Positions 1 to 64,000 of a stretch of 64,000 nt of DNA are shown piece by piece; position 1 is the first letter of the stretch, and the number at the start of each line of letters is the position of its first letter. The notes under the pieces were generated by a model. That model searched no databases. It was not told the origin of the DNA and saw only the letters and a program-made list of their open reading frames with translations. A program made the translations under genes and the position numbers. This DNA is from Chitinophagales bacterium (lineage in GTDB: Bacteria; Bacteroidota; Bacteroidia; Chitinophagales; Chitinophagaceae): positions 1 to 64,000 of the forward strand of contig JAFLBL010000002.1 of the NCBI GenBank assembly GCA_017303855.1, written 5' to 3'.

Positions 1-121
1 GAGAAAGAAATCGAATAATTATTAATTTTAAACAGCTGAAACAACCTTTATGAGGCCCAAAAAAGTGGTTAACTAAGACTGGTCAGTTTGCACCGGAAAA
101 GGGTGGTCAATATCACCGGAT
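1..121. mobile_element. End of an IS21-like insertion sequence (partial)
   Basis: Two near copies of a terminal-type repeat are seen: TGGTCAGTTTGCACCGGAAAA at 80-100 and TGGTCAATATCACCGGA at 104-120, with a weaker copy starting TGGTTAACT at 66. Arrays of TGGTCA...ACCGGA repeats are typical of the ends of IS21-family elements in Bacteroidota. The body of the element would lie left of the window. The repeats directly abut a truncated ParB-like reading frame, which fits an insertion into that gene. No transposase is visible here, so the family call rests only on the end repeats. Confidence 0.4.
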
Positions 122-260
122 TATCCACTCCATAGAATTTACCAGGATTAATGGATATCATAGTTTTGATGGCTGTTATTTCTTTTTTTTGAGGAACTGT
201 TCTAAAGTTATTCAAATCTAAACTCAGATCGTTTACATTTTTTTGTGTAGTAGTTGGCAT
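122..260 (-). pseudogene. N-terminal remnant of a ParB-like protein, cut by the IS end
   Basis: The first 45 or so residues (MPTTTQKNVNDLSLDLNNF..., then a stretch ending in ISINPGKFYG) resemble the start of ParB/Srx-type nuclease-like proteins of Bacteroidota mobile elements, which usually continue into a 'DSLIDDGY' region. Here the similarity stops where the IS21-like repeats begin, and the frame then reads only IS sequence to a stop near 69. The usual protein is several hundred residues long. It is best read as a dead fragment; the family match is from memory and short. Confidence 0.4.
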
Positions 261-698
261 TATTAATTCTTTTTAGGATAAGTATAATATACGAAATGCC
301 GTGGAACTAGTTAGTATTACTTTGGCATCGGCTGCTCTAAAATAATAAAAGGATATTAAATCGATAAAGAAATTTTAAAATTCTCATTCAAAGTGATGAT
401 TGTTTATTCTGTCGTTGAATGGAAATCTGAAGCTGACGTTCAATCAACGGTTTGAATGGATCAAATAGAGTAAGCTAGAGGGTTAGACCTGTACAATTTT
501 ATGCTGCCACCCCAGATCAAAGCAAGGAATTCCTGCCTTTACTGGGCACCTCATAACAACAAGGACTATGCTATCATTTAGGCAACCATAAAAAGAGTAG
601 CTTATCCATTTTCTGTGCCTTCTCCTTAGAGGGTAGTTATTATTTGACATTTTAAAGATGATTGATTTTTACATAATGGGGTTTTAAGGCTGTTTCAA

Positions 699-1060
699 GC
701 CACCGGCTGCCACGCAATTAGCGGGGGGAATTATGGAAGCTGCAAAGCAGCAGAATAATGACCTCAACGTGGCTTATTACTCGTGGGATGCTAATAAGCC
801 TGGACCTGTGCCAGAGTAATAAAAGACCGGATTTGTGCCAGTGCCGCTAATTGCCGCAGGTGGCAAAACCTGGAGGAACTGCTGTGGATGTGAAATAGAC
901 ACAGGAGCAGTGGAATGCAGATTTGCGAAGGGCGGGCAAAACCATGACAGATAGGGCAGCCAAGGGCTTCTAATGGGCTATCTGGCGTGTGTTTTTGTGG
1001 TCAGGGGCAAATACTGCATACCTTATTTCCTGATTGGATTTTCATCAATCAGGTAGATTT
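699..1060. ncRNA. Candidate structured non-coding RNA or structured DNA element
   Basis: No open frame of note is seen between 261 and 1163, but base pairing is dense. An outer stem pairs 699-724 with 844-864 (GCAATTAGCGG with CCGCTAATTGC, plus GCCACC with GGTGGC). Inside it are GCTGC-AAA-GCAGC (739-751) and a perfect 9-bp stem GGCTTATTA / TAATAAGCC (771-779 with 792-800). Further right lie ACTGCT / AGCAGT (about 876-917) and CCTGATTG / CAATCAGG (1029-1036 with 1046-1053). A strong terminator follows at 1076. This would fit a transcript of about 450 nt on the + strand, but the strand, promoter and family are unknown. Decayed DNA with chance pairing remains possible. Confidence 0.3.
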
Positions 1061-1075
1061 TAAACAAATGGAAAA

Positions 1076-1148
1076 AGGCCTGAGAGGGTGGGGATTTCAG
1101 ATTGGTATGTCCGTTTTCTAAATCCTACCTCTCTCAGGCCTGTTTTTT
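1076..1148. terminator. Bidirectional intrinsic terminator
   Basis: AGGCCTGAGAG at 1076-1086 pairs perfectly with CTCTCAGGCCT at 1131-1141. T7 follows on the + strand (1143-1149) and A5 precedes on the left, giving a U tract on the minus strand too. It can end the leftward radC-ssb transcript and any rightward transcript from the structured region before it. Confidence 0.7.
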
Positions 1149-1163
1149 TGGAATGAGTGAATT

Positions 1164-1517
1164 CTATTCTTCTTCCGAGAATCCCTTTTGACCGAGCATC
1201 AGCAACTCATGTACCTGAATTTCAGTTACATAGCGCTTAATTCCTTGGGAATCAGTGTAATTCCTGTTAATTAACCGGCCTTCAATAGCTACATCAGCCC
1301 CTTTGTGCAGATACTTTTCCGCAATCTCGGCTAATGCTCCCCAGGCAATGAGGTTATGCCATTGGGTTTCGGTCACTTTTTCACCGTTTTGGTTACGGTA
1401 ACTCTGGTTAGTGGCCAGCGAAAAGCGGGCTAATTTTTTGCCGCTTTCGATTTCACGATACTCAGGGGCGCACCCCAGGTTACCAATTAATTGAACCTTG
1501 TTTTTTAATGCGTACAT
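1164..1517 (-). CDS. ssb: Single-stranded DNA-binding protein (OB fold)
   Basis: 117 residues forming one OB-fold SSB domain: NKVQLIGNLG at the start, ARFSLATNQSY, TQWHNLIAWG and KGADVAIEGRL. It coats single-stranded DNA during replication, repair or conjugative entry. It is shorter than a chromosomal SSB, and the C terminus (QKGFSEEE) lacks the usual DDDIPF-type tip that recruits partners, so it is probably a mobile-element SSB. It lies 40 bp after radC on the same strand, and the terminator at 1076 follows. A second, different ssb lies at 35517. Confidence 0.92.
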   Translation of the reverse strand: MYALKNKVQLIGNLGCAPEYREIESGKKLARFSLATNQSYRNQNGEKVTETQWHNLIAWGALAEIAEKYLHKGADVAIEGRLINRNYTDSQGIKRYVTEIQVHELLMLGQKGFSEEE

Positions 1518-1557
1518 TTTTTAGGTTTTATTGTTATGAATATGAACTGTTTACATC

Positions 1558-2262
1558 CTATAAATCGCCTTCATCGGCGAATGAATAATACCCTTCATCA
1601 GACACGATGATATGGTCAAGGACAACGATATCGAGATAACTTGCCGCCAGTTTAATCTTGCTGGTAAGTAACATATCTGCCCTTGAAGGTTTTAGGTTTC
1701 CTGAGGGATGGTTATGGCTCAGGACCAGGGAGGTGGCTTCCTGCTCAACCGCCCGTTTGAGTATAATCCGGGGATCTGCAACGGTGCCCGTAATTCCCCC
1801 ACTGCTTACAATTTCAAAATGCTTGATTTTGTTAGCACGGTTCAGGAAAACAACGGCAAAGACCTCACAGCTATAATCCTTAAACATGGCTTTCAGGTAC
1901 TGCGCTAAGTCTGAACTGGACTTTATAACTATCCGTTCTAAAGGGGAAGCGATTTCACGTCTTCGACCTAGTTCAATAGCAGCCGCAATAAGACAGGCTT
2001 TTGCCAGACCTATTCCCTGAGCCTTTTGCAGGTCATTTAAGGACAGTTTGCCTAACTCGCTGAGGTTATTCGCAGCAAGGGAAAGAACCGCTTTAGCTTG
2101 CTCTAAAGCAGTAATATCCTTATCGCCTGTACTAATCAGGATGGACAGGAGCTCTGAATTTGATAGAACCGATAGGCCCAGGGATAGCATCTTATCCCTT
2201 GGCCGGTCATCTACTGACCATTGACTTATAGGCATAGTTGTAAGTTTTGAGTATTTCATCAA
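1558..2262 (-). CDS. radC: RadC family protein (HhH plus JAB/MPN domain)
   Basis: 234 residues with an N-terminal helix-hairpin-helix part (residues 20-105, AQGIGLAKA) and a C-terminal JAB/MPN metalloprotease-like domain. The metal motif SHNHPSG is at 182-188 with Asp196 after it. RadC is annotated as a DNA repair protein, but its biochemical role is unproven and it is common on mobile elements beside ssb and antirestriction genes. It sits between a 161-residue unknown gene (53 bp upstream) and ssb (40 bp downstream), probably in one operon. The shorter RadC at 26979 shares the ITGTVADPR and SHNHPSGNLKPSRAD blocks. Confidence 0.9.
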   Translation of the reverse strand: MMKYSKLTTMPISQWSVDDRPRDKMLSLGLSVLSNSELLSILISTGDKDITALEQAKAVLSLAANNLSELGKLSLNDLQKAQGIGLAKACLIAAAIELGRRREIASPLERIVIKSSSDLAQYLKAMFKDYSCEVFAVVFLNRANKIKHFEIVSSGGITGTVADPRIILKRAVEQEATSLVLSHNHPSGNLKPSRADMLLTSKIKLAASYLDIVVLDHIIVSDEGYYSFADEGDL

Positions 2263-2315
2263 TGTAATTTTGAGTTACGTATTTGCTGCTTGGGATTGAG
2301 CTTTGTCTGATGTGC

Positions 2316-2801
2316 TCAAACGAGGGTTGTAAAGCCATACAGGTTATTCTGTATGTCCATTAACTTACCACAAAGCTCTTGATGGAGAGTTTTCATCCAA
2401 TCGGTCATAAAGTATAGGTCGAACCGGTTGAGAACAACGTATATCCTGATTGTGGAAAGCCACAACTTGTCCTTTTCATTCTCACTAAGATTTAATACTA
2501 AAGACTTTCTGTATAGAAGTCCTAGTAGTTCACCCAGGACTTCCAGAATATTATGCCCGATTAAAGTTTTTGCGACTGTGTATTTTGCTCCACGTATACC
2601 CTCGTGTCTTTCAATAACCCGTAACCAGAGCCTGGTTCTTTCTTCAATTCGTTGGATTACCTCTAATCCATTGACTCTTGATTGTTGAACATGATCAAAA
2701 GCTTTCATAATATCCGACCAGGTATCCGGATGGTTTGCGATTGAAATCCCCCGGATATCCTTGAGAATTTCGAATATCAGTTTATATGACCCTTTCACCA
2801 T
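2316..2801 (-). CDS. Hypothetical protein, first gene of the radC-ssb operon
   Basis: 161 residues, not recognised. It is mostly helical in appearance, with no signal peptide and no membrane segment; the middle is rich in Leu and Arg (ERTRLWLRVIERHEG, VLGELLGLLYRK). It is probably co-transcribed with radC and ssb. An 8-bp inverted repeat (2803-2834) lies directly before the ATG and could be an operator. I cannot assign a function. Confidence 0.6.
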   Translation of the reverse strand: MVKGSYKLIFEILKDIRGISIANHPDTWSDIMKAFDHVQQSRVNGLEVIQRIEERTRLWLRVIERHEGIRGAKYTVAKTLIGHNILEVLGELLGLLYRKSLVLNLSENEKDKLWLSTIRIYVVLNRFDLYFMTDWMKTLHQELCGKLMDIQNNLYGFTTLV

Positions 2802-2802
2802 A

Positions 2803-2834
2803 GTATGATATTTAAGTGAGGGGGGCTATCATAC
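2803..2834. promoter_or_regulatory. Inverted repeat upstream of the 161-residue gene
   Basis: GTATGATA (2803-2810) pairs with TATCATAC (2827-2834), with 16 bp between them, immediately before the start codon of the leftward gene. A related GGTATGATT occurs at 2852. The position fits an operator, but no regulator can be named. Confidence 0.35.
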
Positions 2835-3785
2835 CTCTCGAATTGCTAAAGGGTATGATTCAAGGAGAGATCTTGAATAATAAAGAAAGATATTTACGGG
2901 GGGGGGGTATTATACTTCTAGCTTATTGAGAAGGGAGGGGTATTTATTAGAACATGTATTTGACGAAAGCTAGATCCCGGATTGATTCTAAAGATTAATA
3001 AAATAAGTTTTTATTTTTTTGAATTCCGAAGCGATAAATTAATAAATCTATATAGTTTATATTAGGTAAGAACTTAAATATTTCGTAAATTTATATAGAT
3101 TCAGGTTCGCTCCTTTATTGGCTTACGATGAATCCGTTTTATCGTGTTTCAACGATAAAAAGATCCACAAAACTTAAAATCTTCAGACATATTTAATCTT
3201 GGTTTTTTTACCATTTTTAGCCAGCGGAATATGTTACAAGCCGCTTAATAAAAATGAGGAAAAGTAGTCTCTGAATAGGTAGGATAAAAACAGTGATATT
3301 CAGATATTGGATTCGTTAAAAAACTAGCTCTGACTGCAGGTGTCAACTAGTACCTCCACAGACAAACAAAGGTTACAAAGGCGGATACCTCACGAAATTA
3401 TTAGTAACAGCTTCAAAGGTAACCTTTGATGATAAAACAAGCTGTTATGAGGGGACGTGGAACTACTGATTCCTGAGCTGGAAAGCTAACATACCAGACA
3501 GCTTCCAGGCTTTCTAAACATCTTTTTCTCAAATACTATACGAATTAGATTATTTCTCTTTCAAATAGCTCAGTGGAAAAAGCATGTGGAGGGGAAAACC
3601 TTCCTGTGTACATCTATAACTAGTTATAGCATAAGCATGAATAAGATCACGAAATTTTATGTCACCCCTTAATAAATCAATATTTGTAAACTTAAATGAC
3701 TACAAATATTGATTAAATGGTATCAAATATTAGGTTTAAACTTATATTCCTTCCTCTGTAGTAGGTATTTATTTTCAACATGTTA
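2835..3785. other. Long intergenic region with G10 tract and nested palindrome
   Basis: No convincing gene is seen in about 950 bp. Features present: a run of ten G at 2898-2907 followed by TATTATAC, echoing the GGGGGCTATCATAC at 2821; and a nested hairpin at 3388-3452. In the hairpin CCTCA pairs with TGAGG, TAACAGCTT (3405-3413) with AAGCTGTTA (3439-3447), and CAAAGGT / ACCTTTG (3414-3428) lies inside. The rest is AT-rich without clear signals. Confidence 0.4.
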
Positions 3786-4034
3786 TTATTGTTGTTCTTG
3801 CTCTAAAATTTTTTCAGCTATAATCTGAATAGCACCATTTATAGCACCTAGTTGTATATTATTCAAGGTATCTATTGAGAATTGAAATCTGTTAGGAATC
3901 CCTACTAAATTAGTATGTGAATGAGTTACAGTAATCTCCCAAAATCTATCTTTTTTATTAGTATCTGAAGATTTTTTGATTGAGTATTCAAATTTATAAA
4001 GAACACTACCGATGCTTACTTCTATGTATTTCAT
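3786..4034 (-). CDS. Small hypothetical protein
   Basis: 82 residues, not recognised. It begins MKYIEVSIGSVLYKFEYSIKK, looks like a beta-rich N-terminal half followed by a helix (NGAIQIIAEKILEQEQQ), and has no signal peptide or Cys. It stands alone between long AT-rich gaps, so it may be a real orphan or a lucky frame. The regular amphipathic pattern favours a real protein. Confidence 0.45.
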   Translation of the reverse strand: MKYIEVSIGSVLYKFEYSIKKSSDTNKKDRFWEITVTHSHTNLVGIPNRFQFSIDTLNNIQLGAINGAIQIIAEKILEQEQQ

Positions 4035-4287
4035 TGCCTAAATATTTGATAATAAATGCAAGATAACTTTAGATATTATGTGTATCAAGAGAAACAAAGA
4101 AATCTTAAAATATTTTTGAAAAACCTATTCATATTTATTTTTCAAGAACAATAGTTTTTTATCCGGTGGATTATTTTCCGATTTAAGTATGAGGTGATAT
4201 TATCCTGAAAACCAATAAAAGTGCACGGGAATCAATACTCGAAGAAGGCTTAGCGGCCCTAAAATATAAAATTGTATAAAATTATTT

Positions 4288-4318
4288 TTTTGGTGTGAAA
4301 TTAATTTCATTATATTCG
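4288..4318 (+). promoter_or_regulatory. Bacteroidota-type promoter for the lipoprotein genes
   Basis: TTTG at 4288-4291 and TATATTCG at 4311-4318 are 19 bp apart, close to the Bacteroidota housekeeping consensus (-33 TTTG, -7 TAnnTTTG). The start codon follows at 4339. The rest of 4035-4287 is AT-rich, with nothing else recognised. Confidence 0.5.
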
Positions 4319-4338
4319 TTAAAACAAAACTTTATTAT

Positions 4339-4797
4339 ATGAAAAGAGCAATCACACCCCTCTTAGCCGTCTTGCTATGCACTGTTTTAATTTATTCATG
4401 CGGACCAGACGAACCACCACCAACGTTAGACAGGCAAATTTTAGTAACAGGCCCTACCATTGGACCTTATTCCGTTGTACATTGTCCCAATCCTGGTAAT
4501 AACTGCGCCACGCCTATCCCGTGTTCACAAGGCAGACAAGCTTATTATGATGAATTTACAAGAATGGTTAATCATGACAGCTTGGATTATTATTTTACTT
4601 ATGGAAGCTGGACTGAATTGTTTCCGTCATTGCTTAAAAAGCAATCATTGCTTGATAGCTTAAGAGAAGAGCAATATTCTATCGCTTTCGATAGTACAGG
4701 CAATATTTTAATTAGGCGTCCTTTTTCGTCTGTTAATGATCTTGAAAGCTATGAGAATGCAACAAGGTTTGCAGTTGTTCTGGAACCCTGTAATTAG
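4339..4797 (+). CDS. Small lipoprotein, function unknown
   Basis: 152 residues. The signal sequence (MKRAITPLLAVLLCTVLIYSC) ends in a lipobox with Cys21, predicting a lipid anchor on the outer or inner membrane. The mature part has several Cys (HCPNPGNNC, IPCSQG, final PCN) and no family that I recognise. It is the first of three closely spaced AT-rich genes for exported proteins (4339-6373) behind a good promoter. Confidence 0.65.
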   Translation: MKRAITPLLAVLLCTVLIYSCGPDEPPPTLDRQILVTGPTIGPYSVVHCPNPGNNCATPIPCSQGRQAYYDEFTRMVNHDSLDYYFTYGSWTELFPSLLKKQSLLDSLREEQYSIAFDSTGNILIRRPFSSVNDLESYENATRFAVVLEPCN

Positions 4798-4815
4798 TTT
4801 ATAAAATTTGCAAAA

Positions 4816-5904
4816 TTGGACTGGAGACTTGTATTCCTGAGTATATTTATCGTATCTTCTGGATGCAATGTCTCCAGTTCTAATTGTGACAATATTACAT
4901 ATCAACCTATTCAGAGTGAATCTAAAATTGATTATGTTGATAGTATTAATACAGACTTCATAATTAAAATCTTTGAGAAGAAACCTCTCAATTCACTAAT
5001 TCCATATTGTTTATCTGCCGATTCGCAATCTGTTTTTCTAAATTATATCTCCAGAGATGGAAATTTAATAAGAGTAGATCTTTTTGACTCAACAAAGACA
5101 AAAATATTTCCTGTTCAATTTATTACTCGTCGCTTGGTAGACATGAGTATGTCAGGGGATACAATTTATCTACTCGATCAAGAAAGCAAACGATTCTATA
5201 TTCTAAACAAGTCCAATTCCAATATTTATTCTGTTACTAAAGATATCGATCTGACTCCTTCTCTATCAAGCCCCTCTTTATTTATTCACTTTTCTCTTTT
5301 AGCAAGTCAGTTTTATGTTAACAAGTCAATGCTTTATTTTATAATAGGTGATTTGAAAGATAAGAACTACTTGGGCAAATATTCAAGTGTAGCATACAAC
5401 ATTGAGAGTGGAATTTCAAAAATTACATACTCATATCCAGATTGTTTTCAAGATAAGGTTGTGTATGATGAAAACATACATTTTGCTCATATCACAGATA
5501 ATAAGATGATTTTCAGTTATAATTATTTAGACGTGATAAATTGTTTTGATTCGTCTAATCGGATTAAGTTTGAAGTTTTACCTGGCCATACAGAACCTGT
5601 CCGTGAATTTGAAAAAGATAAAGAGTTAAATGCTGCATATGTTAGGAAATACGTTGTAACTAGAGATAATAACCTTGGCGTCTTGGCTCATGATAGTACT
5701 AGTTTTTTTGTGTTTAGAAAAGCAAGTACAAAAAATGTTAATGAAATTGCAAAGTATTATTGTAATTATTTTACAAATAATGGCCTTTCCAGATTTGAAA
5801 CCGAAATAAAGCCTTTGATACTTAGGAATGTTATACATTATCGAAAGGGATTTATATCGCTCGCTATTGATATGAAATCAGCAAGTATTTATGAGTGCAA
5901 TTAA
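4816..5904 (+). CDS. Lipoprotein, probable beta-propeller (DUF4221-like)
   Basis: 362 residues from a TTG start. The start is chosen because it gives a good signal peptide and lipobox (WRLVFLSIFIVSSGC, Cys17); no in-frame ATG would keep it. Repeated strand-turn patterns (GDTIYLLDQESKRFYILN, GNLIRVDLFD) suggest a beta-propeller, as in the DUF4221 / BF3164-type lipoproteins of Bacteroidota. The family is a guess from pattern. It is 18 bp after the previous gene and overlaps or abuts the next. Confidence 0.6.
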   Translation: MDWRLVFLSIFIVSSGCNVSSSNCDNITYQPIQSESKIDYVDSINTDFIIKIFEKKPLNSLIPYCLSADSQSVFLNYISRDGNLIRVDLFDSTKTKIFPVQFITRRLVDMSMSGDTIYLLDQESKRFYILNKSNSNIYSVTKDIDLTPSLSSPSLFIHFSLLASQFYVNKSMLYFIIGDLKDKNYLGKYSSVAYNIESGISKITYSYPDCFQDKVVYDENIHFAHITDNKMIFSYNYLDVINCFDSSNRIKFEVLPGHTEPVREFEKDKELNAAYVRKYVVTRDNNLGVLAHDSTSFFVFRKASTKNVNEIAKYYCNYFTNNGLSRFETEIKPLILRNVIHYRKGFISLAIDMKSASIYECN

Positions 5905-5935
5905 TCCAAAATTTACTAAAGACCTGAATGCCATA

Positions 5936-6373
5936 ATGGGGAAATGTGGCTATATATATATTAGTTTTTATTTCACTGTATTCTTTATTTTAACCTTAAG
6001 TTTATCCTGTAAGGGTAAAAATTCCACCTTGGAGAATTCTGAAATAATTAATTCTGATATTTTAAAAAGTCATGTATCTAGTGATAAACTAGTAATTGTG
6101 ACTTGTATAAGATGTGGATGTTTTATCGATGCTCTGAATGGCTTACCTGAATCCGAGATGAATTATTTTTCACAGTATTCTATCTTAACAGATACAAATT
6201 GCAATAAGTTGAAAATGCCAGCTATTCATATCGACAAACTCACTATAGATTCAATTAGTACCGATATTTATAATATTACTTTAATTAAAAGGGAAAACGG
6301 TTTGTATAAATCAAGAATAATTCAGCTAAATGAAAGTTCGAAGATTGTAGATATTATGAAGGAATATTTTTAA
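5936..6373 (+). CDS. Putative lipoprotein with a Cys-rich motif
   Basis: About 145 residues from ATG 5936; a longer frame starts at 5891 and overlaps the previous gene by 14 bp. The later start gives a normal signal peptide (FYFTVFFILTLSLSC). The mature part has a tight Cys cluster (TCIRCGCF), which could be a redox or metal site. No family is recognised. It is the third of the exported trio. Confidence 0.55.
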   Translation: MGKCGYIYISFYFTVFFILTLSLSCKGKNSTLENSEIINSDILKSHVSSDKLVIVTCIRCGCFIDALNGLPESEMNYFSQYSILTDTNCNKLKMPAIHIDKLTIDSISTDIYNITLIKRENGLYKSRIIQLNESSKIVDIMKEYF

Positions 6374-6558
6374 GTCAGAAATTTCGACACAATTTATTAG
6401 ATAGTAGGAACATGGAAGTATGAAGTAATGCTTACTTTGTGAACAACTACAAAGCACGAAAGATACAGTTAATTGTATTAGTTAAGACTTAGTCTGACAG
6501 TTGAGATTAATTTAGAGTAACGACAAACTAAATTAATAACCCCCAAAAAAATTAGATT

Positions 6559-7600
6559 ATGAATTCTGAAACTTAGTTAATCAAATCCCGCGTTGGCCTG
6601 CTCAACCTGACTGAACAATTGAACAATGTAACCCGTGCCTGCAAATTAATGGGCACCAGACGCGACATTTTTTACCGCATTAAGCAGTTGTATGATACTG
6701 GGGGAGAAGAGGCTTTACGAGAAATCAGCCGGCGTAAACCAATCCCCAAGAACCGGGTAGATCCAGCTGTGGAAGAAGCGGTTGTGAAGATGGCCTTTGA
6801 TAATCCTGCGTATGGTCAATCGCGGGCCAGTAATGAACTTCGTTAAACAGGGTATTTTTATTTCTGCAGTTGGTGTTCGCTGTGTCTGGCAGCGGCACGA
6901 TCTGGAGGTATTTGACAAGCGTTTAAAAGCCCTGGAAACCCGTGTTACCCAGTATGGGCTGATTCTGACCGAAGCCCAGGTAATCGCCATGGAACGCAAA
7001 AGAGAAAAGCAGGAAGCGCATGGTGAAATAGAAACTGAACATCCTGGATACCTTGGTTCTCAGGATACTTGTTACGTCGGAACCATCAAAAGCGTTGGAC
7101 GGATATATCAGCAAACTTTTATCGATACCTACAGCCGTTTAGCTTTTGCAAAACTCTACACTAGCTAGCATGCTATCACATCGGCCGACATCCTTAATGA
7201 CAAAGTTTTGCCCTTCTTCGATCAAAATCAAATCCCTCTTTTACGAGTACTGACAGACAGAGGAACAGAGTTCAATGGAAGGTCCGAAAACCATAAGTAT
7301 GAGCTGTATCTGAAAATTAAAGGGGTAGATCATAGCAAAACAAAAGTCCGTCATCCACAAAGCAACGGCATCTGTGAACGCCTGTACAGGACCATGCAAG
7401 AGGAGTTTTATGCGATTACCTTCCGTAAAAAACTGTATCAGGAGCTGGAAACCCTCCAGGCCGACCTGGATCAATGGCTAGAGCACTACAACAACGAGCG
7501 GCCCCATAGCGGGCGGTATTGCTTTAATTAAACCCCAATGCAGACTTTTAATGAATCCATTACCTTAGCCAAACAAAAAACTGCTGAACCAAGTAAGTTC
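6559..7600 (+). pseudogene. Degenerate IS481-family transposase
   Basis: The reading frame starts at ATG 6559, hits TAG at 6574, continues in frame ([14 protein letters not shown] part), shifts frame near 6840, hits TAG at about 7165, and shifts again near 7515 before the PMQT tail. Pieces match the IS481 order: N-terminal HTH, then the DDE integrase core with Asp (SQDTCYVG), Asp (LTDRGTEFNG) and Glu (NGICERLYRT), then the NNERPH block. At least four lesions make it inactive. The exact IS ends were not found. Confidence 0.85.
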
Positions 7601-7770
7601 AGCAGCCTGATTTATTTAATCTGTATCCCTTTTGAAAATTGAAAAACTAATTCTCAACTGTCCGATTAAATACTAACTATTACATATAACCCGAGTCTAG
7701 GATAAGTACCTTGAGTATGATAAAAAATGTTTTTAAGTACTTCACTTTTAACACTTACTACACCCAAAGC

Positions 7771-9222
7771 TTAATCTGAGTGCACAGAGTGTAGCTCGTG
7801 TTCAATTTGAAAACCCTTTTTTTGAGCATATACTACTTTTCCAGTGTTTTTTCTCGGAATTTCGTAACCCATATTCCGTAGTCTTTCTGCAAAAAATCGT
7901 TTCGACGGAGCTATATTCCCCGATTCAGAAGTGTATTTCTTATACTCAGTATAGAGTTGATGGAGTCGTATTTCATTAGTATTACTCTTTTCATATTGAA
8001 AATCTTCTATAAATGTATAAACTGTATCAGAATTCAATTTATAGTCATTTAATGTGTTTTTTACAGCTTCAGAATGTGTAAATGTTTTATTTTTCAAAAG
8101 CCTATCTAATCCTTGTAAAACCCAATTAAAAATTCCAGGGAGTTCGGTTTTTATAATTTTTTGTGCTAATTCGGGGTCTCTTTCATTTTCAGGTATTGTA
8201 ACGTCGAATTTTATAATTATAAATCGCCTGAAAAACGCTTCATTCTGTTCGATGTCTCTTGGCAGGTCGTTGGCATTAAAAATGAATTTTGCGTAATCTT
8301 CTAGTATAAATGGGCTACCATAAGGTAGTCTGGCTTCAATAGCTTCTCCACTTACCAATTGTTTAAAGTATGAAGAATCCATATGAGAGGAAATTTCCGA
8401 GGCATAATTTAGAAGTTTTGAGCCCAGGGATGCCCGCTGATATCCTGATTCATTTGTAAGTGACTGGAGGCTATAGCTGCTTATATTTTCTGATCCAAGG
8501 AGTGCGCTAATTATATCAAAGAATACGCTTTTCCCATTTGCCCCTTTTCCATACAAAACCAGGCATTTTTCTAGTTTTAGTGTTTTAAGTCTTACAAAGA
8601 CATAAGCTATATATTCGGCCAGAATATTTTGCTGTTCAACATCAGGTAGCACTTTATTTAAGAAATTTACGAATAATTCACAGCTTGCATCATTATTAAG
8701 GGCAAATGGAAGTTGATATCGTAAAAAATCAGCTTGATCAAACGCTTTTGTAAAGTATCCCTTGGAATTAATAACGAAGGTCCCATTTTGTAAGTTTATC
8801 AGTACTTCATCAGAGGGTTTTACTACTTTCATAATGTAGGCCGATGAAATTAATTGTTTTAGTAAATCAGTTTTGAACATATGATATTTCGCATCATATT
8901 TATCTACTCCTAATAATTCAGCTGATTTGCCTAAGAATGCTTCAATTTCATTTTTTTCTAATGACTTCCAGTATGCTCCATTAAAAACATATATTGTACC
9001 ATTTTTTACACCAATTGACCAGTTAAGCTCTTTTGCTTTTGATAAAACTTCTTCAATTGTTTCAATTACAAAATGGTGTTTTTTCAAATTTCCATCATCT
9101 TCTAACTCAACTCGTTCAAAGAAATTTATTGGTTTTATTTGAACAAGAAATTGTTTAATTATTTCATCATGGTCGATGAAATTCATTTCTGTGGGCGCTT
9201 TAGGCGCGGATGCTGTTATCAT
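7771..9222 (-). CDS. D5/P4-type primase-helicase (SF3 helicase)
   Basis: 483 residues. The helicase core has Walker A GKGANGKS (225-232), a following acidic motif region, and the C-terminal DNA-binding part common to phage and plasmid P4-family proteins (FNANDLPRD, FFRRFIIIKFD). It is much shorter than full primase-helicases, so the primase half is probably absent. Such proteins start replication of satellites and small integrative elements. It overlaps the HTH gene upstream by 4 bp and belongs with the integrase at 10377. Confidence 0.85.
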   Translation of the reverse strand: MITASAPKAPTEMNFIDHDEIIKQFLVQIKPINFFERVELEDDGNLKKHHFVIETIEEVLSKAKELNWSIGVKNGTIYVFNGAYWKSLEKNEIEAFLGKSAELLGVDKYDAKYHMFKTDLLKQLISSAYIMKVVKPSDEVLINLQNGTFVINSKGYFTKAFDQADFLRYQLPFALNNDASCELFVNFLNKVLPDVEQQNILAEYIAYVFVRLKTLKLEKCLVLYGKGANGKSVFFDIISALLGSENISSYSLQSLTNESGYQRASLGSKLLNYASEISSHMDSSYFKQLVSGEAIEARLPYGSPFILEDYAKFIFNANDLPRDIEQNEAFFRRFIIIKFDVTIPENERDPELAQKIIKTELPGIFNWVLQGLDRLLKNKTFTHSEAVKNTLNDYKLNSDTVYTFIEDFQYEKSNTNEIRLHQLYTEYKKYTSESGNIAPSKRFFAERLRNMGYEIPRKNTGKVVYAQKKGFQIEHELHSVHSD

Positions 9223-9446
9223 TTTGCTTGGTTTAAGGTTGTTAAATAAGAATTTTCAATTTCTGTTTTGGTGGCAATCCTGTTTTTGGATAGATATTGC
9301 TCCAGGTCAGTCTTTTGGAATAGGATCAGTTTCCCCCCTGGCTTACAGAATGGGATTTCGCGAAGGCTTGTCTTTTTGTAAAGAGTCGATTTGGAGATCA
9401 TCAGGAAGGCTGCCGCTTCCTTAAATGACATATATGCTTTATGCAT
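9219..9446 (-). CDS. Excisionase-like helix-turn-helix protein
   Basis: 75 residues with the helix-turn-helix layout of MerR/Xis-like HTH_17 proteins: YMSFKEAAAFLMISKSTLYK, a wing (PFCKPGGKLILF), then a recognition tail. Such proteins direct excision or regulate the element's own genes. Its stop overlaps the start of the helicase gene, so the two are translationally coupled. Confidence 0.75.
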   Translation of the reverse strand: MHKAYMSFKEAAAFLMISKSTLYKKTSLREIPFCKPGGKLILFQKTDLEQYLSKNRIATKTEIENSYLTTLNQAK

Positions 9447-9592
9447 TTTACTTGTTTTATTGATTTCTTAAATTATTTATTATCAAGCATTTATAAAACC
9501 AGTAGTCGACTTTCACTGATTTTCTATCGCTTTGATGAATACAAAATTTGCAATAAAACTTAGCTGTAAGGGGTTACAAGAGGGTTACTTTG

Positions 9593-10342
9593 TTATAACT
9601 TTTTTTGGGACTTAATATCTGTGTCTATTGCGGTTATAACTTTTTGGAGATAGTCTTTTAATATTGAAAGATTATTTTGACGCTTAGTAGGTTTTTTTAA
9701 GTCGTCTAAATAAGTCAAGTCTTTTCTAATAGTATTTTCAGAATAACCAGTTAAATGCATCACGAGAGTACTTAAAGAACTCTTCTCATAAGGAAGTATT
9801 AATTTTTCATTCTTTAAATATTGGAAAAGGAGTGCTAATTGAGATTTGTTTAAAACAGGTTCAGCATCGGGATATTCTAACCTTAGTTGTGGGAATGAAA
9901 AATCTGGACTAAGAGTTATTGTGATAGGAGAATTATGGTTATTTGATTTTTGGGATACTAAGGATAACTTGATTAGATTTAATTCCTTTAAATAATATTC
10001 AATTTCGTCTTTAGCTAATTTGTAATATCTTTTTCTTGTTTTATCATCTAGTTCAATAGTTTTTGGTATAAAAACTGAATTATCTTCAAAACTATCAAAT
10101 TCACCAGACAGTTGATATTTATTAATAAGCGAAATTCCCAGCGATTTTAAATCCTTTAATTCTTTGATTGATATTTCTATTCTTTGTTCGGCTTCAATTG
10201 GAAATTTATAGAGGTTTCTTTGAATTATAGCGATGTCATACTCATATCTTAGATGGGTATGAGCCAATCCGCTTGTCGATAGATTTTTAAGATTGTCTAT
10301 CCTGGAATCAAGTTCTGAAAAAATATCGTTAATTGATTGCAT
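9593..10342 (-). CDS. Hypothetical element protein, possibly RteC-like
   Basis: 249 residues, largely helical. The C-terminal part (LNKSQLALLFQYLKNEKLI, TGYSENTIRKDLTYLDDL) resembles the winged C terminus of RteC, which in CTnDOT activates excision; compare the RteC at 47319 (WTGSKVALIELIYALQ). The N-terminal half is a coiled-coil-like region without known motifs. It lies between the integrase (34 bp away) and the excisionase-like gene, the right place for an excision regulator. The RteC link is inference. Confidence 0.55.
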   Translation of the reverse strand: MQSINDIFSELDSRIDNLKNLSTSGLAHTHLRYEYDIAIIQRNLYKFPIEAEQRIEISIKELKDLKSLGISLINKYQLSGEFDSFEDNSVFIPKTIELDDKTRKRYYKLAKDEIEYYLKELNLIKLSLVSQKSNNHNSPITITLSPDFSFPQLRLEYPDAEPVLNKSQLALLFQYLKNEKLILPYEKSSLSTLVMHLTGYSENTIRKDLTYLDDLKKPTKRQNNLSILKDYLQKVITAIDTDIKSQKKL

Positions 10343-10376
10343 ATCAATTGTATTTGTATCCTAAAGTACAAAATTC

Positions 10377-11615
10377 TCAGAAGTCCGTTAACAAATTCGC
10401 ATATTCGATTTTTGTGGAATCTTCAAATGATGCGAGGTAAGCAGAAGTGGTTGTAATACTAGCGTGCCCTAGGCTTTCAGAGATGAATTCAGTATTTACA
10501 TTTTTCCTTTTAAGCATTGTGGCAAAACTGTGTCTACAACTATAAGTGTTGCATTTTTGAGAGATATTGAGCCGTAAACGAATAGCTTCCATATGTTTAT
10601 TATTGGACTTTATAAAATTCTGGGTCAAATATTTTATTTGTATAGGGGTGTGCTCTTCTTTGAGTACGGGAAAAATGTACTCAGATTCAGGCAATTCGTT
10701 TTTCCATTTATTTATAATCTCTAATGCTTGTGGGAGAATTGGAACCTTTATTTGTTGTAGACTACCCTTCTTTGTGTTTTTTGTTTTGGATCTTATGAAT
10801 TCAATAAAATCTCCTTTCAGGTTTTCAGATTTTAGTTTAAGAATATCACAAAAATTCATTCCATTGCATAAATAGCTCAGTTTCCAGAAATCCAAAGCTT
10901 TAGCTTCTTCTTTGTTTTCTGGTTTATAATTGAATAAGTTTCCTATTTCTTCTGTTGACAATGCTTTTTTTGTATTTGAACTTACTGGTATTACATATTT
11001 ATTCTTCCCAAACGGGTAGTCATCCTTACTTATAATATTTCTCGAGATTGCATCGTTATAGATTGATCGTAATTGCCGGAGGTATATTCCAATCGTGGAA
11101 AAGGATTTTTTATTATTTAGCATGTATTTTTCATAGTCCTGAAGAAATTCAGGAGAAATATCATTTAAGCTTAAATTCTTTTTAAAGGCTAAAAGCGAAT
11201 TTTTTGTGGTTTGATAGGATATTGCAGTGCCTACACTTTCCTTTTTGTTTTGTAAAGCAATATATCTATCAAATAGACCTGCCAGATTCAATGCATTAAA
11301 GTCTATTGCATTTTCGTAAAATTTGCTTTCAAATTTCTGAAACGAGAAAGGAGTCAATGTTTCGATTATTGTTTTGGCCCTGTTTTTTAGGGCATTCATC
11401 TTATATCGAATTTCCTTTAAACCTTCATCTCTAAGTTTATCTGTATTCAGCTTTTCCCATTCAGTAATAGATAGGTCAAGATTGGTGCTGTAACGCTTTT
11501 TTTCTGGCTTACAGTAAATGGTAAGCTTTAAAGGGTACTTGCCTGATTTCTTTGCATTCCGTTTATCCAGGAATAGAGTTACTGTAGGTTTGAATTTTTT
11601 CATTTTTTGCAACAT
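10377..11615 (-). CDS. int: Tyrosine recombinase/integrase of the left element
   Basis: 412 residues: N-terminal arm-binding domain (KPTVTLFLDKRNAKKSGKYPL), SAM-like core-binding domain, and the catalytic domain with CRHSFATML, SLGHASITTTSAYL and the Tyr nucleophile in the last motif. The first catalytic Arg is not seen (LCNGMNFCDIL), as in IntDOT-type enzymes. A second ATG at residue 5 is possible. It lies next to 11-bp repeats and a tRNA-Asn 3' fragment, so it probably inserted the 7.8-11.8 kb element there. Confidence 0.9.
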   Translation of the reverse strand: MLQKMKKFKPTVTLFLDKRNAKKSGKYPLKLTIYCKPEKKRYSTNLDLSITEWEKLNTDKLRDEGLKEIRYKMNALKNRAKTIIETLTPFSFQKFESKFYENAIDFNALNLAGLFDRYIALQNKKESVGTAISYQTTKNSLLAFKKNLSLNDISPEFLQDYEKYMLNNKKSFSTIGIYLRQLRSIYNDAISRNIISKDDYPFGKNKYVIPVSSNTKKALSTEEIGNLFNYKPENKEEAKALDFWKLSYLCNGMNFCDILKLKSENLKGDFIEFIRSKTKNTKKGSLQQIKVPILPQALEIINKWKNELPESEYIFPVLKEEHTPIQIKYLTQNFIKSNNKHMEAIRLRLNISQKCNTYSCRHSFATMLKRKNVNTEFISESLGHASITTTSAYLASFEDSTKIEYANLLTDF

Positions 11616-11625
11616 TTACTATGTA

Positions 11626-11655
11626 TTTGCACCAAATTTGCACCAAATTTGCACC
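11626..11655. repeat. 11-bp direct repeats before the integrase
   Basis: TTTGCACCAAA occurs at 11626-11636 and 11637-11647, followed by a partial copy TTTGCACC at 11648-11655. They lie directly upstream of the leftward integrase start and near the attachment site. They may be integrase or excisionase arm-type sites, or control int expression. Confidence 0.5.
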
Positions 11656-11783
11656 ACAAAGGAAAGAATATTCAGTAATTAAAAGTATGATTCGGAAAAA
11701 TAAAATTGCTTAAGTAATTGAATATATGATATATATGAAGATAAATAGTTAAATCGGAAAAGATCGGAATGAATCAATATTAT

Positions 11784-11828
11784 GACTGTTAATCAGAGGG
11801 TCGTTGGTTCAAGTCCAACAGGGGGAGC
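11784..11828 (+). other. tRNA-Asn(GTT) 3' fragment, attachment site
   Basis: The sequence from GACTGTTAATC has the anticodon loop CTGTTAA (GTT, Asn). It then has a variable region, a perfect T arm (GTTGG 11803-11807, TTCAAGT, CCAAC 11815-11819) and the acceptor 3' strand ending GGGGGAGC at 11828. The D arm and 5' acceptor strand are absent. A 3' half of a tRNA next to an integrase is the usual mark of integration into a tRNA gene. The intact tRNA should be at the other end of the element. Confidence 0.75.
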
Positions 11829-11872
11829 GAAACAGGACTTTTTAAAAGTCTTAAAATCACTAAAAACGAGTC

Positions 11873-11912
11873 AAACCCATGTAAGTCAATACTTTCATGG
11901 GTTTTTCTTTTC
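11873..11912 (+). terminator. Intrinsic terminator after the tRNA fragment
   Basis: AAACCCATG (11873-11881) pairs with CATGGGTTT (11896-11904), followed by a T-rich run. A small palindrome GACTTTTTAAAAGTC lies just before it. This fits the native terminator of the tRNA gene, supporting 11829 onward as former downstream sequence of that tRNA. Confidence 0.6.
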
Positions 11913-12040
11913 CCGCGACTCCCGTTAAAACCCGTCAAATCCCGCCAGTTTTGTTTCACTTTTTGTTACACTTTTTTAGGTTCAAACTTGATTATTTTAG
12001 GGAATGAACTTGAAAAGTGTAGTAATGAAAATGCGGTATT

Positions 12041-13288
12041 ATGATACGAGTTCCAACTATCTCCGTCAGACACAATTGGCGGAAATCAACCAACAGAAGC
12101 GGCCTGTATGGCATTTCTATCCGTGTGTACTTGTCAGGCGAAGCTCCCAGGCTTTATCCAATTAAATTGCCGGCTAAAGTATCCACTGAACAATGGCAAG
12201 GGAAAGAAAACCACTGGGTTAAAAACAACCACCCCTTCTTTTTTGAGATCAACTGTAAAATTGCAGAGACGATCAATAAGCTGAATGACCTGGTAAAAAG
12301 ATTCTATGCCCAGAATAAGCCGGTTACCTTCTACACTATTGATAAGGAATTAATGTTCCGGGGAGAGCGGAATGTCTTTAATGATTATTTCAAGAACTAT
12401 ATCAGGCGACCACCTGAAACGGTAAGGTTGGACGATGTAACCTGGGAAAAATATAATGCCTGTTTACTTCACCTGAACAATTTTCAGAGCCGTATAAGTT
12501 TTTCTGAAATTGATGAAACACTGATTGCCAGATTTAAGAACTACTTGTCTAATCTGAAGGGGCGGAAAGGGAAGATGGATCCGGCCACCATTAAATCCTA
12601 CTGGGATAAATTAAAGGTCGTACTAACCTATGCCGCCAAAAAGGATCATTTTTTGGACCCGATTGAAGTAGAGCGTTATTTTGAAGAAATCAAAGTAAGT
12701 GTACCAAAGAAAAAAGAAGGCCAGCACCTTGAAATAGAAGAAGTGCAGCGGTTAAGGAAACTGGTTTTTGAAGAGAAGGATTATAGTTTGCAAAGAGACA
12801 GGGATCTTTTCTTATTTCAGGTCTATACCGGGCTATATTATAACGACCTCCAAATTCTCAGGAAAGATCAGTTATTTAATGATATTGAGCAAGGGCACTA
12901 TATTATTGGAGAAAGAGATAAAAACAACAACCCGACCATTATCCCTTTGTTCAAGTTTCCATATGCCGCTGAGATAATAAAGAAATATAAAGATAAAAAT
13001 CCAGAGAATACTTTGCTTTTCAGGAAGAATCTGTTTATCGAAGTCCAGGCATATAACCGAAATTTAAAATTACTGGCAAAAAAGGCAGGTATAGTACGAA
13101 AATTGAGCAATAAGACCGGCAGGCATACAAATGCTCAGATGTGGATACGGTACGGAGCTGAAAGGCCCGTGCTCTCAAAAATGATGGGGCATGAAAAGGA
13201 GCAGACTACGGAGAATTATTACAAAGTAGGGTTAAGAGAGGTTATTGAAGGGACAAAGATGATAGATTTTGAAAAAATAAATATCTAG
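12041..13288 (+). CDS. int: Tyrosine recombinase/integrase of the ICE
   Basis: 415 residues: an arm-binding domain (ISVRHNWRKSTNRSGLYG), a SAM-like core-binding domain (about 120-220), and a C-terminal catalytic domain with TGRHTNAQMWIR, MMGHEKEQTTENYY and the Tyr nucleophile. The position of the first catalytic Arg reads VYTGLYYNDLQ, so Arg I is replaced, a trait of Bacteroidota integrases. It differs clearly from the integrase at 10377. It reads away from the tRNA fragment into the ICE. Confidence 0.9.
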   Translation: MIRVPTISVRHNWRKSTNRSGLYGISIRVYLSGEAPRLYPIKLPAKVSTEQWQGKENHWVKNNHPFFFEINCKIAETINKLNDLVKRFYAQNKPVTFYTIDKELMFRGERNVFNDYFKNYIRRPPETVRLDDVTWEKYNACLLHLNNFQSRISFSEIDETLIARFKNYLSNLKGRKGKMDPATIKSYWDKLKVVLTYAAKKDHFLDPIEVERYFEEIKVSVPKKKEGQHLEIEEVQRLRKLVFEEKDYSLQRDRDLFLFQVYTGLYYNDLQILRKDQLFNDIEQGHYIIGERDKNNNPTIIPLFKFPYAAEIIKKYKDKNPENTLLFRKNLFIEVQAYNRNLKLLAKKAGIVRKLSNKTGRHTNAQMWIRYGAERPVLSKMMGHEKEQTTENYYKVGLREVIEGTKMIDFEKINI

Positions 13289-13485
13289 ATTCCCGTTTAT
13301 AATTTAAATGTAGCCTCGACAGGGCTAAATACTTTATTGGGAATCAATATTGTTACAGAAAACCGTAAACAAATCCGTAAACTGGTCGTTTTATGTTAAA
13401 AAATCAATTTAAAATACTTTTGATCAAAAATACAATTTAAAGAGTAAAGTAATTAATTGTAATCTTGTTAATTTGCTTAAAACTA

Positions 13486-13986
13486 TTACTTTTTTATCTC
13501 CCATTGTTTGAGGCGATTCATACATTCATCTTTTGGTAAACGGTCATTAAAACTCAACAAATAATTCATTTTTTCGATTGCTAAAGTATGATTGATTAGC
13601 TCAGCTTTAAGAAATATATCAAAAAGCCAAATTATGCCTCTAACAGTAAGCTGATTGCTGGTACAAAATTTTCTTAAAGGGCCATCACCCGTTAAAACCA
13701 CTGCCGAATGCTTGATTGCCAGATAGACAACCGTTTTATCAGGAAACTCCAAAGATTTCGGAGCATTCATTTCAACAATCTCCGTTAATTCTTCGCTTGA
13801 AAAATTATATACTTTCAGGACTTTTGCCTGAATGAATGAATCTACTTTTTCGTATTGACCGGCATTAAGCTGGTCAACTACTTCCCTTGTTGTGTGTATC
13901 TCTACATCAACGCTGAATAGGTAACCTAATAACTGTAGTTTTATCAGGTCAATAAAAATATTTGCATCGGTTACCGCAACTTTCAT
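13486..13986 (-). CDS. PIN-domain protein (putative toxin or nuclease)
   Basis: 166 residues with the acidic PIN set: Asp7 (TDANIFIDL), Glu35 (TREVVDQL), Asp83 (FPDKTVVYLA) and Asp101 (TGDGPLRKF). PIN proteins are metal-dependent RNases and are often toxins. Its ATG overlaps the stop of the Xre-ImmA gene by 4 bp, so the two are coupled. PIN proteins of the DUF3368/DUF4411 kind are known partners of Xre-ImmA proteins. It ends a leftward pair that diverges from the ubiquitin-like operon. Confidence 0.8.
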   Translation of the reverse strand: MKVAVTDANIFIDLIKLQLLGYLFSVDVEIHTTREVVDQLNAGQYEKVDSFIQAKVLKVYNFSSEELTEIVEMNAPKSLEFPDKTVVYLAIKHSAVVLTGDGPLRKFCTSNQLTVRGIIWLFDIFLKAELINHTLAIEKMNYLLSFNDRLPKDECMNRLKQWEIKK

Positions 13987-15038
13987 TTTGCTGTGTTATC
14001 TAAGATTTCTCTAAAATCACCTAGCTTCTGACGGTTTAACGATGCAGCTTTGGTGGTTGAAATTATTTCTTCGGCTACAGCCCGGATTAATAACTGTAAA
14101 AATCTTTCAGAGTACTCTCTTCCTGTGTAAACACCAAATTCTTTTTCTTTTGTATGATACTGATTGTATTTTATCATAAAGAATTTGAAATAGGAAGGAG
14201 TAATTATCTCAAGATTAAAAGACCTGTATATAATTGCAGCAAGAGAAATACCATATTGCTCTGCAATCATGAATAGTTCTTTCATTATAATCTGACTTCT
14301 TTTATCGCCGAGATACTGTTTTATTTTTTTCTCCGGCAATAGCATTGCGCCCGCAAAAAGGTCGCACATTTTCTCACATTCCTTATCATCAAAAGCCGAT
14401 AAATCCAAATAGAGATGAGCCAATTCATGCAGTGCGGTAAATCTTTGACGAACAATCGGAATTTCTTCATTGCAATTCAGAACTATTACTGCAATCTTTT
14501 CATGAATAATAGTAGACATGCCGGAGAAAGACATATCTACTTCCAACTGATAAACCTTTATATTATTTTCTTCGAGCATCTCAACAATATTAGGTAAGGG
14601 ATCTTCACCCAGGCACCAGTCTTTCCTGATCTGCTGAGCGGCCAGTTCTACATCCTTACTGGTTTTTATCTTATAGGACTTGGGTTTGAACTTAATTGCA
14701 TTATTAAGCCCCAGAAGATCTTCCAGCTCAAGATACCGCTCCAGAAATTCCACAGTTTGTGCAGAAACTTTTTCCTGTTCCTTGACAGTGAGTTTTTTGA
14801 GTTTACGAAAGCGAATGTCGGTCAGGGCTACAGTAGCCTCCCTGAAGAAGTAATCATTAGTTACTTTTAAAGCTTTGCTAAGTAAGCTGATGGTTTCACT
14901 ATCGGGGCTCATCTCCCCGTTTTCTAATCTGTTCAATGCTTGTTTGTTGAGTTGATTTTGGATGGCATCAGACAAATCCTGTAATGAATAACCATTCATT
15001 TTACGAGCAGCTTTTAGGCGTTCTGAAAAGTGCTTCAT
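13983..15038 (-). CDS. Xre regulator with ImmA/IrrE metallopeptidase domain
   Basis: 351 residues. The N-terminal Xre helix-turn-helix (SERLKAARKMNGYSLQDLSD, residues 5-62) is followed by a zinc metallopeptidase domain with HELAH at 204-208 and the downstream helix CDLFAGAMLLP. In known relatives the peptidase cleaves a repressor or antitoxin in response to a signal; some act as antitoxins. A perfect 9-bp inverted repeat (15084-15119) before its start is a likely operator. The divergent ubiquitin-like operon starts 370 bp away, so this protein may also control it. Confidence 0.85.
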   Translation of the reverse strand: MKHFSERLKAARKMNGYSLQDLSDAIQNQLNKQALNRLENGEMSPDSETISLLSKALKVTNDYFFREATVALTDIRFRKLKKLTVKEQEKVSAQTVEFLERYLELEDLLGLNNAIKFKPKSYKIKTSKDVELAAQQIRKDWCLGEDPLPNIVEMLEENNIKVYQLEVDMSFSGMSTIIHEKIAVIVLNCNEEIPIVRQRFTALHELAHLYLDLSAFDDKECEKMCDLFAGAMLLPEKKIKQYLGDKRSQIIMKELFMIAEQYGISLAAIIYRSFNLEIITPSYFKFFMIKYNQYHTKEKEFGVYTGREYSERFLQLLIRAVAEEIISTTKAASLNRQKLGDFREILDNTAK

Positions 15039-15083
15039 AGACTGGTTGTTTGCAGCAGTTTAATTTTTGGTTGTGGGCAACTA

Positions 15084-15119
15084 TTGGACAAATTTATAAA
15101 TATTTTCCATTTTGTCCAA
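15084..15119. promoter_or_regulatory. Inverted-repeat operator before the Xre-ImmA gene
   Basis: TTGGACAAA (15084-15092) and TTTGTCCAA (15111-15119) are perfect inverted repeats 18 bp apart, 46 bp upstream of the Xre-ImmA start. Symmetry and position fit autoregulation. The remaining gap to 15407 has a CCCTGG / CCAGGG hairpin (15147-15180) and no gene. Confidence 0.5.
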
Positions 15120-15407
15120 AATATTTTATATTTGGTATAGAATTAAAAAACCCTGGCCGATGTGCAACCATCAAACCAGGGCAATAAAATGGAAAGTTGG
15201 GTTCTGTGCAGTTCCCTGTGAAAGCAAAAAGCTGACACCTTTCCGGAAGTGTTTTTCGACGGCTGCAAAATAAGACAGTTTGTAATACAAAATACAACAA
15301 TTATACAAGCGGCCATAAACATACTCCTCCTGAATATCTGCACCGGCTAAAGCTCCTGATCCGTAAGTAAAGAAGCATCATTTTCTAACTCATTTAAAAT
15401 TCTAACA

Positions 15408-15632
15408 ATGAGTAAAAAAAATCAACATGTGGTCCCGCATGGTAACGAATGGGCCGTAAAAGGTGCAGGTAACAGCAAAGCTACCTACATCACCGATACG
15501 CAATCGGAGGCTATTAAATTAGCAAGGGACATTGCACAGAACCAAAATTCTGAGCTATTCATTCACAACCGTCATGGCCAAATAAGAGAACGTAACACTT
15601 ACGGCGATGACCCAAATCCGCCGAAAGGCTAA
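15408..15632 (+). CDS. DUF2188 family small protein
   Basis: 74 residues with the DUF2188 pattern: QHVVPHGNEWAVKGAGNSKA, then a helix (TQSEAIKLARDIAQNQ) and a strand (SELFIHNRHGQIRERNTYG). The role of DUF2188 is unknown; such proteins are frequent in accessory islands. It is the first gene of the ubiquitin-like operon, followed by a very strong ribosome binding site for the next gene. Confidence 0.8.
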   Translation: MSKKNQHVVPHGNEWAVKGAGNSKATYITDTQSEAIKLARDIAQNQNSELFIHNRHGQIRERNTYGDDPNPPKG

Positions 15633-15644
15633 AAGGAGGTGGCT

Positions 15645-15905
15645 ATGCAATTCGATGGAGCAGTTATTAAAGAACAGGGAGTGACCTTTGCTATTGTAAT
15701 AGTAAAGCCCTATGTATTGAACAATTCTTCTGAAGCAGAAAGTACCCGGTCAAGTTTTAGAGGAATTTTCCCTGGTGTGCCCATTATCCTGATGGCACAA
15801 GGTTCTGGGGGAAGAGCGACATACCAAGGGAGGCCTGATATAGTCAATTTTCTTACGCATGTTTCTCCTTCAAGAATTCCATGGAAGACGTACACGGTAA
15901 ATTGA
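15645..15905 (+). CDS. Hypothetical small protein of the ubiquitin-like operon
   Basis: 86 residues from ATG 15645, placed there because AAAGGAGG (15632-15639) lies 5 nt upstream; a GTG at 15639 is in frame but overlaps the ribosome binding site. The sequence looks like a compact alpha/beta protein (VTFAIVIVKPYVL, VPIILMAQGSGGRATYQGR). Family not recognised. It is 12 bp after DUF2188. Confidence 0.6.
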   Translation: MQFDGAVIKEQGVTFAIVIVKPYVLNNSSEAESTRSSFRGIFPGVPIILMAQGSGGRATYQGRPDIVNFLTHVSPSRIPWKTYTVN

Positions 15906-15930
15906 TTTTTTAAAAGTTAAAAAGAAAATT

Positions 15931-16104
15931 ATGAAACAGCTTTACAATTACAGGCAGCCGAATGACACGGTAAGACTTTGTAAAAAGGACATATGTATTG
16001 AAGCAAGAGGACGCAACGGGCAACTTATTGTTGTTGCATTGGCTGTCTTGCTTATTAGTACATCTATTTACTATTTGGCGAAAGCTAAGCAAGTGCAGTA
16101 TTAA
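15931..16104 (+). CDS. Small single-pass membrane protein
   Basis: 57 residues: an N-terminal polar part (MKQLYNYRQPNDTVRLC...) and one membrane helix near the C terminus (LIVVALAVLLISTSIYYLA). No family recognised. It is in the same direction as and 25 bp after its neighbour, and a hairpin with a weak U tract follows. It may be a real operon member or a lucky frame; the well-formed hydrophobic helix favours a gene. Confidence 0.45.
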   Translation: MKQLYNYRQPNDTVRLCKKDICIEARGRNGQLIVVALAVLLISTSIYYLAKAKQVQY

Positions 16105-16118
16105 AAAGGTTTGCAAGC

Positions 16119-16147
16119 AGGAAGGCGGCAGAGCCGCTTTCTTGTTT
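16119..16147 (+). terminator. Hairpin within the ubiquitin-like operon (attenuator?)
   Basis: AAGGCGGC pairs with GCCGCTTT around the AGA loop (16122-16140), followed by CTTGTTT. It could partly end transcription between the small proteins and the Ubl part of the operon. Confidence 0.35.
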
Positions 16148-16166
16148 ACCAATAAAAATTAAGAAC

Positions 16167-16367
16167 ATGTTTGATCTAAGCAAGCAGAAAATAACAATCG
16201 GATGTCCGACCTGTAACCGTAAGCATCAGGTGACGCTCCAACAGGTAGCAAATGGCGCTACGGTAAAGTGTTCTTGCAGCACCAATATAAAGCTGCAGGA
16301 CAAAGGGGGCTCTACAAGACGAGGTATCGGAAATATGAATTGCGCCCTTAAAAAATTCGGTAAGTAA
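16167..16367 (+). CDS. Small zinc-ribbon-like protein
   Basis: 66 residues with CPTC (residues 13-16) and CSC (35-37) separated by a short strand-turn region, a possible one-zinc ribbon. The rest is basic. Family not named. It lies between a hairpin and the next Cys-rich gene (13 bp away). Confidence 0.5.
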   Translation: MFDLSKQKITIGCPTCNRKHQVTLQQVANGATVKCSCSTNIKLQDKGGSTRRGIGNMNCALKKFGK

Positions 16368-16380
16368 AACCGATTGTATT

Positions 16381-16827
16381 ATGAGCGGCTTTAAACTGGT
16401 AGCTGAAATAATCGCATTGAGCAATGCGGATGCATGGGAATTGGCCAAAATTGAATGGGTACTTGATTCAATTTGTTTTGCCGAGGAACCTGAAACATGT
16501 CTTTGCGGTCATTTCCCTATTATCGAATTGTGTGAATTAAAAAACACAAAGAATGGTAATAGTGCAACAGTGGGTAATTGCTGTGTGAAAAAGTTTCTTG
16601 GTCTGCCGTCGGATAAGATATTTCAGGCGGTGAAGAGAATCAGGGTTGACTTAGACAAAAAATTGAATGGAGAAACAGTCGAACATGCTTATTCAAAAGG
16701 ATGGATCAATGAATGGGAATATAAATTTTATGGTGACGTATTTGCAAAACGAAAATTCTCTGATAAGCAATTGACAAAAAAGAAACAGATAAATGAGAAG
16801 ATATTAAAGAGAATGTCTAAACAATAA
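16381..16827 (+). CDS. Cys-rich protein with CxCG...GNCCVKKF zinc-binding motif
   Basis: 148 residues. The middle has CLCGHFPIIELCEL, then NGNSATVGNCCVKKFLGL. This CxCG-x(n)-NG-x(n)-VG-x-C-C-x-KF layout is a recurring small zinc module in bacterial accessory proteins. The C-terminal third is Lys-rich and helical (QLTKKKQINEKILKRM). It is encoded just before the ubiquitin-like gene, so it may bind or present a substrate; this is inference. Confidence 0.55.
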   Translation: MSGFKLVAEIIALSNADAWELAKIEWVLDSICFAEEPETCLCGHFPIIELCELKNTKNGNSATVGNCCVKKFLGLPSDKIFQAVKRIRVDLDKKLNGETVEHAYSKGWINEWEYKFYGDVFAKRKFSDKQLTKKKQINEKILKRMSKQ

Positions 16828-16878
16828 CGATCGAAAAAAATGTATAATTCAAATAAATAACTAGTAAAAATTAAGACT

Positions 16879-17133
16879 ATGACACAAAATGAAAAGAAAA
16901 AGGTAGCCATTGTTGTAAATGGTGAACCTTTTGAAGTAGAGAAAGAAGAGATATCGTATGCCGAAGTGGTAACGCTTGCCTTTCCTGATTATCCTCAGCA
17001 TCCGGAGGTAACTTATTCAGTGAAATACAAAAGAGGGCACGGTAATAAACCTGAAGGTGTGCTGGCACCAGGCGGAACAGTTAAAGTAAAAGACGAAATG
17101 ATATTCAATGTTTCACCAACTGGTCAGTCATAA
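16879..17133 (+). CDS. Ubiquitin-like protein (multiubiquitin family, single domain)
   Basis: 84 residues with one beta-grasp unit typical of the multiubiquitin family: KVAIVVNGEPFEVEKEEISY, AEVVTLAFPDYPQHPEVTYSVKYKRG, GTVKVKDEMIFNVSPTGQS. It has no C-terminal di-Gly; the end is TGQS, as is usual in this family, so conjugation would need trimming or different chemistry. Most relatives carry several Ubl repeats, this one a single repeat. It overlaps the E1-like gene by 26 bp, which strongly links the two. Confidence 0.8.
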   Translation: MTQNEKKKVAIVVNGEPFEVEKEEISYAEVVTLAFPDYPQHPEVTYSVKYKRGHGNKPEGVLAPGGTVKVKDEMIFNVSPTGQS

Positions 17134-18280
17134 CGAAGACATAGGCCGGCTAGTTGAAAGGGGTTATGCTCTTGCATTTGATAGCAATTATCTGGTAATT
17201 CGGGATATACCGTACCTAGATAAAGATAAAAACTTAAAAACTGGAGCTTTTGTTTCGAAGTTGATTTTTATTGATCAAACCCATGTGCAGCTAGAAGACC
17301 ATCAAATGTTTTTCTGTGGATCACATCCCTGTGAACTGGATGGGAGTATTATAGGTAACCTGGGCGGTGGGCTGACTACCCTGCAATTAGCAGCTGCGGA
17401 TTTAGTTGTAGAACGATCATTCTCTAACAAACCAAAGAATGGCTTTGCCAACCTGTTTGATAAAGTAGAGAGTTATTTAGCGATCATTTCCGGGCCTGCT
17501 ATGCAGTTGTATGATGTAAACCCTTTTACGTACCGGGTAGTTGAAAAAATGCAGGATTCTGTTTTTACGTACAGTGATACTTTAACCAGCAGAGCAGAGA
17601 TCGGTGATCTCGCAATGAAATTCAATGAAGAGGTTATTGCTATCATCGGCCTTGGTGGAACGGGATCCTATATTCTCGACTTCCTGGTAAAGACACCTGT
17701 ACGGGAAATACGAGGTTTTGATCTGGACTGGTTTCATGTACACAATGCGTTTCGCTCTCCGGGGAAACTGGAAGCTGAAGAGCTTGCGAAAAGAAAAGCG
17801 GAAGTGTATCAAAAGAGATATGAAGGATTTCGTTCAGGAATTCACATACAAGCGAAGTTTATCAATGCTGAATCGGCAGAAGATCTGGCAGGAGTAACAT
17901 TTGCTTTTGTTTGTGTAGATAAAGGTTCGTCACGGGCAGGAATTTTTGAACTGCTGATTAATTTGAACATACCATTTATTGATGTCGGCATGGGGCTTAA
18001 TAGAGACAGCGGTCCAATAAATGGAATGATCAGGGCCACTTTTTATGACCGTGAAAAGGCTAAAGATGTTTTGGCAAAACAGTTAGCACCTGTAATAGAC
18101 ACTCCTGATGATGTATACCAGAATAATATTCAAATCTCAGAGCTGAATGCCCTTAATGCATGTCTGGCTGTAATAAAATATAAACAGCTACGAGGTTTTT
18201 ATGTGGATGATAATGTATTTTATCATATGTTACTTTCGTTAAACGATTTTCATTTAGCAGGAGATTGCAATGAAGTGTAA
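17108..18280 (+). CDS. E1-like ThiF adenylyltransferase with DUF6791-type N-terminal domain
   Basis: 390 residues. The N-terminal part (about 10-130: LAFDSNYLVIRDIPYLD, HQMFFCGSHPCELDG) matches the DUF6791 domain found in front of ThiF in multiubiquitin operons. The C-terminal ThiF/E1 fold has the nucleotide loop GLGGTGSY (181-188), Asp205/Asp207, Arg216 and the FVCVDKGSSR block. It should adenylate the C terminus of the neighbouring Ubl. A clear catalytic Cys is not obvious; Cys70, Cys75 and Cys269 are candidates. It overlaps genes on both sides, so it is the operon core. Confidence 0.85.
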   Translation: MFHQLVSHNEDIGRLVERGYALAFDSNYLVIRDIPYLDKDKNLKTGAFVSKLIFIDQTHVQLEDHQMFFCGSHPCELDGSIIGNLGGGLTTLQLAAADLVVERSFSNKPKNGFANLFDKVESYLAIISGPAMQLYDVNPFTYRVVEKMQDSVFTYSDTLTSRAEIGDLAMKFNEEVIAIIGLGGTGSYILDFLVKTPVREIRGFDLDWFHVHNAFRSPGKLEAEELAKRKAEVYQKRYEGFRSGIHIQAKFINAESAEDLAGVTFAFVCVDKGSSRAGIFELLINLNIPFIDVGMGLNRDSGPINGMIRATFYDREKAKDVLAKQLAPVIDTPDDVYQNNIQISELNALNACLAVIKYKQLRGFYVDDNVFYHMLLSLNDFHLAGDCNEV

Positions 18281-18674
18281 AATTACATTACAGCGGGTGC
18301 ATTATATGCCTAAGGAATTTGAAGCAGGTATATTGTATGTATCTGAAGAATTCGAGGTTGCCGGGCATTTGTGCCCGTGTGGGTGTGGTAACAAAATCAT
18401 CACTCCTCTTGGACCAACAGATTGGGAATTTGTTGAAGAAGACGGCAAGGCAACATTAGACCCTTCTATTGGTAACTGGCAGATCCCCTGCAGGTCACAT
18501 TATTGGATCACTGATGGTGAAATAGACTGGTCATATCAATGGACAGATAAACAAATAAAAGAAGGGCGAAGAGCAGAAGAAAAACGAAACAGAACGTATT
18601 TTGATAAGCGTAACCGAAAACCAAAAATACAATCTGCGCTCTCTCGTTTCGTTAATTGGTTTCGAAAGAAATAA
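18270..18674 (+). CDS. DUF6527 family zinc-binding protein
   Basis: 134 residues with Cys35-Cys37-Cys39 (HLCPCGCG) and Cys74 / His77 (PCRSHYWI), and the conserved GEIDWSYQW segment, as in DUF6527. This family regularly follows DUF6791-ThiF in multiubiquitin operons. Its job is unproven; the Cys set may hold zinc or act in Ubl transfer. The C terminus is strongly basic. It overlaps the ThiF gene by 11 bp. Confidence 0.8.
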   Translation: MKCKITLQRVHYMPKEFEAGILYVSEEFEVAGHLCPCGCGNKIITPLGPTDWEFVEEDGKATLDPSIGNWQIPCRSHYWITDGEIDWSYQWTDKQIKEGRRAEEKRNRTYFDKRNRKPKIQSALSRFVNWFRKK

Positions 18675-18705
18675 CTCAGGAATTACAAATAACGAAATCC
18701 CATTC

Positions 18706-18810
18706 ATGAATGAGGTTGAACAGGAATTATTGCAGAATTCTCCAGCTGCTGTGCTGCAAATAACTGCCTCTTGCTCTGATTGTTCTATTGCACCTGGCAT
18801 CGCCACCTGA
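18706..18810 (+). CDS. Possible short peptide at the operon end
   Basis: 34 residues: MNEVEQELLQNSPAAVL..., then CSDC and the end APGIAT. It lies 31 bp after the DUF6527 stop, in the same direction. The CxxC and acidic start are suggestive, but it is very short and could be noise. The same frame is open from 18601 within DUF6527, which weakens the case. Confidence 0.3.
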   Translation: MNEVEQELLQNSPAAVLQITASCSDCSIAPGIAT

Positions 18811-18916
18811 ACCGAATACCTCTAATTTTGTTAAAGGTCTGGCTTTGTGCCGGGCTTATTATTTCACATTATTATTGTCATCAATAATATTAGTAAGGGG
18901 CAGATTGAATAAGCTG

Positions 18917-20896
18917 TTATTTGGTTATATTTTCTAAACCAGGTGTGTTGAGAATTCGCTCGATTTCGTTTTCTATTATATTAGTTATTTCAGTTTTTAC
19001 TTTTTTGAAATTCTCGTTGACCATTTGGGCTGAAATCTGTGAAATTATAGGAAGATCTTTATATGAATTAACCTCAACTTTTATTAGTCCGTGATTATTG
19101 ATGATCTCGCAGTGAAAAGTCTTGAGCTTTATTTTATTGGACGGATCATCTGCAACCATGCCTACAAATTCCCCGGAGGAAAGCCCGGCTATTTTGGATT
19201 GTGGGATAGCAAAATCCAGTTGGCTTGATTTACTCACTGAAGTATCTGTTCTATTAATTGATATACTTTCTTTGACCTGGTTGATCTTTCCAAATCTTTC
19301 TGAAAGAAATTTAGACGTTTCGCCAGTCACTTGTCCACTGATAATGTTCCCCGTGATATTCATAATAACGGAAGATTGATCGGCGCCATAGTCTTTTTTT
19401 AATTGACTAAAATCCTGGATACCCAGACAAGTTGCTACTTTGTTGGAACGGGCAGTGGCAATCAAACTATCAATATCATTGAAAAAGATGGTGGGGAACT
19501 CGTCAAATATCAGACTTGACTTCAGCTTATTTTTTTGGTTGACCAGTTTAATCAAGCGGGTCACATATAAGGAAAGAACTGCCCCGTAAATCTGCTGTTT
19601 TTGGGGATTGTTGGCGAGGCAAACGATCTTGGGATTTTCGGGGTCATTAATGTCCAACGTAAAATCGTTAGCTGACAATACCCAGTATAATTGCGGAGAC
19701 GACAAGCGGGCCATCCCTATCTTAGCACTGGCCACCTGACCCTCCAGTTGCTCCATCGCATCATTTTGGTAGGCGGAGATGAAAGGATTGATTAGTACTT
19801 CTATTTCAGGTTCGGTACGAAGCACGGAAAACAATTTTTCATAGTCCACCTGCATCAGTTCAATCACATGCGGAAGGGTCAGATATTTCCCGCCCTGGTA
19901 TTTTTTCAGAAACCAGATAATGGCCGTTAAAAAGTTAATTGGAGACTCTACAAAAAAATCACCCTGTTTGGTGATCCAGTCCCGGTTCAGGCCCATCATA
20001 ATTGAACGGGACGCTTCGGTGGCATCCGTTATATCGAACATGGTGGAAGCATCCAGCGGATTACAGCGGTGACTCCTTGAAAGATCATCAAAATTGATGG
20101 TATAGAATTTCGGTTCTACTTTATAACTGCCCATGTTCTTCAGCAATGTATTGTAGGCGATTTTGGTCATGTCATCGTACTTAAAATCATAAACCAGCAT
20201 CGTAAATCCCTTTCGGATATGTTGCCTGATAATATGCTGAATCACAAAATAGGATTTACCTGCACCGGGCGAGCCGCAAACAAGTAGCCCCCGAAATGGA
20301 TTAATGATATTGATCCAGCTTTTGTGAACCTTGCCTCTTAGGTTATACTGTGCAGGAAGATTGATCGAGTATTCATTCTCCAACAACCGCTCTTCCTGGG
20401 GAAAGGTTTCGTTCAACTCGTTGAAAATATCCTTACCTAAATTCACTTTGATATAGCGGCTGAGCAGGTTACCCCCTGCAAGTACTAAAAGAAACCCTGT
20501 TCCGGTCAGGGTCATATACCCGGTTGCCAGGTGTTCCAACGGGCCCTGAAAGTCCAGAATAAGGGTGCTGTAGAAGTAAAGACTTAACCCCAAAACCAGG
20601 TAAATCAGGATGGATGGGGGGGTGATATTTTCGGATTTTTTACCCCTTGCGCCCAGCAGGGAAATTCCCAGCAGTGCGAGGGCAATCAGTTTAGACTTGA
20701 GCACCGTGCTGTAAAGACCTGTACGGGCGATATTTTGGAGGAACTGATCACCCCAGGGGGATGTGAGCCCCCAGCGCTCAAAGGCCCCGTAGCAGTAAAA
20801 ATAACAGTGCAAGAGCAGGACCAAAATGGCCCCCAGCCGGGTAAAATCCAGGATTTTTCTGAGCCCCGCTTCATTTTCGCCGGTTCCGGATGACAT
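18917..20896 (-). CDS. mobC: Type IV coupling protein (MobC/TraG-like ATPase)
   Basis: 659 residues. Hydrophobic N-terminal segments (about 15-150) anchor it in the inner membrane. Walker A is CGSPGAGKSYF, Walker B region SSLIFDEFPTIF, and then QDFSQLKKDYG follows. It links the relaxosome to the mating channel and powers DNA export. It is last in the leftward mobA-mobB-mobC operon, 6 bp after mobB, the standard Bacteroidota order. CTnDOT-type elements name this protein MobC/TraG-like; the symbol follows that use. Confidence 0.88.
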   Translation of the reverse strand: MSSGTGENEAGLRKILDFTRLGAILVLLLHCYFYCYGAFERWGLTSPWGDQFLQNIARTGLYSTVLKSKLIALALLGISLLGARGKKSENITPPSILIYLVLGLSLYFYSTLILDFQGPLEHLATGYMTLTGTGFLLVLAGGNLLSRYIKVNLGKDIFNELNETFPQEERLLENEYSINLPAQYNLRGKVHKSWINIINPFRGLLVCGSPGAGKSYFVIQHIIRQHIRKGFTMLVYDFKYDDMTKIAYNTLLKNMGSYKVEPKFYTINFDDLSRSHRCNPLDASTMFDITDATEASRSIMMGLNRDWITKQGDFFVESPINFLTAIIWFLKKYQGGKYLTLPHVIELMQVDYEKLFSVLRTEPEIEVLINPFISAYQNDAMEQLEGQVASAKIGMARLSSPQLYWVLSANDFTLDINDPENPKIVCLANNPQKQQIYGAVLSLYVTRLIKLVNQKNKLKSSLIFDEFPTIFFNDIDSLIATARSNKVATCLGIQDFSQLKKDYGADQSSVIMNITGNIISGQVTGETSKFLSERFGKINQVKESISINRTDTSVSKSSQLDFAIPQSKIAGLSSGEFVGMVADDPSNKIKLKTFHCEIINNHGLIKVEVNSYKDLPIISQISAQMVNENFKKVKTEITNIIENEIERILNTPGLENITK

Positions 20897-20902
20897 TGAT
20901 AC

Positions 20903-22171
20903 TTATTTAGGGTTAGGATTTCGTTTTTTCTTCTTTTTCTTTAGCAGTTCGGCAGGAACCCGGTTCAGGTACTTTTCATGCTCCAACAGGTCTTTGAGCA
21001 AGCCGTCTTGGGTGGGGTGAGTCTCTGCCGCCTGAGATGGTTCTCGGTCATTCCTGAAATCCTTTGACTGGGTGGTTTCAGAGGCGGTTTTTGGGGCTTT
21101 TGTCAAGCCCTGTTGACCCGAATCCAACGAAGCCCTGATACCTGCGATACTGTAAAGCTTGCCTATATCACTGCCATTAAAGACGGCCTTCGTACGGAAG
21201 TCAATAAAAGTAATCCCGAAAACCAGCCCCTGCTTATTCTCCCTCAGAATTACATGCACCCCTTCTTTTTTCAGTGCATTGATCAAGGCTTCCAGGCTGC
21301 CCGGAGATTTTGCCATCACCCAGTCAATACTGGTCTTCAACCTTTTTTTGTCAGGCTGCCGGAGGTTCTCATTTTCCTTGAATTTTTTCTCCAGATTTTT
21401 CAGGGTAGGTTTGCTGTAGATCAGGCTGGCTTTGATGGGTACCCCGACCTTATTGCCCTCTCCGTCCAGCAACCGGTAGAAAAGCCCACCGGATTTATAA
21501 ACGATCCCTGTCTCCCGGCCCCGGTCGGCCTCCACGTTATACTGCCGGAGAATGACGTTCAGTTCTGCCAGCGAGGTATATTTAAAATGATTGATCACCG
21601 CATCCAGGACATTGGTGATCGAGCGGCAGGTCTCGGAATTGCCATAAAAAACTTTTTGAACATCCACGGGCCGGATGCCTGCAACCTCTGCTGCTTTTTT
21701 GCCCTGCGCCGGGATTAAACCAAAACTCTTTTCCAATTCTTTTCTTGCGTTCTCGGATTGGTTGCGGCCGATATTGTAAGTATCAATACGCTTGCCATCA
21801 GGCTGGATACTGGTAGTCAGGATATGGATATGGGGATGACCAGCGTCATGGTGCTGATAAACCAGGTAGGGTTGGGAGCCGAAGCCGATTTTTTCAATAT
21901 AAGCTCTTGCGATCCGGGTGAGTTTCTCCTGCGCAAGTTTCTCGGAAGGAGCGAAGTTTAAGGAGATATGGAGTGTATTGGATTTTTTTACCCGTTCATT
22001 TCTTGCAATCAGGTCCTGCATCCGTTCCATTTTCTGGAGGAAATTCAACTGGCTTGCATCCAGCAAATAGTTTCCTGCGAAAATGCAAACTGCTTTTTCC
22101 TTCTGGCATTTCTGCTCATTGTAATTTAATGCCCTTTGCAGACTATGCGGGCTGGTTATTCGGACGACCAT
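20903..22171 (-). CDS. mobB: Relaxase (MobB, MOBP-type of Bacteroidota)
   Basis: 422 residues. The relaxase domain is N-terminal: NTLHISLNF motif at 65-73 and the histidine triad HHDAGHPHIHI at 107-117 that holds the metal at the nicking site. It nicks one strand at oriT and stays attached to the 5' end during transfer. The C terminus is a Lys-rich tail (LLKKKKKKRNPNPK). It overlaps mobA by 16 bp. Confidence 0.9.
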   Translation of the reverse strand: MVVRITSPHSLQRALNYNEQKCQKEKAVCIFAGNYLLDASQLNFLQKMERMQDLIARNERVKKSNTLHISLNFAPSEKLAQEKLTRIARAYIEKIGFGSQPYLVYQHHDAGHPHIHILTTSIQPDGKRIDTYNIGRNQSENARKELEKSFGLIPAQGKKAAEVAGIRPVDVQKVFYGNSETCRSITNVLDAVINHFKYTSLAELNVILRQYNVEADRGRETGIVYKSGGLFYRLLDGEGNKVGVPIKASLIYSKPTLKNLEKKFKENENLRQPDKKRLKTSIDWVMAKSPGSLEALINALKKEGVHVILRENKQGLVFGITFIDFRTKAVFNGSDIGKLYSIAGIRASLDSGQQGLTKAPKTASETTQSKDFRNDREPSQAAETHPTQDGLLKDLLEHEKYLNRVPAELLKKKKKKRNPNPK

Positions 22172-22545
22172 TGCCGGTGGATTTCATTTAATTTCTGATA
22201 TATAACTTCCGTCAGTTGCAAGAAGCTTTGGTGAAGCTGTTCATGTGAATTCAGCCACCATTTCACCTCACTGATATGATTTAATGTGTGGAGTTTTCTA
22301 ACAGCCTGGTTGTAGTTGTTGCCGATGGCGTTCAACTCTTTTTTCAGCCCAATCATTTCAATTAAAAACTGATCGGCGGATTCGTTCCTGATTTTAAAAA
22401 TTACAGGTTTTTGCAGCAGCACATTACGGGCATACTCGCTTAGTTTTCTATGTGTGGTTTTGGAAAATAAGCCTTGTATTTTCTGATACTCTTCGGGCTT
22501 AACCCGAAAGGAGATCCAGGATGGAATTTTATGCTCACTCATCAC
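22156..22545 (-). CDS. mobA: Mobilisation accessory protein (RHH, MobA)
   Basis: 129 residues. The start (WISFRVKPEEYQKIQGLF, then a helix with RKLSEYARNVLL) fits the ribbon-helix-helix relaxosome proteins that bind oriT and guide the relaxase. The rest is helical (NAIGNNYNQAVRKLH motif common to this family). It is the first gene of the leftward mob operon, with the candidate oriT directly upstream. Confidence 0.85.
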   Translation of the reverse strand: MMSEHKIPSWISFRVKPEEYQKIQGLFSKTTHRKLSEYARNVLLQKPVIFKIRNESADQFLIEMIGLKKELNAIGNNYNQAVRKLHTLNHISEVKWWLNSHEQLHQSFLQLTEVIYQKLNEIHRQWSSE

Positions 22546-22567
22546 GTTTCATTTTCACTTTTTTTCC

Positions 22568-22706
22568 GGCAAAAGACAAGCACTGTCTTTTGCCGCAATG
22601 TCCTTTCAAACTTCTTTTCCCATACTCCCGCCGACTCCGGAGGCATAGGGAGCAAGATGCAATTGTGCAACAATTGAACATCTTGCCGGTTGCAGACACA
22701 GCAACC
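22568..22706. other. Candidate origin of transfer (oriT)
   Basis: Three inverted repeats lie in the gap before mobA: GGCAAAAGACA / TGTCTTTTGCC (22568-22578, 22584-22594), GCAAGATG / CATCTTGC (22652-22659, 22679-22686, with CAATTG inside both arms), and GGTTGC / GCAACC (22688-22693, 22701-22706). Repeats beside a relaxase operon are the usual sign of oriT. The nick site cannot be placed by eye. Confidence 0.6.
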
Positions 22707-22831
22707 TGTGACCTTGTAAAGTTAATCAGTCCGTTCCCGATAATAAGCACATGGTCAAATTCTGATCAGGTGGAGTTGACTGACATAAAATAGCTTTGCC
22801 TTATTATTAATAATTCTAAAAATTGTGAAGT

Positions 22832-23116
22832 ATGAACAGTGTAGTAAACAAAGAAAAATCAAAAATTTTCGAGACCATTTTAACCAGTCCAGGGATGACA
22901 GAAAAATGCAAAGTAGTTCTGCAGTTAAGCCGTCAAAATGTTTTGCTCTTGACCCGTCTTATTGAGGTGGGATTACTGACAAAGGATTCTCCGATTCAGG
23001 ATGGAATTATTCTTGCTTTTCCAAAGGAAGCAACGGAGGAGTTTAAAGTAATACACGAGGAGATTTTGAGAAAGGCAGAACTGACTGAATTTTACGAACG
23101 GTTTAGGGCTCTGTAA
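22832..23116 (+). CDS. Small conserved-looking hypothetical protein
   Basis: 94 residues, helical and charged, no Cys motif or membrane helix (KSKIFETILTSPGMTEKCKV, then LSRQNVLLLTRLIEVGLL). Proteins of this kind are seen beside oriT on Bacteroidota elements, but I cannot name the family. It is the only rightward gene between oriT and the AraC gene. Confidence 0.6.
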   Translation: MNSVVNKEKSKIFETILTSPGMTEKCKVVLQLSRQNVLLLTRLIEVGLLTKDSPIQDGIILAFPKEATEEFKVIHEEILRKAELTEFYERFRAL

Positions 23117-23161
23117 TTTTTCAGAATCCTGGCAACGCGCTAAAGGAGTTCCTATGGCCGG

Positions 23162-24898
23162 TTAAAGTGCTTCTTCGGATTGATCTGATTCATTATTGTT
23201 TTCAGGTAAATTAAAGCAAAAATTACTGGCCATTAGGTTTCTCCAGGAGTTTGGAAATGGATAGGTTCTGTAATGCCGGGAAGAAAGAAATGGCAGAAAG
23301 AATAACCCCGCCTTGGAATTCTTAAACTCTTTCTCTTCATTGAGTAAAGCCCGCTCCTCAGCCATCAGCATTTGAAGGTGGTACGGACTTTCGGGAAATT
23401 CAATGCTTATCATTGCAGACCCGGACTGTGCAGACGCGTCACCGGTATACAGAAAGCTTTCTGTTTGCTCATCCGGAAACCAGATTTGTAAATTTGTTTT
23501 CGGCAGATCGCTTTTAAGGAAATTCCTAAGTTCATTGTAATAACCGAACTGTTTTAATACAATGCACCATTCAAGGAGTAGTGCGGCAAGGAAACTGACT
23601 TTTTGATCCTGCGCCTGCTGACTTTCAATTTTTTCCGGGTTAGCATAAGTCAATGGAAAGAATTTTGCCATCCTCACATTCAAAATCAATCTGTCAATTA
23701 ATTGCCGGAGCCAGGGAACCGCAGCAACAAACAGTCCAGCTTCTGTCAACAGGATCAGTCCCATATTGATCTCGATACAATGCTCGTCGTAGCGGGGGTT
23801 TAAACTGGCTGGATTTTTAGCTATTATCTGAGCAAGTAAATTGGCCATTCCCACAGCATTTTCATACGCCACTTTAACTCGCTGATCATCCCTAGCGTTT
23901 GAAAGTTGATTTGCAATATAAAATTCCCAGACCTCCACTAATCCCATCATACTGAGAAACCCAATTTGTTCAAATGTCAGAAAACAGTATTCATTAAAAT
24001 TTCCAATACCGAGGCTCAAACTCTCATCTATCATGAGATATTTGCCGGTTTTTTCTATGTAATCATAATTTATGGCTTTCCAATTCTGGATGAGTCCATA
24101 ATACTCAGAAATAATGAGTTGGCTTTCGTTATATTGATTGCTCCTTATCCAGTTGAAAGTCATCAGTATAATTCTTTCCGCAGCTACATAGGCTGGCTTA
24201 AGATTGTTATTCTTCTTACACCAGTTGTGAACGATGCTCATTGACAAATTCGCCAGCCGAATTTTTCTCAAAGTTTCCCGGTCACTTAACAGTTTCGATT
24301 CGGTAGCAGGAAGCAGCAGATTGAGAAAAATATGAAAATGGGCCAGGTCATAGTCAGGAAGATCTATAAATGCCAGCGCCCGCCGGAAATTAAGTGCCAA
24401 TTCAGGCGTCATCAAATCTTCATTTAACTCATACTTTTCAGTTTTCTCAACAAGATGGAAAAGGTCCCAACACGCAAATTCAATCTTTCCATCCACAGTA
24501 TGCCTGTTAACAAACTGCGCCCAGTTCTGTTCTACGGGCTGTTCCCTTTCTCCATTGATGCAAACCACGATTTTTACAGGTAGCTGATCAAGAGGTTTGG
24601 GAATACGGGTGCTGATGTATACATCGAGAATTTCGGTTATTGAGGGTCTAATATCTGTAACACTGCCGCTATCCCAACTCTTCCTTGAAAGATTTCCTTG
24701 CTTAATGACAAAAAGGAACAGCTTTTCTATTCCATCATCATCCGTGCCAATTGCCGGAAGATCCACTCCGTACTGACGGCCGCGCTGTGTGGTGGTCAGC
24801 GGTTTGAATTTCATCGAAATGAGTAACCGTTTCAAGAAGGAATCCAATTCCCCATCTTCTTTGATAGAATTCAAGTATTCCTGGAGTATAAACCTCAT
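23162..24898 (-). CDS. Unknown protein, N-terminal nuclease-like domain (two-gene system, B)
   Basis: 578 residues. The first 170 (LLISMKFKPLTTTQRGRQYG, VDLPAIG, LFLFVIKQGNLSRKSWDSG, VKIVVCINGE) resemble a restriction-endonuclease-like fold: Asp in GVD, Lys in VIKQG, and a following beta strand. The usual Glu/Gln before Lys is not seen, so the active site is uncertain or degenerate. The rest is a long helical region (180-500), perhaps repeats, with no clear motif. Its ATG overlaps the stop of the 659-residue gene (ATGA), so they form a coupled pair between the oriT region and radC/Wadjet. A defence role is inferred from place and form only. Confidence 0.6.
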   Translation of the reverse strand: MRFILQEYLNSIKEDGELDSFLKRLLISMKFKPLTTTQRGRQYGVDLPAIGTDDDGIEKLFLFVIKQGNLSRKSWDSGSVTDIRPSITEILDVYISTRIPKPLDQLPVKIVVCINGEREQPVEQNWAQFVNRHTVDGKIEFACWDLFHLVEKTEKYELNEDLMTPELALNFRRALAFIDLPDYDLAHFHIFLNLLLPATESKLLSDRETLRKIRLANLSMSIVHNWCKKNNNLKPAYVAAERIILMTFNWIRSNQYNESQLIISEYYGLIQNWKAINYDYIEKTGKYLMIDESLSLGIGNFNEYCFLTFEQIGFLSMMGLVEVWEFYIANQLSNARDDQRVKVAYENAVGMANLLAQIIAKNPASLNPRYDEHCIEINMGLILLTEAGLFVAAVPWLRQLIDRLILNVRMAKFFPLTYANPEKIESQQAQDQKVSFLAALLLEWCIVLKQFGYYNELRNFLKSDLPKTNLQIWFPDEQTESFLYTGDASAQSGSAMISIEFPESPYHLQMLMAEERALLNEEKEFKNSKAGLFFLPFLSSRHYRTYPFPNSWRNLMASNFCFNLPENNNESDQSEEAL

Positions 24899-26874
24899 TG
24901 GATTCTTCTTTTAAATGTCCTCCAATAGTGGCGGTTATATTCCTGTCCGATGGGATCAACAAACTCTCCTCCCGGAATTTCAAATTCGACGGCGACCTTC
25001 CCCATATTAGACCTGGATTTATACTTGTTTTTTATTGCTCCATAATCACCATCCCGGTGAAAAAAACTATTCCCTTTAACAATAGTAATATGGGTAACAA
25101 AGTCTGTTATTCGGGGTTGACGGAACGGTGATTCGTCTTTGAAGTCGCTTATTTGTTCACCATACTTTCTAAAGAGTTTTTGCAAATTGGAGGAAGAAGG
25201 AGCCAGTTCTAGCGGTTTTTTTTCTTGAATCCTGTGAATCTCGTTGTAGTGTTGTTCAATTACAGTTATAACCGATACTTGCATCGTATTTGCTGTTTGC
25301 TTTTTTTCTTTCAAATAACTCATGACCCCCGGATAGTTATACATGATATACAAGGCCATCAGTTCTGTAACCAACTGCGGCACTAATCCCGATTCATCCA
25401 CATATTCAAGTGCAGAATAAACCAGGCTTTGAAGATGCTCTTTAGCATATACATTTCCTACTATTTTGTACAAAATGAATTCCAGGTCATATGGTGCTAA
25501 AGACAGGATGATTTCCTTAGACAGTTGGATTTCTGCTGCCTTACGATCAATCATCGTCAAAACTTCTCGGGCCGCATGGTGAAATCTCCTATTATTATTA
25601 TTAAAAGCCAGTGTTAACCACCTTTCAAATTGATCTTTATCTTTTGCCAGACTTTCTTCAAAAGCATTCCTGAATCCCTCAATTGTTTTTATCTCGTTAT
25701 TCTCATCTTCAATAAATTTGTCGATGTAGGTGTAAAACAAACCCGGCGGGGTTTCAAAAGCATAGGCGAATGAATGGGATAGATTAACGTAAGTACCCAC
25801 ATGTTGTCCTTTTAGGTTGACAAGTAATGCCAGTGATTTTCTAAACCAATTTTCATCCTGTGCATTTTTTATGTAAATACTGATCAGGTGAGAAAGGGCA
25901 AACCGGGAATCCGGACCGAGTTGGTCGGATATGAGTGATTCCAATTTGGTTCTCGCAATGGTAATTTTAGCGATAAGCAGACCATACGCAAAAATTATAT
26001 TCTGTGTCAACTGATCATCATTCTTTGCGGTAAGTCTGTCCAGTATTGGAATAACTTTATCTGCGATTTCCTCGGGATGATCATTATTTCCATGCAACCA
26101 TGCGAAGGCTCTTAAGCCAGCTATTACAAAATCCTTATTGGTGGAATTTAGCATGTCTTTCAATAAAGGGTAAGCTTCCTGTATGCCAGTTGTTTGCGAC
26201 AAGCCAAGAAAGGCGTGCATAAAAAACAAATCAAGCTTTTGCTTACTTGCTTTACATAGTTCGATCAACCGAATACCAAAGTCTGGTTGGTTCTTTGATC
26301 GGAGCCGGACAGACGCATTGAGATTGATATAATTGCCTTCTGCGGTGATATCTGTAGTCGATAAAAACAAGGCGTTTACCAAGGTTTCTGCTGAGCTATT
26401 TAAGTAAGGCAGAAGATCCCAATACGCCCGGAAAACTGATTTTGAAGAGAGTTTCCGCTCAACAATCAGTCGTGGAATATCATGTTCATAAATCCTGTTC
26501 ACAACCAGGTAAACAATTTCCCTAATCTGGGGCCAGTTATTTGTATAATATGTCGGAAAGCTGCTTTTTTGCAAAGCATTTAAAAAGGCTATGACGTTAT
26601 CTTCAGCAGAAGATTTATTTATCTTATCCTGCGTAAGGTGGATGGCATAAAATAATGCCTGAGTACTTTTAGAAGTAAATGTGGGTGAAGTGTTATTCTC
26701 GAGCAGTTTTAGATGAATTGACTTTTGACGGATTTCCTCCGGGATTTCTGAGGCCGGCCGGTTATTAGCAAAGCTATCTGCTAATCTCCCAAGATAGCCA
26801 TGCATGTCAGGGTTAGCGAAAGCTGTTTCTAGAGGTTCAGTGAACGTTGCAATTTCCATATCATAAGATTGCAT
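24895..26874 (-). CDS. Unknown helical-repeat protein (two-gene system, A)
   Basis: 659 residues. Most of it looks like HEAT/ARM-type helical repeats (LRAFAWLHGNNDHPEEIADK, LSHLISIYIKNAQDENWFR). The last 100 residues change character and look conserved: QPRITDFVTHITIVKGNSFF, then FHRDGDYG, VAVEFEIPGGEF and a Tyr/Arg-rich tail (NRHYWRTFKRRIQ). It is the first gene of the leftward pair with the 578-residue protein. Helical-repeat plus nuclease-like pairs are common in defence systems, with the repeat protein as sensor, but nothing here proves it. Family unknown. Confidence 0.6.
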   Translation of the reverse strand: MQSYDMEIATFTEPLETAFANPDMHGYLGRLADSFANNRPASEIPEEIRQKSIHLKLLENNTSPTFTSKSTQALFYAIHLTQDKINKSSAEDNVIAFLNALQKSSFPTYYTNNWPQIREIVYLVVNRIYEHDIPRLIVERKLSSKSVFRAYWDLLPYLNSSAETLVNALFLSTTDITAEGNYINLNASVRLRSKNQPDFGIRLIELCKASKQKLDLFFMHAFLGLSQTTGIQEAYPLLKDMLNSTNKDFVIAGLRAFAWLHGNNDHPEEIADKVIPILDRLTAKNDDQLTQNIIFAYGLLIAKITIARTKLESLISDQLGPDSRFALSHLISIYIKNAQDENWFRKSLALLVNLKGQHVGTYVNLSHSFAYAFETPPGLFYTYIDKFIEDENNEIKTIEGFRNAFEESLAKDKDQFERWLTLAFNNNNRRFHHAAREVLTMIDRKAAEIQLSKEIILSLAPYDLEFILYKIVGNVYAKEHLQSLVYSALEYVDESGLVPQLVTELMALYIMYNYPGVMSYLKEKKQTANTMQVSVITVIEQHYNEIHRIQEKKPLELAPSSSNLQKLFRKYGEQISDFKDESPFRQPRITDFVTHITIVKGNSFFHRDGDYGAIKNKYKSRSNMGKVAVEFEIPGGEFVDPIGQEYNRHYWRTFKRRIQ

Positions 26875-26978
26875 CTAAAATAATAAAAATCAATTATATG
26901 CGTAACCCGTAAAGAACTTTTTTCATATCCTCAAATGAAAAAGTTGATTCCCCATTGGCAAACCATTATAAAAAGGGC

Positions 26979-27455
26979 TTACAGCAGCCCTTCATCTGCA
27001 AAGCTCAGATAGCTTTCACCAGATAGAATAATGTGATCCAACACTGTTATATCATGAAACTGTGCCGCATATTTGATTTTCTGGGTTAGTTCTTCGTCTG
27101 CCCTGGAAGGTTTGAGATTGCCGGAAGGATGGTTATGGCTGAGGACCAGGGAGCAGGAACCCAGTCGTAAGGCTGCAGCAAGTATGATCCGTGGATCAGC
27201 CACTGTACCGGTTATTCCGCCACTGGAGACCGTCATCAGTTGAAGCACTCTGTTAGACCGGTTCAGAAATAATACTTTGAACTCTTCCAAAAGCTCAATC
27301 TTTTCTTCGTTCCAGTAGTTTTTTAAAATGTCGTAACAGTCTTTAGAGGTCCTCATCAGTGGACGTTCTGATACTTTAACGGAGACTTTTCTTTTGTACA
27401 CCACATCGATTTCTGATACATTGTTCAGCATTTCCAGGCTTAATTTGTTTTCCAT
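26979..27455 (-). CDS. radC: RadC-like JAB/MPN-domain protein (short form)
   Basis: 158 residues from ATG 27455. A longer frame reaches 27551, but its extra N terminus is hydrophobic nonsense read through a structured element, so the later start (MENKLSLEMLNN) is preferred. Only the JAB domain remains: SSGGITGTVADPR, SHNHPSGNLKPSRAD with the metal His pair at 107/109; the helix-hairpin-helix half is missing. Short RadC proteins are typical of conjugative elements, often with ssb and antirestriction genes. It ends 105 bp before the 659-residue gene. Confidence 0.88.
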   Translation of the reverse strand: MENKLSLEMLNNVSEIDVVYKRKVSVKVSERPLMRTSKDCYDILKNYWNEEKIELLEEFKVLFLNRSNRVLQLMTVSSGGITGTVADPRIILAAALRLGSCSLVLSHNHPSGNLKPSRADEELTQKIKYAAQFHDITVLDHIILSGESYLSFADEGLL

Positions 27456-27496
27456 AATCCAGGTTTTAAATGAAAGAATGATTATGGAACAGTACC

Positions 27497-27603
27497 AGAC
27501 TTTGGGCAATAAAGTCCATGAGGCAAAGGAATAAATGAAAGCCTTGTGCAAGGGCCTTGTGTTTATGCCGGAAGCTCATGGACGCTTCAGCAGCCCAAAG
27601 TCT
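27497..27603. promoter_or_regulatory. Nested stem-loop element upstream of radC
   Basis: The outer stem AGACTTTGGGC / GCCCAAAGTCT is perfect over 11 bp (27497-27507, 27593-27603). The second stem TCCATGAG / CTCATGGA is perfect over 8 bp (27515-27522, 27575-27582), and an inner CCTTG / CAAGG hairpin lies near 27543-27554. The loops hold GGAATAAA (27528-27535) and GTTTATGCCG (27561-27570). The same two loop motifs in the same order occur in the element at 36010. It lies 42 bp before radC. Candidate single-strand promoter, leader RNA or both. Confidence 0.55.
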
Positions 27604-27630
27604 ATCTTAGTGCAATAAAAAATGAAATGA

Positions 27631-28770
27631 TTATACAAGCCCGTTCAGCTTATTCTGAACATACTCATGTACAATGCGTTCCTGTTCTAATCGCTTTTTA
27701 TTGGTGAGAAGAAACTGGTATAACTGTTGTTCATCAGCAGAAAGATGAGGTAATTTTTTTTCTTTTGAATTATTGACAACAGCGTATTGTTCAAATTTTC
27801 GGTAAGTGGTATTGTCCATAAGAAAAGCCCTGGCATCAGTATAAAATTTCCGGATCATATTCAACATTTCAAAGCCTGCTGCATCCAGGTCAAACCAACA
27901 ATACAGCCGGGTTTGTTTCAGCCAGGGTAATTGTTTACTAATATTACTTTTGAACCCTTCTCCGAATATCGCAATAGCATTTTTAACTTTGGGAAAAGTC
28001 AGGAAGCAAGTTTTATTTTCAATTATAAATACTCTCTCCGGTAACCATTTCAGCCATGAAGCATCATCCATCGAAAGACTGATTTCATCATACCCAAGAA
28101 TGGGTTTCAGGTCATCGTCCAAAATCCTGATCTGAGTAAATATGGCAGGCTTTTTCAGAAAATATCGTCCGGCAAAATCAGATTCAAGGGTATTGATATG
28201 TTCGGCGGGAAGAAACATGTCCAACATAATCTTTAGAATTCCGGTGTGACTCTCAATGAATTTTGAATGCACCTCGACTGGTATTTCTCGTATATAGAAG
28301 GGATGTGGCGGGGGATTAGAAACGAAGTAAGCACATACTTTTAATATATCATCCCATGCATTTGCGTACTGCAATAATATTCTGGTATTTTCGGCCGCCC
28401 AATTTTTCAAAATAGGGTAGTGGGCAATAATAGAATTGTAGGCAGCAGATATTTTTGAATAATCATTTAGTCTGCCTGTAAAAGCTAAAAAATCTTCAAA
28501 ACTCTCAAAATAAATTTTCGCAGGAATACTCTGTTTGCTGCCGTTAATAGTCTTTTCCTTCCAGTCAACCGAATAGCTTTTTGAGTTCACCGATTTGGAA
28601 TGCTGGTGAAGAGGTACTATATCATTTTTCCAGTCACTGAAATTGCTGCCGAGGATTTTCTTGTTACTGGGTATAACCCATGGGAAAACAGATTCCCCTT
28701 TTAACTGCAACGATGCAATCTTGAAAAAGGCTTTGTCAGTTTTGTTTAATAATTCTTTGGGAGTGATCAT
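27631..28770 (-). CDS. jetD: Wadjet JetD (DUF3322/DUF2220, TOPRIM nuclease)
   Basis: 379 residues. The N-terminal DUF3322-type part is followed by the DUF2220 TOPRIM fold: Glu251 (VFIIENKTCF), then AIAIFGEGF and the DLD motif at 294-296 (CWFDLDAAGF). In Wadjet, JetD cuts small closed-circular DNA after the JetABC motor has extruded a loop. It is the last gene of jetA-B-C-D and overlaps jetC by 4 bp. The length is normal and the catalytic residues are present. Confidence 0.9.
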   Translation of the reverse strand: MITPKELLNKTDKAFFKIASLQLKGESVFPWVIPSNKKILGSNFSDWKNDIVPLHQHSKSVNSKSYSVDWKEKTINGSKQSIPAKIYFESFEDFLAFTGRLNDYSKISAAYNSIIAHYPILKNWAAENTRILLQYANAWDDILKVCAYFVSNPPPHPFYIREIPVEVHSKFIESHTGILKIMLDMFLPAEHINTLESDFAGRYFLKKPAIFTQIRILDDDLKPILGYDEISLSMDDASWLKWLPERVFIIENKTCFLTFPKVKNAIAIFGEGFKSNISKQLPWLKQTRLYCWFDLDAAGFEMLNMIRKFYTDARAFLMDNTTYRKFEQYAVVNNSKEKKLPHLSADEQQLYQFLLTNKKRLEQERIVHEYVQNKLNGLV

Positions 28771-31700
28771 CCGGCGTTTTCGGCTAATTGTTTAAATTCT
28801 TCTTTTCGTTCGTTGTACTCTTCCATGGTTAGGTTATAGACAATGGAATGTTTTTTGTTTTTTATTTCCACAAAGTGTACTGCATGGATATAGGGTTCTG
28901 CAATATTGATTTTATCCAGTGGCGTTACTACCAGTATCTGGAGATTGAGTTGGTCACAGAATTCCATAAGGAATTGGCTTTTTTCAGGATCCAGTTTGCT
29001 AAATGCCTCATCCACGGTAATGAAGCGTAGGCTTTTATGCTGTTTACCCGGCTGAAAGATCCCAAATTGGTGAGCAATAGCAGCACCTAAAATAGCATAG
29101 GTAAACTGTGCTTTTTGTCCACCCGAATAACTGGCTGTGTTATCATGGTATTGGCCAGCCTTATTCTCAGCAAAAGAGTATTCCCTTGCATTAAAACTCA
29201 ACCAGTTCCTAATGTCTGTTACTTTTTTGCGCCATGTTTCTTCCTTTTGCAATTCTGTAATCATTTCTTTGATTTTCTGAAATACGTTTTCCCGGTATGC
29301 TTCATCTTTTTGTGTGGAAAATTCCAATACACTGGGAATGGTGGCACTCAGCTGCTCTCTGAAAAGTTTAATTTCCTGTTCACGAGTTGGTTTGCATTCG
29401 AGTTGCAAATAAGTATCAGGGTTTTTATTAAAAGTAATTTTGCGGAGCGGAACATTAAGTTCTTCGATGATTTCTTTGATCTTGTCCTCCTCATTAGTGA
29501 GCCAGGTGCGATAGTTGGTCAGTGCATCAAGCATACTCTTGTCCATATACTCCCGGAAGCGGCGTTTATGTTCCACAAGTCTTTGATTACGTATTGTTTT
29601 ATACAAATCTTCGAGTTCATCCAGACTAGTAAGCTGTGGGCTTAAATTCATCACATCGCCGCTCCATTCCGGAAATTCCTTTAAAATTGTTTCCTTAGGG
29701 TTTACAAATCTTGCAATGAATCCAATGATTTCTTCTTTTAGCTTAGTGATATTCTTAGTAGCGGTGATGATCTGAATTTTTAATAATTCATTTGTTTTGG
29801 ATTTCAGGTAAGATAGCTGTTCCAATGAAACCGGATTAAAATATTCGATTTGCTCTTTGCCCAGAAATGATTCAATCCGGGCGATGCCTTCAGTGGTCAA
29901 ATCGTCAAATTTAACCTGAAATTTCCGGAGGTTCATACGGTTAAGCTCATCCTCCAGTTTACTGAGCTTTCTTATATACTCTTCACTAGCGTTTCTCTTA
30001 AGTTCCAGTTCTTTTTCGAGTTCATCCAGTTGTTTGGAAACAGTTTTATATTGATCAGATGAACTTTGCAGCTCTACAATTTTTCGTTGCAACGAGTCGA
30101 TTTTGAGTGCATGTTGTTCCCAGTTCATTTCATGAAAGGATTTTATACCTGACAGGAGCGTGACTAAGGGTCGTTTCTCATCAAGTTCCTTAATCCTGGG
30201 GTTAATCTCCTGGATAAGCTGATGTAGCTTGTTGTGTTCAGATTCCAGGCTTTTTTTCTCCTGTATCAATAGTTGAACCGTTTCTTTGTTATCCCATCCT
30301 AAGGTGTATGTTAACTTGTTCCATTTATTGGGGCGGTCATCTTTTTCATGGCGGCTGATATTTCTGATCAAGCCATTTGAAGTAATGGCTTTTTGTGAAC
30401 CGTAAAAGTCATCCAGATCATCCGTACAATAGTAGTTATATCTTTCCAGGAGTTGTTTTTCAAGCCAGGATTTGTATTGCCCCGACTCTTTAAATTCTAA
30501 TTTATTGACAAGACAGTCATCCTCATTAGGCCAACGAACTATTGTATCACTGTTTTTTTTGTCGATCCGCTGATAAACTAGTTTGGCACCAAGATCATTA
30601 GCATGAACAAAATGATTAACCTGTTTTATAAACCGTTCCGGAACTACTAGCTGCAGAGAAAAATTGTGCAGGACTTTCTCAATGACATCTTCCCAGTGAT
30701 GGTCGTCTGCTTTCACTTTTATTAGTTCGCCAACAAACGGAAGTTCCTCCTCGCCAGTCTCCAGTAGCACAATCAGGCGTTCCCGGACAGCTATCAGTTC
30801 CGGCAAAATGCGGTTACGCCTACTTAGATAAGAATTGATATTCTCTTGAACTTTGTCTATCTGTATACTGATTCTTTCCTGATTTGTTTTATATCTGAAC
30901 CTTTCTTCACTCAATGAAGTGTAATCCTTTTCGATAGACAGGGTGAGGCGGTCAATATGAAGCAGATTCTCCCTGAATGAACCTTCAGTAATTGTCGTCT
31001 GAAGTCCTAAGGTAGTAGCTAGCCGGATATAATCCTTGGATATTTTTTTCTTGTCATTCAATTTTTCTGATTCTGTAGAAATATCCTTACTCAGCAGCTG
31101 CACCTGGTTATCAATATTCAGGGAAGCTTTCTGAGCGATCAGTAAGCTTCTCTCCGCTTCGTCTTGTTTGATAGCTTGACTGGTTTCTTCCTTCTTTTGC
31201 TCTAGCTGTATAATCTCTTTCTCAATACAACCTATATGAGAATCCAGCAGGTTAAACTCAATTTTATCGAGGAAGAATGGAAGTTGTTGCTCAATAAAAA
31301 CCAAGGCACTCATTTCTTTCTCAAGCACGTCCAGACGTTCTTTATTGGCAACAATGGGTTCCAGTAACTCGAGTTGTTTTTCATCTTTTTGAATTGCTTT
31401 ATGACTGATTAGCAAATCCGTATAATGATCATACAAGCTTTTGAACTGTTCTTCTGCTTCAGGCTCTTCAAGCATTTGTTGCCGGATAAATTGTGTCAGA
31501 TCTCCCAGCACTTTGATTCCCACCGTTTGATTGAATAATGAAAGCGCTTTTTCTTTTAGGCCAAACAGGTCACTGAAACGGGTTGCATAGTCTTTAAAGC
31601 TGTCAAATAAATCTGTTTTTGGGTATTGTTTTTTTAATTTCTTTTTCCACTCCCCTTTCATGTCAAATTGCCCTTTTCCAAAATTGTCAGCAATAGTTAA

Positions 31701-32165
31701 TTGGTAAGGCGCAACAATAAATACTTTTTTCAAACTGCCGCCGCTGAACCACCTCACCTGTACGAGTGTTACAGTATGAAGCGTTCCGGTATTCTGAAAA
31801 CTGGCCAGCAATACAGAGTAAGGATTATCTGATTTGTTTCTTAATTGCTCGGCCTTTGATTTTTCATCTGCGTCTGAATAGGTTTTTCCGTGAAAACCCC
31901 AGAAATATGAGTTCTCGTCCCTTTCTTTCTTTGTTTCGGCACCGGAGGACTGGTTGTAGAATCGTTTGTTGGCAGGAACAAGAATTGTTAGCAAGGCATC
32001 AATCAACGTTGTTTTGCCACTACCGTTAGCTCCCGTCAGTAAAGAGGTTCTGCCGTTGGTAAGCAGTTTATATACCTTACCATGAAAGGTTCCCCAGTTA
32101 TATATTTCCATGGAGCGTAGCCTGTATCCGCTCTCAGCATTATTATTGTTGAACAGAGTTGACAT
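28767..32165 (-). CDS. jetC: Wadjet JetC (SMC-like MukB-type ATPase)
   Basis: 1132 residues. Walker A GANGSGKTT at 45-53, two long coiled-coil arms (about 290-480 and 650-830) around a hinge-like centre, then the ABC signature SYSGGQKAQ and Walker B with FITVDEAFSKLD near the C terminus. It is the motor of the condensin-like JetABC complex that reels in plasmid DNA. The start lies within the end of jetB (23-bp overlap). Intact by inspection. Confidence 0.93.
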   Translation of the reverse strand: MSTLFNNNNAESGYRLRSMEIYNWGTFHGKVYKLLTNGRTSLLTGANGSGKTTLIDALLTILVPANKRFYNQSSGAETKKERDENSYFWGFHGKTYSDADEKSKAEQLRNKSDNPYSVLLASFQNTGTLHTVTLVQVRWFSGGSLKKVFIVAPYQLTIADNFGKGQFDMKGEWKKKLKKQYPKTDLFDSFKDYATRFSDLFGLKEKALSLFNQTVGIKVLGDLTQFIRQQMLEEPEAEEQFKSLYDHYTDLLISHKAIQKDEKQLELLEPIVANKERLDVLEKEMSALVFIEQQLPFFLDKIEFNLLDSHIGCIEKEIIQLEQKKEETSQAIKQDEAERSLLIAQKASLNIDNQVQLLSKDISTESEKLNDKKKISKDYIRLATTLGLQTTITEGSFRENLLHIDRLTLSIEKDYTSLSEERFRYKTNQERISIQIDKVQENINSYLSRRNRILPELIAVRERLIVLLETGEEELPFVGELIKVKADDHHWEDVIEKVLHNFSLQLVVPERFIKQVNHFVHANDLGAKLVYQRIDKKNSDTIVRWPNEDDCLVNKLEFKESGQYKSWLEKQLLERYNYYCTDDLDDFYGSQKAITSNGLIRNISRHEKDDRPNKWNKLTYTLGWDNKETVQLLIQEKKSLESEHNKLHQLIQEINPRIKELDEKRPLVTLLSGIKSFHEMNWEQHALKIDSLQRKIVELQSSSDQYKTVSKQLDELEKELELKRNASEEYIRKLSKLEDELNRMNLRKFQVKFDDLTTEGIARIESFLGKEQIEYFNPVSLEQLSYLKSKTNELLKIQIITATKNITKLKEEIIGFIARFVNPKETILKEFPEWSGDVMNLSPQLTSLDELEDLYKTIRNQRLVEHKRRFREYMDKSMLDALTNYRTWLTNEEDKIKEIIEELNVPLRKITFNKNPDTYLQLECKPTREQEIKLFREQLSATIPSVLEFSTQKDEAYRENVFQKIKEMITELQKEETWRKKVTDIRNWLSFNAREYSFAENKAGQYHDNTASYSGGQKAQFTYAILGAAIAHQFGIFQPGKQHKSLRFITVDEAFSKLDPEKSQFLMEFCDQLNLQILVVTPLDKINIAEPYIHAVHFVEIKNKKHSIVYNLTMEEYNERKEEFKQLAENAG

Positions 32166-32745
32166 AGCCTTCTAACTTATGCTTGATTTCTTCGAGTTTA
32201 TCATTATTCACTAACGCTTTGATTATCCTTTTCACTTCATAACGGTTATTGTCTTTATTAACGGGATCTTCCCGGTTAAGTTTGAGTATTCCGATTGCTA
32301 TTAAGTTGTTAATAGGCCTGGACAGCTCTTTCCATAATTTACTTTTGTTTGTTTGTTCTTTATAGAACAACTCAATCCGCTCTTTTATATCCTTCTGGGT
32401 TGGCTTAAAAGATGTCCCTTCACTTTTAATATCAAATTCCTCCAGCATCTCCCGGAGCAGTACACAAAGTAATGTGGTCTCATAATTTAGGGTTTGTTTA
32501 CGCATAAGGCGTGGTAATGGGTTTTCATCGTGTTCGTCTGCTTCTGGTTGTATGACCCTGGCAAAACCGTCAACATCACTTATATTCAGGTCGAGCCCGA
32601 TTCTAGAGAAGTATTCATGAATTGGTGATTTCCATGCCTGTAAATCCCTCCAATGATTCTTATCTTCTGCATATACAGGCCCCTGTAGCAGTTTAATGAT
32701 GATATGGGCATAAGGCGCCCGGCTACTTTGCTGATCCATATTCAA
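32143..32745 (-). CDS. jetB: Wadjet JetB (DUF4194, MukE-like)
   Basis: 200 residues with the DUF4194 winged-helix pattern: a helical N terminus, ETTLLCVLLREMLEEFDIKS, then KDIKERIELFYKEQ and LNREDPVNKDNNRYEVKRI. It bridges the kleisin JetA and the motor JetC, as MukE does. It begins directly at the end of jetA and overlaps jetC, so the operon is tightly coupled. Confidence 0.9.
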   Translation of the reverse strand: MNMDQQSSRAPYAHIIIKLLQGPVYAEDKNHWRDLQAWKSPIHEYFSRIGLDLNISDVDGFARVIQPEADEHDENPLPRLMRKQTLNYETTLLCVLLREMLEEFDIKSEGTSFKPTQKDIKERIELFYKEQTNKSKLWKELSRPINNLIAIGILKLNREDPVNKDNNRYEVKRIIKALVNNDKLEEIKHKLEGYVNSVQQ

Positions 32746-34212
32746 TTATTTAACGGGTTTTGTATAAAGAATCATAGGTACATTCACTTTTCTTTTCCCG
32801 ATCCAAACAGCTTCAATTGTTTCCTCAAGTATGATATGATGCTCGTTGCTGCTGGCGATGGAAAAATAGCCTACAATCTCACTTAACCCATTTTCCAGAC
32901 CGTATTTCTCTATTATCTCCTTTAGTGTAACCTGTACCTTGTCAGTCAGCATCAAGTCAATATTTTTCTGCAGTTTCTTTTTGTCAATAGTGAACTGATC
33001 AAATAGCGATTTTAAGTCGACGTCGTCTGACAGGTCTCCCCCGACACCCTCGGGAAACAATGTATGCAGGAGATCCTCTTTACCGTCATACAATTCCCAG
33101 CGATCAATCAGGTTTATATCCGGCTCGTCCTCTAAAAGGAGAAAGGCTTCCTCTTTGATCCGGCTATCTGTTAAAGCAAATGCCATTTGTCTAATTTGAC
33201 CGATTAACTCCATCGCTCTTCTGCGATCCAGCAGATTTTTTTCTGAAAGGACCCTGCTGATTTTTTCGCTTAATTTTCTGTTGGAGTCAATAACTTTTTT
33301 GCCAGATGCGTGGAGATACCTTTTGAGATTCTTTAAAAAGCGGTCATTGTTAAAATCAATGCCACGTTCTTTTAAAAGCTGGTAAAGCTTTTCAGTTAAT
33401 TGTCCAAATTCCTGTTGCTTTTTTTCATCCATCAGGAACTCCCAGAATGCCTTAAAGCTTTTTCCCTGATCTTTACTTTCAATTTCATCAAGTGCATCTA
33501 AAGCAAACACCAGGAGTGATCCTTTTGCTATATCTTTTTCATTGTATTTACGCTGTACTTCTTTACGTATCTGTTCAAAATTCTGTTCAACCTCGGCAAA
33601 ATCGCTCAGTAGTTCCCGGGCCATTTTGTTTAGGTTATAGAATTCTTCTTTTATTTCTGTATCATCATAGGTTACTGGTTTTTTACCTTGTTGAATCAGG
33701 TTGATTTCATTTTCAATCTCCCATTTTTTATTTTCCAGTTCCTGTATCCGCAATTCAGAATTTTCTGTACTCTGCTCAATCATGCCCCTCAGCTTAAAGA
33801 AAATATCCCTGAACCGGCTGTTGGTTCCAATGTGATCAGGACGTTGCAGGTTTTCAATCCATTCAAAAACCTTGATCGTATCACTTGTCAGTTCATGAAG
33901 ATCTTCTCCTTCATCATCTGGATATTTTTGCAGGTACCCTGCATTACTCCATTTATCTATGTATTGGGAAGCTTTTTGTGAATAATCATCGAACAGTGTG
34001 GAAGCTTCCAGTTCTTCATCCTTCTCTTCATACTCCAAATCTTCCATATACCCTTCGAGTTTGTTCCTTAGTTCCGTATTGGTGATCGTAGTTATATGCG
34101 ATTCCCTGAAAACCTTATAAAAAAAGGAAAGCATAAAAGGCGCATTTTTGGCTCTAAGCAGTGCCAAAGGCCGGGCAGTTTTGAATTTTAAGGACAGGTC
34201 ATCAAAAGTCAT
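32746..34212 (-). CDS. jetA: Wadjet JetA (DUF3375, kleisin)
   Basis: 488 residues beginning FKTARPLALLRAKNAPFMLSF, the DUF3375 start, followed by a charged helical middle with coiled coil (about 150-260) and a C-terminal beta part. JetA is the MukF-like kleisin of type I Wadjet. It is the first gene of the leftward jetABCD operon. DUF3375, DUF4194, SMC and DUF3322/2220 in this order define type I Wadjet. Confidence 0.9.
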   Translation of the reverse strand: MTFDDLSLKFKTARPLALLRAKNAPFMLSFFYKVFRESHITTITNTELRNKLEGYMEDLEYEEKDEELEASTLFDDYSQKASQYIDKWSNAGYLQKYPDDEGEDLHELTSDTIKVFEWIENLQRPDHIGTNSRFRDIFFKLRGMIEQSTENSELRIQELENKKWEIENEINLIQQGKKPVTYDDTEIKEEFYNLNKMARELLSDFAEVEQNFEQIRKEVQRKYNEKDIAKGSLLVFALDALDEIESKDQGKSFKAFWEFLMDEKKQQEFGQLTEKLYQLLKERGIDFNNDRFLKNLKRYLHASGKKVIDSNRKLSEKISRVLSEKNLLDRRRAMELIGQIRQMAFALTDSRIKEEAFLLLEDEPDINLIDRWELYDGKEDLLHTLFPEGVGGDLSDDVDLKSLFDQFTIDKKKLQKNIDLMLTDKVQVTLKEIIEKYGLENGLSEIVGYFSIASSNEHHIILEETIEAVWIGKRKVNVPMILYTKPVK

Positions 34213-34333
34213 ACAGCCAATATAATATTTTTATTGCTGAACTCTGAATGTATGCTCATAATTAAATGTATATCAATGAGTATAACATGGTTTGAGGTAA
34301 CTAAAATGCAAGCTGCCCTGCCCAACTAATGAA

Positions 34334-34394
34334 CCCCGTAGATGTCGGGGTAGCTTTTTTGGCTTTAAAACAGGCAGCCCGTCACAGGGCTGCC
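34334..34394. terminator. Two hairpins between DUF932 and jetA
   Basis: GGCAGCCC / GGGCTGCC (34373-34380, 34387-34394) is followed on the minus strand by TGTTTT and can end the leftward DUF932 transcript. ACCCCG / CGGGGT (34333-34351), with T6 after it on the + strand, points the other way. The remaining gap to jetA is AT-rich. Confidence 0.55.
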
Positions 34395-34402
34395 ATTGTT
34401 GT

Positions 34403-35422
34403 TCAGTTCATATAATCCATACAGAGGTTAAAGGCTTTCTGCGTCCGCATTTGTGCCGTACCACCATATAAAAGGGATTTCAGCTTGCTTTCTTCGTCCC
34501 TATAGTTCCGGACATTCTGAAAATACCCTGTCACGGCATTATAAGCTCCAAATAAAGTGCCCTTAGTGGTCTCATTTTGCTGGGATGGGCTAGACTGAGC
34601 ATACTCATAAGCGGAATTACTGATATTGTTAAAGCAGGTGGAAAGTTCGTCCAGGCGTCCTGCCTGTATGTTTTCCAGTACTTCTTTGTTGGGAACCATG
34701 GCCAGTTGTATCAGCCGTTGGAGCTCCGGGTCTGTGATCCGGACTTTTGACCATTGGGTAAAGATTTCAGTAAGTTGATCGGTCAACCGGTTGGAAATTC
34801 CCATAACTATATGGGCCTGTTCAAGTCTTTCTTTCGCATTGGCCGTATGACGGATTTTAATGGCATTGCTGTGGTTCCGCAGGGCGGCATTCAGGGTATT
34901 ATTGCAAACAATCCGGATTGGCGTAAAAGCGGCAGTAATGCTTCCAAAACCATCATGTGAAGTGGTCAGGAACAGGTATTTTTCAATCAGGTCTTCCCGA
35001 CCCACTTTAATATAGCCAGGGAGTTTGGCGGTTATGAAGATTCGTTCCCCCTTGCCAAGGGCTCCGGCGGTTTCATACTGGATGCCTTCGCCACCAACAA
35101 TACTGTCAAAAAAGCTGAAAGCGTCCCGGTTCTGCACCACCTGGTAATCCTTTCCCACTACCCCCAGTACCTGAAGGGTATCGGTGCGGATCGTGGAAAA
35201 GTAATCAGGTACTTCCAGATCATTGCCTGCTCCTGGAAGGCCATCCGGGCGGGTGAAAAGAGGGGATTTCTCCACGGTGTAATCCAGTCCGGCAAAGCGA
35301 AGGGCTTCGGCGCTACCGGGGTAGTCCTGTACGATCTGCCCCAGTCCATGCCAGGGTTTTTCTTTCACTGAAAAGAAACTGTGTTGTCCTGTCTGTTCGT
35401 TAAAATTTAAATTATGTGCCAT
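34403..35422 (-). CDS. DUF932 protein (phage/plasmid-like, TIGR03299)
   Basis: 339 residues with the family hallmarks: an N-terminal HSFFSVKEKPWHGLGQIV, then DYQVVQNRDAFSFFD, TSHDGFGSITAAFTPIRIVCNNTL, and a C-terminal helical region. DUF932 proteins are frequent in leading regions of plasmids and conjugative elements; their molecular role is unknown, with anti-defence functions suspected. Same direction as ssb upstream (94 bp) and Wadjet downstream. Confidence 0.9.
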   Translation of the reverse strand: MAHNLNFNEQTGQHSFFSVKEKPWHGLGQIVQDYPGSAEALRFAGLDYTVEKSPLFTRPDGLPGAGNDLEVPDYFSTIRTDTLQVLGVVGKDYQVVQNRDAFSFFDSIVGGEGIQYETAGALGKGERIFITAKLPGYIKVGREDLIEKYLFLTTSHDGFGSITAAFTPIRIVCNNTLNAALRNHSNAIKIRHTANAKERLEQAHIVMGISNRLTDQLTEIFTQWSKVRITDPELQRLIQLAMVPNKEVLENIQAGRLDELSTCFNNISNSAYEYAQSSPSQQNETTKGTLFGAYNAVTGYFQNVRNYRDEESKLKSLLYGGTAQMRTQKAFNLCMDYMN

Positions 35423-35516
35423 ACTAGTTACCCAGCTTTAACTTCTATCCCGCAGGCGGTACTGCTGCGGTTTGGTTTAAAATGGGGGTTCAGCCAACGG
35501 GCCAAACCCCGGTAAA

Positions 35517-35900
35517 TTAAAATGGTAAATCTTCAGCGGTATTCCCTTCAGCAGGGACTGTAACCGGAGTGGAGATTGTCTTTTTTTCCGCCTTGCCTCC
35601 GTGAAACTTCACGGAACTGACAAAAAAATCAAGAGAACCTTTGGCCTCACCGCCGGCATCTTTCCACGCACTCACACTGATCCTGCCAGCCAGTTCCACC
35701 AGTGTTCCTTTCGTCAGAAAGGGGGCCAGTGCCTCCCGTTGCCAGCAGGAGCAGTTTACAAAAGTGATGAGCTGTTTCCACTGATCGGACCCTTTGGGTT
35801 TGTAACGGTCATTTAACGCAATGGAGAACCGTACGACTTTACGGCCATCGGTTAAGCTGATAACTTTTGCATCGGCAGTGATTCTTCCTGTTAATTCCAT
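35517..35900 (-). CDS. ssb: Single-stranded DNA-binding protein (conjugative type)
   Basis: 127 residues with an OB fold (MELTGRITADAKVISLTDGR, VVRFSIALND, GTLVELAGRISV) and a proper acidic partner-binding tail ending EDLPF. It differs from the SSB at 1164, which lacks such a tail. It would coat incoming T-strand DNA in a new host. A structured element lies 110 bp upstream (36010-36108). Confidence 0.9.
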   Translation of the reverse strand: MELTGRITADAKVISLTDGRKVVRFSIALNDRYKPKGSDQWKQLITFVNCSCWQREALAPFLTKGTLVELAGRISVSAWKDAGGEAKGSLDFFVSSVKFHGGKAEKKTISTPVTVPAEGNTAEDLPF

Positions 35901-36009
35901 AACAATTTTTTTAATGAATAAATATTATTAGTTTCTTTCCCCGGCAAGTCATTCTTTTAAAAGAAAACCGGAAAAAAGAAAGCAAGAGCCAAAGCGGGTG
36001 AAGCTCTGT

Positions 36010-36108
36010 GCCAAATGGAATGCGGAATAAAGGAAGGGTATTGGGGAGCGGGCAGTCCCGCCTGCGCCGAAAGCTGCGGCGGGCCGGGTTTATGCCGAAC
36101 CATTTGGC
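36010..36108. promoter_or_regulatory. Nested stem-loop element upstream of ssb
   Basis: GCCAAATGG (36010-36018) pairs with CCATTTGGC (36100-36108), and CCCGCC-T-GC (36057-36065) pairs with GCGGCGGG (36076-36083). GGAATAAA (36024-36031) and GTTTATGCCG (36088-36097) lie in the loops, in the same order and place as in the 27497 element, while the stems differ in sequence. Conserved loops with changed stems point to a selected structure. The whole gap 35901-36278 has no gene. Confidence 0.55.
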
Positions 36109-36278
36109 CCGTATAAGGAAGTTGGGAGACCGCTAACTTGCTTTCGCTTTTGCCGGTGCCCATTTAAAAGGAATTGTAACAAGTACAAAAGAGTGTAAAA
36201 GAGGCCCACTGATCCAGCCGATCAATGGAGCGTCGCAACAAACGATGCCCAAAGAATATGGGATAGTAAAAAAAAAAA

Positions 36279-36533
36279 TTAAGCGGCAGTTACACGCTGG
36301 TAAGATTCAGCAGATGAAAATCCGCTATCTGTAATTGTAATAAAAAGTTTACCCTGTGGCTGTATCCGGATATAGCCAGCCTCAGACAGGTTATGCAGAT
36401 CCTCCATAATTTCATCCCAGGGAGAAGGATGACGCGCAATAATCTCAGTGGGATAAATAACCCGCTGAAGTGGCTTATGATCCTCTTTGATAAACTGGTA
36501 TATAATATATAAGGTGAGTTCCTGACGATCCAT
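36279..36533 (-). CDS. Small hypothetical protein, possible winged helix
   Basis: 84 residues: MDRQELTLYIIYQFIKEDHK, then IIARHPSPWDEIMEDLHNLSEAGYIRIQPQGKLFITITDSG. The helix-helix-strand-turn-strand end resembles a small winged helix, with the wing at GKLFITITDSGF. No family recognised. It heads the leftward block ssb-DUF932, separated from ssb by the structured element. Confidence 0.5.
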   Translation of the reverse strand: MDRQELTLYIIYQFIKEDHKPLQRVIYPTEIIARHPSPWDEIMEDLHNLSEAGYIRIQPQGKLFITITDSGFSSAESYQRVTAA

Positions 36534-36934
36534 GCCCCAATATAAAGAAATATAATCCGGCTAAAACACGATGATTTTTCAACAGTCGTTAATAAAGGAT
36601 AAAGGGTTGATACTCCGGAAAGTTTGAAATTATCCGATCCGGATATTTCCGGGATTAATTAAAAGGAATACCGGGATGCAACAATTATTGGCAGTGTAAA
36701 AAAAACCCACTTGAAAGGAGGGAATGAAACGATAATGAAAAGCTAGTTCTATTTTTCTGTAAGATGTGTTTTAGAAAAGTCTGAATTGTAAAAAACAGGT
36801 ATGAATTCAGGCGATTATACTATGATAAATGTCAAACTAGAAGGAAAGGATTTAGTTTTTAGAAATATTTATTTCATTTTGGTTAACTTTTACCAATATC
36901 AATAGGCGAAATTCCAACCGAACATCGACTGTTT
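36534..36934. other. Intergenic region between divergent genes
   Basis: 400 bp, no gene seen. A small ATCCGGATATTTCCGGGAT hairpin at about 36639-36657 is the only clear symmetry. It should hold the promoter of the AraC-family gene and of the leftward 84-residue gene; no confident promoter match was found. Confidence 0.35.
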
Positions 36935-37864
36935 ATGCTTCAGTTATGCCTTACCACCGGTGAGTCATTGATTCTTAAGGAGTTACCGGCCAGAAAATTC
37001 AAAGGACAACAGATCCCCGGCAGTTCATTATACATGACTGAAAGGGACAACTATTCCATTGCCATTCATTTATATTCTCACCCTTTATTTAAATTATCAT
37101 TACGACAATTCAGGTTCAGGCAAAATACAAGGGTTATTATCAAAGAGCAAAATGACTGGTTACGGCTGGAAGTTTCAATAAGCGGTAAGGTTATTTTTCT
37201 GGGTAAGGACGGTGAAACAACACAATTAAATCCGGGCCAGTACCATTTAACCAGACAAACATTTTATGCAAGTGATTTTCAATCAGAGGAGTCAACTCAT
37301 TCACTTGTAATTTATTATTCCGATTTATTATTAGAAGGTATTGGTTCTATACAGGCTATTGTGGAATGCCCGCCCAGGCCAACTGCACATGAAATAATGG
37401 ATATGGTCCATGAAATGTTGAAATGCCCATATAATGAAGATACCCGCAGTTTTTACTATGCTAACAAAGTAAGAGAGATTCTGTTCAGCCATGCTGTTTC
37501 CTTACCGGTAGCGCTACCAGGCGAGCTGAGTAAGGATCAGGTAGCAGCGATGTATGAGGCAGACAGAATTATGGCGAATAACCTGGATGGTCAGATTACT
37601 ATCCCAGAACTGGCCAGAAAGTTGGGTACTAACTTTGTAACCCTTAAAAAAAATTACGAAAAGGTTTTTGGCATTGGAATATTCCCCAGAATGATGCAAC
37701 GCAAAATGGAACATATTCAGCGATTGCTGGAAAGCACGAATTTGCCACTGAAAGAAATTGCAGATCAGGCTGGTTACCAGACACTTCCCGGGTTTATTAA
37801 TGCATTTCGAAAGCGATTTAAAGTCACTCCAAAAGAATGGAGAAAGAGAAGGAGGGGTTTATAA
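36935..37864 (+). CDS. AraC-family transcription regulator
   Basis: 309 residues. The C terminus holds the two AraC helix-turn-helix units (ITIPELARKLGTNFVTLKKNYEKVFG; LPLKEIADQAGYQTLPGF, FRKRFKVTPKEWRKRR). The N-terminal 200 residues are a sensor or dimer part not similar to a named domain. It is of the kind that controls siderophore and nutrient cargo in Bacteroidota. It lies beside the small Xre genes and the sigma-SusCD cargo, which it may regulate. Confidence 0.88.
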   Translation: MLQLCLTTGESLILKELPARKFKGQQIPGSSLYMTERDNYSIAIHLYSHPLFKLSLRQFRFRQNTRVIIKEQNDWLRLEVSISGKVIFLGKDGETTQLNPGQYHLTRQTFYASDFQSEESTHSLVIYYSDLLLEGIGSIQAIVECPPRPTAHEIMDMVHEMLKCPYNEDTRSFYYANKVREILFSHAVSLPVALPGELSKDQVAAMYEADRIMANNLDGQITIPELARKLGTNFVTLKKNYEKVFGIGIFPRMMQRKMEHIQRLLESTNLPLKEIADQAGYQTLPGFINAFRKRFKVTPKEWRKRRRGL

Positions 37865-37866
37865 TG

Positions 37867-38097
37867 TTAAATCGGATACTGAGGAACTATATCCCATAGT
37901 GAACAATCGAAAATCTTCGCAGCTTTCACTACATGATTAATATTGTATTTTTTTGTTGTCCGGTTACTTTCTATGGATGCTACAAAGGCATTTGATTTGA
38001 ACCCCAATTGAATTGAAAAATCCTCCTGCGATAATTTTCCAGATATTCGCATTTCCCTGATTTTATCAATAATATATTGGTCAACCTTTGATCGCAT
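37867..38097 (-). CDS. Small Xre-family regulator 1
   Basis: 76 residues forming one Xre helix-turn-helix (LSQEDFSIQLGFKSNAFVASIE) with a short tail ending in PQYPI. About 40% of positions match the next regulator (38202), so they are paralogues. A TCACCTATTGGTAA site abuts its start codon and a perfect 14-bp palindrome lies 52 bp upstream, probably for itself or its sister protein. Confidence 0.8.
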   Translation of the reverse strand: MRSKVDQYIIDKIREMRISGKLSQEDFSIQLGFKSNAFVASIESNRTTKKYNINHVVKAAKIFDCSLWDIVPQYPI

Positions 38098-38100
38098 TAA

Positions 38101-38162
38101 TCACCTATTGGTAAGTGTAAAGATGGAGGGCAATAAAAATTTATACAATCACCTATAGGTGA
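38101..38162. promoter_or_regulatory. Palindromic operators upstream of Xre regulator 1
   Basis: TCACCTATTGGTAA (38101-38114) and the perfect palindrome TCACCTATAGGTGA (38149-38162). A third copy lies at 38476 before the sigma factor. Repeats of one palindrome around small Xre genes mark their binding sites. Confidence 0.65.
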
Positions 38163-38201
38163 GTATTTGAAAATTTTGTAATTTTCCATTTAGTTGAGAA
38201 A

Positions 38202-38429
38202 TCAGATTGGTTTATGCGGGAGGAAATCTTGGGGGCTGCATTTAAGAATTCGAGCCAGGTCGTTAATATGTTTAATATTATAGTGAGAGGAGTATTTCGA
38301 ACTTTCGACTTTTCCGATAAAGCCAACAGACATCCCTAACTCATAAGCCAGAGCAGCCTGTGACAGATTCTTTTCAATCCGTTTTTCCTTTACTCGGTCA
38401 ATAACATATATATCAATCTTAGACTTCAC
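38202..38429 (-). CDS. Small Xre-family regulator 2
   Basis: 75 residues, paralogue of the gene at 37867 with an Xre helix-turn-helix (LSQAALAYELGMSVGFIGKVE) and a similar tail (PHKPI). It diverges from the ECF sigma gene; the 67-bp gap between them holds one operator copy (38476-38489). It probably represses itself and the sigma operon. Confidence 0.8.
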   Translation of the reverse strand: MKSKIDIYVIDRVKEKRIEKNLSQAALAYELGMSVGFIGKVESSKYSSHYNIKHINDLARILKCSPQDFLPHKPI

Positions 38430-38475
38430 AATTTCGCGTTGCGCTAAAATTGAGTAAACCTTGCGTACTTGACAA

Positions 38476-38489
38476 TCACCTATAGGAGA
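38476..38489. promoter_or_regulatory. Palindromic operator overlapping the sigma factor start region
   Basis: TCACCTATAGGAGA, 12 of 14 positions equal to the perfect palindrome at 38149. It ends 7 bp before the GTG start of the sigma gene and includes its likely ribosome binding site (GGAGAG), so a bound Xre protein would block expression. Confidence 0.65.
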
Positions 38490-38496
38490 GTGTTTT

Positions 38497-39030
38497 GTGA
38501 ATGAACTAAATTTAAATAGCGAAATCTGGTATAATTCCTTTCAAAAAGGAGAGGAGGTAGCTTTTGATACCTTATTCAGAACCTATTTTACATCATTGAC
38601 ACTGTTTGCCAACCGCCTGGTGTTGGATTTTAAGACGGCTGAGGATTTAGTCCAGGACTGCTTTGTCTTACTTTGGGAGCGTAGAGAACGGTTGGAACAT
38701 GTTAAAGCAATCAAAAGCTATTTATATACTACCGTCAGGAATCAATCGCTTAAATATCTGGAAAGGCAAAATCGTATGGGACTAAGTGATAACGGAGATA
38801 CATTGGAGGGAAATGTCGAAAAATCAATTATTGCCGCAGAAACCGCACGGGAGCTTTATCAGCTAATTTCCACTCTTTCCCCTGCACTACAGCAGATTAT
38901 ACGGCTTTATTATCTGGAAGAGAAATCCAGTAAAGAAATTGCAGAGATATTGAAGTTGCAACCAGATACAGTGACACGCCAGCGCCTAAGGGCTATTATA
39001 GCACTTAGGAAAACTAAAATTTCATTTTGA
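38497..39030 (+). CDS. ECF RNA polymerase sigma factor
   Basis: 177 residues from GTG. Region 2 (AFDTLFRTYFTSLTLFANRL, TAEDLVQDCFVLLWERRE) and region 4 (LSPALQQIIRLYYLEEKSSKEI, then AEILKLQPDTVTRQRLRAI) are both present. It should transcribe the SusC/SusD operon when released by the FecR protein encoded 97 bp downstream. Its start region carries the Xre operator. Confidence 0.9.
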   Translation: MNELNLNSEIWYNSFQKGEEVAFDTLFRTYFTSLTLFANRLVLDFKTAEDLVQDCFVLLWERRERLEHVKAIKSYLYTTVRNQSLKYLERQNRMGLSDNGDTLEGNVEKSIIAAETARELYQLISTLSPALQQIIRLYYLEEKSSKEIAEILKLQPDTVTRQRLRAIIALRKTKISF

Positions 39031-39127
39031 ATAAGTAATTATCCTGAAAAAAACCGGCCTTAGTATGTCCGGAATTCTCATTTTTCCGGATCATAGAAGT
39101 AACAGCCCTGATCAATAAAATTAATAT

Positions 39128-40303
39128 ATGTATCGCATTTCAGGTTATCAAGAGGAATTGGATCGGAATTTCCGTGCCGCTTACCTGATTGGTGGCTTTA
39201 TACAGCAAATACTTTCAGAAGAAGAGGAGGAAGAACTTGAGCAATGGATTCTGAAAAGTGAACGGAATATGCAAATATTCGAAGATCTTACTGACGAATC
39301 AATGGTGACTGAATTTATGCGCTGGTATCATGAACGTGATGTAGAAGCACGACTGGCAGAAGTAAAGCGTAAAATCAGTTTTAAAAAGGCGCGTAAATCA
39401 TTTTCATTTTTGAAAATTGCTGTTGCCGCAGTTATAATCGGCATTCTGATGTTTGCCGGTATATATTTTATATTCAATACGCCAAATACCACCGATTTGC
39501 CTGTTGCTGAAAAACGGAAAGACGGAGATATCATACCTGGTGGGAAAACGGCCACTCTGAAACTGGCTGATGGCAGTATAGTTGATTTAAAGAATGTAAA
39601 GGATTCAGTCATTAGCAGGCTGGTGAGCATTGAAAACGGTAATATAATTTATTCAGGTGCGGGAGCTGAGCCTGAAATGCATGAGCTGATCATTCCCAGG
39701 AAGGGATTTTATCAACTTGATTTACCAGACAAAACAAAAGTTTGGGTTAATGCTGAATCTTCTATTCGTTATCCTACGCGTTTTACCGGACCAGAGCGCA
39801 GGGTTTCTGTTACAGGTGAAACTTATTTTGAAGTGGCCAGGGATGCTGCTCATCCCTTTATAGTTTCTGTAGGGGACGTGGACATTCAGGCTATAGGAAC
39901 CGCCTTTAATATCAATGCTTATACCAATGAAGAGGGGATTAAAACAACACTGTCTGAAGGGAAAGTACGGATAAGCAGGGGGGGAAGAACTGAAAAACTG
40001 GAACCTGGTCAGCAACTGCTGATCAGTAAAGATGCCTGGTATGTAAAGGCGGTGGATGTTTTACCCTTTACGGCATGGACCAGGCAGCAATTTAAATTTA
40101 AAGGGAGCTCAATCGAGGAAGTGATGCGGATGGTGGAAAGATGGTATGATGCGCGGATTATTTATAAAGATAAAATTACCGATCATTTTACCGGAACAAT
40201 TGACCGGGGAGTGCCTGTATCCCTGCTACTAAGTATTCTTGAAGCCACCGGCAGGGTACATTTCAACGTTGTAGGAAATACGATTACAGTAAGTCTTAAA
40301 TAG
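39128..40303 (+). CDS. FecR-type anti-sigma factor
   Basis: 391 residues: cytoplasmic N-terminal part binding sigma, one membrane helix (LKIAVAAVIIGILMFAGIYF, about 95-115), FecR domain with LPDKTKVWVNAESSIRYPTR and VTGETYFEVARDAAHPF, then a C-terminal DUF4974 region (VEEVMRMVERWY type). It holds the sigma factor until the SusC transducer signals binding of its ligand. Directly between sigma and SusC, the classic order. Confidence 0.92.
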   Translation: MYRISGYQEELDRNFRAAYLIGGFIQQILSEEEEEELEQWILKSERNMQIFEDLTDESMVTEFMRWYHERDVEARLAEVKRKISFKKARKSFSFLKIAVAAVIIGILMFAGIYFIFNTPNTTDLPVAEKRKDGDIIPGGKTATLKLADGSIVDLKNVKDSVISRLVSIENGNIIYSGAGAEPEMHELIIPRKGFYQLDLPDKTKVWVNAESSIRYPTRFTGPERRVSVTGETYFEVARDAAHPFIVSVGDVDIQAIGTAFNINAYTNEEGIKTTLSEGKVRISRGGRTEKLEPGQQLLISKDAWYVKAVDVLPFTAWTRQQFKFKGSSIEEVMRMVERWYDARIIYKDKITDHFTGTIDRGVPVSLLLSILEATGRVHFNVVGNTITVSLK

Positions 40304-40317
40304 GGTACCATAAAAAA

Positions 40318-40343
40318 CCGGAAAGTGCTGTTACACTTCCCGG
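40318..40343 (+). terminator. Hairpin between fecR and susC
   Basis: CCGGAAAGTG (40318-40327) pairs with CACTTCCCGG (40334-40343) with a mismatch each side. No strong T tract follows, so it may shape the mRNA or partly stop transcription before susC. Confidence 0.35.
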
Positions 40344-40432
40344 CGAGGTCTGGGTCACCCAAGAATATATCGCGGAAACGACAATTGTTTAACCCAAACC
40401 ATCCCGGTGGTTAGCCGGGACATTACAAAGCT

Positions 40433-43400
40433 ATGCTTTTGAAATTAAATTTTGCCCGAAAACCGGCAAGACTACTGCTGTTGGTTTTCCTGCTTTTCTC
40501 CTATGACGGAGAAGCCCAGTCTTTCACGATTACTGCTAAAAATCTGAAGTTAGAGAAAGTCTTTTTACAGATAGAGCAACAAAGTGATTATAACTTTATT
40601 TATACGGAGGAGTTGCTGGCACAATCGGTCCCGGTCAGTTTTGTCGTCCGCAATATTTCCCTAGATTCTGTGCTCCGCCTTTGTTTTCAGGATCAGCCGC
40701 TCACATTTATTATCGAGCAAAAACATATTGTGGTGCGGAAGAAAGTTGTTGAATTCAAGGCGCCTGTAGTAAAAGAAATTAGCGGGAAAGTGGTAAATGA
40801 GCAAGGGGAAGCAGCTCCGGGTATCAGTATTACACTAAAACCCGGGAATCTGGTAACGATCAGTAACCAGGAGGGGATGTTCAGGTTCTCATCCGTTCCG
40901 TTAAGTACTGTTCTGATTGTTTCAGGTGCGGAAATTGAGACACAGGAAATTAACCCGGGATCAGACAACTATGCATTAATTGTGGTTCGGCCACGGATGA
41001 GTCTGTTAGACGAATCGTTTGTAATTGCCTATGGTAAATCCTCAAAGCGTATCTCAACGGGGACGGTAAGCAGTGTTAAGAGGGAAAAAATTGAAAAGCA
41101 GCCGGTATCCAATATACTTGCGGTAATGGCTGGCAGAGTCCCGGGGTTACAGGTTTTCCAGGTATCAGGCGCACCCGGTTCCAGTTTTAATCTGCAGTTA
41201 CGTGGCATCAACAGCCTGGCTAACGGAACTGATCCCCTGATAGTAATTGACGGAATTCCTTATCCTTCTCAATCACTGAACGGCGTAATAGGAGGGGGAG
41301 CAGGCACCTCTTCAAGCCCGCTGAATGGGCTAAATCCAGCGGATATAGAAAGTGTGGAAGTGCTGAAAGATGCGGATGCTACAGCTATTTACGGTTCAAG
41401 AGGTGCTAACGGAGTAATTCTGATCAGTACGGTAAAAGGTAAGGCTGGGAAAACGGCGGTCGATTTTTCGTTTTATACCGGAATCGGGGGTGTCAGCAAA
41501 AAAATGAATTTGTTGGGGACAAAGGATTATCTGCAGATGAGGCGTGAAGCATTTGCCAACGATGGGACCAATCCCACTACATCAAATGCACCAGATTTAC
41601 TACTGTGGGATTCAACAAGGCAAACAAACTGGCAGAATGTTTTTTTAGGGAATACTGCCCATTCGACCGATGCGAAGATTAATTTATCGGGAGGTTCTGA
41701 GCAGACAAACTTCCTGTTCGGCTTGGGGTATCACCGGGAAACAACTGTTTATCCGGGAAATTTCGGGGATAACCGGAAGACAATGAATCTGAATTTGTCT
41801 CATCGTTCAGTGAATAAAAGATTACTGTTTTCCTTTTCCTCCAATGCCGTATTTTATTCTAACCTTTTACCACAACAGGATCTTTACAGTTCCATCAACC
41901 TGGCTCCAAATTCACCTGTCCTGTATACAGCTTCCGGCGAGTTAAACTGGGAAAATGGCACCTGGTCAAATCCAATGGCCCGGACGCGGGCGACATTTAA
42001 AACTAAAAGCACCAATTTTATTACTCAGGTTACCGCCTCTTATGAGTTAATTCCAGGTTTGATGCTGAAATTCAGCGGAGGATATAACCGGCTGGAGAAT
42101 GAGGATCACGCTATCACTCCGAAAACAGCTTCAAATCCGGCTTCAAATCCTGTTACTTCCGCACAGTTTGGTACAAAAAGCATAACCACATTGATCGGTG
42201 AACCGTATATAGATTATAGCCGTAAAGTCAAGAATGCAAGGATTACATTTTTGCTGGGCTCAACTTTACAGAGAACGGATCAGTATTTTATTTATCAGCG
42301 GGGTACGGGATATAACTCTGACGAATTACTGGGCAGCCTGCAGTCGGCGGCTCAGGTATCAGTTTTGTCTGAAGGCGATATCCGCTACACATATGCTGGA
42401 GTATTCAGCCGGATAAAATATGACCTGGCGGGAAAATATCTTTTCAGTCTGACCCTCCGCCGTGATGGGTCAAGCCGGTATGGGGAGGAAAACAGGTATG
42501 CTGATTTTGGATCCGTCGGAGCGGGCTGGATATTCAGCAAAGAAAAATGGCTGAGAAATTCGAAAGTGCTGAGCTTCGGTAAAGTAAAGATTAGCGCAGG
42601 CGTAACAGGTAATGATCAGATTGGCGATTACAAATATCTTGAATTATATACGCCGTATACGAGTTCTTATTTGGGAAGTACTGTATATTATCCCGCACAG
42701 CTATATAATCCGATATATGGTTGGGAACGGGTAAATAAGCTGGAATTGGCTACGGATCTAGGATTTTTCAGCGATATGGTATTGGCAACATTTAGCTATT
42801 ACAGAAATAATACAAGTAACCAACTGGTTAACTATCCGCTTCCTGTTACGACAGGTTTTGGCAGTATAGTACAGAATATCCCGGCTACTATCCGAAATAC
42901 GGGGTTGGAAATGGAAATCAATGGTACAGTAATAAAGACTAAAAAACTGGCCTGGCAAATGGGTGTAAATATCACAATACCCAGAAATAAACTGGTTTCT
43001 TTTGAAAACCTAAGCAGTTCAAGTTATGCAAGCCGCTATGTAATCGGGCAGCCGTTGAATATTGTAAAGAGGTACGAGTATCTGGGTGTAGACCCCACAA
43101 CGGGGAATCACCAGTTTCGTGATTTTAACCAGGATGGGCAGCTTACAACAAGTGGTGACTGGCAGAAGATTATTTTCACCGGACAGCAGTTTTATGGAGG
43201 GTTTGAAAATACGCTTCGTTCAGGGCACTGGGAATTGAGTTTGTTGTTCCAATTTGCCCGTGTGCCTAACGCATCAAATTACCTGACTCTGTTTTCAAGA
43301 CCTGGCTTATTAATGAACCAACCTAAGTGGGTTATGAATCGTTGGCAAAAGGTGGGGGATATAACAGATGTGCAACGATTTGCAAATACTAGTGGCGGAT

Positions 43401-43657
43401 CCTCCACCGCATTTTCCAATTACAGGCTAAGTGATGCAGCTTATTCCGATGCATCCTATCTGCGTTGTAAGAATCTGTCCATTACGTACCGGTTTTCAGC
43501 ACAAAAAGAAAAAAGACTAAAAGGGGCTGAAATCTACCTCAGGGCAAATAACCTTTTTACAATAAGCCGGTATAAGGGTCTTGATCCGGAAACACTCACG
43601 CTGTTGATGCCTCCAATCAGGTTGGTAACCGCTGGCTTTAAAATGAACTTAAACTAA
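40433..43657 (+). CDS. SusC-type TonB-dependent transporter with STN domain
   Basis: 1074 residues. Signal peptide (LLLLVFLLFSYDGEAQ), STN signalling domain (residues 30-100, SFTITAKNLKLEKVFLQIEQ), CarboxypepD_reg-like domain (SGKVVNEQGEAAPGISITLK), TonB plug (ADIESVEVLKDADATAIYGS) and outer-membrane barrel to the end. The STN domain contacts FecR across the periplasm. Import substrate unknown; with SusD and a TlpA-like protein it may be a peptide or glycan. Confidence 0.95.
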   Translation: MLLKLNFARKPARLLLLVFLLFSYDGEAQSFTITAKNLKLEKVFLQIEQQSDYNFIYTEELLAQSVPVSFVVRNISLDSVLRLCFQDQPLTFIIEQKHIVVRKKVVEFKAPVVKEISGKVVNEQGEAAPGISITLKPGNLVTISNQEGMFRFSSVPLSTVLIVSGAEIETQEINPGSDNYALIVVRPRMSLLDESFVIAYGKSSKRISTGTVSSVKREKIEKQPVSNILAVMAGRVPGLQVFQVSGAPGSSFNLQLRGINSLANGTDPLIVIDGIPYPSQSLNGVIGGGAGTSSSPLNGLNPADIESVEVLKDADATAIYGSRGANGVILISTVKGKAGKTAVDFSFYTGIGGVSKKMNLLGTKDYLQMRREAFANDGTNPTTSNAPDLLLWDSTRQTNWQNVFLGNTAHSTDAKINLSGGSEQTNFLFGLGYHRETTVYPGNFGDNRKTMNLNLSHRSVNKRLLFSFSSNAVFYSNLLPQQDLYSSINLAPNSPVLYTASGELNWENGTWSNPMARTRATFKTKSTNFITQVTASYELIPGLMLKFSGGYNRLENEDHAITPKTASNPASNPVTSAQFGTKSITTLIGEPYIDYSRKVKNARITFLLGSTLQRTDQYFIYQRGTGYNSDELLGSLQSAAQVSVLSEGDIRYTYAGVFSRIKYDLAGKYLFSLTLRRDGSSRYGEENRYADFGSVGAGWIFSKEKWLRNSKVLSFGKVKISAGVTGNDQIGDYKYLELYTPYTSSYLGSTVYYPAQLYNPIYGWERVNKLELATDLGFFSDMVLATFSYYRNNTSNQLVNYPLPVTTGFGSIVQNIPATIRNTGLEMEINGTVIKTKKLAWQMGVNITIPRNKLVSFENLSSSSYASRYVIGQPLNIVKRYEYLGVDPTTGNHQFRDFNQDGQLTTSGDWQKIIFTGQQFYGGFENTLRSGHWELSLLFQFARVPNASNYLTLFSRPGLLMNQPKWVMNRWQKVGDITDVQRFANTSGGSSTAFSNYRLSDAAYSDASYLRCKNLSITYRFSAQKEKRLKGAEIYLRANNLFTISRYKGLDPETLTLLMPPIRLVTAGFKMNLN

Positions 43658-43661
43658 TTAT

Positions 43662-45023
43662 ATGAAAAAAATACTCATTTCAATAGTTTCGCTGGTACTG
43701 TTGTCTTCATGCAAGAAATTTCTGACGGCAGAAATGCCCGGGAATCAGCTGGTTTCTGCAACAGTTTTTACTAATGATCAGACCGCAATAGCAGCCCAGT
43801 TGGCAATATACGCGAGAATGGAAGGCGATGGTCTTGCCTATCAGCAAATATTAAATATGGGATTGTCGGCCGATGAATACACAAATTACTCTACCGCGTA
43901 TTTCAATATTGATATCGTAAATAATAATGTATCAGCTGACAATGGTATTGTGTTGACCCTTTGGACCAATTACTATAAATATATTTACCAGGCAAATGCT
44001 GTTTTGGAAGGTGTAGCAAAATCTGAAACACTGTCAGATACGGTCCGAAGCGGGCTTGAAGGAGAGGCGCGCTTTGTTCGTGCATATTGTTATTATTATC
44101 TCTGTACTCTATTTGGAGATGTACCACTCGTTACCGGGACTGATTATCGGGTAAATGAACAATTAGCACGAAGCTCATTAGTTGATATACTGAATTTTAT
44201 TAAGGAAGATCTGGAGACAGCGATTCCTTTGCTTCCCGTCAGTTACTTCAGTGCCGGTAATACAGTAACGACTGAGAAAGTTCGTCCAAACAGGTATGCT
44301 GCACAGACTTTGTTGTCAAGGGCGTATTTAATTTCAAAGCAGTGGGATAAAGCAGAAGCCGCAGCCAGTTCTGTAATTGCCGGAAATTTTCAGTTGCTTA
44401 CAAATCTGGATGCTGTGTTTTTAAAAAACAGTGCGGAAGCAATTTGGCAGTATCAATCTGTTGTTCCCGGATATAATACCTATCCAGGTGCCCAGTTGAT
44501 TTTAACTACAACTCCAAATCTGGCTGCACTGGATACTCAGTTTGTTAAACAGTTTACGAGTATTGACAAGAGGAAAGCCAGTTGGATTAAATCTATCACG
44601 GTAGCGGGAAGAACTTACTATTACTCTAACAAATATAAAGTTAAACAGAGTACAAGTATATCCGAGTATAGTATGGTTTTCAGGTTGCCGGAATTATACC
44701 TGATCAGGGCGGAGGCCCGCCAGATGCAGGGTAACTTACCAGGTGCGGAGCAGGATTTAAATACAGTCCGGTTACGGGCTGGATTATCTGCACTGAGCGG
44801 CCTGACTCCGGAAGCCTTGTTTGACAGTATCCAGAAAGAAAGAAGGCTGGAGTTATTTTCAGAAAGTGGTGATCGATGGCTGAATCTTAAACGAACAGGA
44901 CAGGTGGATAATATATTATCTCAGGTAAAAGGGAGCAACTGGAGTTCAACAGATGCGCTTTACCCGATACCACTGGCAGAAATAACGCGGAATAACAGAC
45001 TCACTCAAAACGCGGGTTATTAG
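43662..45023 (+). CDS. SusD/RagB-type substrate-binding lipoprotein
   Basis: 453 residues. Lipoprotein signal (MKKILISIVSLVLLSSC), TPR-like helices and the C-terminal SusD part (RLPELYLIRAEARQMQGN, ERRLELFSESGDRWLNLKRTG). It forms the lid of the SusC transporter at the cell surface. 4 bp after susC. Confidence 0.95.
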   Translation: MKKILISIVSLVLLSSCKKFLTAEMPGNQLVSATVFTNDQTAIAAQLAIYARMEGDGLAYQQILNMGLSADEYTNYSTAYFNIDIVNNNVSADNGIVLTLWTNYYKYIYQANAVLEGVAKSETLSDTVRSGLEGEARFVRAYCYYYLCTLFGDVPLVTGTDYRVNEQLARSSLVDILNFIKEDLETAIPLLPVSYFSAGNTVTTEKVRPNRYAAQTLLSRAYLISKQWDKAEAAASSVIAGNFQLLTNLDAVFLKNSAEAIWQYQSVVPGYNTYPGAQLILTTTPNLAALDTQFVKQFTSIDKRKASWIKSITVAGRTYYYSNKYKVKQSTSISEYSMVFRLPELYLIRAEARQMQGNLPGAEQDLNTVRLRAGLSALSGLTPEALFDSIQKERRLELFSESGDRWLNLKRTGQVDNILSQVKGSNWSSTDALYPIPLAEITRNNRLTQNAGY

Positions 45024-45048
45024 GATTTACACTATTTAATTTACTCAA

Positions 45049-46296
45049 ATGTATCGTTTTATACTTGTTTTGCTGCTATTAGCAGCCTGTGATAGCTATG
45101 CCCAGGAAAAGCGACAACTTAAAACTGGTCAGCCTTTTCCCTATATGGAGACCTTTTTCGTAGGAGGAGATAAAGGCGGGCTAAGAACAATAGAGAGTTA
45201 TAAAGGGAAATATTTATTACTTGATTTGTTTGGTTCAAATTGTGTGGAGTGTTTTCAGAATATGCCAAAACTGGACAGTTTCCAGGTTAAATACGGGAAA
45301 GAATTAAATATTCTTTTAATCGGGAAAGCAGATTACAGGTTAGGCGAACTTTGCCGGAAATTCAGAGAGCGGTTCAATCTTAAGTTGGATATCGCAGAGG
45401 ATAGTGTATTATTTGCCGGTATACAATATTACTTTCTTCCTACCTATATCTGGATTGGTCCTGATGGACTTATTAAAGCAGTAACCGAACCGGACAGAGT
45501 AACGGTTCGGAATATTGAAACATTTATTTCCGGCAAACCACTTCCATTCGGAGAACTTCGGTTAGCACAGCCATTTGTAAAATCTAAGGATTTTCTTACT
45601 GAAGGAAACGGTGGGTCTGACAGTAATTATCTATACAGATCCATCCTCTCCCGGTGGAATCCTTCGTTACCATATTTAAGTCATACAAAAATGGAATTTG
45701 AGCCCGGCAGCAGGACCTTTCACGCGTTTGGCAATACAATGGAAGAGTTGTTTCGGTTAGCTTTTTTTGGAACACATTTCTGGAAGTATGGAGATTCACT
45801 GAACGGAGTGGTATGGCCGCACCCTATACTTTCTGATAGCATTAAGCCTGAGACAGATGACAGGTATTGCTTTTCTGCATCTTATAGAACCAGTGTCCCG
45901 CCAGATCTCTCTATAATGTTAAAGTCAACCCTGGCGCAATATTTTGGGTATAAGGGGAAAGTAATAAGGCAGTCAATGCCATACTACAGTGTAAAAATTG
46001 ATCCATCATATGTTGATGCGATCAAGACAAAAGGTTTAAAAACATCAAGGAAAAGAACGCATGCCAGTCTGAACTATACGAATGTTTCGCTGAATGAAGT
46101 AATAGCAATTCTTGATTATTATAACTCATCCCGAATCCCTCTCATCAATGAATCCGGGCTAGATGACAAAATTGACGTAAGTATTAATGCTATCCTTACC
46201 GTGGAAGAGGATTTCATTAAAGCTCTTGGTGAAATTGGAATTATAGTTGAGAAAAAGAATAAAATGATGGAAGTGCTGTTGCTTTATAAGGAGTAA
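45049..46296 (+). CDS. TlpA-like thioredoxin protein with C-terminal DUF3738-like domain
   Basis: 415 residues, signal peptide to about residue 18 (AACDSYAQ). The thioredoxin fold holds CVEC (LFGSNCVECFQNMPKL). The last 150 residues (LNEVIAILDYYNSSRIPLIN) resemble the DUF3738-type domain often following TlpA in such loci. Periplasmic thiol reduction, perhaps of imported peptides or of the DUF6520 product. Last gene of the sigma-SusCD operon. Confidence 0.8.
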   Translation: MYRFILVLLLLAACDSYAQEKRQLKTGQPFPYMETFFVGGDKGGLRTIESYKGKYLLLDLFGSNCVECFQNMPKLDSFQVKYGKELNILLIGKADYRLGELCRKFRERFNLKLDIAEDSVLFAGIQYYFLPTYIWIGPDGLIKAVTEPDRVTVRNIETFISGKPLPFGELRLAQPFVKSKDFLTEGNGGSDSNYLYRSILSRWNPSLPYLSHTKMEFEPGSRTFHAFGNTMEELFRLAFFGTHFWKYGDSLNGVVWPHPILSDSIKPETDDRYCFSASYRTSVPPDLSIMLKSTLAQYFGYKGKVIRQSMPYYSVKIDPSYVDAIKTKGLKTSRKRTHASLNYTNVSLNEVIAILDYYNSSRIPLINESGLDDKIDVSINAILTVEEDFIKALGEIGIIVEKKNKMMEVLLLYKE

Positions 46297-46297
46297 T

Positions 46298-46328
46298 AAA
46301 GTTGCAGCCAACGACTGGCTGCAACTTT
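46298..46328. terminator. Bidirectional terminator
   Basis: AAAGTTGCAGCCA pairs perfectly with TGGCTGCAACTTT (13 bp, 5-nt loop). It separates the rightward sigma-SusCD operon from the leftward DUF6520-MauE genes. Confidence 0.75.
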
Positions 46329-46345
46329 GAAAAGAGGGGTGATTT

Positions 46346-46591
46346 TTATTGCCACCTGTAAACATTTCCGTTCAGGTAAATCAGTTCATCTTCCCCATTG
46401 ATTTCGATCACGCAATCGTGCTGATTACCGGCAGGGCAGAGGGTATTTACATCAACAGTGGAGGGTACATCCACCATACCAGAGCCGTCATCGTATTTGA
46501 AATCACCGGCCGGAGCTTTTTTGATTTCAGTGAAAGCGCTGAAACTCACTGCCAGCAGAACTGCTGCCAGTACCAGATACATCTTTTTCAT
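46346..46591 (-). CDS. DUF6520-like small secreted protein
   Basis: 81 residues. Signal peptide (MYLVLAAVLLAVSFSAFT), then a short acidic mature part with two Cys (TLCPAGNQHDCVIEI). This is the layout of DUF6520 proteins of Bacteroidota, usually beside MauE-like genes. The function is unknown. Confidence 0.6.
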   Translation of the reverse strand: MKKMYLVLAAVLLAVSFSAFTEIKKAPAGDFKYDDGSGMVDVPSTVDVNTLCPAGNQHDCVIEINGEDELIYLNGNVYRWQ

Positions 46592-46623
46592 GTTTGAAGG
46601 TTTTAGATCAACAATTTTGCCTA

Positions 46624-47079
46624 CTATATTTCAGGTGTTCGGCTGCTCCTGTTTATCGCGATTAGTTGATTCTTAAGTACAATACTGAATAATCCCATAA
46701 GTAAGAAAAAGATATTGAAAATCAAATGTGCAGGCCATTTCATTTGTTGAATCACGCCTCCGCAGGAGCAAGGTAGCTGATCTGGAGACAGCAATATATA
46801 AGCGATATAAGCTGTAAATATCAGCATCAGCAGGCTGGCGCATACAAGGCCTGCATACCTGGTAAACGGCAAGATGAGTAATATTGCTATGATCAATTCG
46901 ACTGCCGGGATGTATACGGAAAGAAAGGGTGCATAGGGACGAAGAATGGGGGAATGATTCATTGAGCCGATGAAAAAAGGAATGTCCCTCAGTTTCATAA
47001 TGGCTGTATATGTAAAGAGAAGGACAAATAAAGCAGTGGTCACTTCAATAAAGATAGTTTTGGCAGTCGTAGGTTTCAT
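46624..47079 (-). CDS. MauE/DoxX-like membrane protein
   Basis: 151 residues from ATG 47079; a longer frame to 47190 adds an implausible N terminus. Four membrane helices (TIFIEVTTALFVLLFTYTAI; VELIIAILLILPF; LLMLIFTAYIAYILL; LIFNIFFLLMGLFSIVL) and the loop CSCGG. MauE-type proteins help disulphide formation in exported partners, here probably the DUF6520 protein 32 bp downstream. Confidence 0.75.
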   Translation of the reverse strand: MKPTTAKTIFIEVTTALFVLLFTYTAIMKLRDIPFFIGSMNHSPILRPYAPFLSVYIPAVELIIAILLILPFTRYAGLVCASLLMLIFTAYIAYILLSPDQLPCSCGGVIQQMKWPAHLIFNIFFLLMGLFSIVLKNQLIAINRSSRTPEI

Positions 47080-47318
47080 TTCATGAATTTCAGTATACGA
47101 ATCCATGCAGATGTTTCCCAAAGCAAAAATGAACTTGTCCAAAACGAAAGATTTCATTTTGGTTAACTGCCATGTCAGAATTAGCAACAATTATTTTAGT
47201 TAAGATTGCTATTTTTCACTATTCATTTTTGTACTTGTAGCTACACTGCTCTTGAGAAATGAATAGAGGAATTAATGCCGTGAGATGTTTAAGTCCGAAC
47301 CAGATTTAAATCCACCAT

Positions 47319-48167
47319 ATGCAAACGTATACTCAACAATTGTATGAAAACCTCGAGCTGCAATTAAAAGAAATTAAAGTCCTGGAATTTAACCTGCTGC
47401 GCCAGAATGCCCGGTGTATCGAGGTCTGTCAGGAGAGTATTAAGGAACTGAAATGGTCACTTTCCAAAAACCCCTTTAAGGACAAAGAAGAGGAGATTCT
47501 GTTCTTTAAGGAGATTCAACCTAAATTTTACTGCCAGTTTATTTATCATGTCCGGGTCTTTACAATTGAAACCAACCGACCGGCTGGAAGTGATAAAGTG
47601 CAAAGGAAATACCTGAAGGATCAGCTTCACCGGATCAAGCAGTTTTTTGATACGAACCTGGATTTTTACCAGTATTACCGGACAGGGGCCACCCATTTTG
47701 ATGAAGCCTATTTTGTCCGGGGACAACAAAATATGCGGCTATTACCGGATGATCTGCAACTGGCTATGGATCCGGAGTTTTGTACCGTACAGAGTTATAA
47801 GATTGCTACATTATCCGCCAACGAACTCTTGCGTATTTATATTAACAGTGCCATAGCGGAGATTGACCGGGCTCCCCACCTTGGGAATACAGGAACCGCT
47901 CCCAAGAACGCCCTTAAGTGGACCGGATCTAAGGTAGCACTGATTGAGCTGATCTATGCCCTCCAGAGTACCCAGGTACTCAATAATGCCAGTGCGGATA
48001 TCAAACTGATTTCAGGGTTTTTTGAAAGTACTTTTGATATTGACCTGGGGAATGTTTACCATGTTTTCCAGGAGATGCGCCTGCGAAAGAAAAACAGGAC
48101 GAGTTTTCTGGATCTGCTCCGGGACCGGCTGGTGCAGCGGATGGATATTGCGGATGAGAGTTTTTAA
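47319..48167 (+). CDS. rteC: RteC-family regulator of ICE excision
   Basis: 282 residues with the RteC family layout: FYCQFIYHVRVFTIETNRP, YYRTGATHFDEAYF near the middle, and the C-terminal winged region (LKWTGSKVALIELIYALQST, then NVYHVFQEMRLRKKNRT). In CTnDOT RteC activates the excision operon. It stands alone before the AbiE operon and diverges from MauE. Confidence 0.85.
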   Translation: MQTYTQQLYENLELQLKEIKVLEFNLLRQNARCIEVCQESIKELKWSLSKNPFKDKEEEILFFKEIQPKFYCQFIYHVRVFTIETNRPAGSDKVQRKYLKDQLHRIKQFFDTNLDFYQYYRTGATHFDEAYFVRGQQNMRLLPDDLQLAMDPEFCTVQSYKIATLSANELLRIYINSAIAEIDRAPHLGNTGTAPKNALKWTGSKVALIELIYALQSTQVLNNASADIKLISGFFESTFDIDLGNVYHVFQEMRLRKKNRTSFLDLLRDRLVQRMDIADESF

Positions 48168-48274
48168 TGGTAATAGGAGAATGTATTGTCGGAAATTGAC
48201 TTTTGAATCTTGAAATGTTTCTCTACAAGCCATTGAACATTAGCGGTTTAATATTTGAGGGCATTATATTTTAG

Positions 48275-48354
48275 TTTGTTAAGATTATCCGGATAATCCT
48301 AACAAATTGAATATTTTAGCTATTTTTGTTAGAATTCTTTGCAAAACTCTAACA
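48275..48354. promoter_or_regulatory. AbiEi operator palindromes
   Basis: A 32-bp near-perfect palindrome spans 48275-48306 (TTTGTTAAGATTATCC with GGATAATCCTAACAAA, 15 of 16 paired). A second inverted repeat TGTTAGA / TCTAACA (48327-48333, 48348-48354) ends 1 bp before the AbiEi ATG. AbiEi antitoxins repress their own operon by binding inverted repeats. Confidence 0.7.
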
Positions 48355-48355
48355 G

Positions 48356-48979
48356 ATGATTATAGAAAAAAGCCTTCATAGCCGGATTGAACAAGAAGTG
48401 ATCCGGCTGGAGCCCGGGAGAATTATTTTTCCCGCTGATTTTCTGGAAATGGGCAGTCCTGAAGCTATTTATATGGCCTTATCACGGTTAAATGATCAGA
48501 AAGAACTGATCAGGCTGGGGAATGGCATCTATGTAAAGCCTAAAAAGGACCCCCTGCTAGGGACAGTATTGCCATCACTTGAAGACATTGCAAATGCTAT
48601 TGCAGTGAAAGAACGAGTTATCATACGGCCGACCGGCTCCTATGCATTGAATAAGTTGGGCCTATCTACCCAGGTTCCTATGAAAGTGGTATTTCTGACC
48701 AATGGAAGCCGTCGCCGGATACAGGTGGGTAGGGGAGTCATCAGTTTCAAACCAACAACTCCTAAAAACCTGGCCGCTAAAAATGAAATCGTTTTCCTGG
48801 CTATCCAATCACTAGTAGAATTGGGGAAACAGGGAATCACCGAAAAAGTAAAGCTGAAACTTACCGAAAAACTAATGCAGGTGTCACCCGTAATCATCCG
48901 GGAGGATGCCCGGAACGCACCTCAGTTTGTCTGTAAAATTCTGCTGGATATAGCTAATAAAGTTGCACATCATGATTGA
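48356..48979 (+). CDS. AbiEi-type antitoxin/repressor (DUF6088)
   Basis: 207 residues: an N-terminal winged helix (YMALSRLNDQKELIRLGNGI) and the DUF6088/AbiEi core (VIIRPTGSYALNKLGLSTQVP, SRRRIQVGRGVISFKPT). It represses the operon and counters the nucleotidyltransferase toxin. Its end overlaps the AbiEii start by 8 bp. Confidence 0.85.
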   Translation: MIIEKSLHSRIEQEVIRLEPGRIIFPADFLEMGSPEAIYMALSRLNDQKELIRLGNGIYVKPKKDPLLGTVLPSLEDIANAIAVKERVIIRPTGSYALNKLGLSTQVPMKVVFLTNGSRRRIQVGRGVISFKPTTPKNLAAKNEIVFLAIQSLVELGKQGITEKVKLKLTEKLMQVSPVIIREDARNAPQFVCKILLDIANKVAHHD

Positions 48980-50192
48980 ATTTCTGCAATTACCGGAAGA
49001 AACCAGGCGTACCCTGATCAGCCAGGTGAATACTCAAACCGGTATCCCTGTTAAAGCCATTGAAAAGGACTGGTGGGTGACGCTTATATTGAAAGCGTTG
49101 TTCTCATTGCCAATGGCAGAGCATTTTATCTTTAAAGGAGGGACATCCCTCAGTAAAGGATGGAAACTAATAGAGAGATTCTCAGAAGACATTGACATCG
49201 CCCTTGCGCCGGAAGCTTTTGGAAGAAAATATCAGGAGAAGCCGAGTATCAGTTATGTAAAGCGATTAAAGAAAGAAGGCTGCCTATATACAAGTGAAGT
49301 AATCAAGGAAGCGCTTACAGTTGCACTGAGGACCATAGGTGTCCCGAATGATTTAATACAGATTGAAGCAGAAGTAGTGAAACCTGTTTTGCCAGATAAA
49401 GATCCACAAACTATTTACATCAGGTATGCGTCACTTTATGACCACAGTAACTATATTACGGGTGAAGTGAAAGTCGAGTTTGGGGTTCGGGCTCTTAAGG
49501 AACCCTTTACTAAAGTGAAAATTCAATCAATTCTTGCCGAAGAATCCGCAACCGTGGCTTATAAAGAGGATCCGTTCCAGGTTACAGCAGTTGAGCCACG
49601 CAAAACATTTATGGAAAAACTCCTGCTTTTACATGAAAAATTTCTGACAAACCGGGCAGAGGGGGATGCTGGAGAACGTCAATCCAGGCACCTGTCTGAT
49701 CTGCTGGTAATGAAGAAAAAGGGAATTGCAGAACAGGTAATTGGTGATCCTGAGCTATATGCAATACTACTTCGTCATCGCAGTCATTATGTAAGATTGA
49801 AAGGTGTTGACTACACATCCATGCAACTGGGGCAATTGTTATTTTTGCCACCGTGGGACCAGATGGAGGCTTTCCGGAAAGATTATGAAATCATGACGGA
49901 AGAAATGCTCTATGGTAATCCGCCTGACTTTAATGTACTGTTGAATGAACTGAGGGATCTGAATATCCAGTTAGCAGGACTTGGACATACAAAGGATATA
50001 AGGCAGGTAATTAATCTTGCCCATCAGCAGGTACTAGATGTAAAACCAGTTGGTGATATGGTGAAATCAACAGTGGCCCTACCAACTGATCCGCAATACC
50101 AAAACGGGACAAGTAATATTGAAATCAGGTTTGAAGTTGAATTCATCAACTCCGGAGACAAAATGACTTTTCATAGAATAAGTGTAAAATAG
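48972..50192 (+). CDS. AbiEii-type nucleotidyltransferase toxin
   Basis: 406 residues from ATG 48972 (a TTG at 48963 is in frame but less likely). It has the nucleotidyltransferase signature FIFKGGTSLSKGW followed by SEDIDIAL, and the downstream helical AbiEii/AbiGii region. AbiEii toxins add nucleotides to tRNA or other targets and stop growth. It lies between AbiEi and the nuclease-STAND gene, with 1 bp to the latter. Confidence 0.88.
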   Translation: MIEFLQLPEETRRTLISQVNTQTGIPVKAIEKDWWVTLILKALFSLPMAEHFIFKGGTSLSKGWKLIERFSEDIDIALAPEAFGRKYQEKPSISYVKRLKKEGCLYTSEVIKEALTVALRTIGVPNDLIQIEAEVVKPVLPDKDPQTIYIRYASLYDHSNYITGEVKVEFGVRALKEPFTKVKIQSILAEESATVAYKEDPFQVTAVEPRKTFMEKLLLLHEKFLTNRAEGDAGERQSRHLSDLLVMKKKGIAEQVIGDPELYAILLRHRSHYVRLKGVDYTSMQLGQLLFLPPWDQMEAFRKDYEIMTEEMLYGNPPDFNVLLNELRDLNIQLAGLGHTKDIRQVINLAHQQVLDVKPVGDMVKSTVALPTDPQYQNGTSNIEIRFEVEFINSGDKMTFHRISVK

Positions 50193-50193
50193 A

Positions 50194-52599
50194 ATGGCAT
50201 ACGATTTTTCAACACTGGACAGTAATGATTTCGAATTATTGTCTTTGGACATTGTCAATGCAACTTTCAAACTCGACCTGCAGAGTTTTAAAAGTGGGAA
50301 GGATAAAGGTATTGATCTACGATACAGCACACCCGAAAACAATAATGCCATAGTGGTACAGGCTAAACACTGGCTCAAATCAGGGTTTAGTAAACTGTTC
50401 AGGGAATTTGAAACCAAGGAACTACCCAAGATTACTGCTCTAAACCCGGATCGGTATATAGTTGTCACTTCCATTTCATTAAGTGCAGCTGAAAAAGATA
50501 AAGTGGTGACACTTCTGTCTCCATACTTGAAAACAGCCAATGACATTATCGGCAGGGAAGATCTTAATAAATACCTTGCAGAACTTCCTGAACTGGAAAA
50601 AAGATGGTACAAATTATGGCTAACAAGTGTCCCTGTGTTACAGTCAATTATACATAATGGAATACTTGGCGCTAATGATTTTGTGGCGAGTAAAATTTTA
50701 AGAACCACTCAACTTTATGTACCATGTCCAAGTTATGATATAGCGTTTGAGATCCTGAAAGAGCATAAATATCTCCTTATTACTGGTCAGCCAGGTGTTG
50801 GAAAAACAACTCTTGCCTACTATCTGACATATAATTTACTGGCCAACGGGTTCCAGTTATTACATGTGGATACAGATATTAGCCAAGCTTCTATTTTGTT
50901 AAATGCTGACCCTACAGTTAAACAGGTAGTTTTTTTTGATGATTTTTTAGGTGAAACATACCTGGAAGTTAACCGGCCAAAAACAACTGAATCAGCATTT
51001 GTCCTGTTTCTGGAGCGAATTACTGCCTTGGAGAATAAGTACCTTATTCTTACAACCCGTACCACCATTTATAACAATGCATTGGGAAAATATGAGAAGA
51101 TGGAAAGGATGAAAGTTGATGTTGCCAGACGCGAAATCGTCCTTGATCAATATACTATCCTTGATAAAGCACGTATACTTCAAAAACATATCTATTTTAC
51201 AGAGATTCCTGATGAATTTAAAGAAGTATTTGTTTCAGATAAGAATTATTGGAAGATTATTGAGCATAAGAATTACAACCCCCGACTGATAGAGTTTGTT
51301 ACATCTAAAAGACATTTCCCTAAGGGGTCAACTGAAGATTATTTTCGCTTTGTATTAAACACCTTAAATAATCCGAAGGAGGTTTGGAAATACTTCTATC
51401 AGGAGCAACTTTCCGTTGAAGAGCGTATTTTGCTACATATAGTTTTTGCTCAGAGTTATTCTGCAACAGCTGATGACACGAAGCAAATGTTTGCTTATAT
51501 GCTTGAATATGAAGCGAGGTGTTTCAATTACCGGCAAGGTCTCAGCCCTTTTCAGACAGCCTGTAAACGTTTATTGGATGGGATACTTAAAATGGAACGA
51601 TTTGCCCACAATACTACAGGGAGGATAAGCTTTTGTAATCCATCATTGGCTGATTTTCTGAAGTATTATTTTATCAACAGTGTTGAAGAGCGAAACAAGC
51701 TTTTAAATGGCTCTAGTACTGTTGAGCAATTTGAGCATTATAAGCAGAACTTTCTAGGCTTTGAGCTTATGGAAGAAGAATTTATGGTGAAGGAGTCATC
51801 CTGGTTTGCCAATTTACTGCTAGATAGGGCAGGTGAATTATATACTTATAAGGAGCTAAAAAGAGAAAAGATTAGGGAAAAGTATATAGGACTAAGAATA
51901 TCAGCAATTTTATATGGAATTAAAGCAGATGAGGAAACCAAAAAACGGATAGCGCAATTCGTTTTCGATGCAATAATTAATTATACACCTGATAATCTGA
52001 GCTCAGAGAGCAGGGAATTTTACACACAAGCACTTTGGCATGGTCGCTGGGGATCTGACTTGTATAATTATATTGTGAAAAACTTCGAGACGTTGATAAA
52101 TTGTCAGTTTAGGGCCTGCATCTCTGAAACTGATTTTGAAGAAGTGAAATACTTATTCGAGGAGTTTAACCAGGATTTTACTGAATACATAAAGGATAAA
52201 ACAAATGTGGAAGTATTGTCTGAGTGTTTAAATGAGCTTGCAAATGAACAGACAATGGATGAAGTGTCTGATAAGCGGAGCAGTGTGTTTTCAGTTGAAG
52301 ATTGGGATGAATTAAAAATAAGTATTATAAAAAGTAGGCGTGTCATTTTTGAATCCTATAGCCTGAATGACGAAATGTATTACGAGGATGAGTTTTTTAA
52401 TGACGGTGAACTTGGTGAAATAATAGCTGCCAATGAACAGCGAATTAATTCCCGTGGCAGAGAAAATATTACTAATCTTCAAAAATCTGAAACAGTCAGT
52501 GACGAGAATCTGGTAAAGGAAGTGGAGCTTTTATTTAACGGATATTATGATCCCGCTTTTATCAGGAAAAAGGCTCAGGAACTTGACCTTCCATATTAA
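50194..52599 (+). CDS. STAND NTPase with N-terminal Mrr-like nuclease domain (nSTAND3-like)
   Basis: 801 residues. Residues 1-140 form a restriction-endonuclease-like domain with Asp41 (KGIDLRYS) and the Q56-x-K58 motif (VVQAKHW). The NTPase follows: Walker A GQPGVGKT at 198-205, Walker B VVFFDD at 245-250, sensor TTRTT near 287-291, then a helical C-terminal region (380-800). In such proteins recognition of a phage molecule is thought to free the nuclease. It starts 1 bp after AbiEii, so all three genes are one operon. Confidence 0.8.
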   Translation: MAYDFSTLDSNDFELLSLDIVNATFKLDLQSFKSGKDKGIDLRYSTPENNNAIVVQAKHWLKSGFSKLFREFETKELPKITALNPDRYIVVTSISLSAAEKDKVVTLLSPYLKTANDIIGREDLNKYLAELPELEKRWYKLWLTSVPVLQSIIHNGILGANDFVASKILRTTQLYVPCPSYDIAFEILKEHKYLLITGQPGVGKTTLAYYLTYNLLANGFQLLHVDTDISQASILLNADPTVKQVVFFDDFLGETYLEVNRPKTTESAFVLFLERITALENKYLILTTRTTIYNNALGKYEKMERMKVDVARREIVLDQYTILDKARILQKHIYFTEIPDEFKEVFVSDKNYWKIIEHKNYNPRLIEFVTSKRHFPKGSTEDYFRFVLNTLNNPKEVWKYFYQEQLSVEERILLHIVFAQSYSATADDTKQMFAYMLEYEARCFNYRQGLSPFQTACKRLLDGILKMERFAHNTTGRISFCNPSLADFLKYYFINSVEERNKLLNGSSTVEQFEHYKQNFLGFELMEEEFMVKESSWFANLLLDRAGELYTYKELKREKIREKYIGLRISAILYGIKADEETKKRIAQFVFDAIINYTPDNLSSESREFYTQALWHGRWGSDLYNYIVKNFETLINCQFRACISETDFEEVKYLFEEFNQDFTEYIKDKTNVEVLSECLNELANEQTMDEVSDKRSSVFSVEDWDELKISIIKSRRVIFESYSLNDEMYYEDEFFNDGELGEIIAANEQRINSRGRENITNLQKSETVSDENLVKEVELLFNGYYDPAFIRKKAQELDLPY

Positions 52600-52857
52600 T
52601 TTAGGAGCAATTAATAATTTGTATATCATTTGGGAAATAGTCGTTGCTGAATAACTGTTGCGTCATATCATACTCGCAGAACACAGTATGAATTTGATCT
52701 GGAATTCGAATTTATTACTAGAAGAAAACTGAGAGTAGTTGAAACTTCCTGCAAATATCAAGCGTTAAGCTAAATCCACGATTACTCATAATAAGATAAT
52801 ATAACTGACTGAGGAATTACCTGACAATTCTTAGTAGTATAAAATCAATTGATTTTC

Positions 52858-52882
52858 AAAGCTCCTGAAAGGGGGCTTTTTT
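52858..52882 (+). terminator. Terminator after the AbiE operon
   Basis: AAAGCTCC pairs with GGGGGCTTT across TGAAA, followed by T6. The rest of the gap 52600-53206 has a 12-bp palindrome GGGGATATCCCC at 53000-53011 and no convincing gene. Confidence 0.6.
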
Positions 52883-53149
52883 ATTGCCTATTGCTTTTTT
52901 CGTGTTTGAAAATATCTGCAAATTGACTTTATTTTTCCCGACTCAGGAAGAACTATTGAAAAATCGCTTCCGGCACACCCCATATTTGTCCTGTCAAAAG
53001 GGGATATCCCCATTGAAATTAAAAAACATCCGAACCTGTTCTAATCCGATATCCAGGCCGTCCATCATCCGGGCCACCTATGTGAAACGCCGCTGCTGCA
53101 CCGATTGAAGAGACTGATTCGAGGTTGTGAAGGTAAGGTGTGGTTAACT

Positions 53150-53191
53150 CCCCCCCGGCTCTTCCCCGTAAGGAAGGGCCGGATAAGGGGG
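53150..53191 (+). promoter_or_regulatory. Hairpin in the tra operon leader
   Basis: CCGGC-T-CTTCC (53155-53165) pairs with GGAAG-G-GCCGG (53172-53182), with outer C-runs pairing GGGGG. It lies 16-57 bp before the traE start and may control or stabilise the tra mRNA. Confidence 0.4.
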
Positions 53192-53206
53192 ACTAAAAAT
53201 TAAATT

Positions 53207-53500
53207 ATGAAAAAGCTTATTTCCTGTTTAGTACTTGCCATCATAAGTGCCGTGGTCCTTGCCCAGGACGGCAATGCCGGTATAAATGAAGCCAATACTA
53301 AAGTGCGCAGCTATTTCGCTTCAGGAACTAACCTGATGTATGCCGTAGGGGCAGTACTTGGCCTGATTGGCGCAGTTAAAGTATATAGTAAATGGAACAG
53401 CGGTGATCCTGATACCAGCAAAGTGGCCGCTGCCTGGTTTGGTTCCTGCGTATTCCTGGTCGTTGTGGCCACCGTGATACGATCCTTCTTTGGTATTTAA
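53207..53500 (+). CDS. traE: Conjugal transfer protein TraE (DUF4134)
   Basis: 97 residues. Signal peptide (CLVLAIISAVVLAQ), then two membrane helices (LMYAVGAVLGLIGAVKVYSK; FGSCVFLVVVATVIRSFFGI), as in DUF4134 and VirB2-like pilin proteins. Likely pilus or channel subunit. It opens the tra operon. Confidence 0.88.
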   Translation: MKKLISCLVLAIISAVVLAQDGNAGINEANTKVRSYFASGTNLMYAVGAVLGLIGAVKVYSKWNSGDPDTSKVAAAWFGSCVFLVVVATVIRSFFGI

Positions 53501-53530
53501 CCCCAATTCTTAATCCTATAAATCAACGCT

Positions 53531-54751
53531 ATGAAACAAACTTTACTTTTCCTTACCCTCTTTTTTTCGGTGCAAAGCTTTGCTCAGTATATCGGCGTCA
53601 AAGCCAGGTACACCGAAACCCGTCTGGTGGATGACAGCCCAAATCCGCCCAAAAGGCAGAACCGGCTGTTGCTTTCTTTCTATGAAGTAAGCGCAACCGG
53701 CATTTATGCACCGGTCAGCCTGACCAACTACGACCTGTGGGTATATAAGGAAGGCCTGCAATATGGGAGCCTGATAGGAGGGGTACAGGATTCCGCGGGC
53801 AATAATTACCCTGGTTATTCCTGGACAGCGCCCAAGGCAGTATCTTACTATAGTTCCTATCTCCCGGGTTATATTGATTGTGATCCTTCACAAACAACCC
53901 ATTACCTCGTTAACGGCCATGAACTGGATTGCGGTTTTGTAGGAGTGTCCTACTGGGATATAGATTACGGTACAGGCCAGCCGCTGGAGCGGTTTACCGC
54001 TCCCAATATATGCCTGCCTTATTATTTCTGGCCTGACCCGCTGGCCATGTTCCCCGGGAATGTGAATTTCAATACCACGATTCCCCCGACAGCTCCTTAT
54101 AATCTTTACAATTTTGATTGTGGTGGTATCCAGCAACAAGTGATCCGTGGGGTATTGCAAGTGGATTCAAGCCTGGTCAGTCCCTTACCCGTGAACCTGA
54201 CCAGTTTCCAGGGAGAAGTACTGGATAGCGGGAGGATCCGGTTACAATGGACCAACCTGACTGAGTCTGAAGTAGACCGCTATGAATTACAAAAAGCGAT
54301 TCCTGATTCAGGGTTTGAACTGGCGGCCCTGATATGGCCATCTTCCAATAATGGGAGCCGTGCAACCTATACAATTCCTTATTCCCAAACTGATCCAGTG
54401 ATGCAATACCGGCTTAAGATTATTGAGCAAAACGGGACCATCGTGTACAGCCCGGTTATACAGGTGAAGTTACCGGCTGTTTTCCCGGTCAGTCTGCCGG
54501 ATGCACTGAAAATATATCCAAACCCGGTACAGGGTACAGTCCTAAATTTTACAGCAAGGATTTCAAAGGGACCGTTCACTGCAGAGCTGTTTAATATAAC
54601 AGGGCAGCATATTGCCCTTCAGCTATATAACCACCCGGGAGGAACATATAACTATCAGCTCTCGTTTCCAGCCCGGCTAAAAGGCTGGTATTACCTGCAA
54701 ATAAGGACCACTGGCCGCTGTTATAGCCAGGCCATACTAATAAACCCCTGA
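53531..54751 (+). CDS. Secreted protein with type IX sorting domain
   Basis: 406 residues, signal peptide ending SFAQ. The last 80 residues are a type A (Por) sorting domain: LKIYPNPVQGTVLNF, FTAELFNITGQHI, GWYYLQIRTTGRCYSQAILI. The middle has a strand-rich LTSFQGEVLDSGRIRLQWT segment often preceding it. It should be exported by the type IX system. It sits between traE and traF, an unusual place; it may be a surface adhesin or mating-pair factor. Confidence 0.8.
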   Translation: MKQTLLFLTLFFSVQSFAQYIGVKARYTETRLVDDSPNPPKRQNRLLLSFYEVSATGIYAPVSLTNYDLWVYKEGLQYGSLIGGVQDSAGNNYPGYSWTAPKAVSYYSSYLPGYIDCDPSQTTHYLVNGHELDCGFVGVSYWDIDYGTGQPLERFTAPNICLPYYFWPDPLAMFPGNVNFNTTIPPTAPYNLYNFDCGGIQQQVIRGVLQVDSSLVSPLPVNLTSFQGEVLDSGRIRLQWTNLTESEVDRYELQKAIPDSGFELAALIWPSSNNGSRATYTIPYSQTDPVMQYRLKIIEQNGTIVYSPVIQVKLPAVFPVSLPDALKIYPNPVQGTVLNFTARISKGPFTAELFNITGQHIALQLYNHPGGTYNYQLSFPARLKGWYYLQIRTTGRCYSQAILINP

Positions 54752-54754
54752 CCT

Positions 54755-55201
54755 ATGAAAGAGATCCTGAGACGACAATTTAAACAGTATATCAAGGAAC
54801 ATAATCCGGACCTGTTGGCCGTGCTAAATGAAGCCGGCAGGCTGGAGGAGTTCCTGGAAGAAAACCTGCTATCAGTGGACGAACTGCTGGATCGGCTGGG
54901 GGAGAAGCAGGTGCTTCCCGCACGGATACTGGAACAATGTTTGGAGGAACTGACCCGCCCACTTCGTCCGTCCAGGTATCATTACTGTGAAGAATTATTA
55001 AAGACTCAGTTTCCGGGATGGTACCAGCAGATTATAAAGGACGGGTTAGTCCAACTGGAACTGATTGGTTTTATCAGCCAGGCAGATTCTCTTTTTGATG
55101 AGCTTCATTTTTCTGAACAATCGAGAGACCTGCCCCTGATCCGTTATGCAGTGACCGGATACATGTATGAATTCATGAAAAACAAAAATAATGGCCACTA
55201 G
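54755..55201 (+). CDS. Hypothetical protein in the tra operon
   Basis: 148 residues, acidic and Leu-rich, no signal peptide (AVLNEAGRLEEFLEENLLSV, LLDRLGEKQVLPARIL). Probably a cytoplasmic helical protein. It overlaps traF by 11 bp and follows the sorting-domain gene by 3 bp. No family recognised. Confidence 0.7.
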   Translation: MKEILRRQFKQYIKEHNPDLLAVLNEAGRLEEFLEENLLSVDELLDRLGEKQVLPARILEQCLEELTRPLRPSRYHYCEELLKTQFPGWYQQIIKDGLVQLELIGFISQADSLFDELHFSEQSRDLPLIRYAVTGYMYEFMKNKNNGH

Positions 55202-55538
55202 TCTTTACCGGATCAATAAAGGGATCAACCTGTCTCTTGAATTTAAAGGACTACGGGCTCAGTATATCTGGTGGCTGGGAGGCGGGGTACTTATTTTGCT
55301 ATTACTGTTTGCACTCTTATATATCAGCGGACTATCTCCATTTTTTTGCCTGGGTCTTATCGGACTTGCGGGGACAGGGCTTTTTGTAAAGGTTTATGCG
55401 ATCAGCCGTAAATACGGGGAATATGGAATGATGAAGGCACTGGCCAGGCGATCCGTTCCCCGCGTAGTAAAGATAAGGTCCAGGCTTGTTTTTAAATCCT
55501 TATATAAGAAGGAAGAAAATAAAATTGAAAATACGTGA
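55191..55538 (+). CDS. traF: Conjugal transfer protein TraF (DUF4133)
   Basis: 115 residues with two membrane helices (YIWWLGGGVLILLLLFALLY; FFCLGLIGLAGTGLFVKVYA) after a short cytoplasmic start (YRINKGINLSLEFKGLRAQY), the DUF4133 (VirB3-like) layout. Overlaps traG by 4 bp. Confidence 0.85.
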   Translation: MATSLYRINKGINLSLEFKGLRAQYIWWLGGGVLILLLLFALLYISGLSPFFCLGLIGLAGTGLFVKVYAISRKYGEYGMMKALARRSVPRVVKIRSRLVFKSLYKKEENKIENT

Positions 55539-57988
55539 CCAGGAACTTGCAGGACATATTACCCATTCTTTCGATAGAACACGACGCGATGCTCTCCAAG
55601 CAGGGAGATATCACAATCGCTTATGAAGTGACCCTGCCGGAAATTTTCACCCTCAGTGACCAGGATTATGAAATCCTTCATCAGTCCCTGGTTAAAGCTA
55701 TCCGGGTCCTGCCGGTGCATACTGTATTTCATAAACAGGACTGGTTTACTGAAGCAAAGGTCGAAGCGGATTTCAGTGCGATCGGGGTTCCTTTTTTATC
55801 CCGCAGCAGTGAACGTTATTTTCACGAACGGCCTTACCTGAATCACCATTGTTATATCCTGCTGACCCGGAAACCAGCAGGTCGCAAGCCCGGATCTTCC
55901 TTATTCTCGAATTTACTCCGTAGCAGCATTGTGCCACAGGAGTGCCTGAGTTCTTCATTGTTGCAGGAGTTCCTGGATGCCGCCGGGCAGTTTGAACGGA
56001 TACTTGCCGATAGCGGTCAGGTTAAATTACGCCGGCTCCATAATGAAGAACTCTCCGGACAGGAGCATGCCTGCGGACTTGCAGAGCGGTACCTGAACCT
56101 GCAACCCGGTGAACGGTCGTATTTATTACAGGATATTCAGTTTAAAGAAGGGATACAGGTCGGGCCTAATCATTGCCAGCTTTTTACCCTGGCTGATGCA
56201 GTCCATCTACCTTCTTTTTGCGGGAGCCGGATCAACTATGACCGGTACTCCACTGATAAAACAAAGTTCAGTGTGGGATTTGCGGCTCCCCTCGGGCAAC
56301 TGCTTTCCTGTAACCATATTTACAATCAATACCTGTTTATAGATGATCCGCAGGTGACACTCAAAAAACTGGAATCTAAACGGCTTCGCCTGCATAGTCT
56401 CTCCGCTTATTCAAGAGAGAATTCCATTACCAGGGACGCGGTCAACGAATTTCTGAATGAAGCTATTAGTGAACAACGACTGCCGGTAAAAGCTCATTTT
56501 AATATACTGGCCTGGACCGACCAGGTGACTGAAGTAAAGACGATCCGTAATATGGTGGCAGCCGCACTCACTCAGCTGGATGTGGTTCCCAGGCAGGAAC
56601 TGGATGGGGCCCCGCAGATTTTCTGGGCGGGTATACCGGGGAACGAAGCGGATTTCCCCATGAATGAATGCTTTGACACGTTTGCGGAACAAGCCTGCTG
56701 TTTTCTTAACCTGGAAACCAATTACCGGTCCTCGGTCTCTCCGGTCGGAATCCGGCTTGGTGACCGCCAGTATGGTCGTCCCCTGCATGTGGATATCAGT
56801 GATGAGCCCATGAAAAAAGGACTGACCACCAACAGGAATAAATTTATCCTTGGACCCAGTGGCAGCGGGAAGAGTTTTTTCACCAATCATATGGTGCGCT
56901 CTTACTATGAACAGGGAACGCATATTGTTCTGGTTGATGTAGGGCATAGTTATAAGGGCTTGTGCGATCTGCTGGGGGGCTATTATTTTACTTATGAAGA
57001 GTATAACCCGATCCGGTTTAATCCGTTTTTTACAGAAGAAGGAATTCTGCCGGATACAGAGAAAAAAGAAAGTATTAAGACCCTGCTGCTGGCGCTCTGG
57101 AAAAAAGATACGGAGAGTTTCCGGAGATCTGAATATGTAGCGCTGTCCAATGCCCTGCAACTTTATTATGAGCAGGAAATTGAGTTCCGGAGTTTTGATT
57201 CCTTTTACGAATTTCTGCAGACTGTTTTCTCTGATGTACTTCAAAAGGATGGCGTGAAGGAGAAGGATTTTGATATGTCCAACTTCCTTTATGTACTGCG
57301 TCCTTATTATAAAGGGGGCGAGTTTGATTACCTGCTTAATGCCACAGAAAATCTTGATTTAATGAACCAGCGGTTTATTGTATTTGAGCTGGATAATATC
57401 AAGGACCATCCCATTTTATTCCCGGTAGTGACCATTATCATTATGGAAGTATTTATTTCCAAAATGCGGAAACTTAAAGGCATCCGCAAAATGATCCTGA
57501 TCGAGGAAGCCTGGAAAGCCATTGCCCGGGAAGGTATGGCGGAATACATAAAGTACCTGTTCAAGACGGTCCGGAAATTTTTCGGGGAGGCGGTGGTGGT
57601 CACCCAGGAAGTGGAGGATATTATTTCCTCGCCTGTAGTGAAGCAGGCCATTATTAATAACAGCGATTGCAAAATTTTACTGGACCAGAGTAAGTATCAG
57701 AACAAATTTGACCAGATCCAGGAACTGCTGGGTTTAACGGAAAAGGAGAAAGCCCTCGTCCTGTCCATTAATAAAAGCAATGACCCGGCTCACCGGTATA
57801 AGGAAGTGTTTATCTCGCTGGGTGGTGTCTTAAGTAAAGTGTACCGGACGGAAGTATCTCCGGAGGAATACCTGGCCTATACCACCGAGGAATCAGAAAA
57901 AGTAAAGCTGGCAGAATATACGCGAAAATTTGGTGGAGACCTGGAAAAGGCGATTAAGGCCATGGCGCAGGAAAGAATGGAAAATTAA
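55535..57988 (+). CDS. traG: Conjugation ATPase TraG (VirB4-like)
   Basis: 817 residues. Walker A GPSGSGKSFF in the middle, Walker B region MILIEEAWKAIA, then VVTQEVEDII and the C-terminal ATPase core. It powers assembly of the mating channel. The start is taken at GTG 55535, overlapping traF by 4 bp. Confidence 0.93.
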   Translation: MTRNLQDILPILSIEHDAMLSKQGDITIAYEVTLPEIFTLSDQDYEILHQSLVKAIRVLPVHTVFHKQDWFTEAKVEADFSAIGVPFLSRSSERYFHERPYLNHHCYILLTRKPAGRKPGSSLFSNLLRSSIVPQECLSSSLLQEFLDAAGQFERILADSGQVKLRRLHNEELSGQEHACGLAERYLNLQPGERSYLLQDIQFKEGIQVGPNHCQLFTLADAVHLPSFCGSRINYDRYSTDKTKFSVGFAAPLGQLLSCNHIYNQYLFIDDPQVTLKKLESKRLRLHSLSAYSRENSITRDAVNEFLNEAISEQRLPVKAHFNILAWTDQVTEVKTIRNMVAAALTQLDVVPRQELDGAPQIFWAGIPGNEADFPMNECFDTFAEQACCFLNLETNYRSSVSPVGIRLGDRQYGRPLHVDISDEPMKKGLTTNRNKFILGPSGSGKSFFTNHMVRSYYEQGTHIVLVDVGHSYKGLCDLLGGYYFTYEEYNPIRFNPFFTEEGILPDTEKKESIKTLLLALWKKDTESFRRSEYVALSNALQLYYEQEIEFRSFDSFYEFLQTVFSDVLQKDGVKEKDFDMSNFLYVLRPYYKGGEFDYLLNATENLDLMNQRFIVFELDNIKDHPILFPVVTIIIMEVFISKMRKLKGIRKMILIEEAWKAIAREGMAEYIKYLFKTVRKFFGEAVVVTQEVEDIISSPVVKQAIINNSDCKILLDQSKYQNKFDQIQELLGLTEKEKALVLSINKSNDPAHRYKEVFISLGGVLSKVYRTEVSPEEYLAYTTEESEKVKLAEYTRKFGGDLEKAIKAMAQERMEN

Positions 57989-57990
57989 AG

Positions 57991-58368
57991 ATGCGAAACT
58001 TGACCCTTTTAATACTGTTTGTACTACTGGTGACCGGAATATACAGGAAACTGACCGATCCGCTGCCCCGGTTTATTCCTGGTGTTTATATCCGGGAGCT
58101 GAATAACGAAAAGGGCGAAGAGTGGGATATTTTCCGGATGGACCTGGTTCATAAAGAGGCGGGTATTTACCGGATTACCCGTAGAACGAATTTTTGCCTG
58201 ATGCAGGATGGAATACTGCTGGAACAGGAGTATAAATTTTACAATAGTACCGGTTATTACAACGGCATGACCGGAAAAATGCGGGAGAATGAAACCGGGG
58301 CTCTGATAGGTTTTGATGTACGAAATCAGCTATTAATATTCGGAACAAATCAATACAGGAAGATATGA
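57991..58368 (+). CDS. Small membrane-anchored protein of the tra operon
   Basis: 125 residues with an N-terminal membrane helix (MRNLTLLILFVLLVTGIY) and a strand-rich exported part (FIPGVYIRELNNEKGEEWDI, then NSTGYYNG). Could serve in entry exclusion or channel assembly; not recognised. Between traG and the traI genes, overlapping the next gene by 4 bp. Confidence 0.7.
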   Translation: MRNLTLLILFVLLVTGIYRKLTDPLPRFIPGVYIRELNNEKGEEWDIFRMDLVHKEAGIYRITRRTNFCLMQDGILLEQEYKFYNSTGYYNGMTGKMRENETGALIGFDVRNQLLIFGTNQYRKI

Positions 58369-59024
58369 AAAGAGGGATAATAATTGTTTTGCTGATGATT
58401 CATATAAATGCGACGGCGCAGTTGCCAATCCTGGAAATTATTAAGCAGGGGATTACCAAAGTGATTGTAGCAGTGGATCTGAAAGTACAACGATTGCAAA
58501 ATAAAGTGATCTGGCTCCAGAATGCCCAGAAGACCCTGGAGAATAAGCTCTCCAAACTGCACCTGGAACAGATAGGAGCGTGGGCGGAAAAGCAACGGGC
58601 AATCTATGCCGGATATTTTGATGAACTCCGCAAAGTAAAGTTGGCCATCAGCAGTTATCAGCGGGTAAAGGATATAATCAGTCAGCAAACCCAGTTGATT
58701 GCAGAATATAAAGAGGCCTGGGCCCTGTTCAGGCAGGATAAAAATTTCACCACCACTGAACTGGATTATATGCTGGGTGTGTATACCGGCATGATGCAGG
58801 AAAGCGGGAAGCACCTGGATCAGTTACTGCTGGTGGTGCAGGCCTACCTGACACAGATGAGTGACGGGAAGCGGCTTGAGATTATCCGGGAAGTAGCTTC
58901 CCGGATGGAGCAGACCCTGATGGATCTGAAAGAATTTAATGAGGAAAATAAAATGATCTCCCTGCAACGGGCGACCGAGCGAAATGAGATCGAGTATGTG
59001 AAAAGGCTGTATGGGATAAAATAA
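58365..59024 (+). CDS. traI: TraI-like protein, copy 1 (DUF4141)
   Basis: 219 residues. Signal peptide (GIIIVLLMIHINATA), long helices (LQNAQKTLENKLSKLHLEQI), and the family end MISLQRATERNEIEYVKRLYG. DUF4141/TraI proteins are VirB5-like parts of the mating apparatus. First of three related tandem copies. Confidence 0.8.
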   Translation: MKRGIIIVLLMIHINATAQLPILEIIKQGITKVIVAVDLKVQRLQNKVIWLQNAQKTLENKLSKLHLEQIGAWAEKQRAIYAGYFDELRKVKLAISSYQRVKDIISQQTQLIAEYKEAWALFRQDKNFTTTELDYMLGVYTGMMQESGKHLDQLLLVVQAYLTQMSDGKRLEIIREVASRMEQTLMDLKEFNEENKMISLQRATERNEIEYVKRLYGIK

Positions 59025-59048
59025 TCCAACAATTTTGACAATGAGAAA

Positions 59049-59687
59049 ATGAGCATGAAAAGAGGTTTACAAATAGTATTGATGCTGGTGCTTTGCAGCA
59101 ACGCCAAGGCGCAAACCTGGGAGGAATGGACACAGCAAAAGAAGCTGGCGATCCAGCGATTAAGGGAACAGATTGCCGCTAACCAGGTTTACATTGATTA
59201 TGCCAAAAAGGGTTATAGACTGGTAAATAATGGACTTCAGTCGATTGAAAAGATAAAGCAGGGAGACTACGCGCAGCATCTTGGATACTTTGATTCTTTG
59301 CGAAAGGTAAACCCAAGGATTAAAAGATGGGGCAAAGTGGCGGAAATTATAAAGATGCAGATGCAGCTGCTGGAAACCGGAAATAAAGCGCTTACTGTGA
59401 TTTGGGAATCAGCCCGGTTTAATGCGGACGAGCAGGTATATGGCAGGCAGGTGGTAGCCCGGGTGAGGGAAGCATCCGCGGGTTGCCTGGATGAGTTGAC
59501 CACAATGACCAGCCATTCAAGCATCCCGCTGAGTGATGATGCCCGCATGCGGCGCATTGACCAGCTATACCTTGATGTGCAGGATCAGTTGTCCTTTATG
59601 CAATCATTTACCAACGAAATAGCCCTGCTTGCCCTGCAACGGTTAACGGAGCATACTGAAATTGATTATTCTAAAATATTAAGATAA
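59049..59687 (+). CDS. traI: TraI-like protein, copy 2 (DUF4141)
   Basis: 212 residues. Signal peptide (GLQIVLMLVLCSNAKA), helices with YFDSLRKVNPRIKRWGKVAE, and the end LALQRLTEHTEIDYSKILR. Paralogue of the copies on both sides. Stop overlaps the next start by 1 bp. Confidence 0.8.
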   Translation: MSMKRGLQIVLMLVLCSNAKAQTWEEWTQQKKLAIQRLREQIAANQVYIDYAKKGYRLVNNGLQSIEKIKQGDYAQHLGYFDSLRKVNPRIKRWGKVAEIIKMQMQLLETGNKALTVIWESARFNADEQVYGRQVVARVREASAGCLDELTTMTSHSSIPLSDDARMRRIDQLYLDVQDQLSFMQSFTNEIALLALQRLTEHTEIDYSKILR

Positions 59688-60307
59688 TGAAGTGTTTGCT
59701 GATAACTATTTGTATCCTGATTACTATGGTAGGAAGGGCCCAATCTCCGGAGGCGCAGCAACTCCTGCTGAACTGGGAGAAACTGGCACAGTTCAAGACT
59801 ATTTTAAAAAATATGCAGGATGGCTGGAAGGCCCTGGACAAAGGATATACTGCCATCAAAGATATATCCTCCGGCAATTTTAAGCTGCACCAGGATTTTC
59901 TTAACAACCTGCTGCAAGTGAGTCCACTGGTTCAAAAGTATAAACGGGTCGGTGATATCATTCAGTACCAGCTACTGATCCTTAAGCAGTATAAAAAGGC
60001 CTTGCAGGAGTTCCGGACAGATGGGATTTTTGAAAGCCAGGAACTGGAGTATATCGCACAAGTGTATACCAACCTGGTCGGGGAAGTAGCAAAAAACCTG
60101 GATGAACTGATGATGGTCATTACATCCGGTAAACTCAGGATGAGTGATGAGGAGCGGTTACAAGCCATTGACCGGATCTATGCTTCTGTCCAGGACCAGT
60201 TCTCTTTCCTCCAGGACTTTAACAGCAGTACAGCCTACTTGTCTCTGCAACGGAAAGCGGAAAAAACTGAACTGGACTATTCCAGGAGACTGAGAGGGAT
60301 ACAATAA
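59687..60307 (+). CDS. traI: TraI-like protein, copy 3 (DUF4141)
   Basis: 206 residues. Signal peptide (CLLITICILITMVGRAQ), the YKRVGDIIQYQLLILKQYKK block and the end LSLQRKAEKTELDYSRRLRG. All three copies share the LQR-x(3)-E-x(0-3)-E-I/L-D/E-Y ending but differ widely elsewhere, so the duplications are old. Confidence 0.8.
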   Translation: MKCLLITICILITMVGRAQSPEAQQLLLNWEKLAQFKTILKNMQDGWKALDKGYTAIKDISSGNFKLHQDFLNNLLQVSPLVQKYKRVGDIIQYQLLILKQYKKALQEFRTDGIFESQELEYIAQVYTNLVGEVAKNLDELMMVITSGKLRMSDEERLQAIDRIYASVQDQFSFLQDFNSSTAYLSLQRKAEKTELDYSRRLRGIQ

Positions 60308-60317
60308 AAAAACGAAT

Positions 60318-61475
60318 GTGATGAAAGAAACCTGTGTGATAAGAGTTGTTTCGATGCTGATTATTTTACTGCTGCCGGTTTGTGCAGAGGCACAGATGGT
60401 GAACCGTATCCGGAGCCTGAATGAAGTCCTGGATACACTCTATGAGGATATGATGCCGCTATGCAGCAGGCTGATCGGGGTGGGAAGGGGTATTGCCGGA
60501 TTTGCCGCGACCTGGTATATCGCTACCCGGGTGTGGGGACATATCGCCAGAGCCGAGCCTGTTGATTTTTATCCCCTGTTCCGGCCTTTTGTACTGGGGT
60601 TTGCCGTAGTCATTTTTCCTTCCGTGCTGTCCCTGATCAATGGTGTCATGAAACCCACGGTCACGGCCACTGCTGCCATGGTGAGTGATTCGGATAAGGC
60701 AGTTACCCAACTGCTGAAGATGAAAGAGGAAGCCATTAAATCCACCGCCTACTGGCAGATGTATGTGGGACCTAGTGGGAGCGGGGACCGGGATAAATGG
60801 TATAAATATCATTACGGGGATAAGAGTGAGGGCTGGCTTAAAAGCATTGGTAATGATATTAAGTTCGCCTTTGCGAAGTTCTCCTATAATTTCCGAAACT
60901 CCGTCAAGCAATGGATGTCGGAGGTCCTGAAAGTACTCTTTGAAGCGGCCGCGCTTTGTATTAATACCATCCGCACTTTTTATATGGTGGTGCTGGGGAT
61001 CCTGGGCCCGCTGGTTTTTGGGATTGCTGTCTTTGACGGATTCCAGCATACCCTTACGGTCTGGATTGCCCGTTACCTGAATATTTTTCTCTGGCTGCCA
61101 GTGGCCAATATTTTCGGCAGCATCATGGGCAAGATCCAGGAGAATATGCTTAAAGAAGACCTGCACCAGATTGCCACGAACGGGGACACTTTTTTCAGTA
61201 CCACCGATACCGCCTACCTGATCTTTATGATCATCGGGATTATCGGGTATTTCACCGTGCCTTCGGTGGCCAACTATATTATTCATGCCGGTGGGGGAAA
61301 TGCCCTGCTTCAGAAAGTAACGACTATTATGAGTTCCTCTTCCCGTTCCCTTGTGCATGGTTCGGCCTCTATGAGCCGGGACGCCCTGGGCGGAGCCTAT
61401 AATAAAGTGTCGCAAGGGATGGCCGAAAGCAGTGCCTCAGACGGCTATTTTAAAGATAAAGTGAAAGGAAAATAA
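60318..61475 (+). CDS. traJ: Conjugal transfer protein TraJ (VirB6-like)
   Basis: 385 residues. Signal peptide, then several membrane helices (FRPFVLGFAVVIFPSVLSLI; FYMVVLGILGPLVFGIAVFD; FMIIGIIGYFTVPSVANYII), with the YNFRNSVKQWMSEVLKVLFE loop typical of TraJ. Inner-membrane channel part. The ATG at 60318 or 60321 may be the true start. Confidence 0.88.
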   Translation: MMKETCVIRVVSMLIILLLPVCAEAQMVNRIRSLNEVLDTLYEDMMPLCSRLIGVGRGIAGFAATWYIATRVWGHIARAEPVDFYPLFRPFVLGFAVVIFPSVLSLINGVMKPTVTATAAMVSDSDKAVTQLLKMKEEAIKSTAYWQMYVGPSGSGDRDKWYKYHYGDKSEGWLKSIGNDIKFAFAKFSYNFRNSVKQWMSEVLKVLFEAAALCINTIRTFYMVVLGILGPLVFGIAVFDGFQHTLTVWIARYLNIFLWLPVANIFGSIMGKIQENMLKEDLHQIATNGDTFFSTTDTAYLIFMIIGIIGYFTVPSVANYIIHAGGGNALLQKVTTIMSSSSRSLVHGSASMSRDALGGAYNKVSQGMAESSASDGYFKDKVKGK

Positions 61476-62092
61476 TGTTTCAGCAAGCGAAGAACCTCGA
61501 TACCGCATTCCGGTCAGTAAGACGATTCTCCCTGTTATTTATGGGATTATGCCTGCTGCTCACAGTATTGATCAGTTTTCAGTCTTACCGGATTTCTTCC
61601 CAGGCCCAGCAACGGATTTATATCCTGGCCAACGGGAAGGCGATTGAAGCCTTTGCAGCGGACCGGAAAGAAAATATTCCGGTAGAGGCCAGGGATCATG
61701 TAAAGGTTTTTCATCAGCAGTTCTTTACCCTTGACCCGGATGAGAAAGTGATTCAGTCTGGTATCAGGCGGGCCCTTTACCTCGCTGACCGTACAGCGAA
61801 AGAGCAGTATGATAACCTGAAAGAAAACGGCTATTACGCGAACCTGATTGCAGGCAATATCAGCCAGGATATTGAAGCCGATAGTATACAGGTCAGTACA
61901 GACAGTTACCCGTTTTATTTCTGTTACCGGGGAACCCAGCGGATCATCCGTCCAACCACAGTTACAAAACGCAGCCTGGTGACAGAGGGGTATCTGCGTT
62001 ACGTGTCAAGAAGTGATCACAATCCGCATGGATTTTTAATTGAACGCTGGCGGACACTTGAGAATAAGGATATCGATGTGAAAGAAAGATAA
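61475..62092 (+). CDS. traK: Conjugal transfer protein TraK (VirB8-like)
   Basis: 205 residues. One membrane helix near the N terminus (LLFMGLCLLLTVLISFQSYR), then a periplasmic domain (FHQQFFTLDPDEKVIQSGIR, YLRYVSRSDHNPHGFLIERW) matching TraK. Overlaps traJ by 1 bp. Confidence 0.9.
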   Translation: MFQQAKNLDTAFRSVRRFSLLFMGLCLLLTVLISFQSYRISSQAQQRIYILANGKAIEAFAADRKENIPVEARDHVKVFHQQFFTLDPDEKVIQSGIRRALYLADRTAKEQYDNLKENGYYANLIAGNISQDIEADSIQVSTDSYPFYFCYRGTQRIIRPTTVTKRSLVTEGYLRYVSRSDHNPHGFLIERWRTLENKDIDVKER

Positions 62093-62100
62093 AGGTTCCA

Positions 62101-62523
62101 ATGCAAAGAAAAGAAAGAAAATACGAATGGGTGGATCCGGTGGCAGACCGGATAGCCCGCTATTTTATCCGGATGCAGCTAAGGATCACGTCGGCCCTGA
62201 ATAAAGGGGTGGCCGGCTGGAGCAAAAAGACGCTGACTGTTTCACTTGTTGGGTTTTGTATGCTGGCAGGAGGGAGCAGTTTACTGATTACCGGCAGGAG
62301 CCTGTTTACAAAGAAAGCCCATAAAAAGGTAATCAGATTTGATAAAATGAATTTGCCAAGAACACAGGAGACAAATGGCCCTACTGAGGAAGAACAGAAA
62401 AAATGGGAAGAAGAGATTGCTCAGAAGGTAAAGATATACCAGCAGGTAATGGATAGCCTGGGGGAACCTGTCAGTGAAGGGCTGAGGGATAGTTTACAAA
62501 TGATTGAAAAAATATTAAAATGA
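62101..62523 (+). CDS. traL: Conjugal transfer protein TraL (DUF3989-like)
   Basis: 140 residues: cytoplasmic basic start, one membrane helix (VSLVGFCMLAGGSSLLITGR) and a helical acidic tail (NGPTEEEQKKWEEEIAQKVK). Position between traK and traM fits TraL. Overlaps traM by 4 bp. Confidence 0.75.
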   Translation: MQRKERKYEWVDPVADRIARYFIRMQLRITSALNKGVAGWSKKTLTVSLVGFCMLAGGSSLLITGRSLFTKKAHKKVIRFDKMNLPRTQETNGPTEEEQKKWEEEIAQKVKIYQQVMDSLGEPVSEGLRDSLQMIEKILK

Positions 62524-63728
62524 AACAGATTTTAAACCTGAAGGGAAAAAGCAAATGGATGCTGCTGATGATCGGACTTATTTTTACTGGTTCCCTGGTA
62601 CTGGGACTGAATATGCTGCTGCGGTCAGATTCAGCAAAGAAAGAAATTGAAGAAAAGGGACTGAACCCGGATTTACCCGGTGCAAGACTGAAGGAAGAGC
62701 AGGGAATGGATAAACTCGGGTTTTATGAACAGGCTGATAAGGACTCTGCCAGAATCTCTGAATGGATGCGAAGTGATCCTTACTACAAGGAACATCAGGA
62801 TTCCCTGAATAATCCGGTTGATGAACTGGAGGAACTCACGGAAGGTGCTGCATCAAAATATAATCAGCGCTTAAGGCTCTCCCCCTACCAGGAATCCGGA
62901 GCAGCTCCTGAAGCGGAACTGCTAAGAAAACTTTCCCGTCTGCAAAAGGAGCTGGCGCAACAAAACGAGAATCCTGCTGAAACCCCGGAGACTTTACTGT
63001 CGGAACGGGGAACCGGTTATACAGATACTGATCTGAAAAAACTGGAAGGAATGATGAACCAGTTACAGTCCCCTGTAACAGAAGACCCGGAGATTAACCA
63101 ACTCTCGACTGTCATGGATAAGATTCTTGATATACAGCATCCGGAGCGGGTTAAAAATAAAGTGGCTAAAAATACTGACGCTGTTTATGCCCTGCGCAGC
63201 AGTAGCGGGGAAGATACCATGGTGGACGGTTTTTACAGTTGGTCTGATCCCAATGAACCGGAAAGATCCAATACGATAGAAGCCCGGGTGTATGGTGACC
63301 AGGTGCTGGTGAATGGATCAGTGATTAAGTTCAGGTTAACGGCGCCAGTATATATCAACGGGATCAGTATTCCCGTAGGCACATATATAAACGGGATTGC
63401 CACCCTGAATAATGAACGACTGGAGATTGTCATCAGTACAGTCAGGTCCGGTAAATCAGTCTATGCCGTACAACTGGAAGTTTATGATATGGACGGGTTA
63501 CCCGGTATTTATATACCCGGAGCCATTACCCGGGACGCGGCCAGGCAGTCAGCCGAACAATCCATTCAACTGCTGGAACTCCGGTCTCTTGATCCCGGCA
63601 TTAAGACACAAGCCGCAGCGACCGGCGCCGGGGCACTGAAAAATTTACTGACACGGAAAGTGAAGTTGCAAAAGGTCCTGGTAAAGTCGGGTTACCAGGT
63701 ATTATTTAAAAATAAAAGTAATTTATGA
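62520..63728 (+). CDS. traM: Conjugal transfer protein TraM (VirB10-like)
   Basis: 402 residues. Membrane helix near residues 14-33 (MLLMIGLIFTGSLVLGLNML), a disordered acidic middle, and the C-terminal beta domain (VYINGISIPVGTYINGIATL, RLEIVISTVRSG, YDMDGLPGIYIPG) of TraM. Core channel scaffold. Overlaps traN by 4 bp. Confidence 0.9.
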   Translation: MKQILNLKGKSKWMLLMIGLIFTGSLVLGLNMLLRSDSAKKEIEEKGLNPDLPGARLKEEQGMDKLGFYEQADKDSARISEWMRSDPYYKEHQDSLNNPVDELEELTEGAASKYNQRLRLSPYQESGAAPEAELLRKLSRLQKELAQQNENPAETPETLLSERGTGYTDTDLKKLEGMMNQLQSPVTEDPEINQLSTVMDKILDIQHPERVKNKVAKNTDAVYALRSSSGEDTMVDGFYSWSDPNEPERSNTIEARVYGDQVLVNGSVIKFRLTAPVYINGISIPVGTYINGIATLNNERLEIVISTVRSGKSVYAVQLEVYDMDGLPGIYIPGAITRDAARQSAEQSIQLLELRSLDPGIKTQAAATGAGALKNLLTRKVKLQKVLVKSGYQVLFKNKSNL

Positions 63729-64000
63729 AACAAATTATCATTGCATTTTTTGCCCTGATTAATGGGGCCATGGCGCAGCAAGTCCTTCCGCTGACCACTG
63801 ACAAAACAACCAGTCTGATCTTCCCCTTTGCCATTAAGTATGTGGATCGGGGGACCCGGGATATCCTGGTACAGCCGGTAAAGGAAGACGGGAAAGTGCT
63901 GCTGATCAAAGCAGCGGTCAAACAATTTGCAGAAACGAATTTAAGTGTCGTAACAGCAGACGGGTCAGTCTATACATTTACGGTCCGTTACCAGGAAAAG
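63725..64000 (+). CDS. traN: Conjugal transfer protein TraN (VirB9-like), cut by window edge
   Basis: The first 92 residues are visible: signal peptide (QIIIAFFALINGAMAQ), then LTTDKTTSLIFPFAIKYVDRG and a strand-rich start. This is the TraN beginning after TraM. The rest, and traO to traQ if present, lie beyond the right edge. Confidence 0.85.
   Translation, partial: MKQIIIAFFALINGAMAQQVLPLTTDKTTSLIFPFAIKYVDRGTRDILVQPVKEDGKVLLIKAAVKQFAETNLSVVTADGSVYTFTVRYQEK

Follow-up and report, generated by a model that had tools for sequence, protein, structure and literature searches.

Hairpins upstream of radC and ssb in Bacteroidota as predicted single-strand promoters

Two hairpins, A and B, precede a radC-like gene and ssb in the window (the whole 64-kb stretch of DNA analysed), and each is probably a single-strand-specific, Frpo-like promoter equipped with Bacteroidota sigma boxes, from which transcription is predicted. 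A Bacteroidota counterpart of Frpo/ssi had been proposed in the initial annotation, and the computations support this idea strongly: only when the single strand is folded do the boxes have the right direction and distance. The family, its covariation, the motif, its orientation, the fold-set spacing and the gene context were computed, and use of the hairpin by RNA polymerase is what we infer.

According to the proposed mechanism, the T-strand (here the + strand) would enter the recipient single-stranded, and a stretch of ~140-170 nt before radC or ssb would fold into a long imperfect hairpin. Its 3' arm would act as non-template strand and offer boxes to the primary sigma factor of Bacteroidota: at -33 a TTTG-like sequence within P1, then a spacer helix of ~19-21 nt as counted on the 5' (template) arm, and at -7 TAnnTTTG, kept in a pre-melted bubble. 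RNA polymerase would load, copy the 5' arm and exit the hairpin base into the gene before second-strand synthesis, which the transcript might additionally prime, as reported for Frpo. In duplex DNA the gene would be off, since the boxes face away from it and are mostly misspaced. The GGAATAAA/TTTATGCC head may stabilise the fold, exclude SSB or bind a factor.

The protective genes of the element (radC, ssb and others) would thereby be switched on upon entry into a new cell, on the unusual principle that box spacing and direction are present only in the folded single strand. This reading would also explain why ordinary promoters are missing at these genes. Known single-strand promoters belong to proteobacterial plasmids, and for the Bacteroidota, a phylum prominent in gut and soil, the literature searched gave no answer as to how anti-restriction and SSB genes are expressed before second-strand synthesis. 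The hairpin family is well defined and can be searched for, its parts are open to testing, and throughout the phylum it may mark genes of early entry, likely with anti-defence roles.

The two elements and their family

Both A and B are present with shared motifs and differing stems, as first described (Table 1), and GTTTATGCCG has exactly two occurrences in the window. The positions originally given for the elements hold, but their ends were too short, as the outer ends contain the key -7 box. Likewise, the conservation of GGAATAAA and TTTATGCC stands, but not their status as loops, as both form a conserved helix. By RNA energy the fold of A is well beyond that of shuffled sequences (z -5.6 and -6.3 on the two strands, 0/200 shuffles as good), whereas that of B is unremarkable (z -0.9 and +0.7; as DNA z -2.3 and -1.2), and chance is excluded by the family membership of the copies rather than by the A/B pair alone.

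Table 1. Features of elements A and B and of the surrounding genes in the window
Feature	Position	Strand	Remarks
Relaxase, MobA/VirD2-like	20903..22171	-	Pfam PF03432, 3.2e-32; on gene side of A and B
radC-like JAB-domain gene	26979..27455	-	Pfam PF04002, 1.3e-36 (ORF 26979-27551); ATG 27455 from sequence
Element A, whole folded single-strand hairpin	27481..27617	+	upstream of radC; R1 match 27506-27590, 89.3 bits
A outer helix, 5' arm AGACTTTGGGC	27497..27507	+	pairs with GCCCAAAGTCT 27593-27603; fixes ~19-nt template-arm spacer
A inner stem P1, 5' arm GTCCATGAG	27514..27522	+	partner 27575-27583; P1 pairs covary across family
A conserved head	27528..27569	+	GGAATAAA 27528-27535 / TTTATGCC 27562-27569 helix, fixed A.G mismatch, variable loop
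A copy of GTTTATGCCG	27561-27570	+	
A P1 3' arm CTCATGGAC	27575..27583	+	putative -33 position ~27577-27580 (CATG, degenerate TTTG)
A -7 box TATCTTAG	27603..27610	+	hairpin base; base 1 paired, remainder unpaired
Wadjet-type cargo between A and B: JetD, SMC-like JetC, DUF4194/MksE-like, DUF3375	27631..34212	-	
DUF932 gene	34403..35422	-	Pfam PF06067, 2e-71; downstream of ssb, same direction
ssb, predicted target of B	35517..35900	-	Pfam PF00436, 8.1e-15
Element B, whole folded single-strand hairpin	35978..36145	+	upstream of ssb; R1 match 36001-36116, 31.7 bits
B P1 5' arm GCCAAATGG	36010..36018	+	partner CCATTTGGC 36100-36108
B conserved head	36024..36096	+	GGAATAAA 36024-36031 / TTTATGCC 36089-36096; loop enlarged, GC-rich
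B copy of GTTTATGCCG	36088-36097	+	
B putative -33 box TTTG within P1 3' arm	36103..36106	+	from sequence
B outer helix 3' arm CCGCT	36130..36134	+	partner AGCGG 35993-35997
B -7 box TAACTTGC	36134..36141	+	fits TAnnTTGY; overlaps downstream helix 35978-35986/36137-36145

A covariance model made without B recovers B (31.7 bits, E 6e-4) together with more than 150 other copies, and hairpins of this family are found in 77 of 246 Chitinophagaceae genomes as well as in other Bacteroidia; the consensus query gave no match in the plasmid collection. Across 134 copies 96.6% of the stem cells are paired, 327 of them changed on both sides as against 96 in shuffles (0/500), and pairing is lost when the arms are slid against each other. 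The initial annotation held that the fold is selected and named a lack of further copies with compensatory stem changes as counter-evidence; the covariance search found many such copies, and the claim is upheld. No Rfam family matches at gathering score (window and 19 loci) or at E up to 1 (element region). All that Rfam returned was tRNAs in the loci and, inside jetD, a snoRNA match below threshold (sR44), judged to be chance.

Sigma boxes and their spacing in the folded strand

At its outer end, the 3' arm of the strand bearing GGAATAAA...TTTATGCC carries TAnnTTTG, a -7 box of the primary sigma factor. The Bacteroidota sigma consensus (-33/-7) is that of PMC7366714 and PMC9723704, and TAnnTTGY is motif SM5 in the latter. 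On the element strand the 3' arm motif reads [TG]A[ACT]CTT[TCG]G; the pattern search that picked it covered a 40-nt range and was controlled with shuffled sequences and randomly placed positions. A motif score of at least 7 is reached by 66% of the copies versus 8% of shuffles, 0% of reverse complements and 2% of gene-sense 5' arms. Positions 2 (A) and 5 (T) are invariant in 134/134 copies and position 6 (T) is kept in 133/134, while the 'nn' of TAnnTTTG varies in other families (TAACTTTG, TACCTTTG, TATCTTTG, TAAATTTG, TAATTTTG). The P1 3' arm carries a -33-like TTG/TTTG, with TTG kept in 113 of 134 copies despite changing pairs; many radC copies, A included, have a degenerate version of this box.

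In linear DNA the boxes face away from the gene, at distances with class medians of 20 to 53, mostly 23-55 nt. In the folded strand, the 3' arm is the non-template strand, the promoter faces the gene and the spacing on the template arm stays at ~21 nt across almost all architectures (five of the six classes have medians of 20-22, and a class of 4 copies has 16). An outer helix abutting the -7 box, combined with a template spacing of 19-23, occurs in 53% on average over 52 sequence clusters, compared to 2.5% when positions are drawn at random (200 draws, at most 10.6%); under minimum-energy folding the combination is missing in 39% of the copies and in nearly half of the clusters on average. 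Among out-of-family copies (n=38, 37 measurable) it is seen in just 30%, with the motif present in most. Bases 2 and 3 of the -7 box are ~0.75 unpaired versus ~0.15 before the box, and in the modelled fold the box would sit in a pre-opened bubble. As a separate observation, the ~22 nt linear spacer of the largest radC group might work in double-stranded DNA too, towards the wrong side.

The strand and direction of TAnnTTTG would also fit a promoter that works in duplex DNA and sends an antisense or divergent RNA away from the gene, the inverted repeats being protein operators. This is highly improbable, as the linear box spacing is too long in most copies, and an operator in duplex DNA does not need the covariation that P1 and P2 show as an intramolecular helix, nor its fixed A.G mismatch. 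Moreover, the genes on the distal side lie on the opposite strand in the window, so that the RNA from A would run antisense to jetD and the RNA from B to an 84-aa ORF.

Gene-sense TAnnTTTG is present in 1 of 127 elements versus 33 of 169 control genes, and within 300 nt distal of the element in 4 of 127, a count compatible with other promoter types or read-through. Boxes of the -35 TTGACA / -10 TATAAT type are not a feature of the family: a loose TTGAC...TA...T pattern turned up in no more than 4/127 copies for any one region and strand. The gene-sense TAnnTTTG counts also bear on the leader RNA family that the initial annotation had offered as an alternative, in which the radC or ssb mRNA would carry the hairpin in its 5' UTR and be regulated by it as by a riboswitch, an attenuator or a site for protein binding. 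The single orientation upstream of the gene, the strong covariation and the terminator-like T-run after the hairpin in ssb copies agree with such a leader. However, few copies have a canonical gene-sense promoter on the distal side, no Rfam family matches, and nearly all pairs are Watson-Crick (among ~1990 stem cells there are 6 G.T and 4 A.C, the latter the equivalent of G.U on the mRNA strand), with no G.U enrichment or tolerance on either strand. RNA folding z is alike on both strands (-2.3 and -2.7), showing no strand preference. The opposite-strand sigma -7 box would have no role in an mRNA leader, which leaves this box and its fold-set spacing unexplained. A leader RNA is disfavoured and appears unlikely.

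Gene context and the predicted transferred strand

The single-strand promoter reading is in line with the genes that accompany the elements. In the family copies, those read off the element strand are of leading-region type, namely radC (47), ssb (~20), DUF6876, GIY-YIG and others, and the distance from element to start codon is nearly constant, radC copies lying mostly 50-57 nt from the model end. With A as promoter, transcription of radC in the window would start near 27485, and with B as promoter that of ssb near 35981. The relaxase is on the gene side and on the opposite strand in 66 of 70 elements, which makes the folded strand the predicted transferred strand. For the window, the relaxase position predicts that the + strand is the T-strand and the template of radC and ssb. 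Both genes lie between their element and the relaxase and are directed at the presumed oriT, placed just upstream of the relaxase (~22546-23161), in agreement with the early claim that they point toward oriT.

Single-strand origins are typically long imperfect hairpins with conserved unpaired motifs that use the host RNA polymerase, and Frpo reportedly makes both transcripts and primers (so the title of Masai and Arai 1997). The hairpins might accordingly be single-strand origins (sso/ssi) only, which prime second-strand synthesis and stand before genes incidentally. Several copies per element speak against this, and the set distance before start codons together with the loss of ordinary promoters at those genes points to gene expression rather than to an origin alone, making this the least probable of the readings weighed. 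The Wadjet cargo between A and B and the direct pairs of copies also raised the idea of attC-like or cargo-boundary recombination sites; it was rejected, since the majority of copies stand at a fixed distance before a gene.

Element pairs occur as well in small chromosomal islands, some of them in genomes without a PF03432 relaxase (L258-L260), and entry as a single strand would there be conjectural. The island L258 is linked to a tRNA, and its direct repeats yielded no pair of attachment sites. Rather tentatively, on ICEs and small relaxase-free islands the single-strand promoters could form a Bacteroidota regulon that takes in radC, ssb, DUF6876 and a 77-aa gene, among others, and is duplex-silent and expressed only from folded single-stranded DNA. 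The silence would follow from a -33/-7 spacing that exists only in the fold and a pre-melted -7 box. If so, the islands would sense single-strand entry by any route, transformation included.

Comparison with known systems

RNA polymerase recognises folded single-stranded DNA at the M13 complementary-strand origin, the hairpin promoters of phage N4 and rolling-circle sso. By description, these are set apart from the present elements by another polymerase or sigma factor, host and role. The radC RNA motif (RF01754), listed for Proteobacteria (PMC2864571), is likewise a structured motif upstream of radC; looked for at E up to 1 between window positions 26900 and 36600, and at gathering score in the 19 loci, it was not found. 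The STAXI motif (RF01728) is a structured motif near ssb, as here, and also near antirestriction and integrase genes, and its authors discussed a role in single-stranded DNA (PMC2864571). Unlike the present hairpins, STAXI consists of tandem pseudoknots with UUCG loops in Enterobacteriales, and it has no match in the window, the element region or the 19 loci.

No Bacteroidota single-strand promoter was found in the literature searched. Characteristic of Frpo/ssi is transcription from ssDNA by the RNA polymerase of the host, with stimulation by SSB. Frpo/ssi of F-like and IncI plasmids lie upstream of ssb and leading-region genes that read towards oriT, and their T-strand hairpin shows promoter boxes to the host RNA polymerase (PMC11541004, where Bacteroid- is nowhere mentioned). 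The present hairpins differ in sitting on ICEs of another phylum, in having Bacteroidota -33/-7 boxes instead of TTGACA/TATAAT, in their conserved distal head GGAATAAA/TTTATGCC with an A.G mismatch, and in combining variable bulges on the non-template arm with a constant template-arm spacing. Like Frpo/ssi, they are located in the leading region before ssb and other early genes read off the T-strand, as predicted from the relaxase position, and the folded strand presents host-type boxes in the right direction and at the right spacing, a likeness of layout and fold logic.

Architecture and covariation of the elements

The two elements upstream of radC (element A) and ssb (element B) were found where they had first been described, and GTTTATGCCG has two mismatch-free occurrences in the window. 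The stretches which the initial annotation read as conserved loops are instead a helix, in which GGAATAAA and TTTATGCC pair throughout apart from a single A.G mismatch. The elements consist in order of an outer helix, a stem of variable sequence (P1), a purine-rich internal loop and this conserved head. One subclass of the matches to the family covariance model R1 has GGAATAAGTCCCGAAGGG in its head, together with a long additional hairpin ahead of TTATGCC, indicating that the head loop is freely extendable.

Among 133 distinct copies, 96.6% of the stem cells pair and 327 cells are changed on both sides, compared to 96 expected by shuffling, which bears out the compensatory stem changes proposed earlier. 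The head covaries too (GG/CC to GC/GC, CG/CG, GA/TC and TG/CA), its A.G mismatch being nearly always kept. A leader RNA family had been suggested as an alternative; wobble pairs are, however, nearly absent in both senses (six G.T and four A.C of about 1990 cells), a pattern that RNA seldom shows and that is to be expected of DNA, and RNA folding gave no strand preference. No Rfam family was found at the elements at the gathering score, nor, in the window, at E up to 1. The archaeal snoRNA sR44, scoring 27 bits (gathering 45) inside jetD, was judged a chance match.

Distribution and genomic context

The pattern GGAATAAA...TTTATGCC gave about 25 true copies in a search of 99 relatives, and R1 was trained on 16 of these, element B being left out. 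Searched with R1, 77 of 246 genomes from the window's family and 27 of 395 across the phylum held copies, with confirmed copies in named records including Ginsengibacter, Hydrotalea, Segetibacter, Sediminibacterium, Pedobacter, Mucilaginibacter, Sphingobacterium, Solitalea and Dyadobacter. The scanned non-Bacteroidota loci, which had fitted the plain pattern, held no R1 match. Several draft contigs end near elements (L103, L108, L119), which suggests that repeated copies break assemblies.

All assignable downstream genes, sought on that one side only, are coded on the opposite strand, the element strand being their template (47 radC, about 20 ssb, also DUF6876, GIY-YIG, a DFYFWL family and a family of 77-aa proteins, among others); a few copies lack a clear gene there. 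In radC copies the model mostly ends 50-57 nt from the ATG. Of 70 elements that have a PF03432 relaxase within 50 kb, all have it on the opposite strand and 66 have it on the gene side as well; these are not 66 independent events, as most radC copies have one ancestral layout in common. Since the lagging region is the usual place of relaxases, and the transferred (T) strand carries the defence genes of the leading region (PMC11541004), the element strand is predicted to be the T-strand, presumably the plus strand in the window. Other genes of the integrative element are listed in the table.

Element pairs about 600-760 nt apart also stand before a DUF6876 or DFYFWL gene and, in several cases, a 77-aa gene, with a gene of about 250 aa alongside. 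PF03432 is absent from some of these genomes (L258-L260), and one island adjoins a tRNA-Val gene. These may be small islands also using single-strand promoters; the relaxase-free copies cannot yet be accounted for by conjugation alone.

Positions of elements, boxes and neighbouring features
Feature	Position	Strand	Remark
Element A	~27481-27617	+	upstream of radC
Element B	~35978-36145	+	upstream of ssb
-7 box, element A	27603-27610		TATCTTAG
-7 box, element B	36134-36141		TAACTTGC; fits TAnnTTGY variant SM5
Transcription starts, predicted	~27485 (A); ~35981 (B)		
oriT, presumed	~22546-23161		
sR44 match, rejected	28033-28095	-	
Wadjet-type anti-plasmid genes (JetD, SMC-like, MksE-like, DUF3375)	27631-34212	-	between radC and DUF932/ssb; presumably inside leading region
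FecR, TonB-dependent receptor, SusD-like genes	39128-45023	+	nutrient-uptake cargo
AbiEii-type toxin, DUF6088 partner, then STAND NTPase (nSTAND3)	48356-52599	+	weak Mrr-like match in NTPase; likely defence cargo
GGAATAAGTCCCGAAGGG heads	L038 2196-2308; L052 740-854; L054 751-864; L057 602-715; L059 2223-2336		R1 matches
Element-pair islands	L258 8847-12055; L259 9200-12000; L260 8900-10979		chromosomal

Promoter boxes and spacing set by the fold

Primary promoters of Bacteroidota carry TTTG near -33 and TAnnTTTG at -7 (PMC7366714), the latter at -12 to -5 (PMC9723704). In gene sense TAnnTTTG is rare on the gene side (1/127) and distally (4/127), and it occurs within 200 nt of 33 of 169 ordinary genes at the same loci. 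On the element strand many such boxes lie directly beyond the model, in the 3' arm, where 66% of 134 copies reach a tolerant -7 score of at least 7; the corresponding shares are 8% for shuffles, 2% for the 5' arm read in gene sense and 0% for the reverse complement. The invariant positions coincide with the ones that sigma recognises (A at 2, TT at 5-6); 'nn' varies from family to family. The variant SM5 comes from Flavobacterium psychrophilum (PMC9723704).

TTG is present in the P1 3' arm of 113 of 134 copies, the -33 box being degenerate in a large radC group. The linear distance between the two boxes has class medians of 20, 24, 31, 35, 39 and 53, which along the template arm of the DNA fold become 16 (four copies only), 21, 20, 22, 21 and 20.5; the linear and template-arm spacers are 22 and 19 nt in element A, 27 and 18 nt in element B. 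The outer helix usually reaches as far as base 1 of the -7 box, leaving the bases that follow unpaired. This contact combined with a spacing of 19-23 is found in a mean of 53% over 52 sequence clusters, versus 2.5% at random positions in the same folds (200 draws, maximum 10.6%). The combination is absent from the minimum-energy folds of 39% of copies and from about 70% of out-of-family copies, partly because these matches are weak and their arms were cut automatically.

A candidate single-strand promoter

In the folded element strand the 3' arm would act as non-template and the 5' arm as template, so that boxes in the 3' arm would drive transcription from loop to base, into the gene. The simplest account is a single-strand promoter built for the Bacteroidota sigma factor. 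The analysis shows its fold, its boxes with their orientation and spacing, and its gene context, while use by the polymerase, the start sites, the identity of the T-strand and the function of the head are inferred. No report of single-strand promoters in Bacteroidota was found in the literature searched, which lay outside subscription sources. By sequence and sigma boxes the elements are not placed as members of Frpo, the single-stranded-DNA promoter hairpin of plasmid F, whose way of working they would share.
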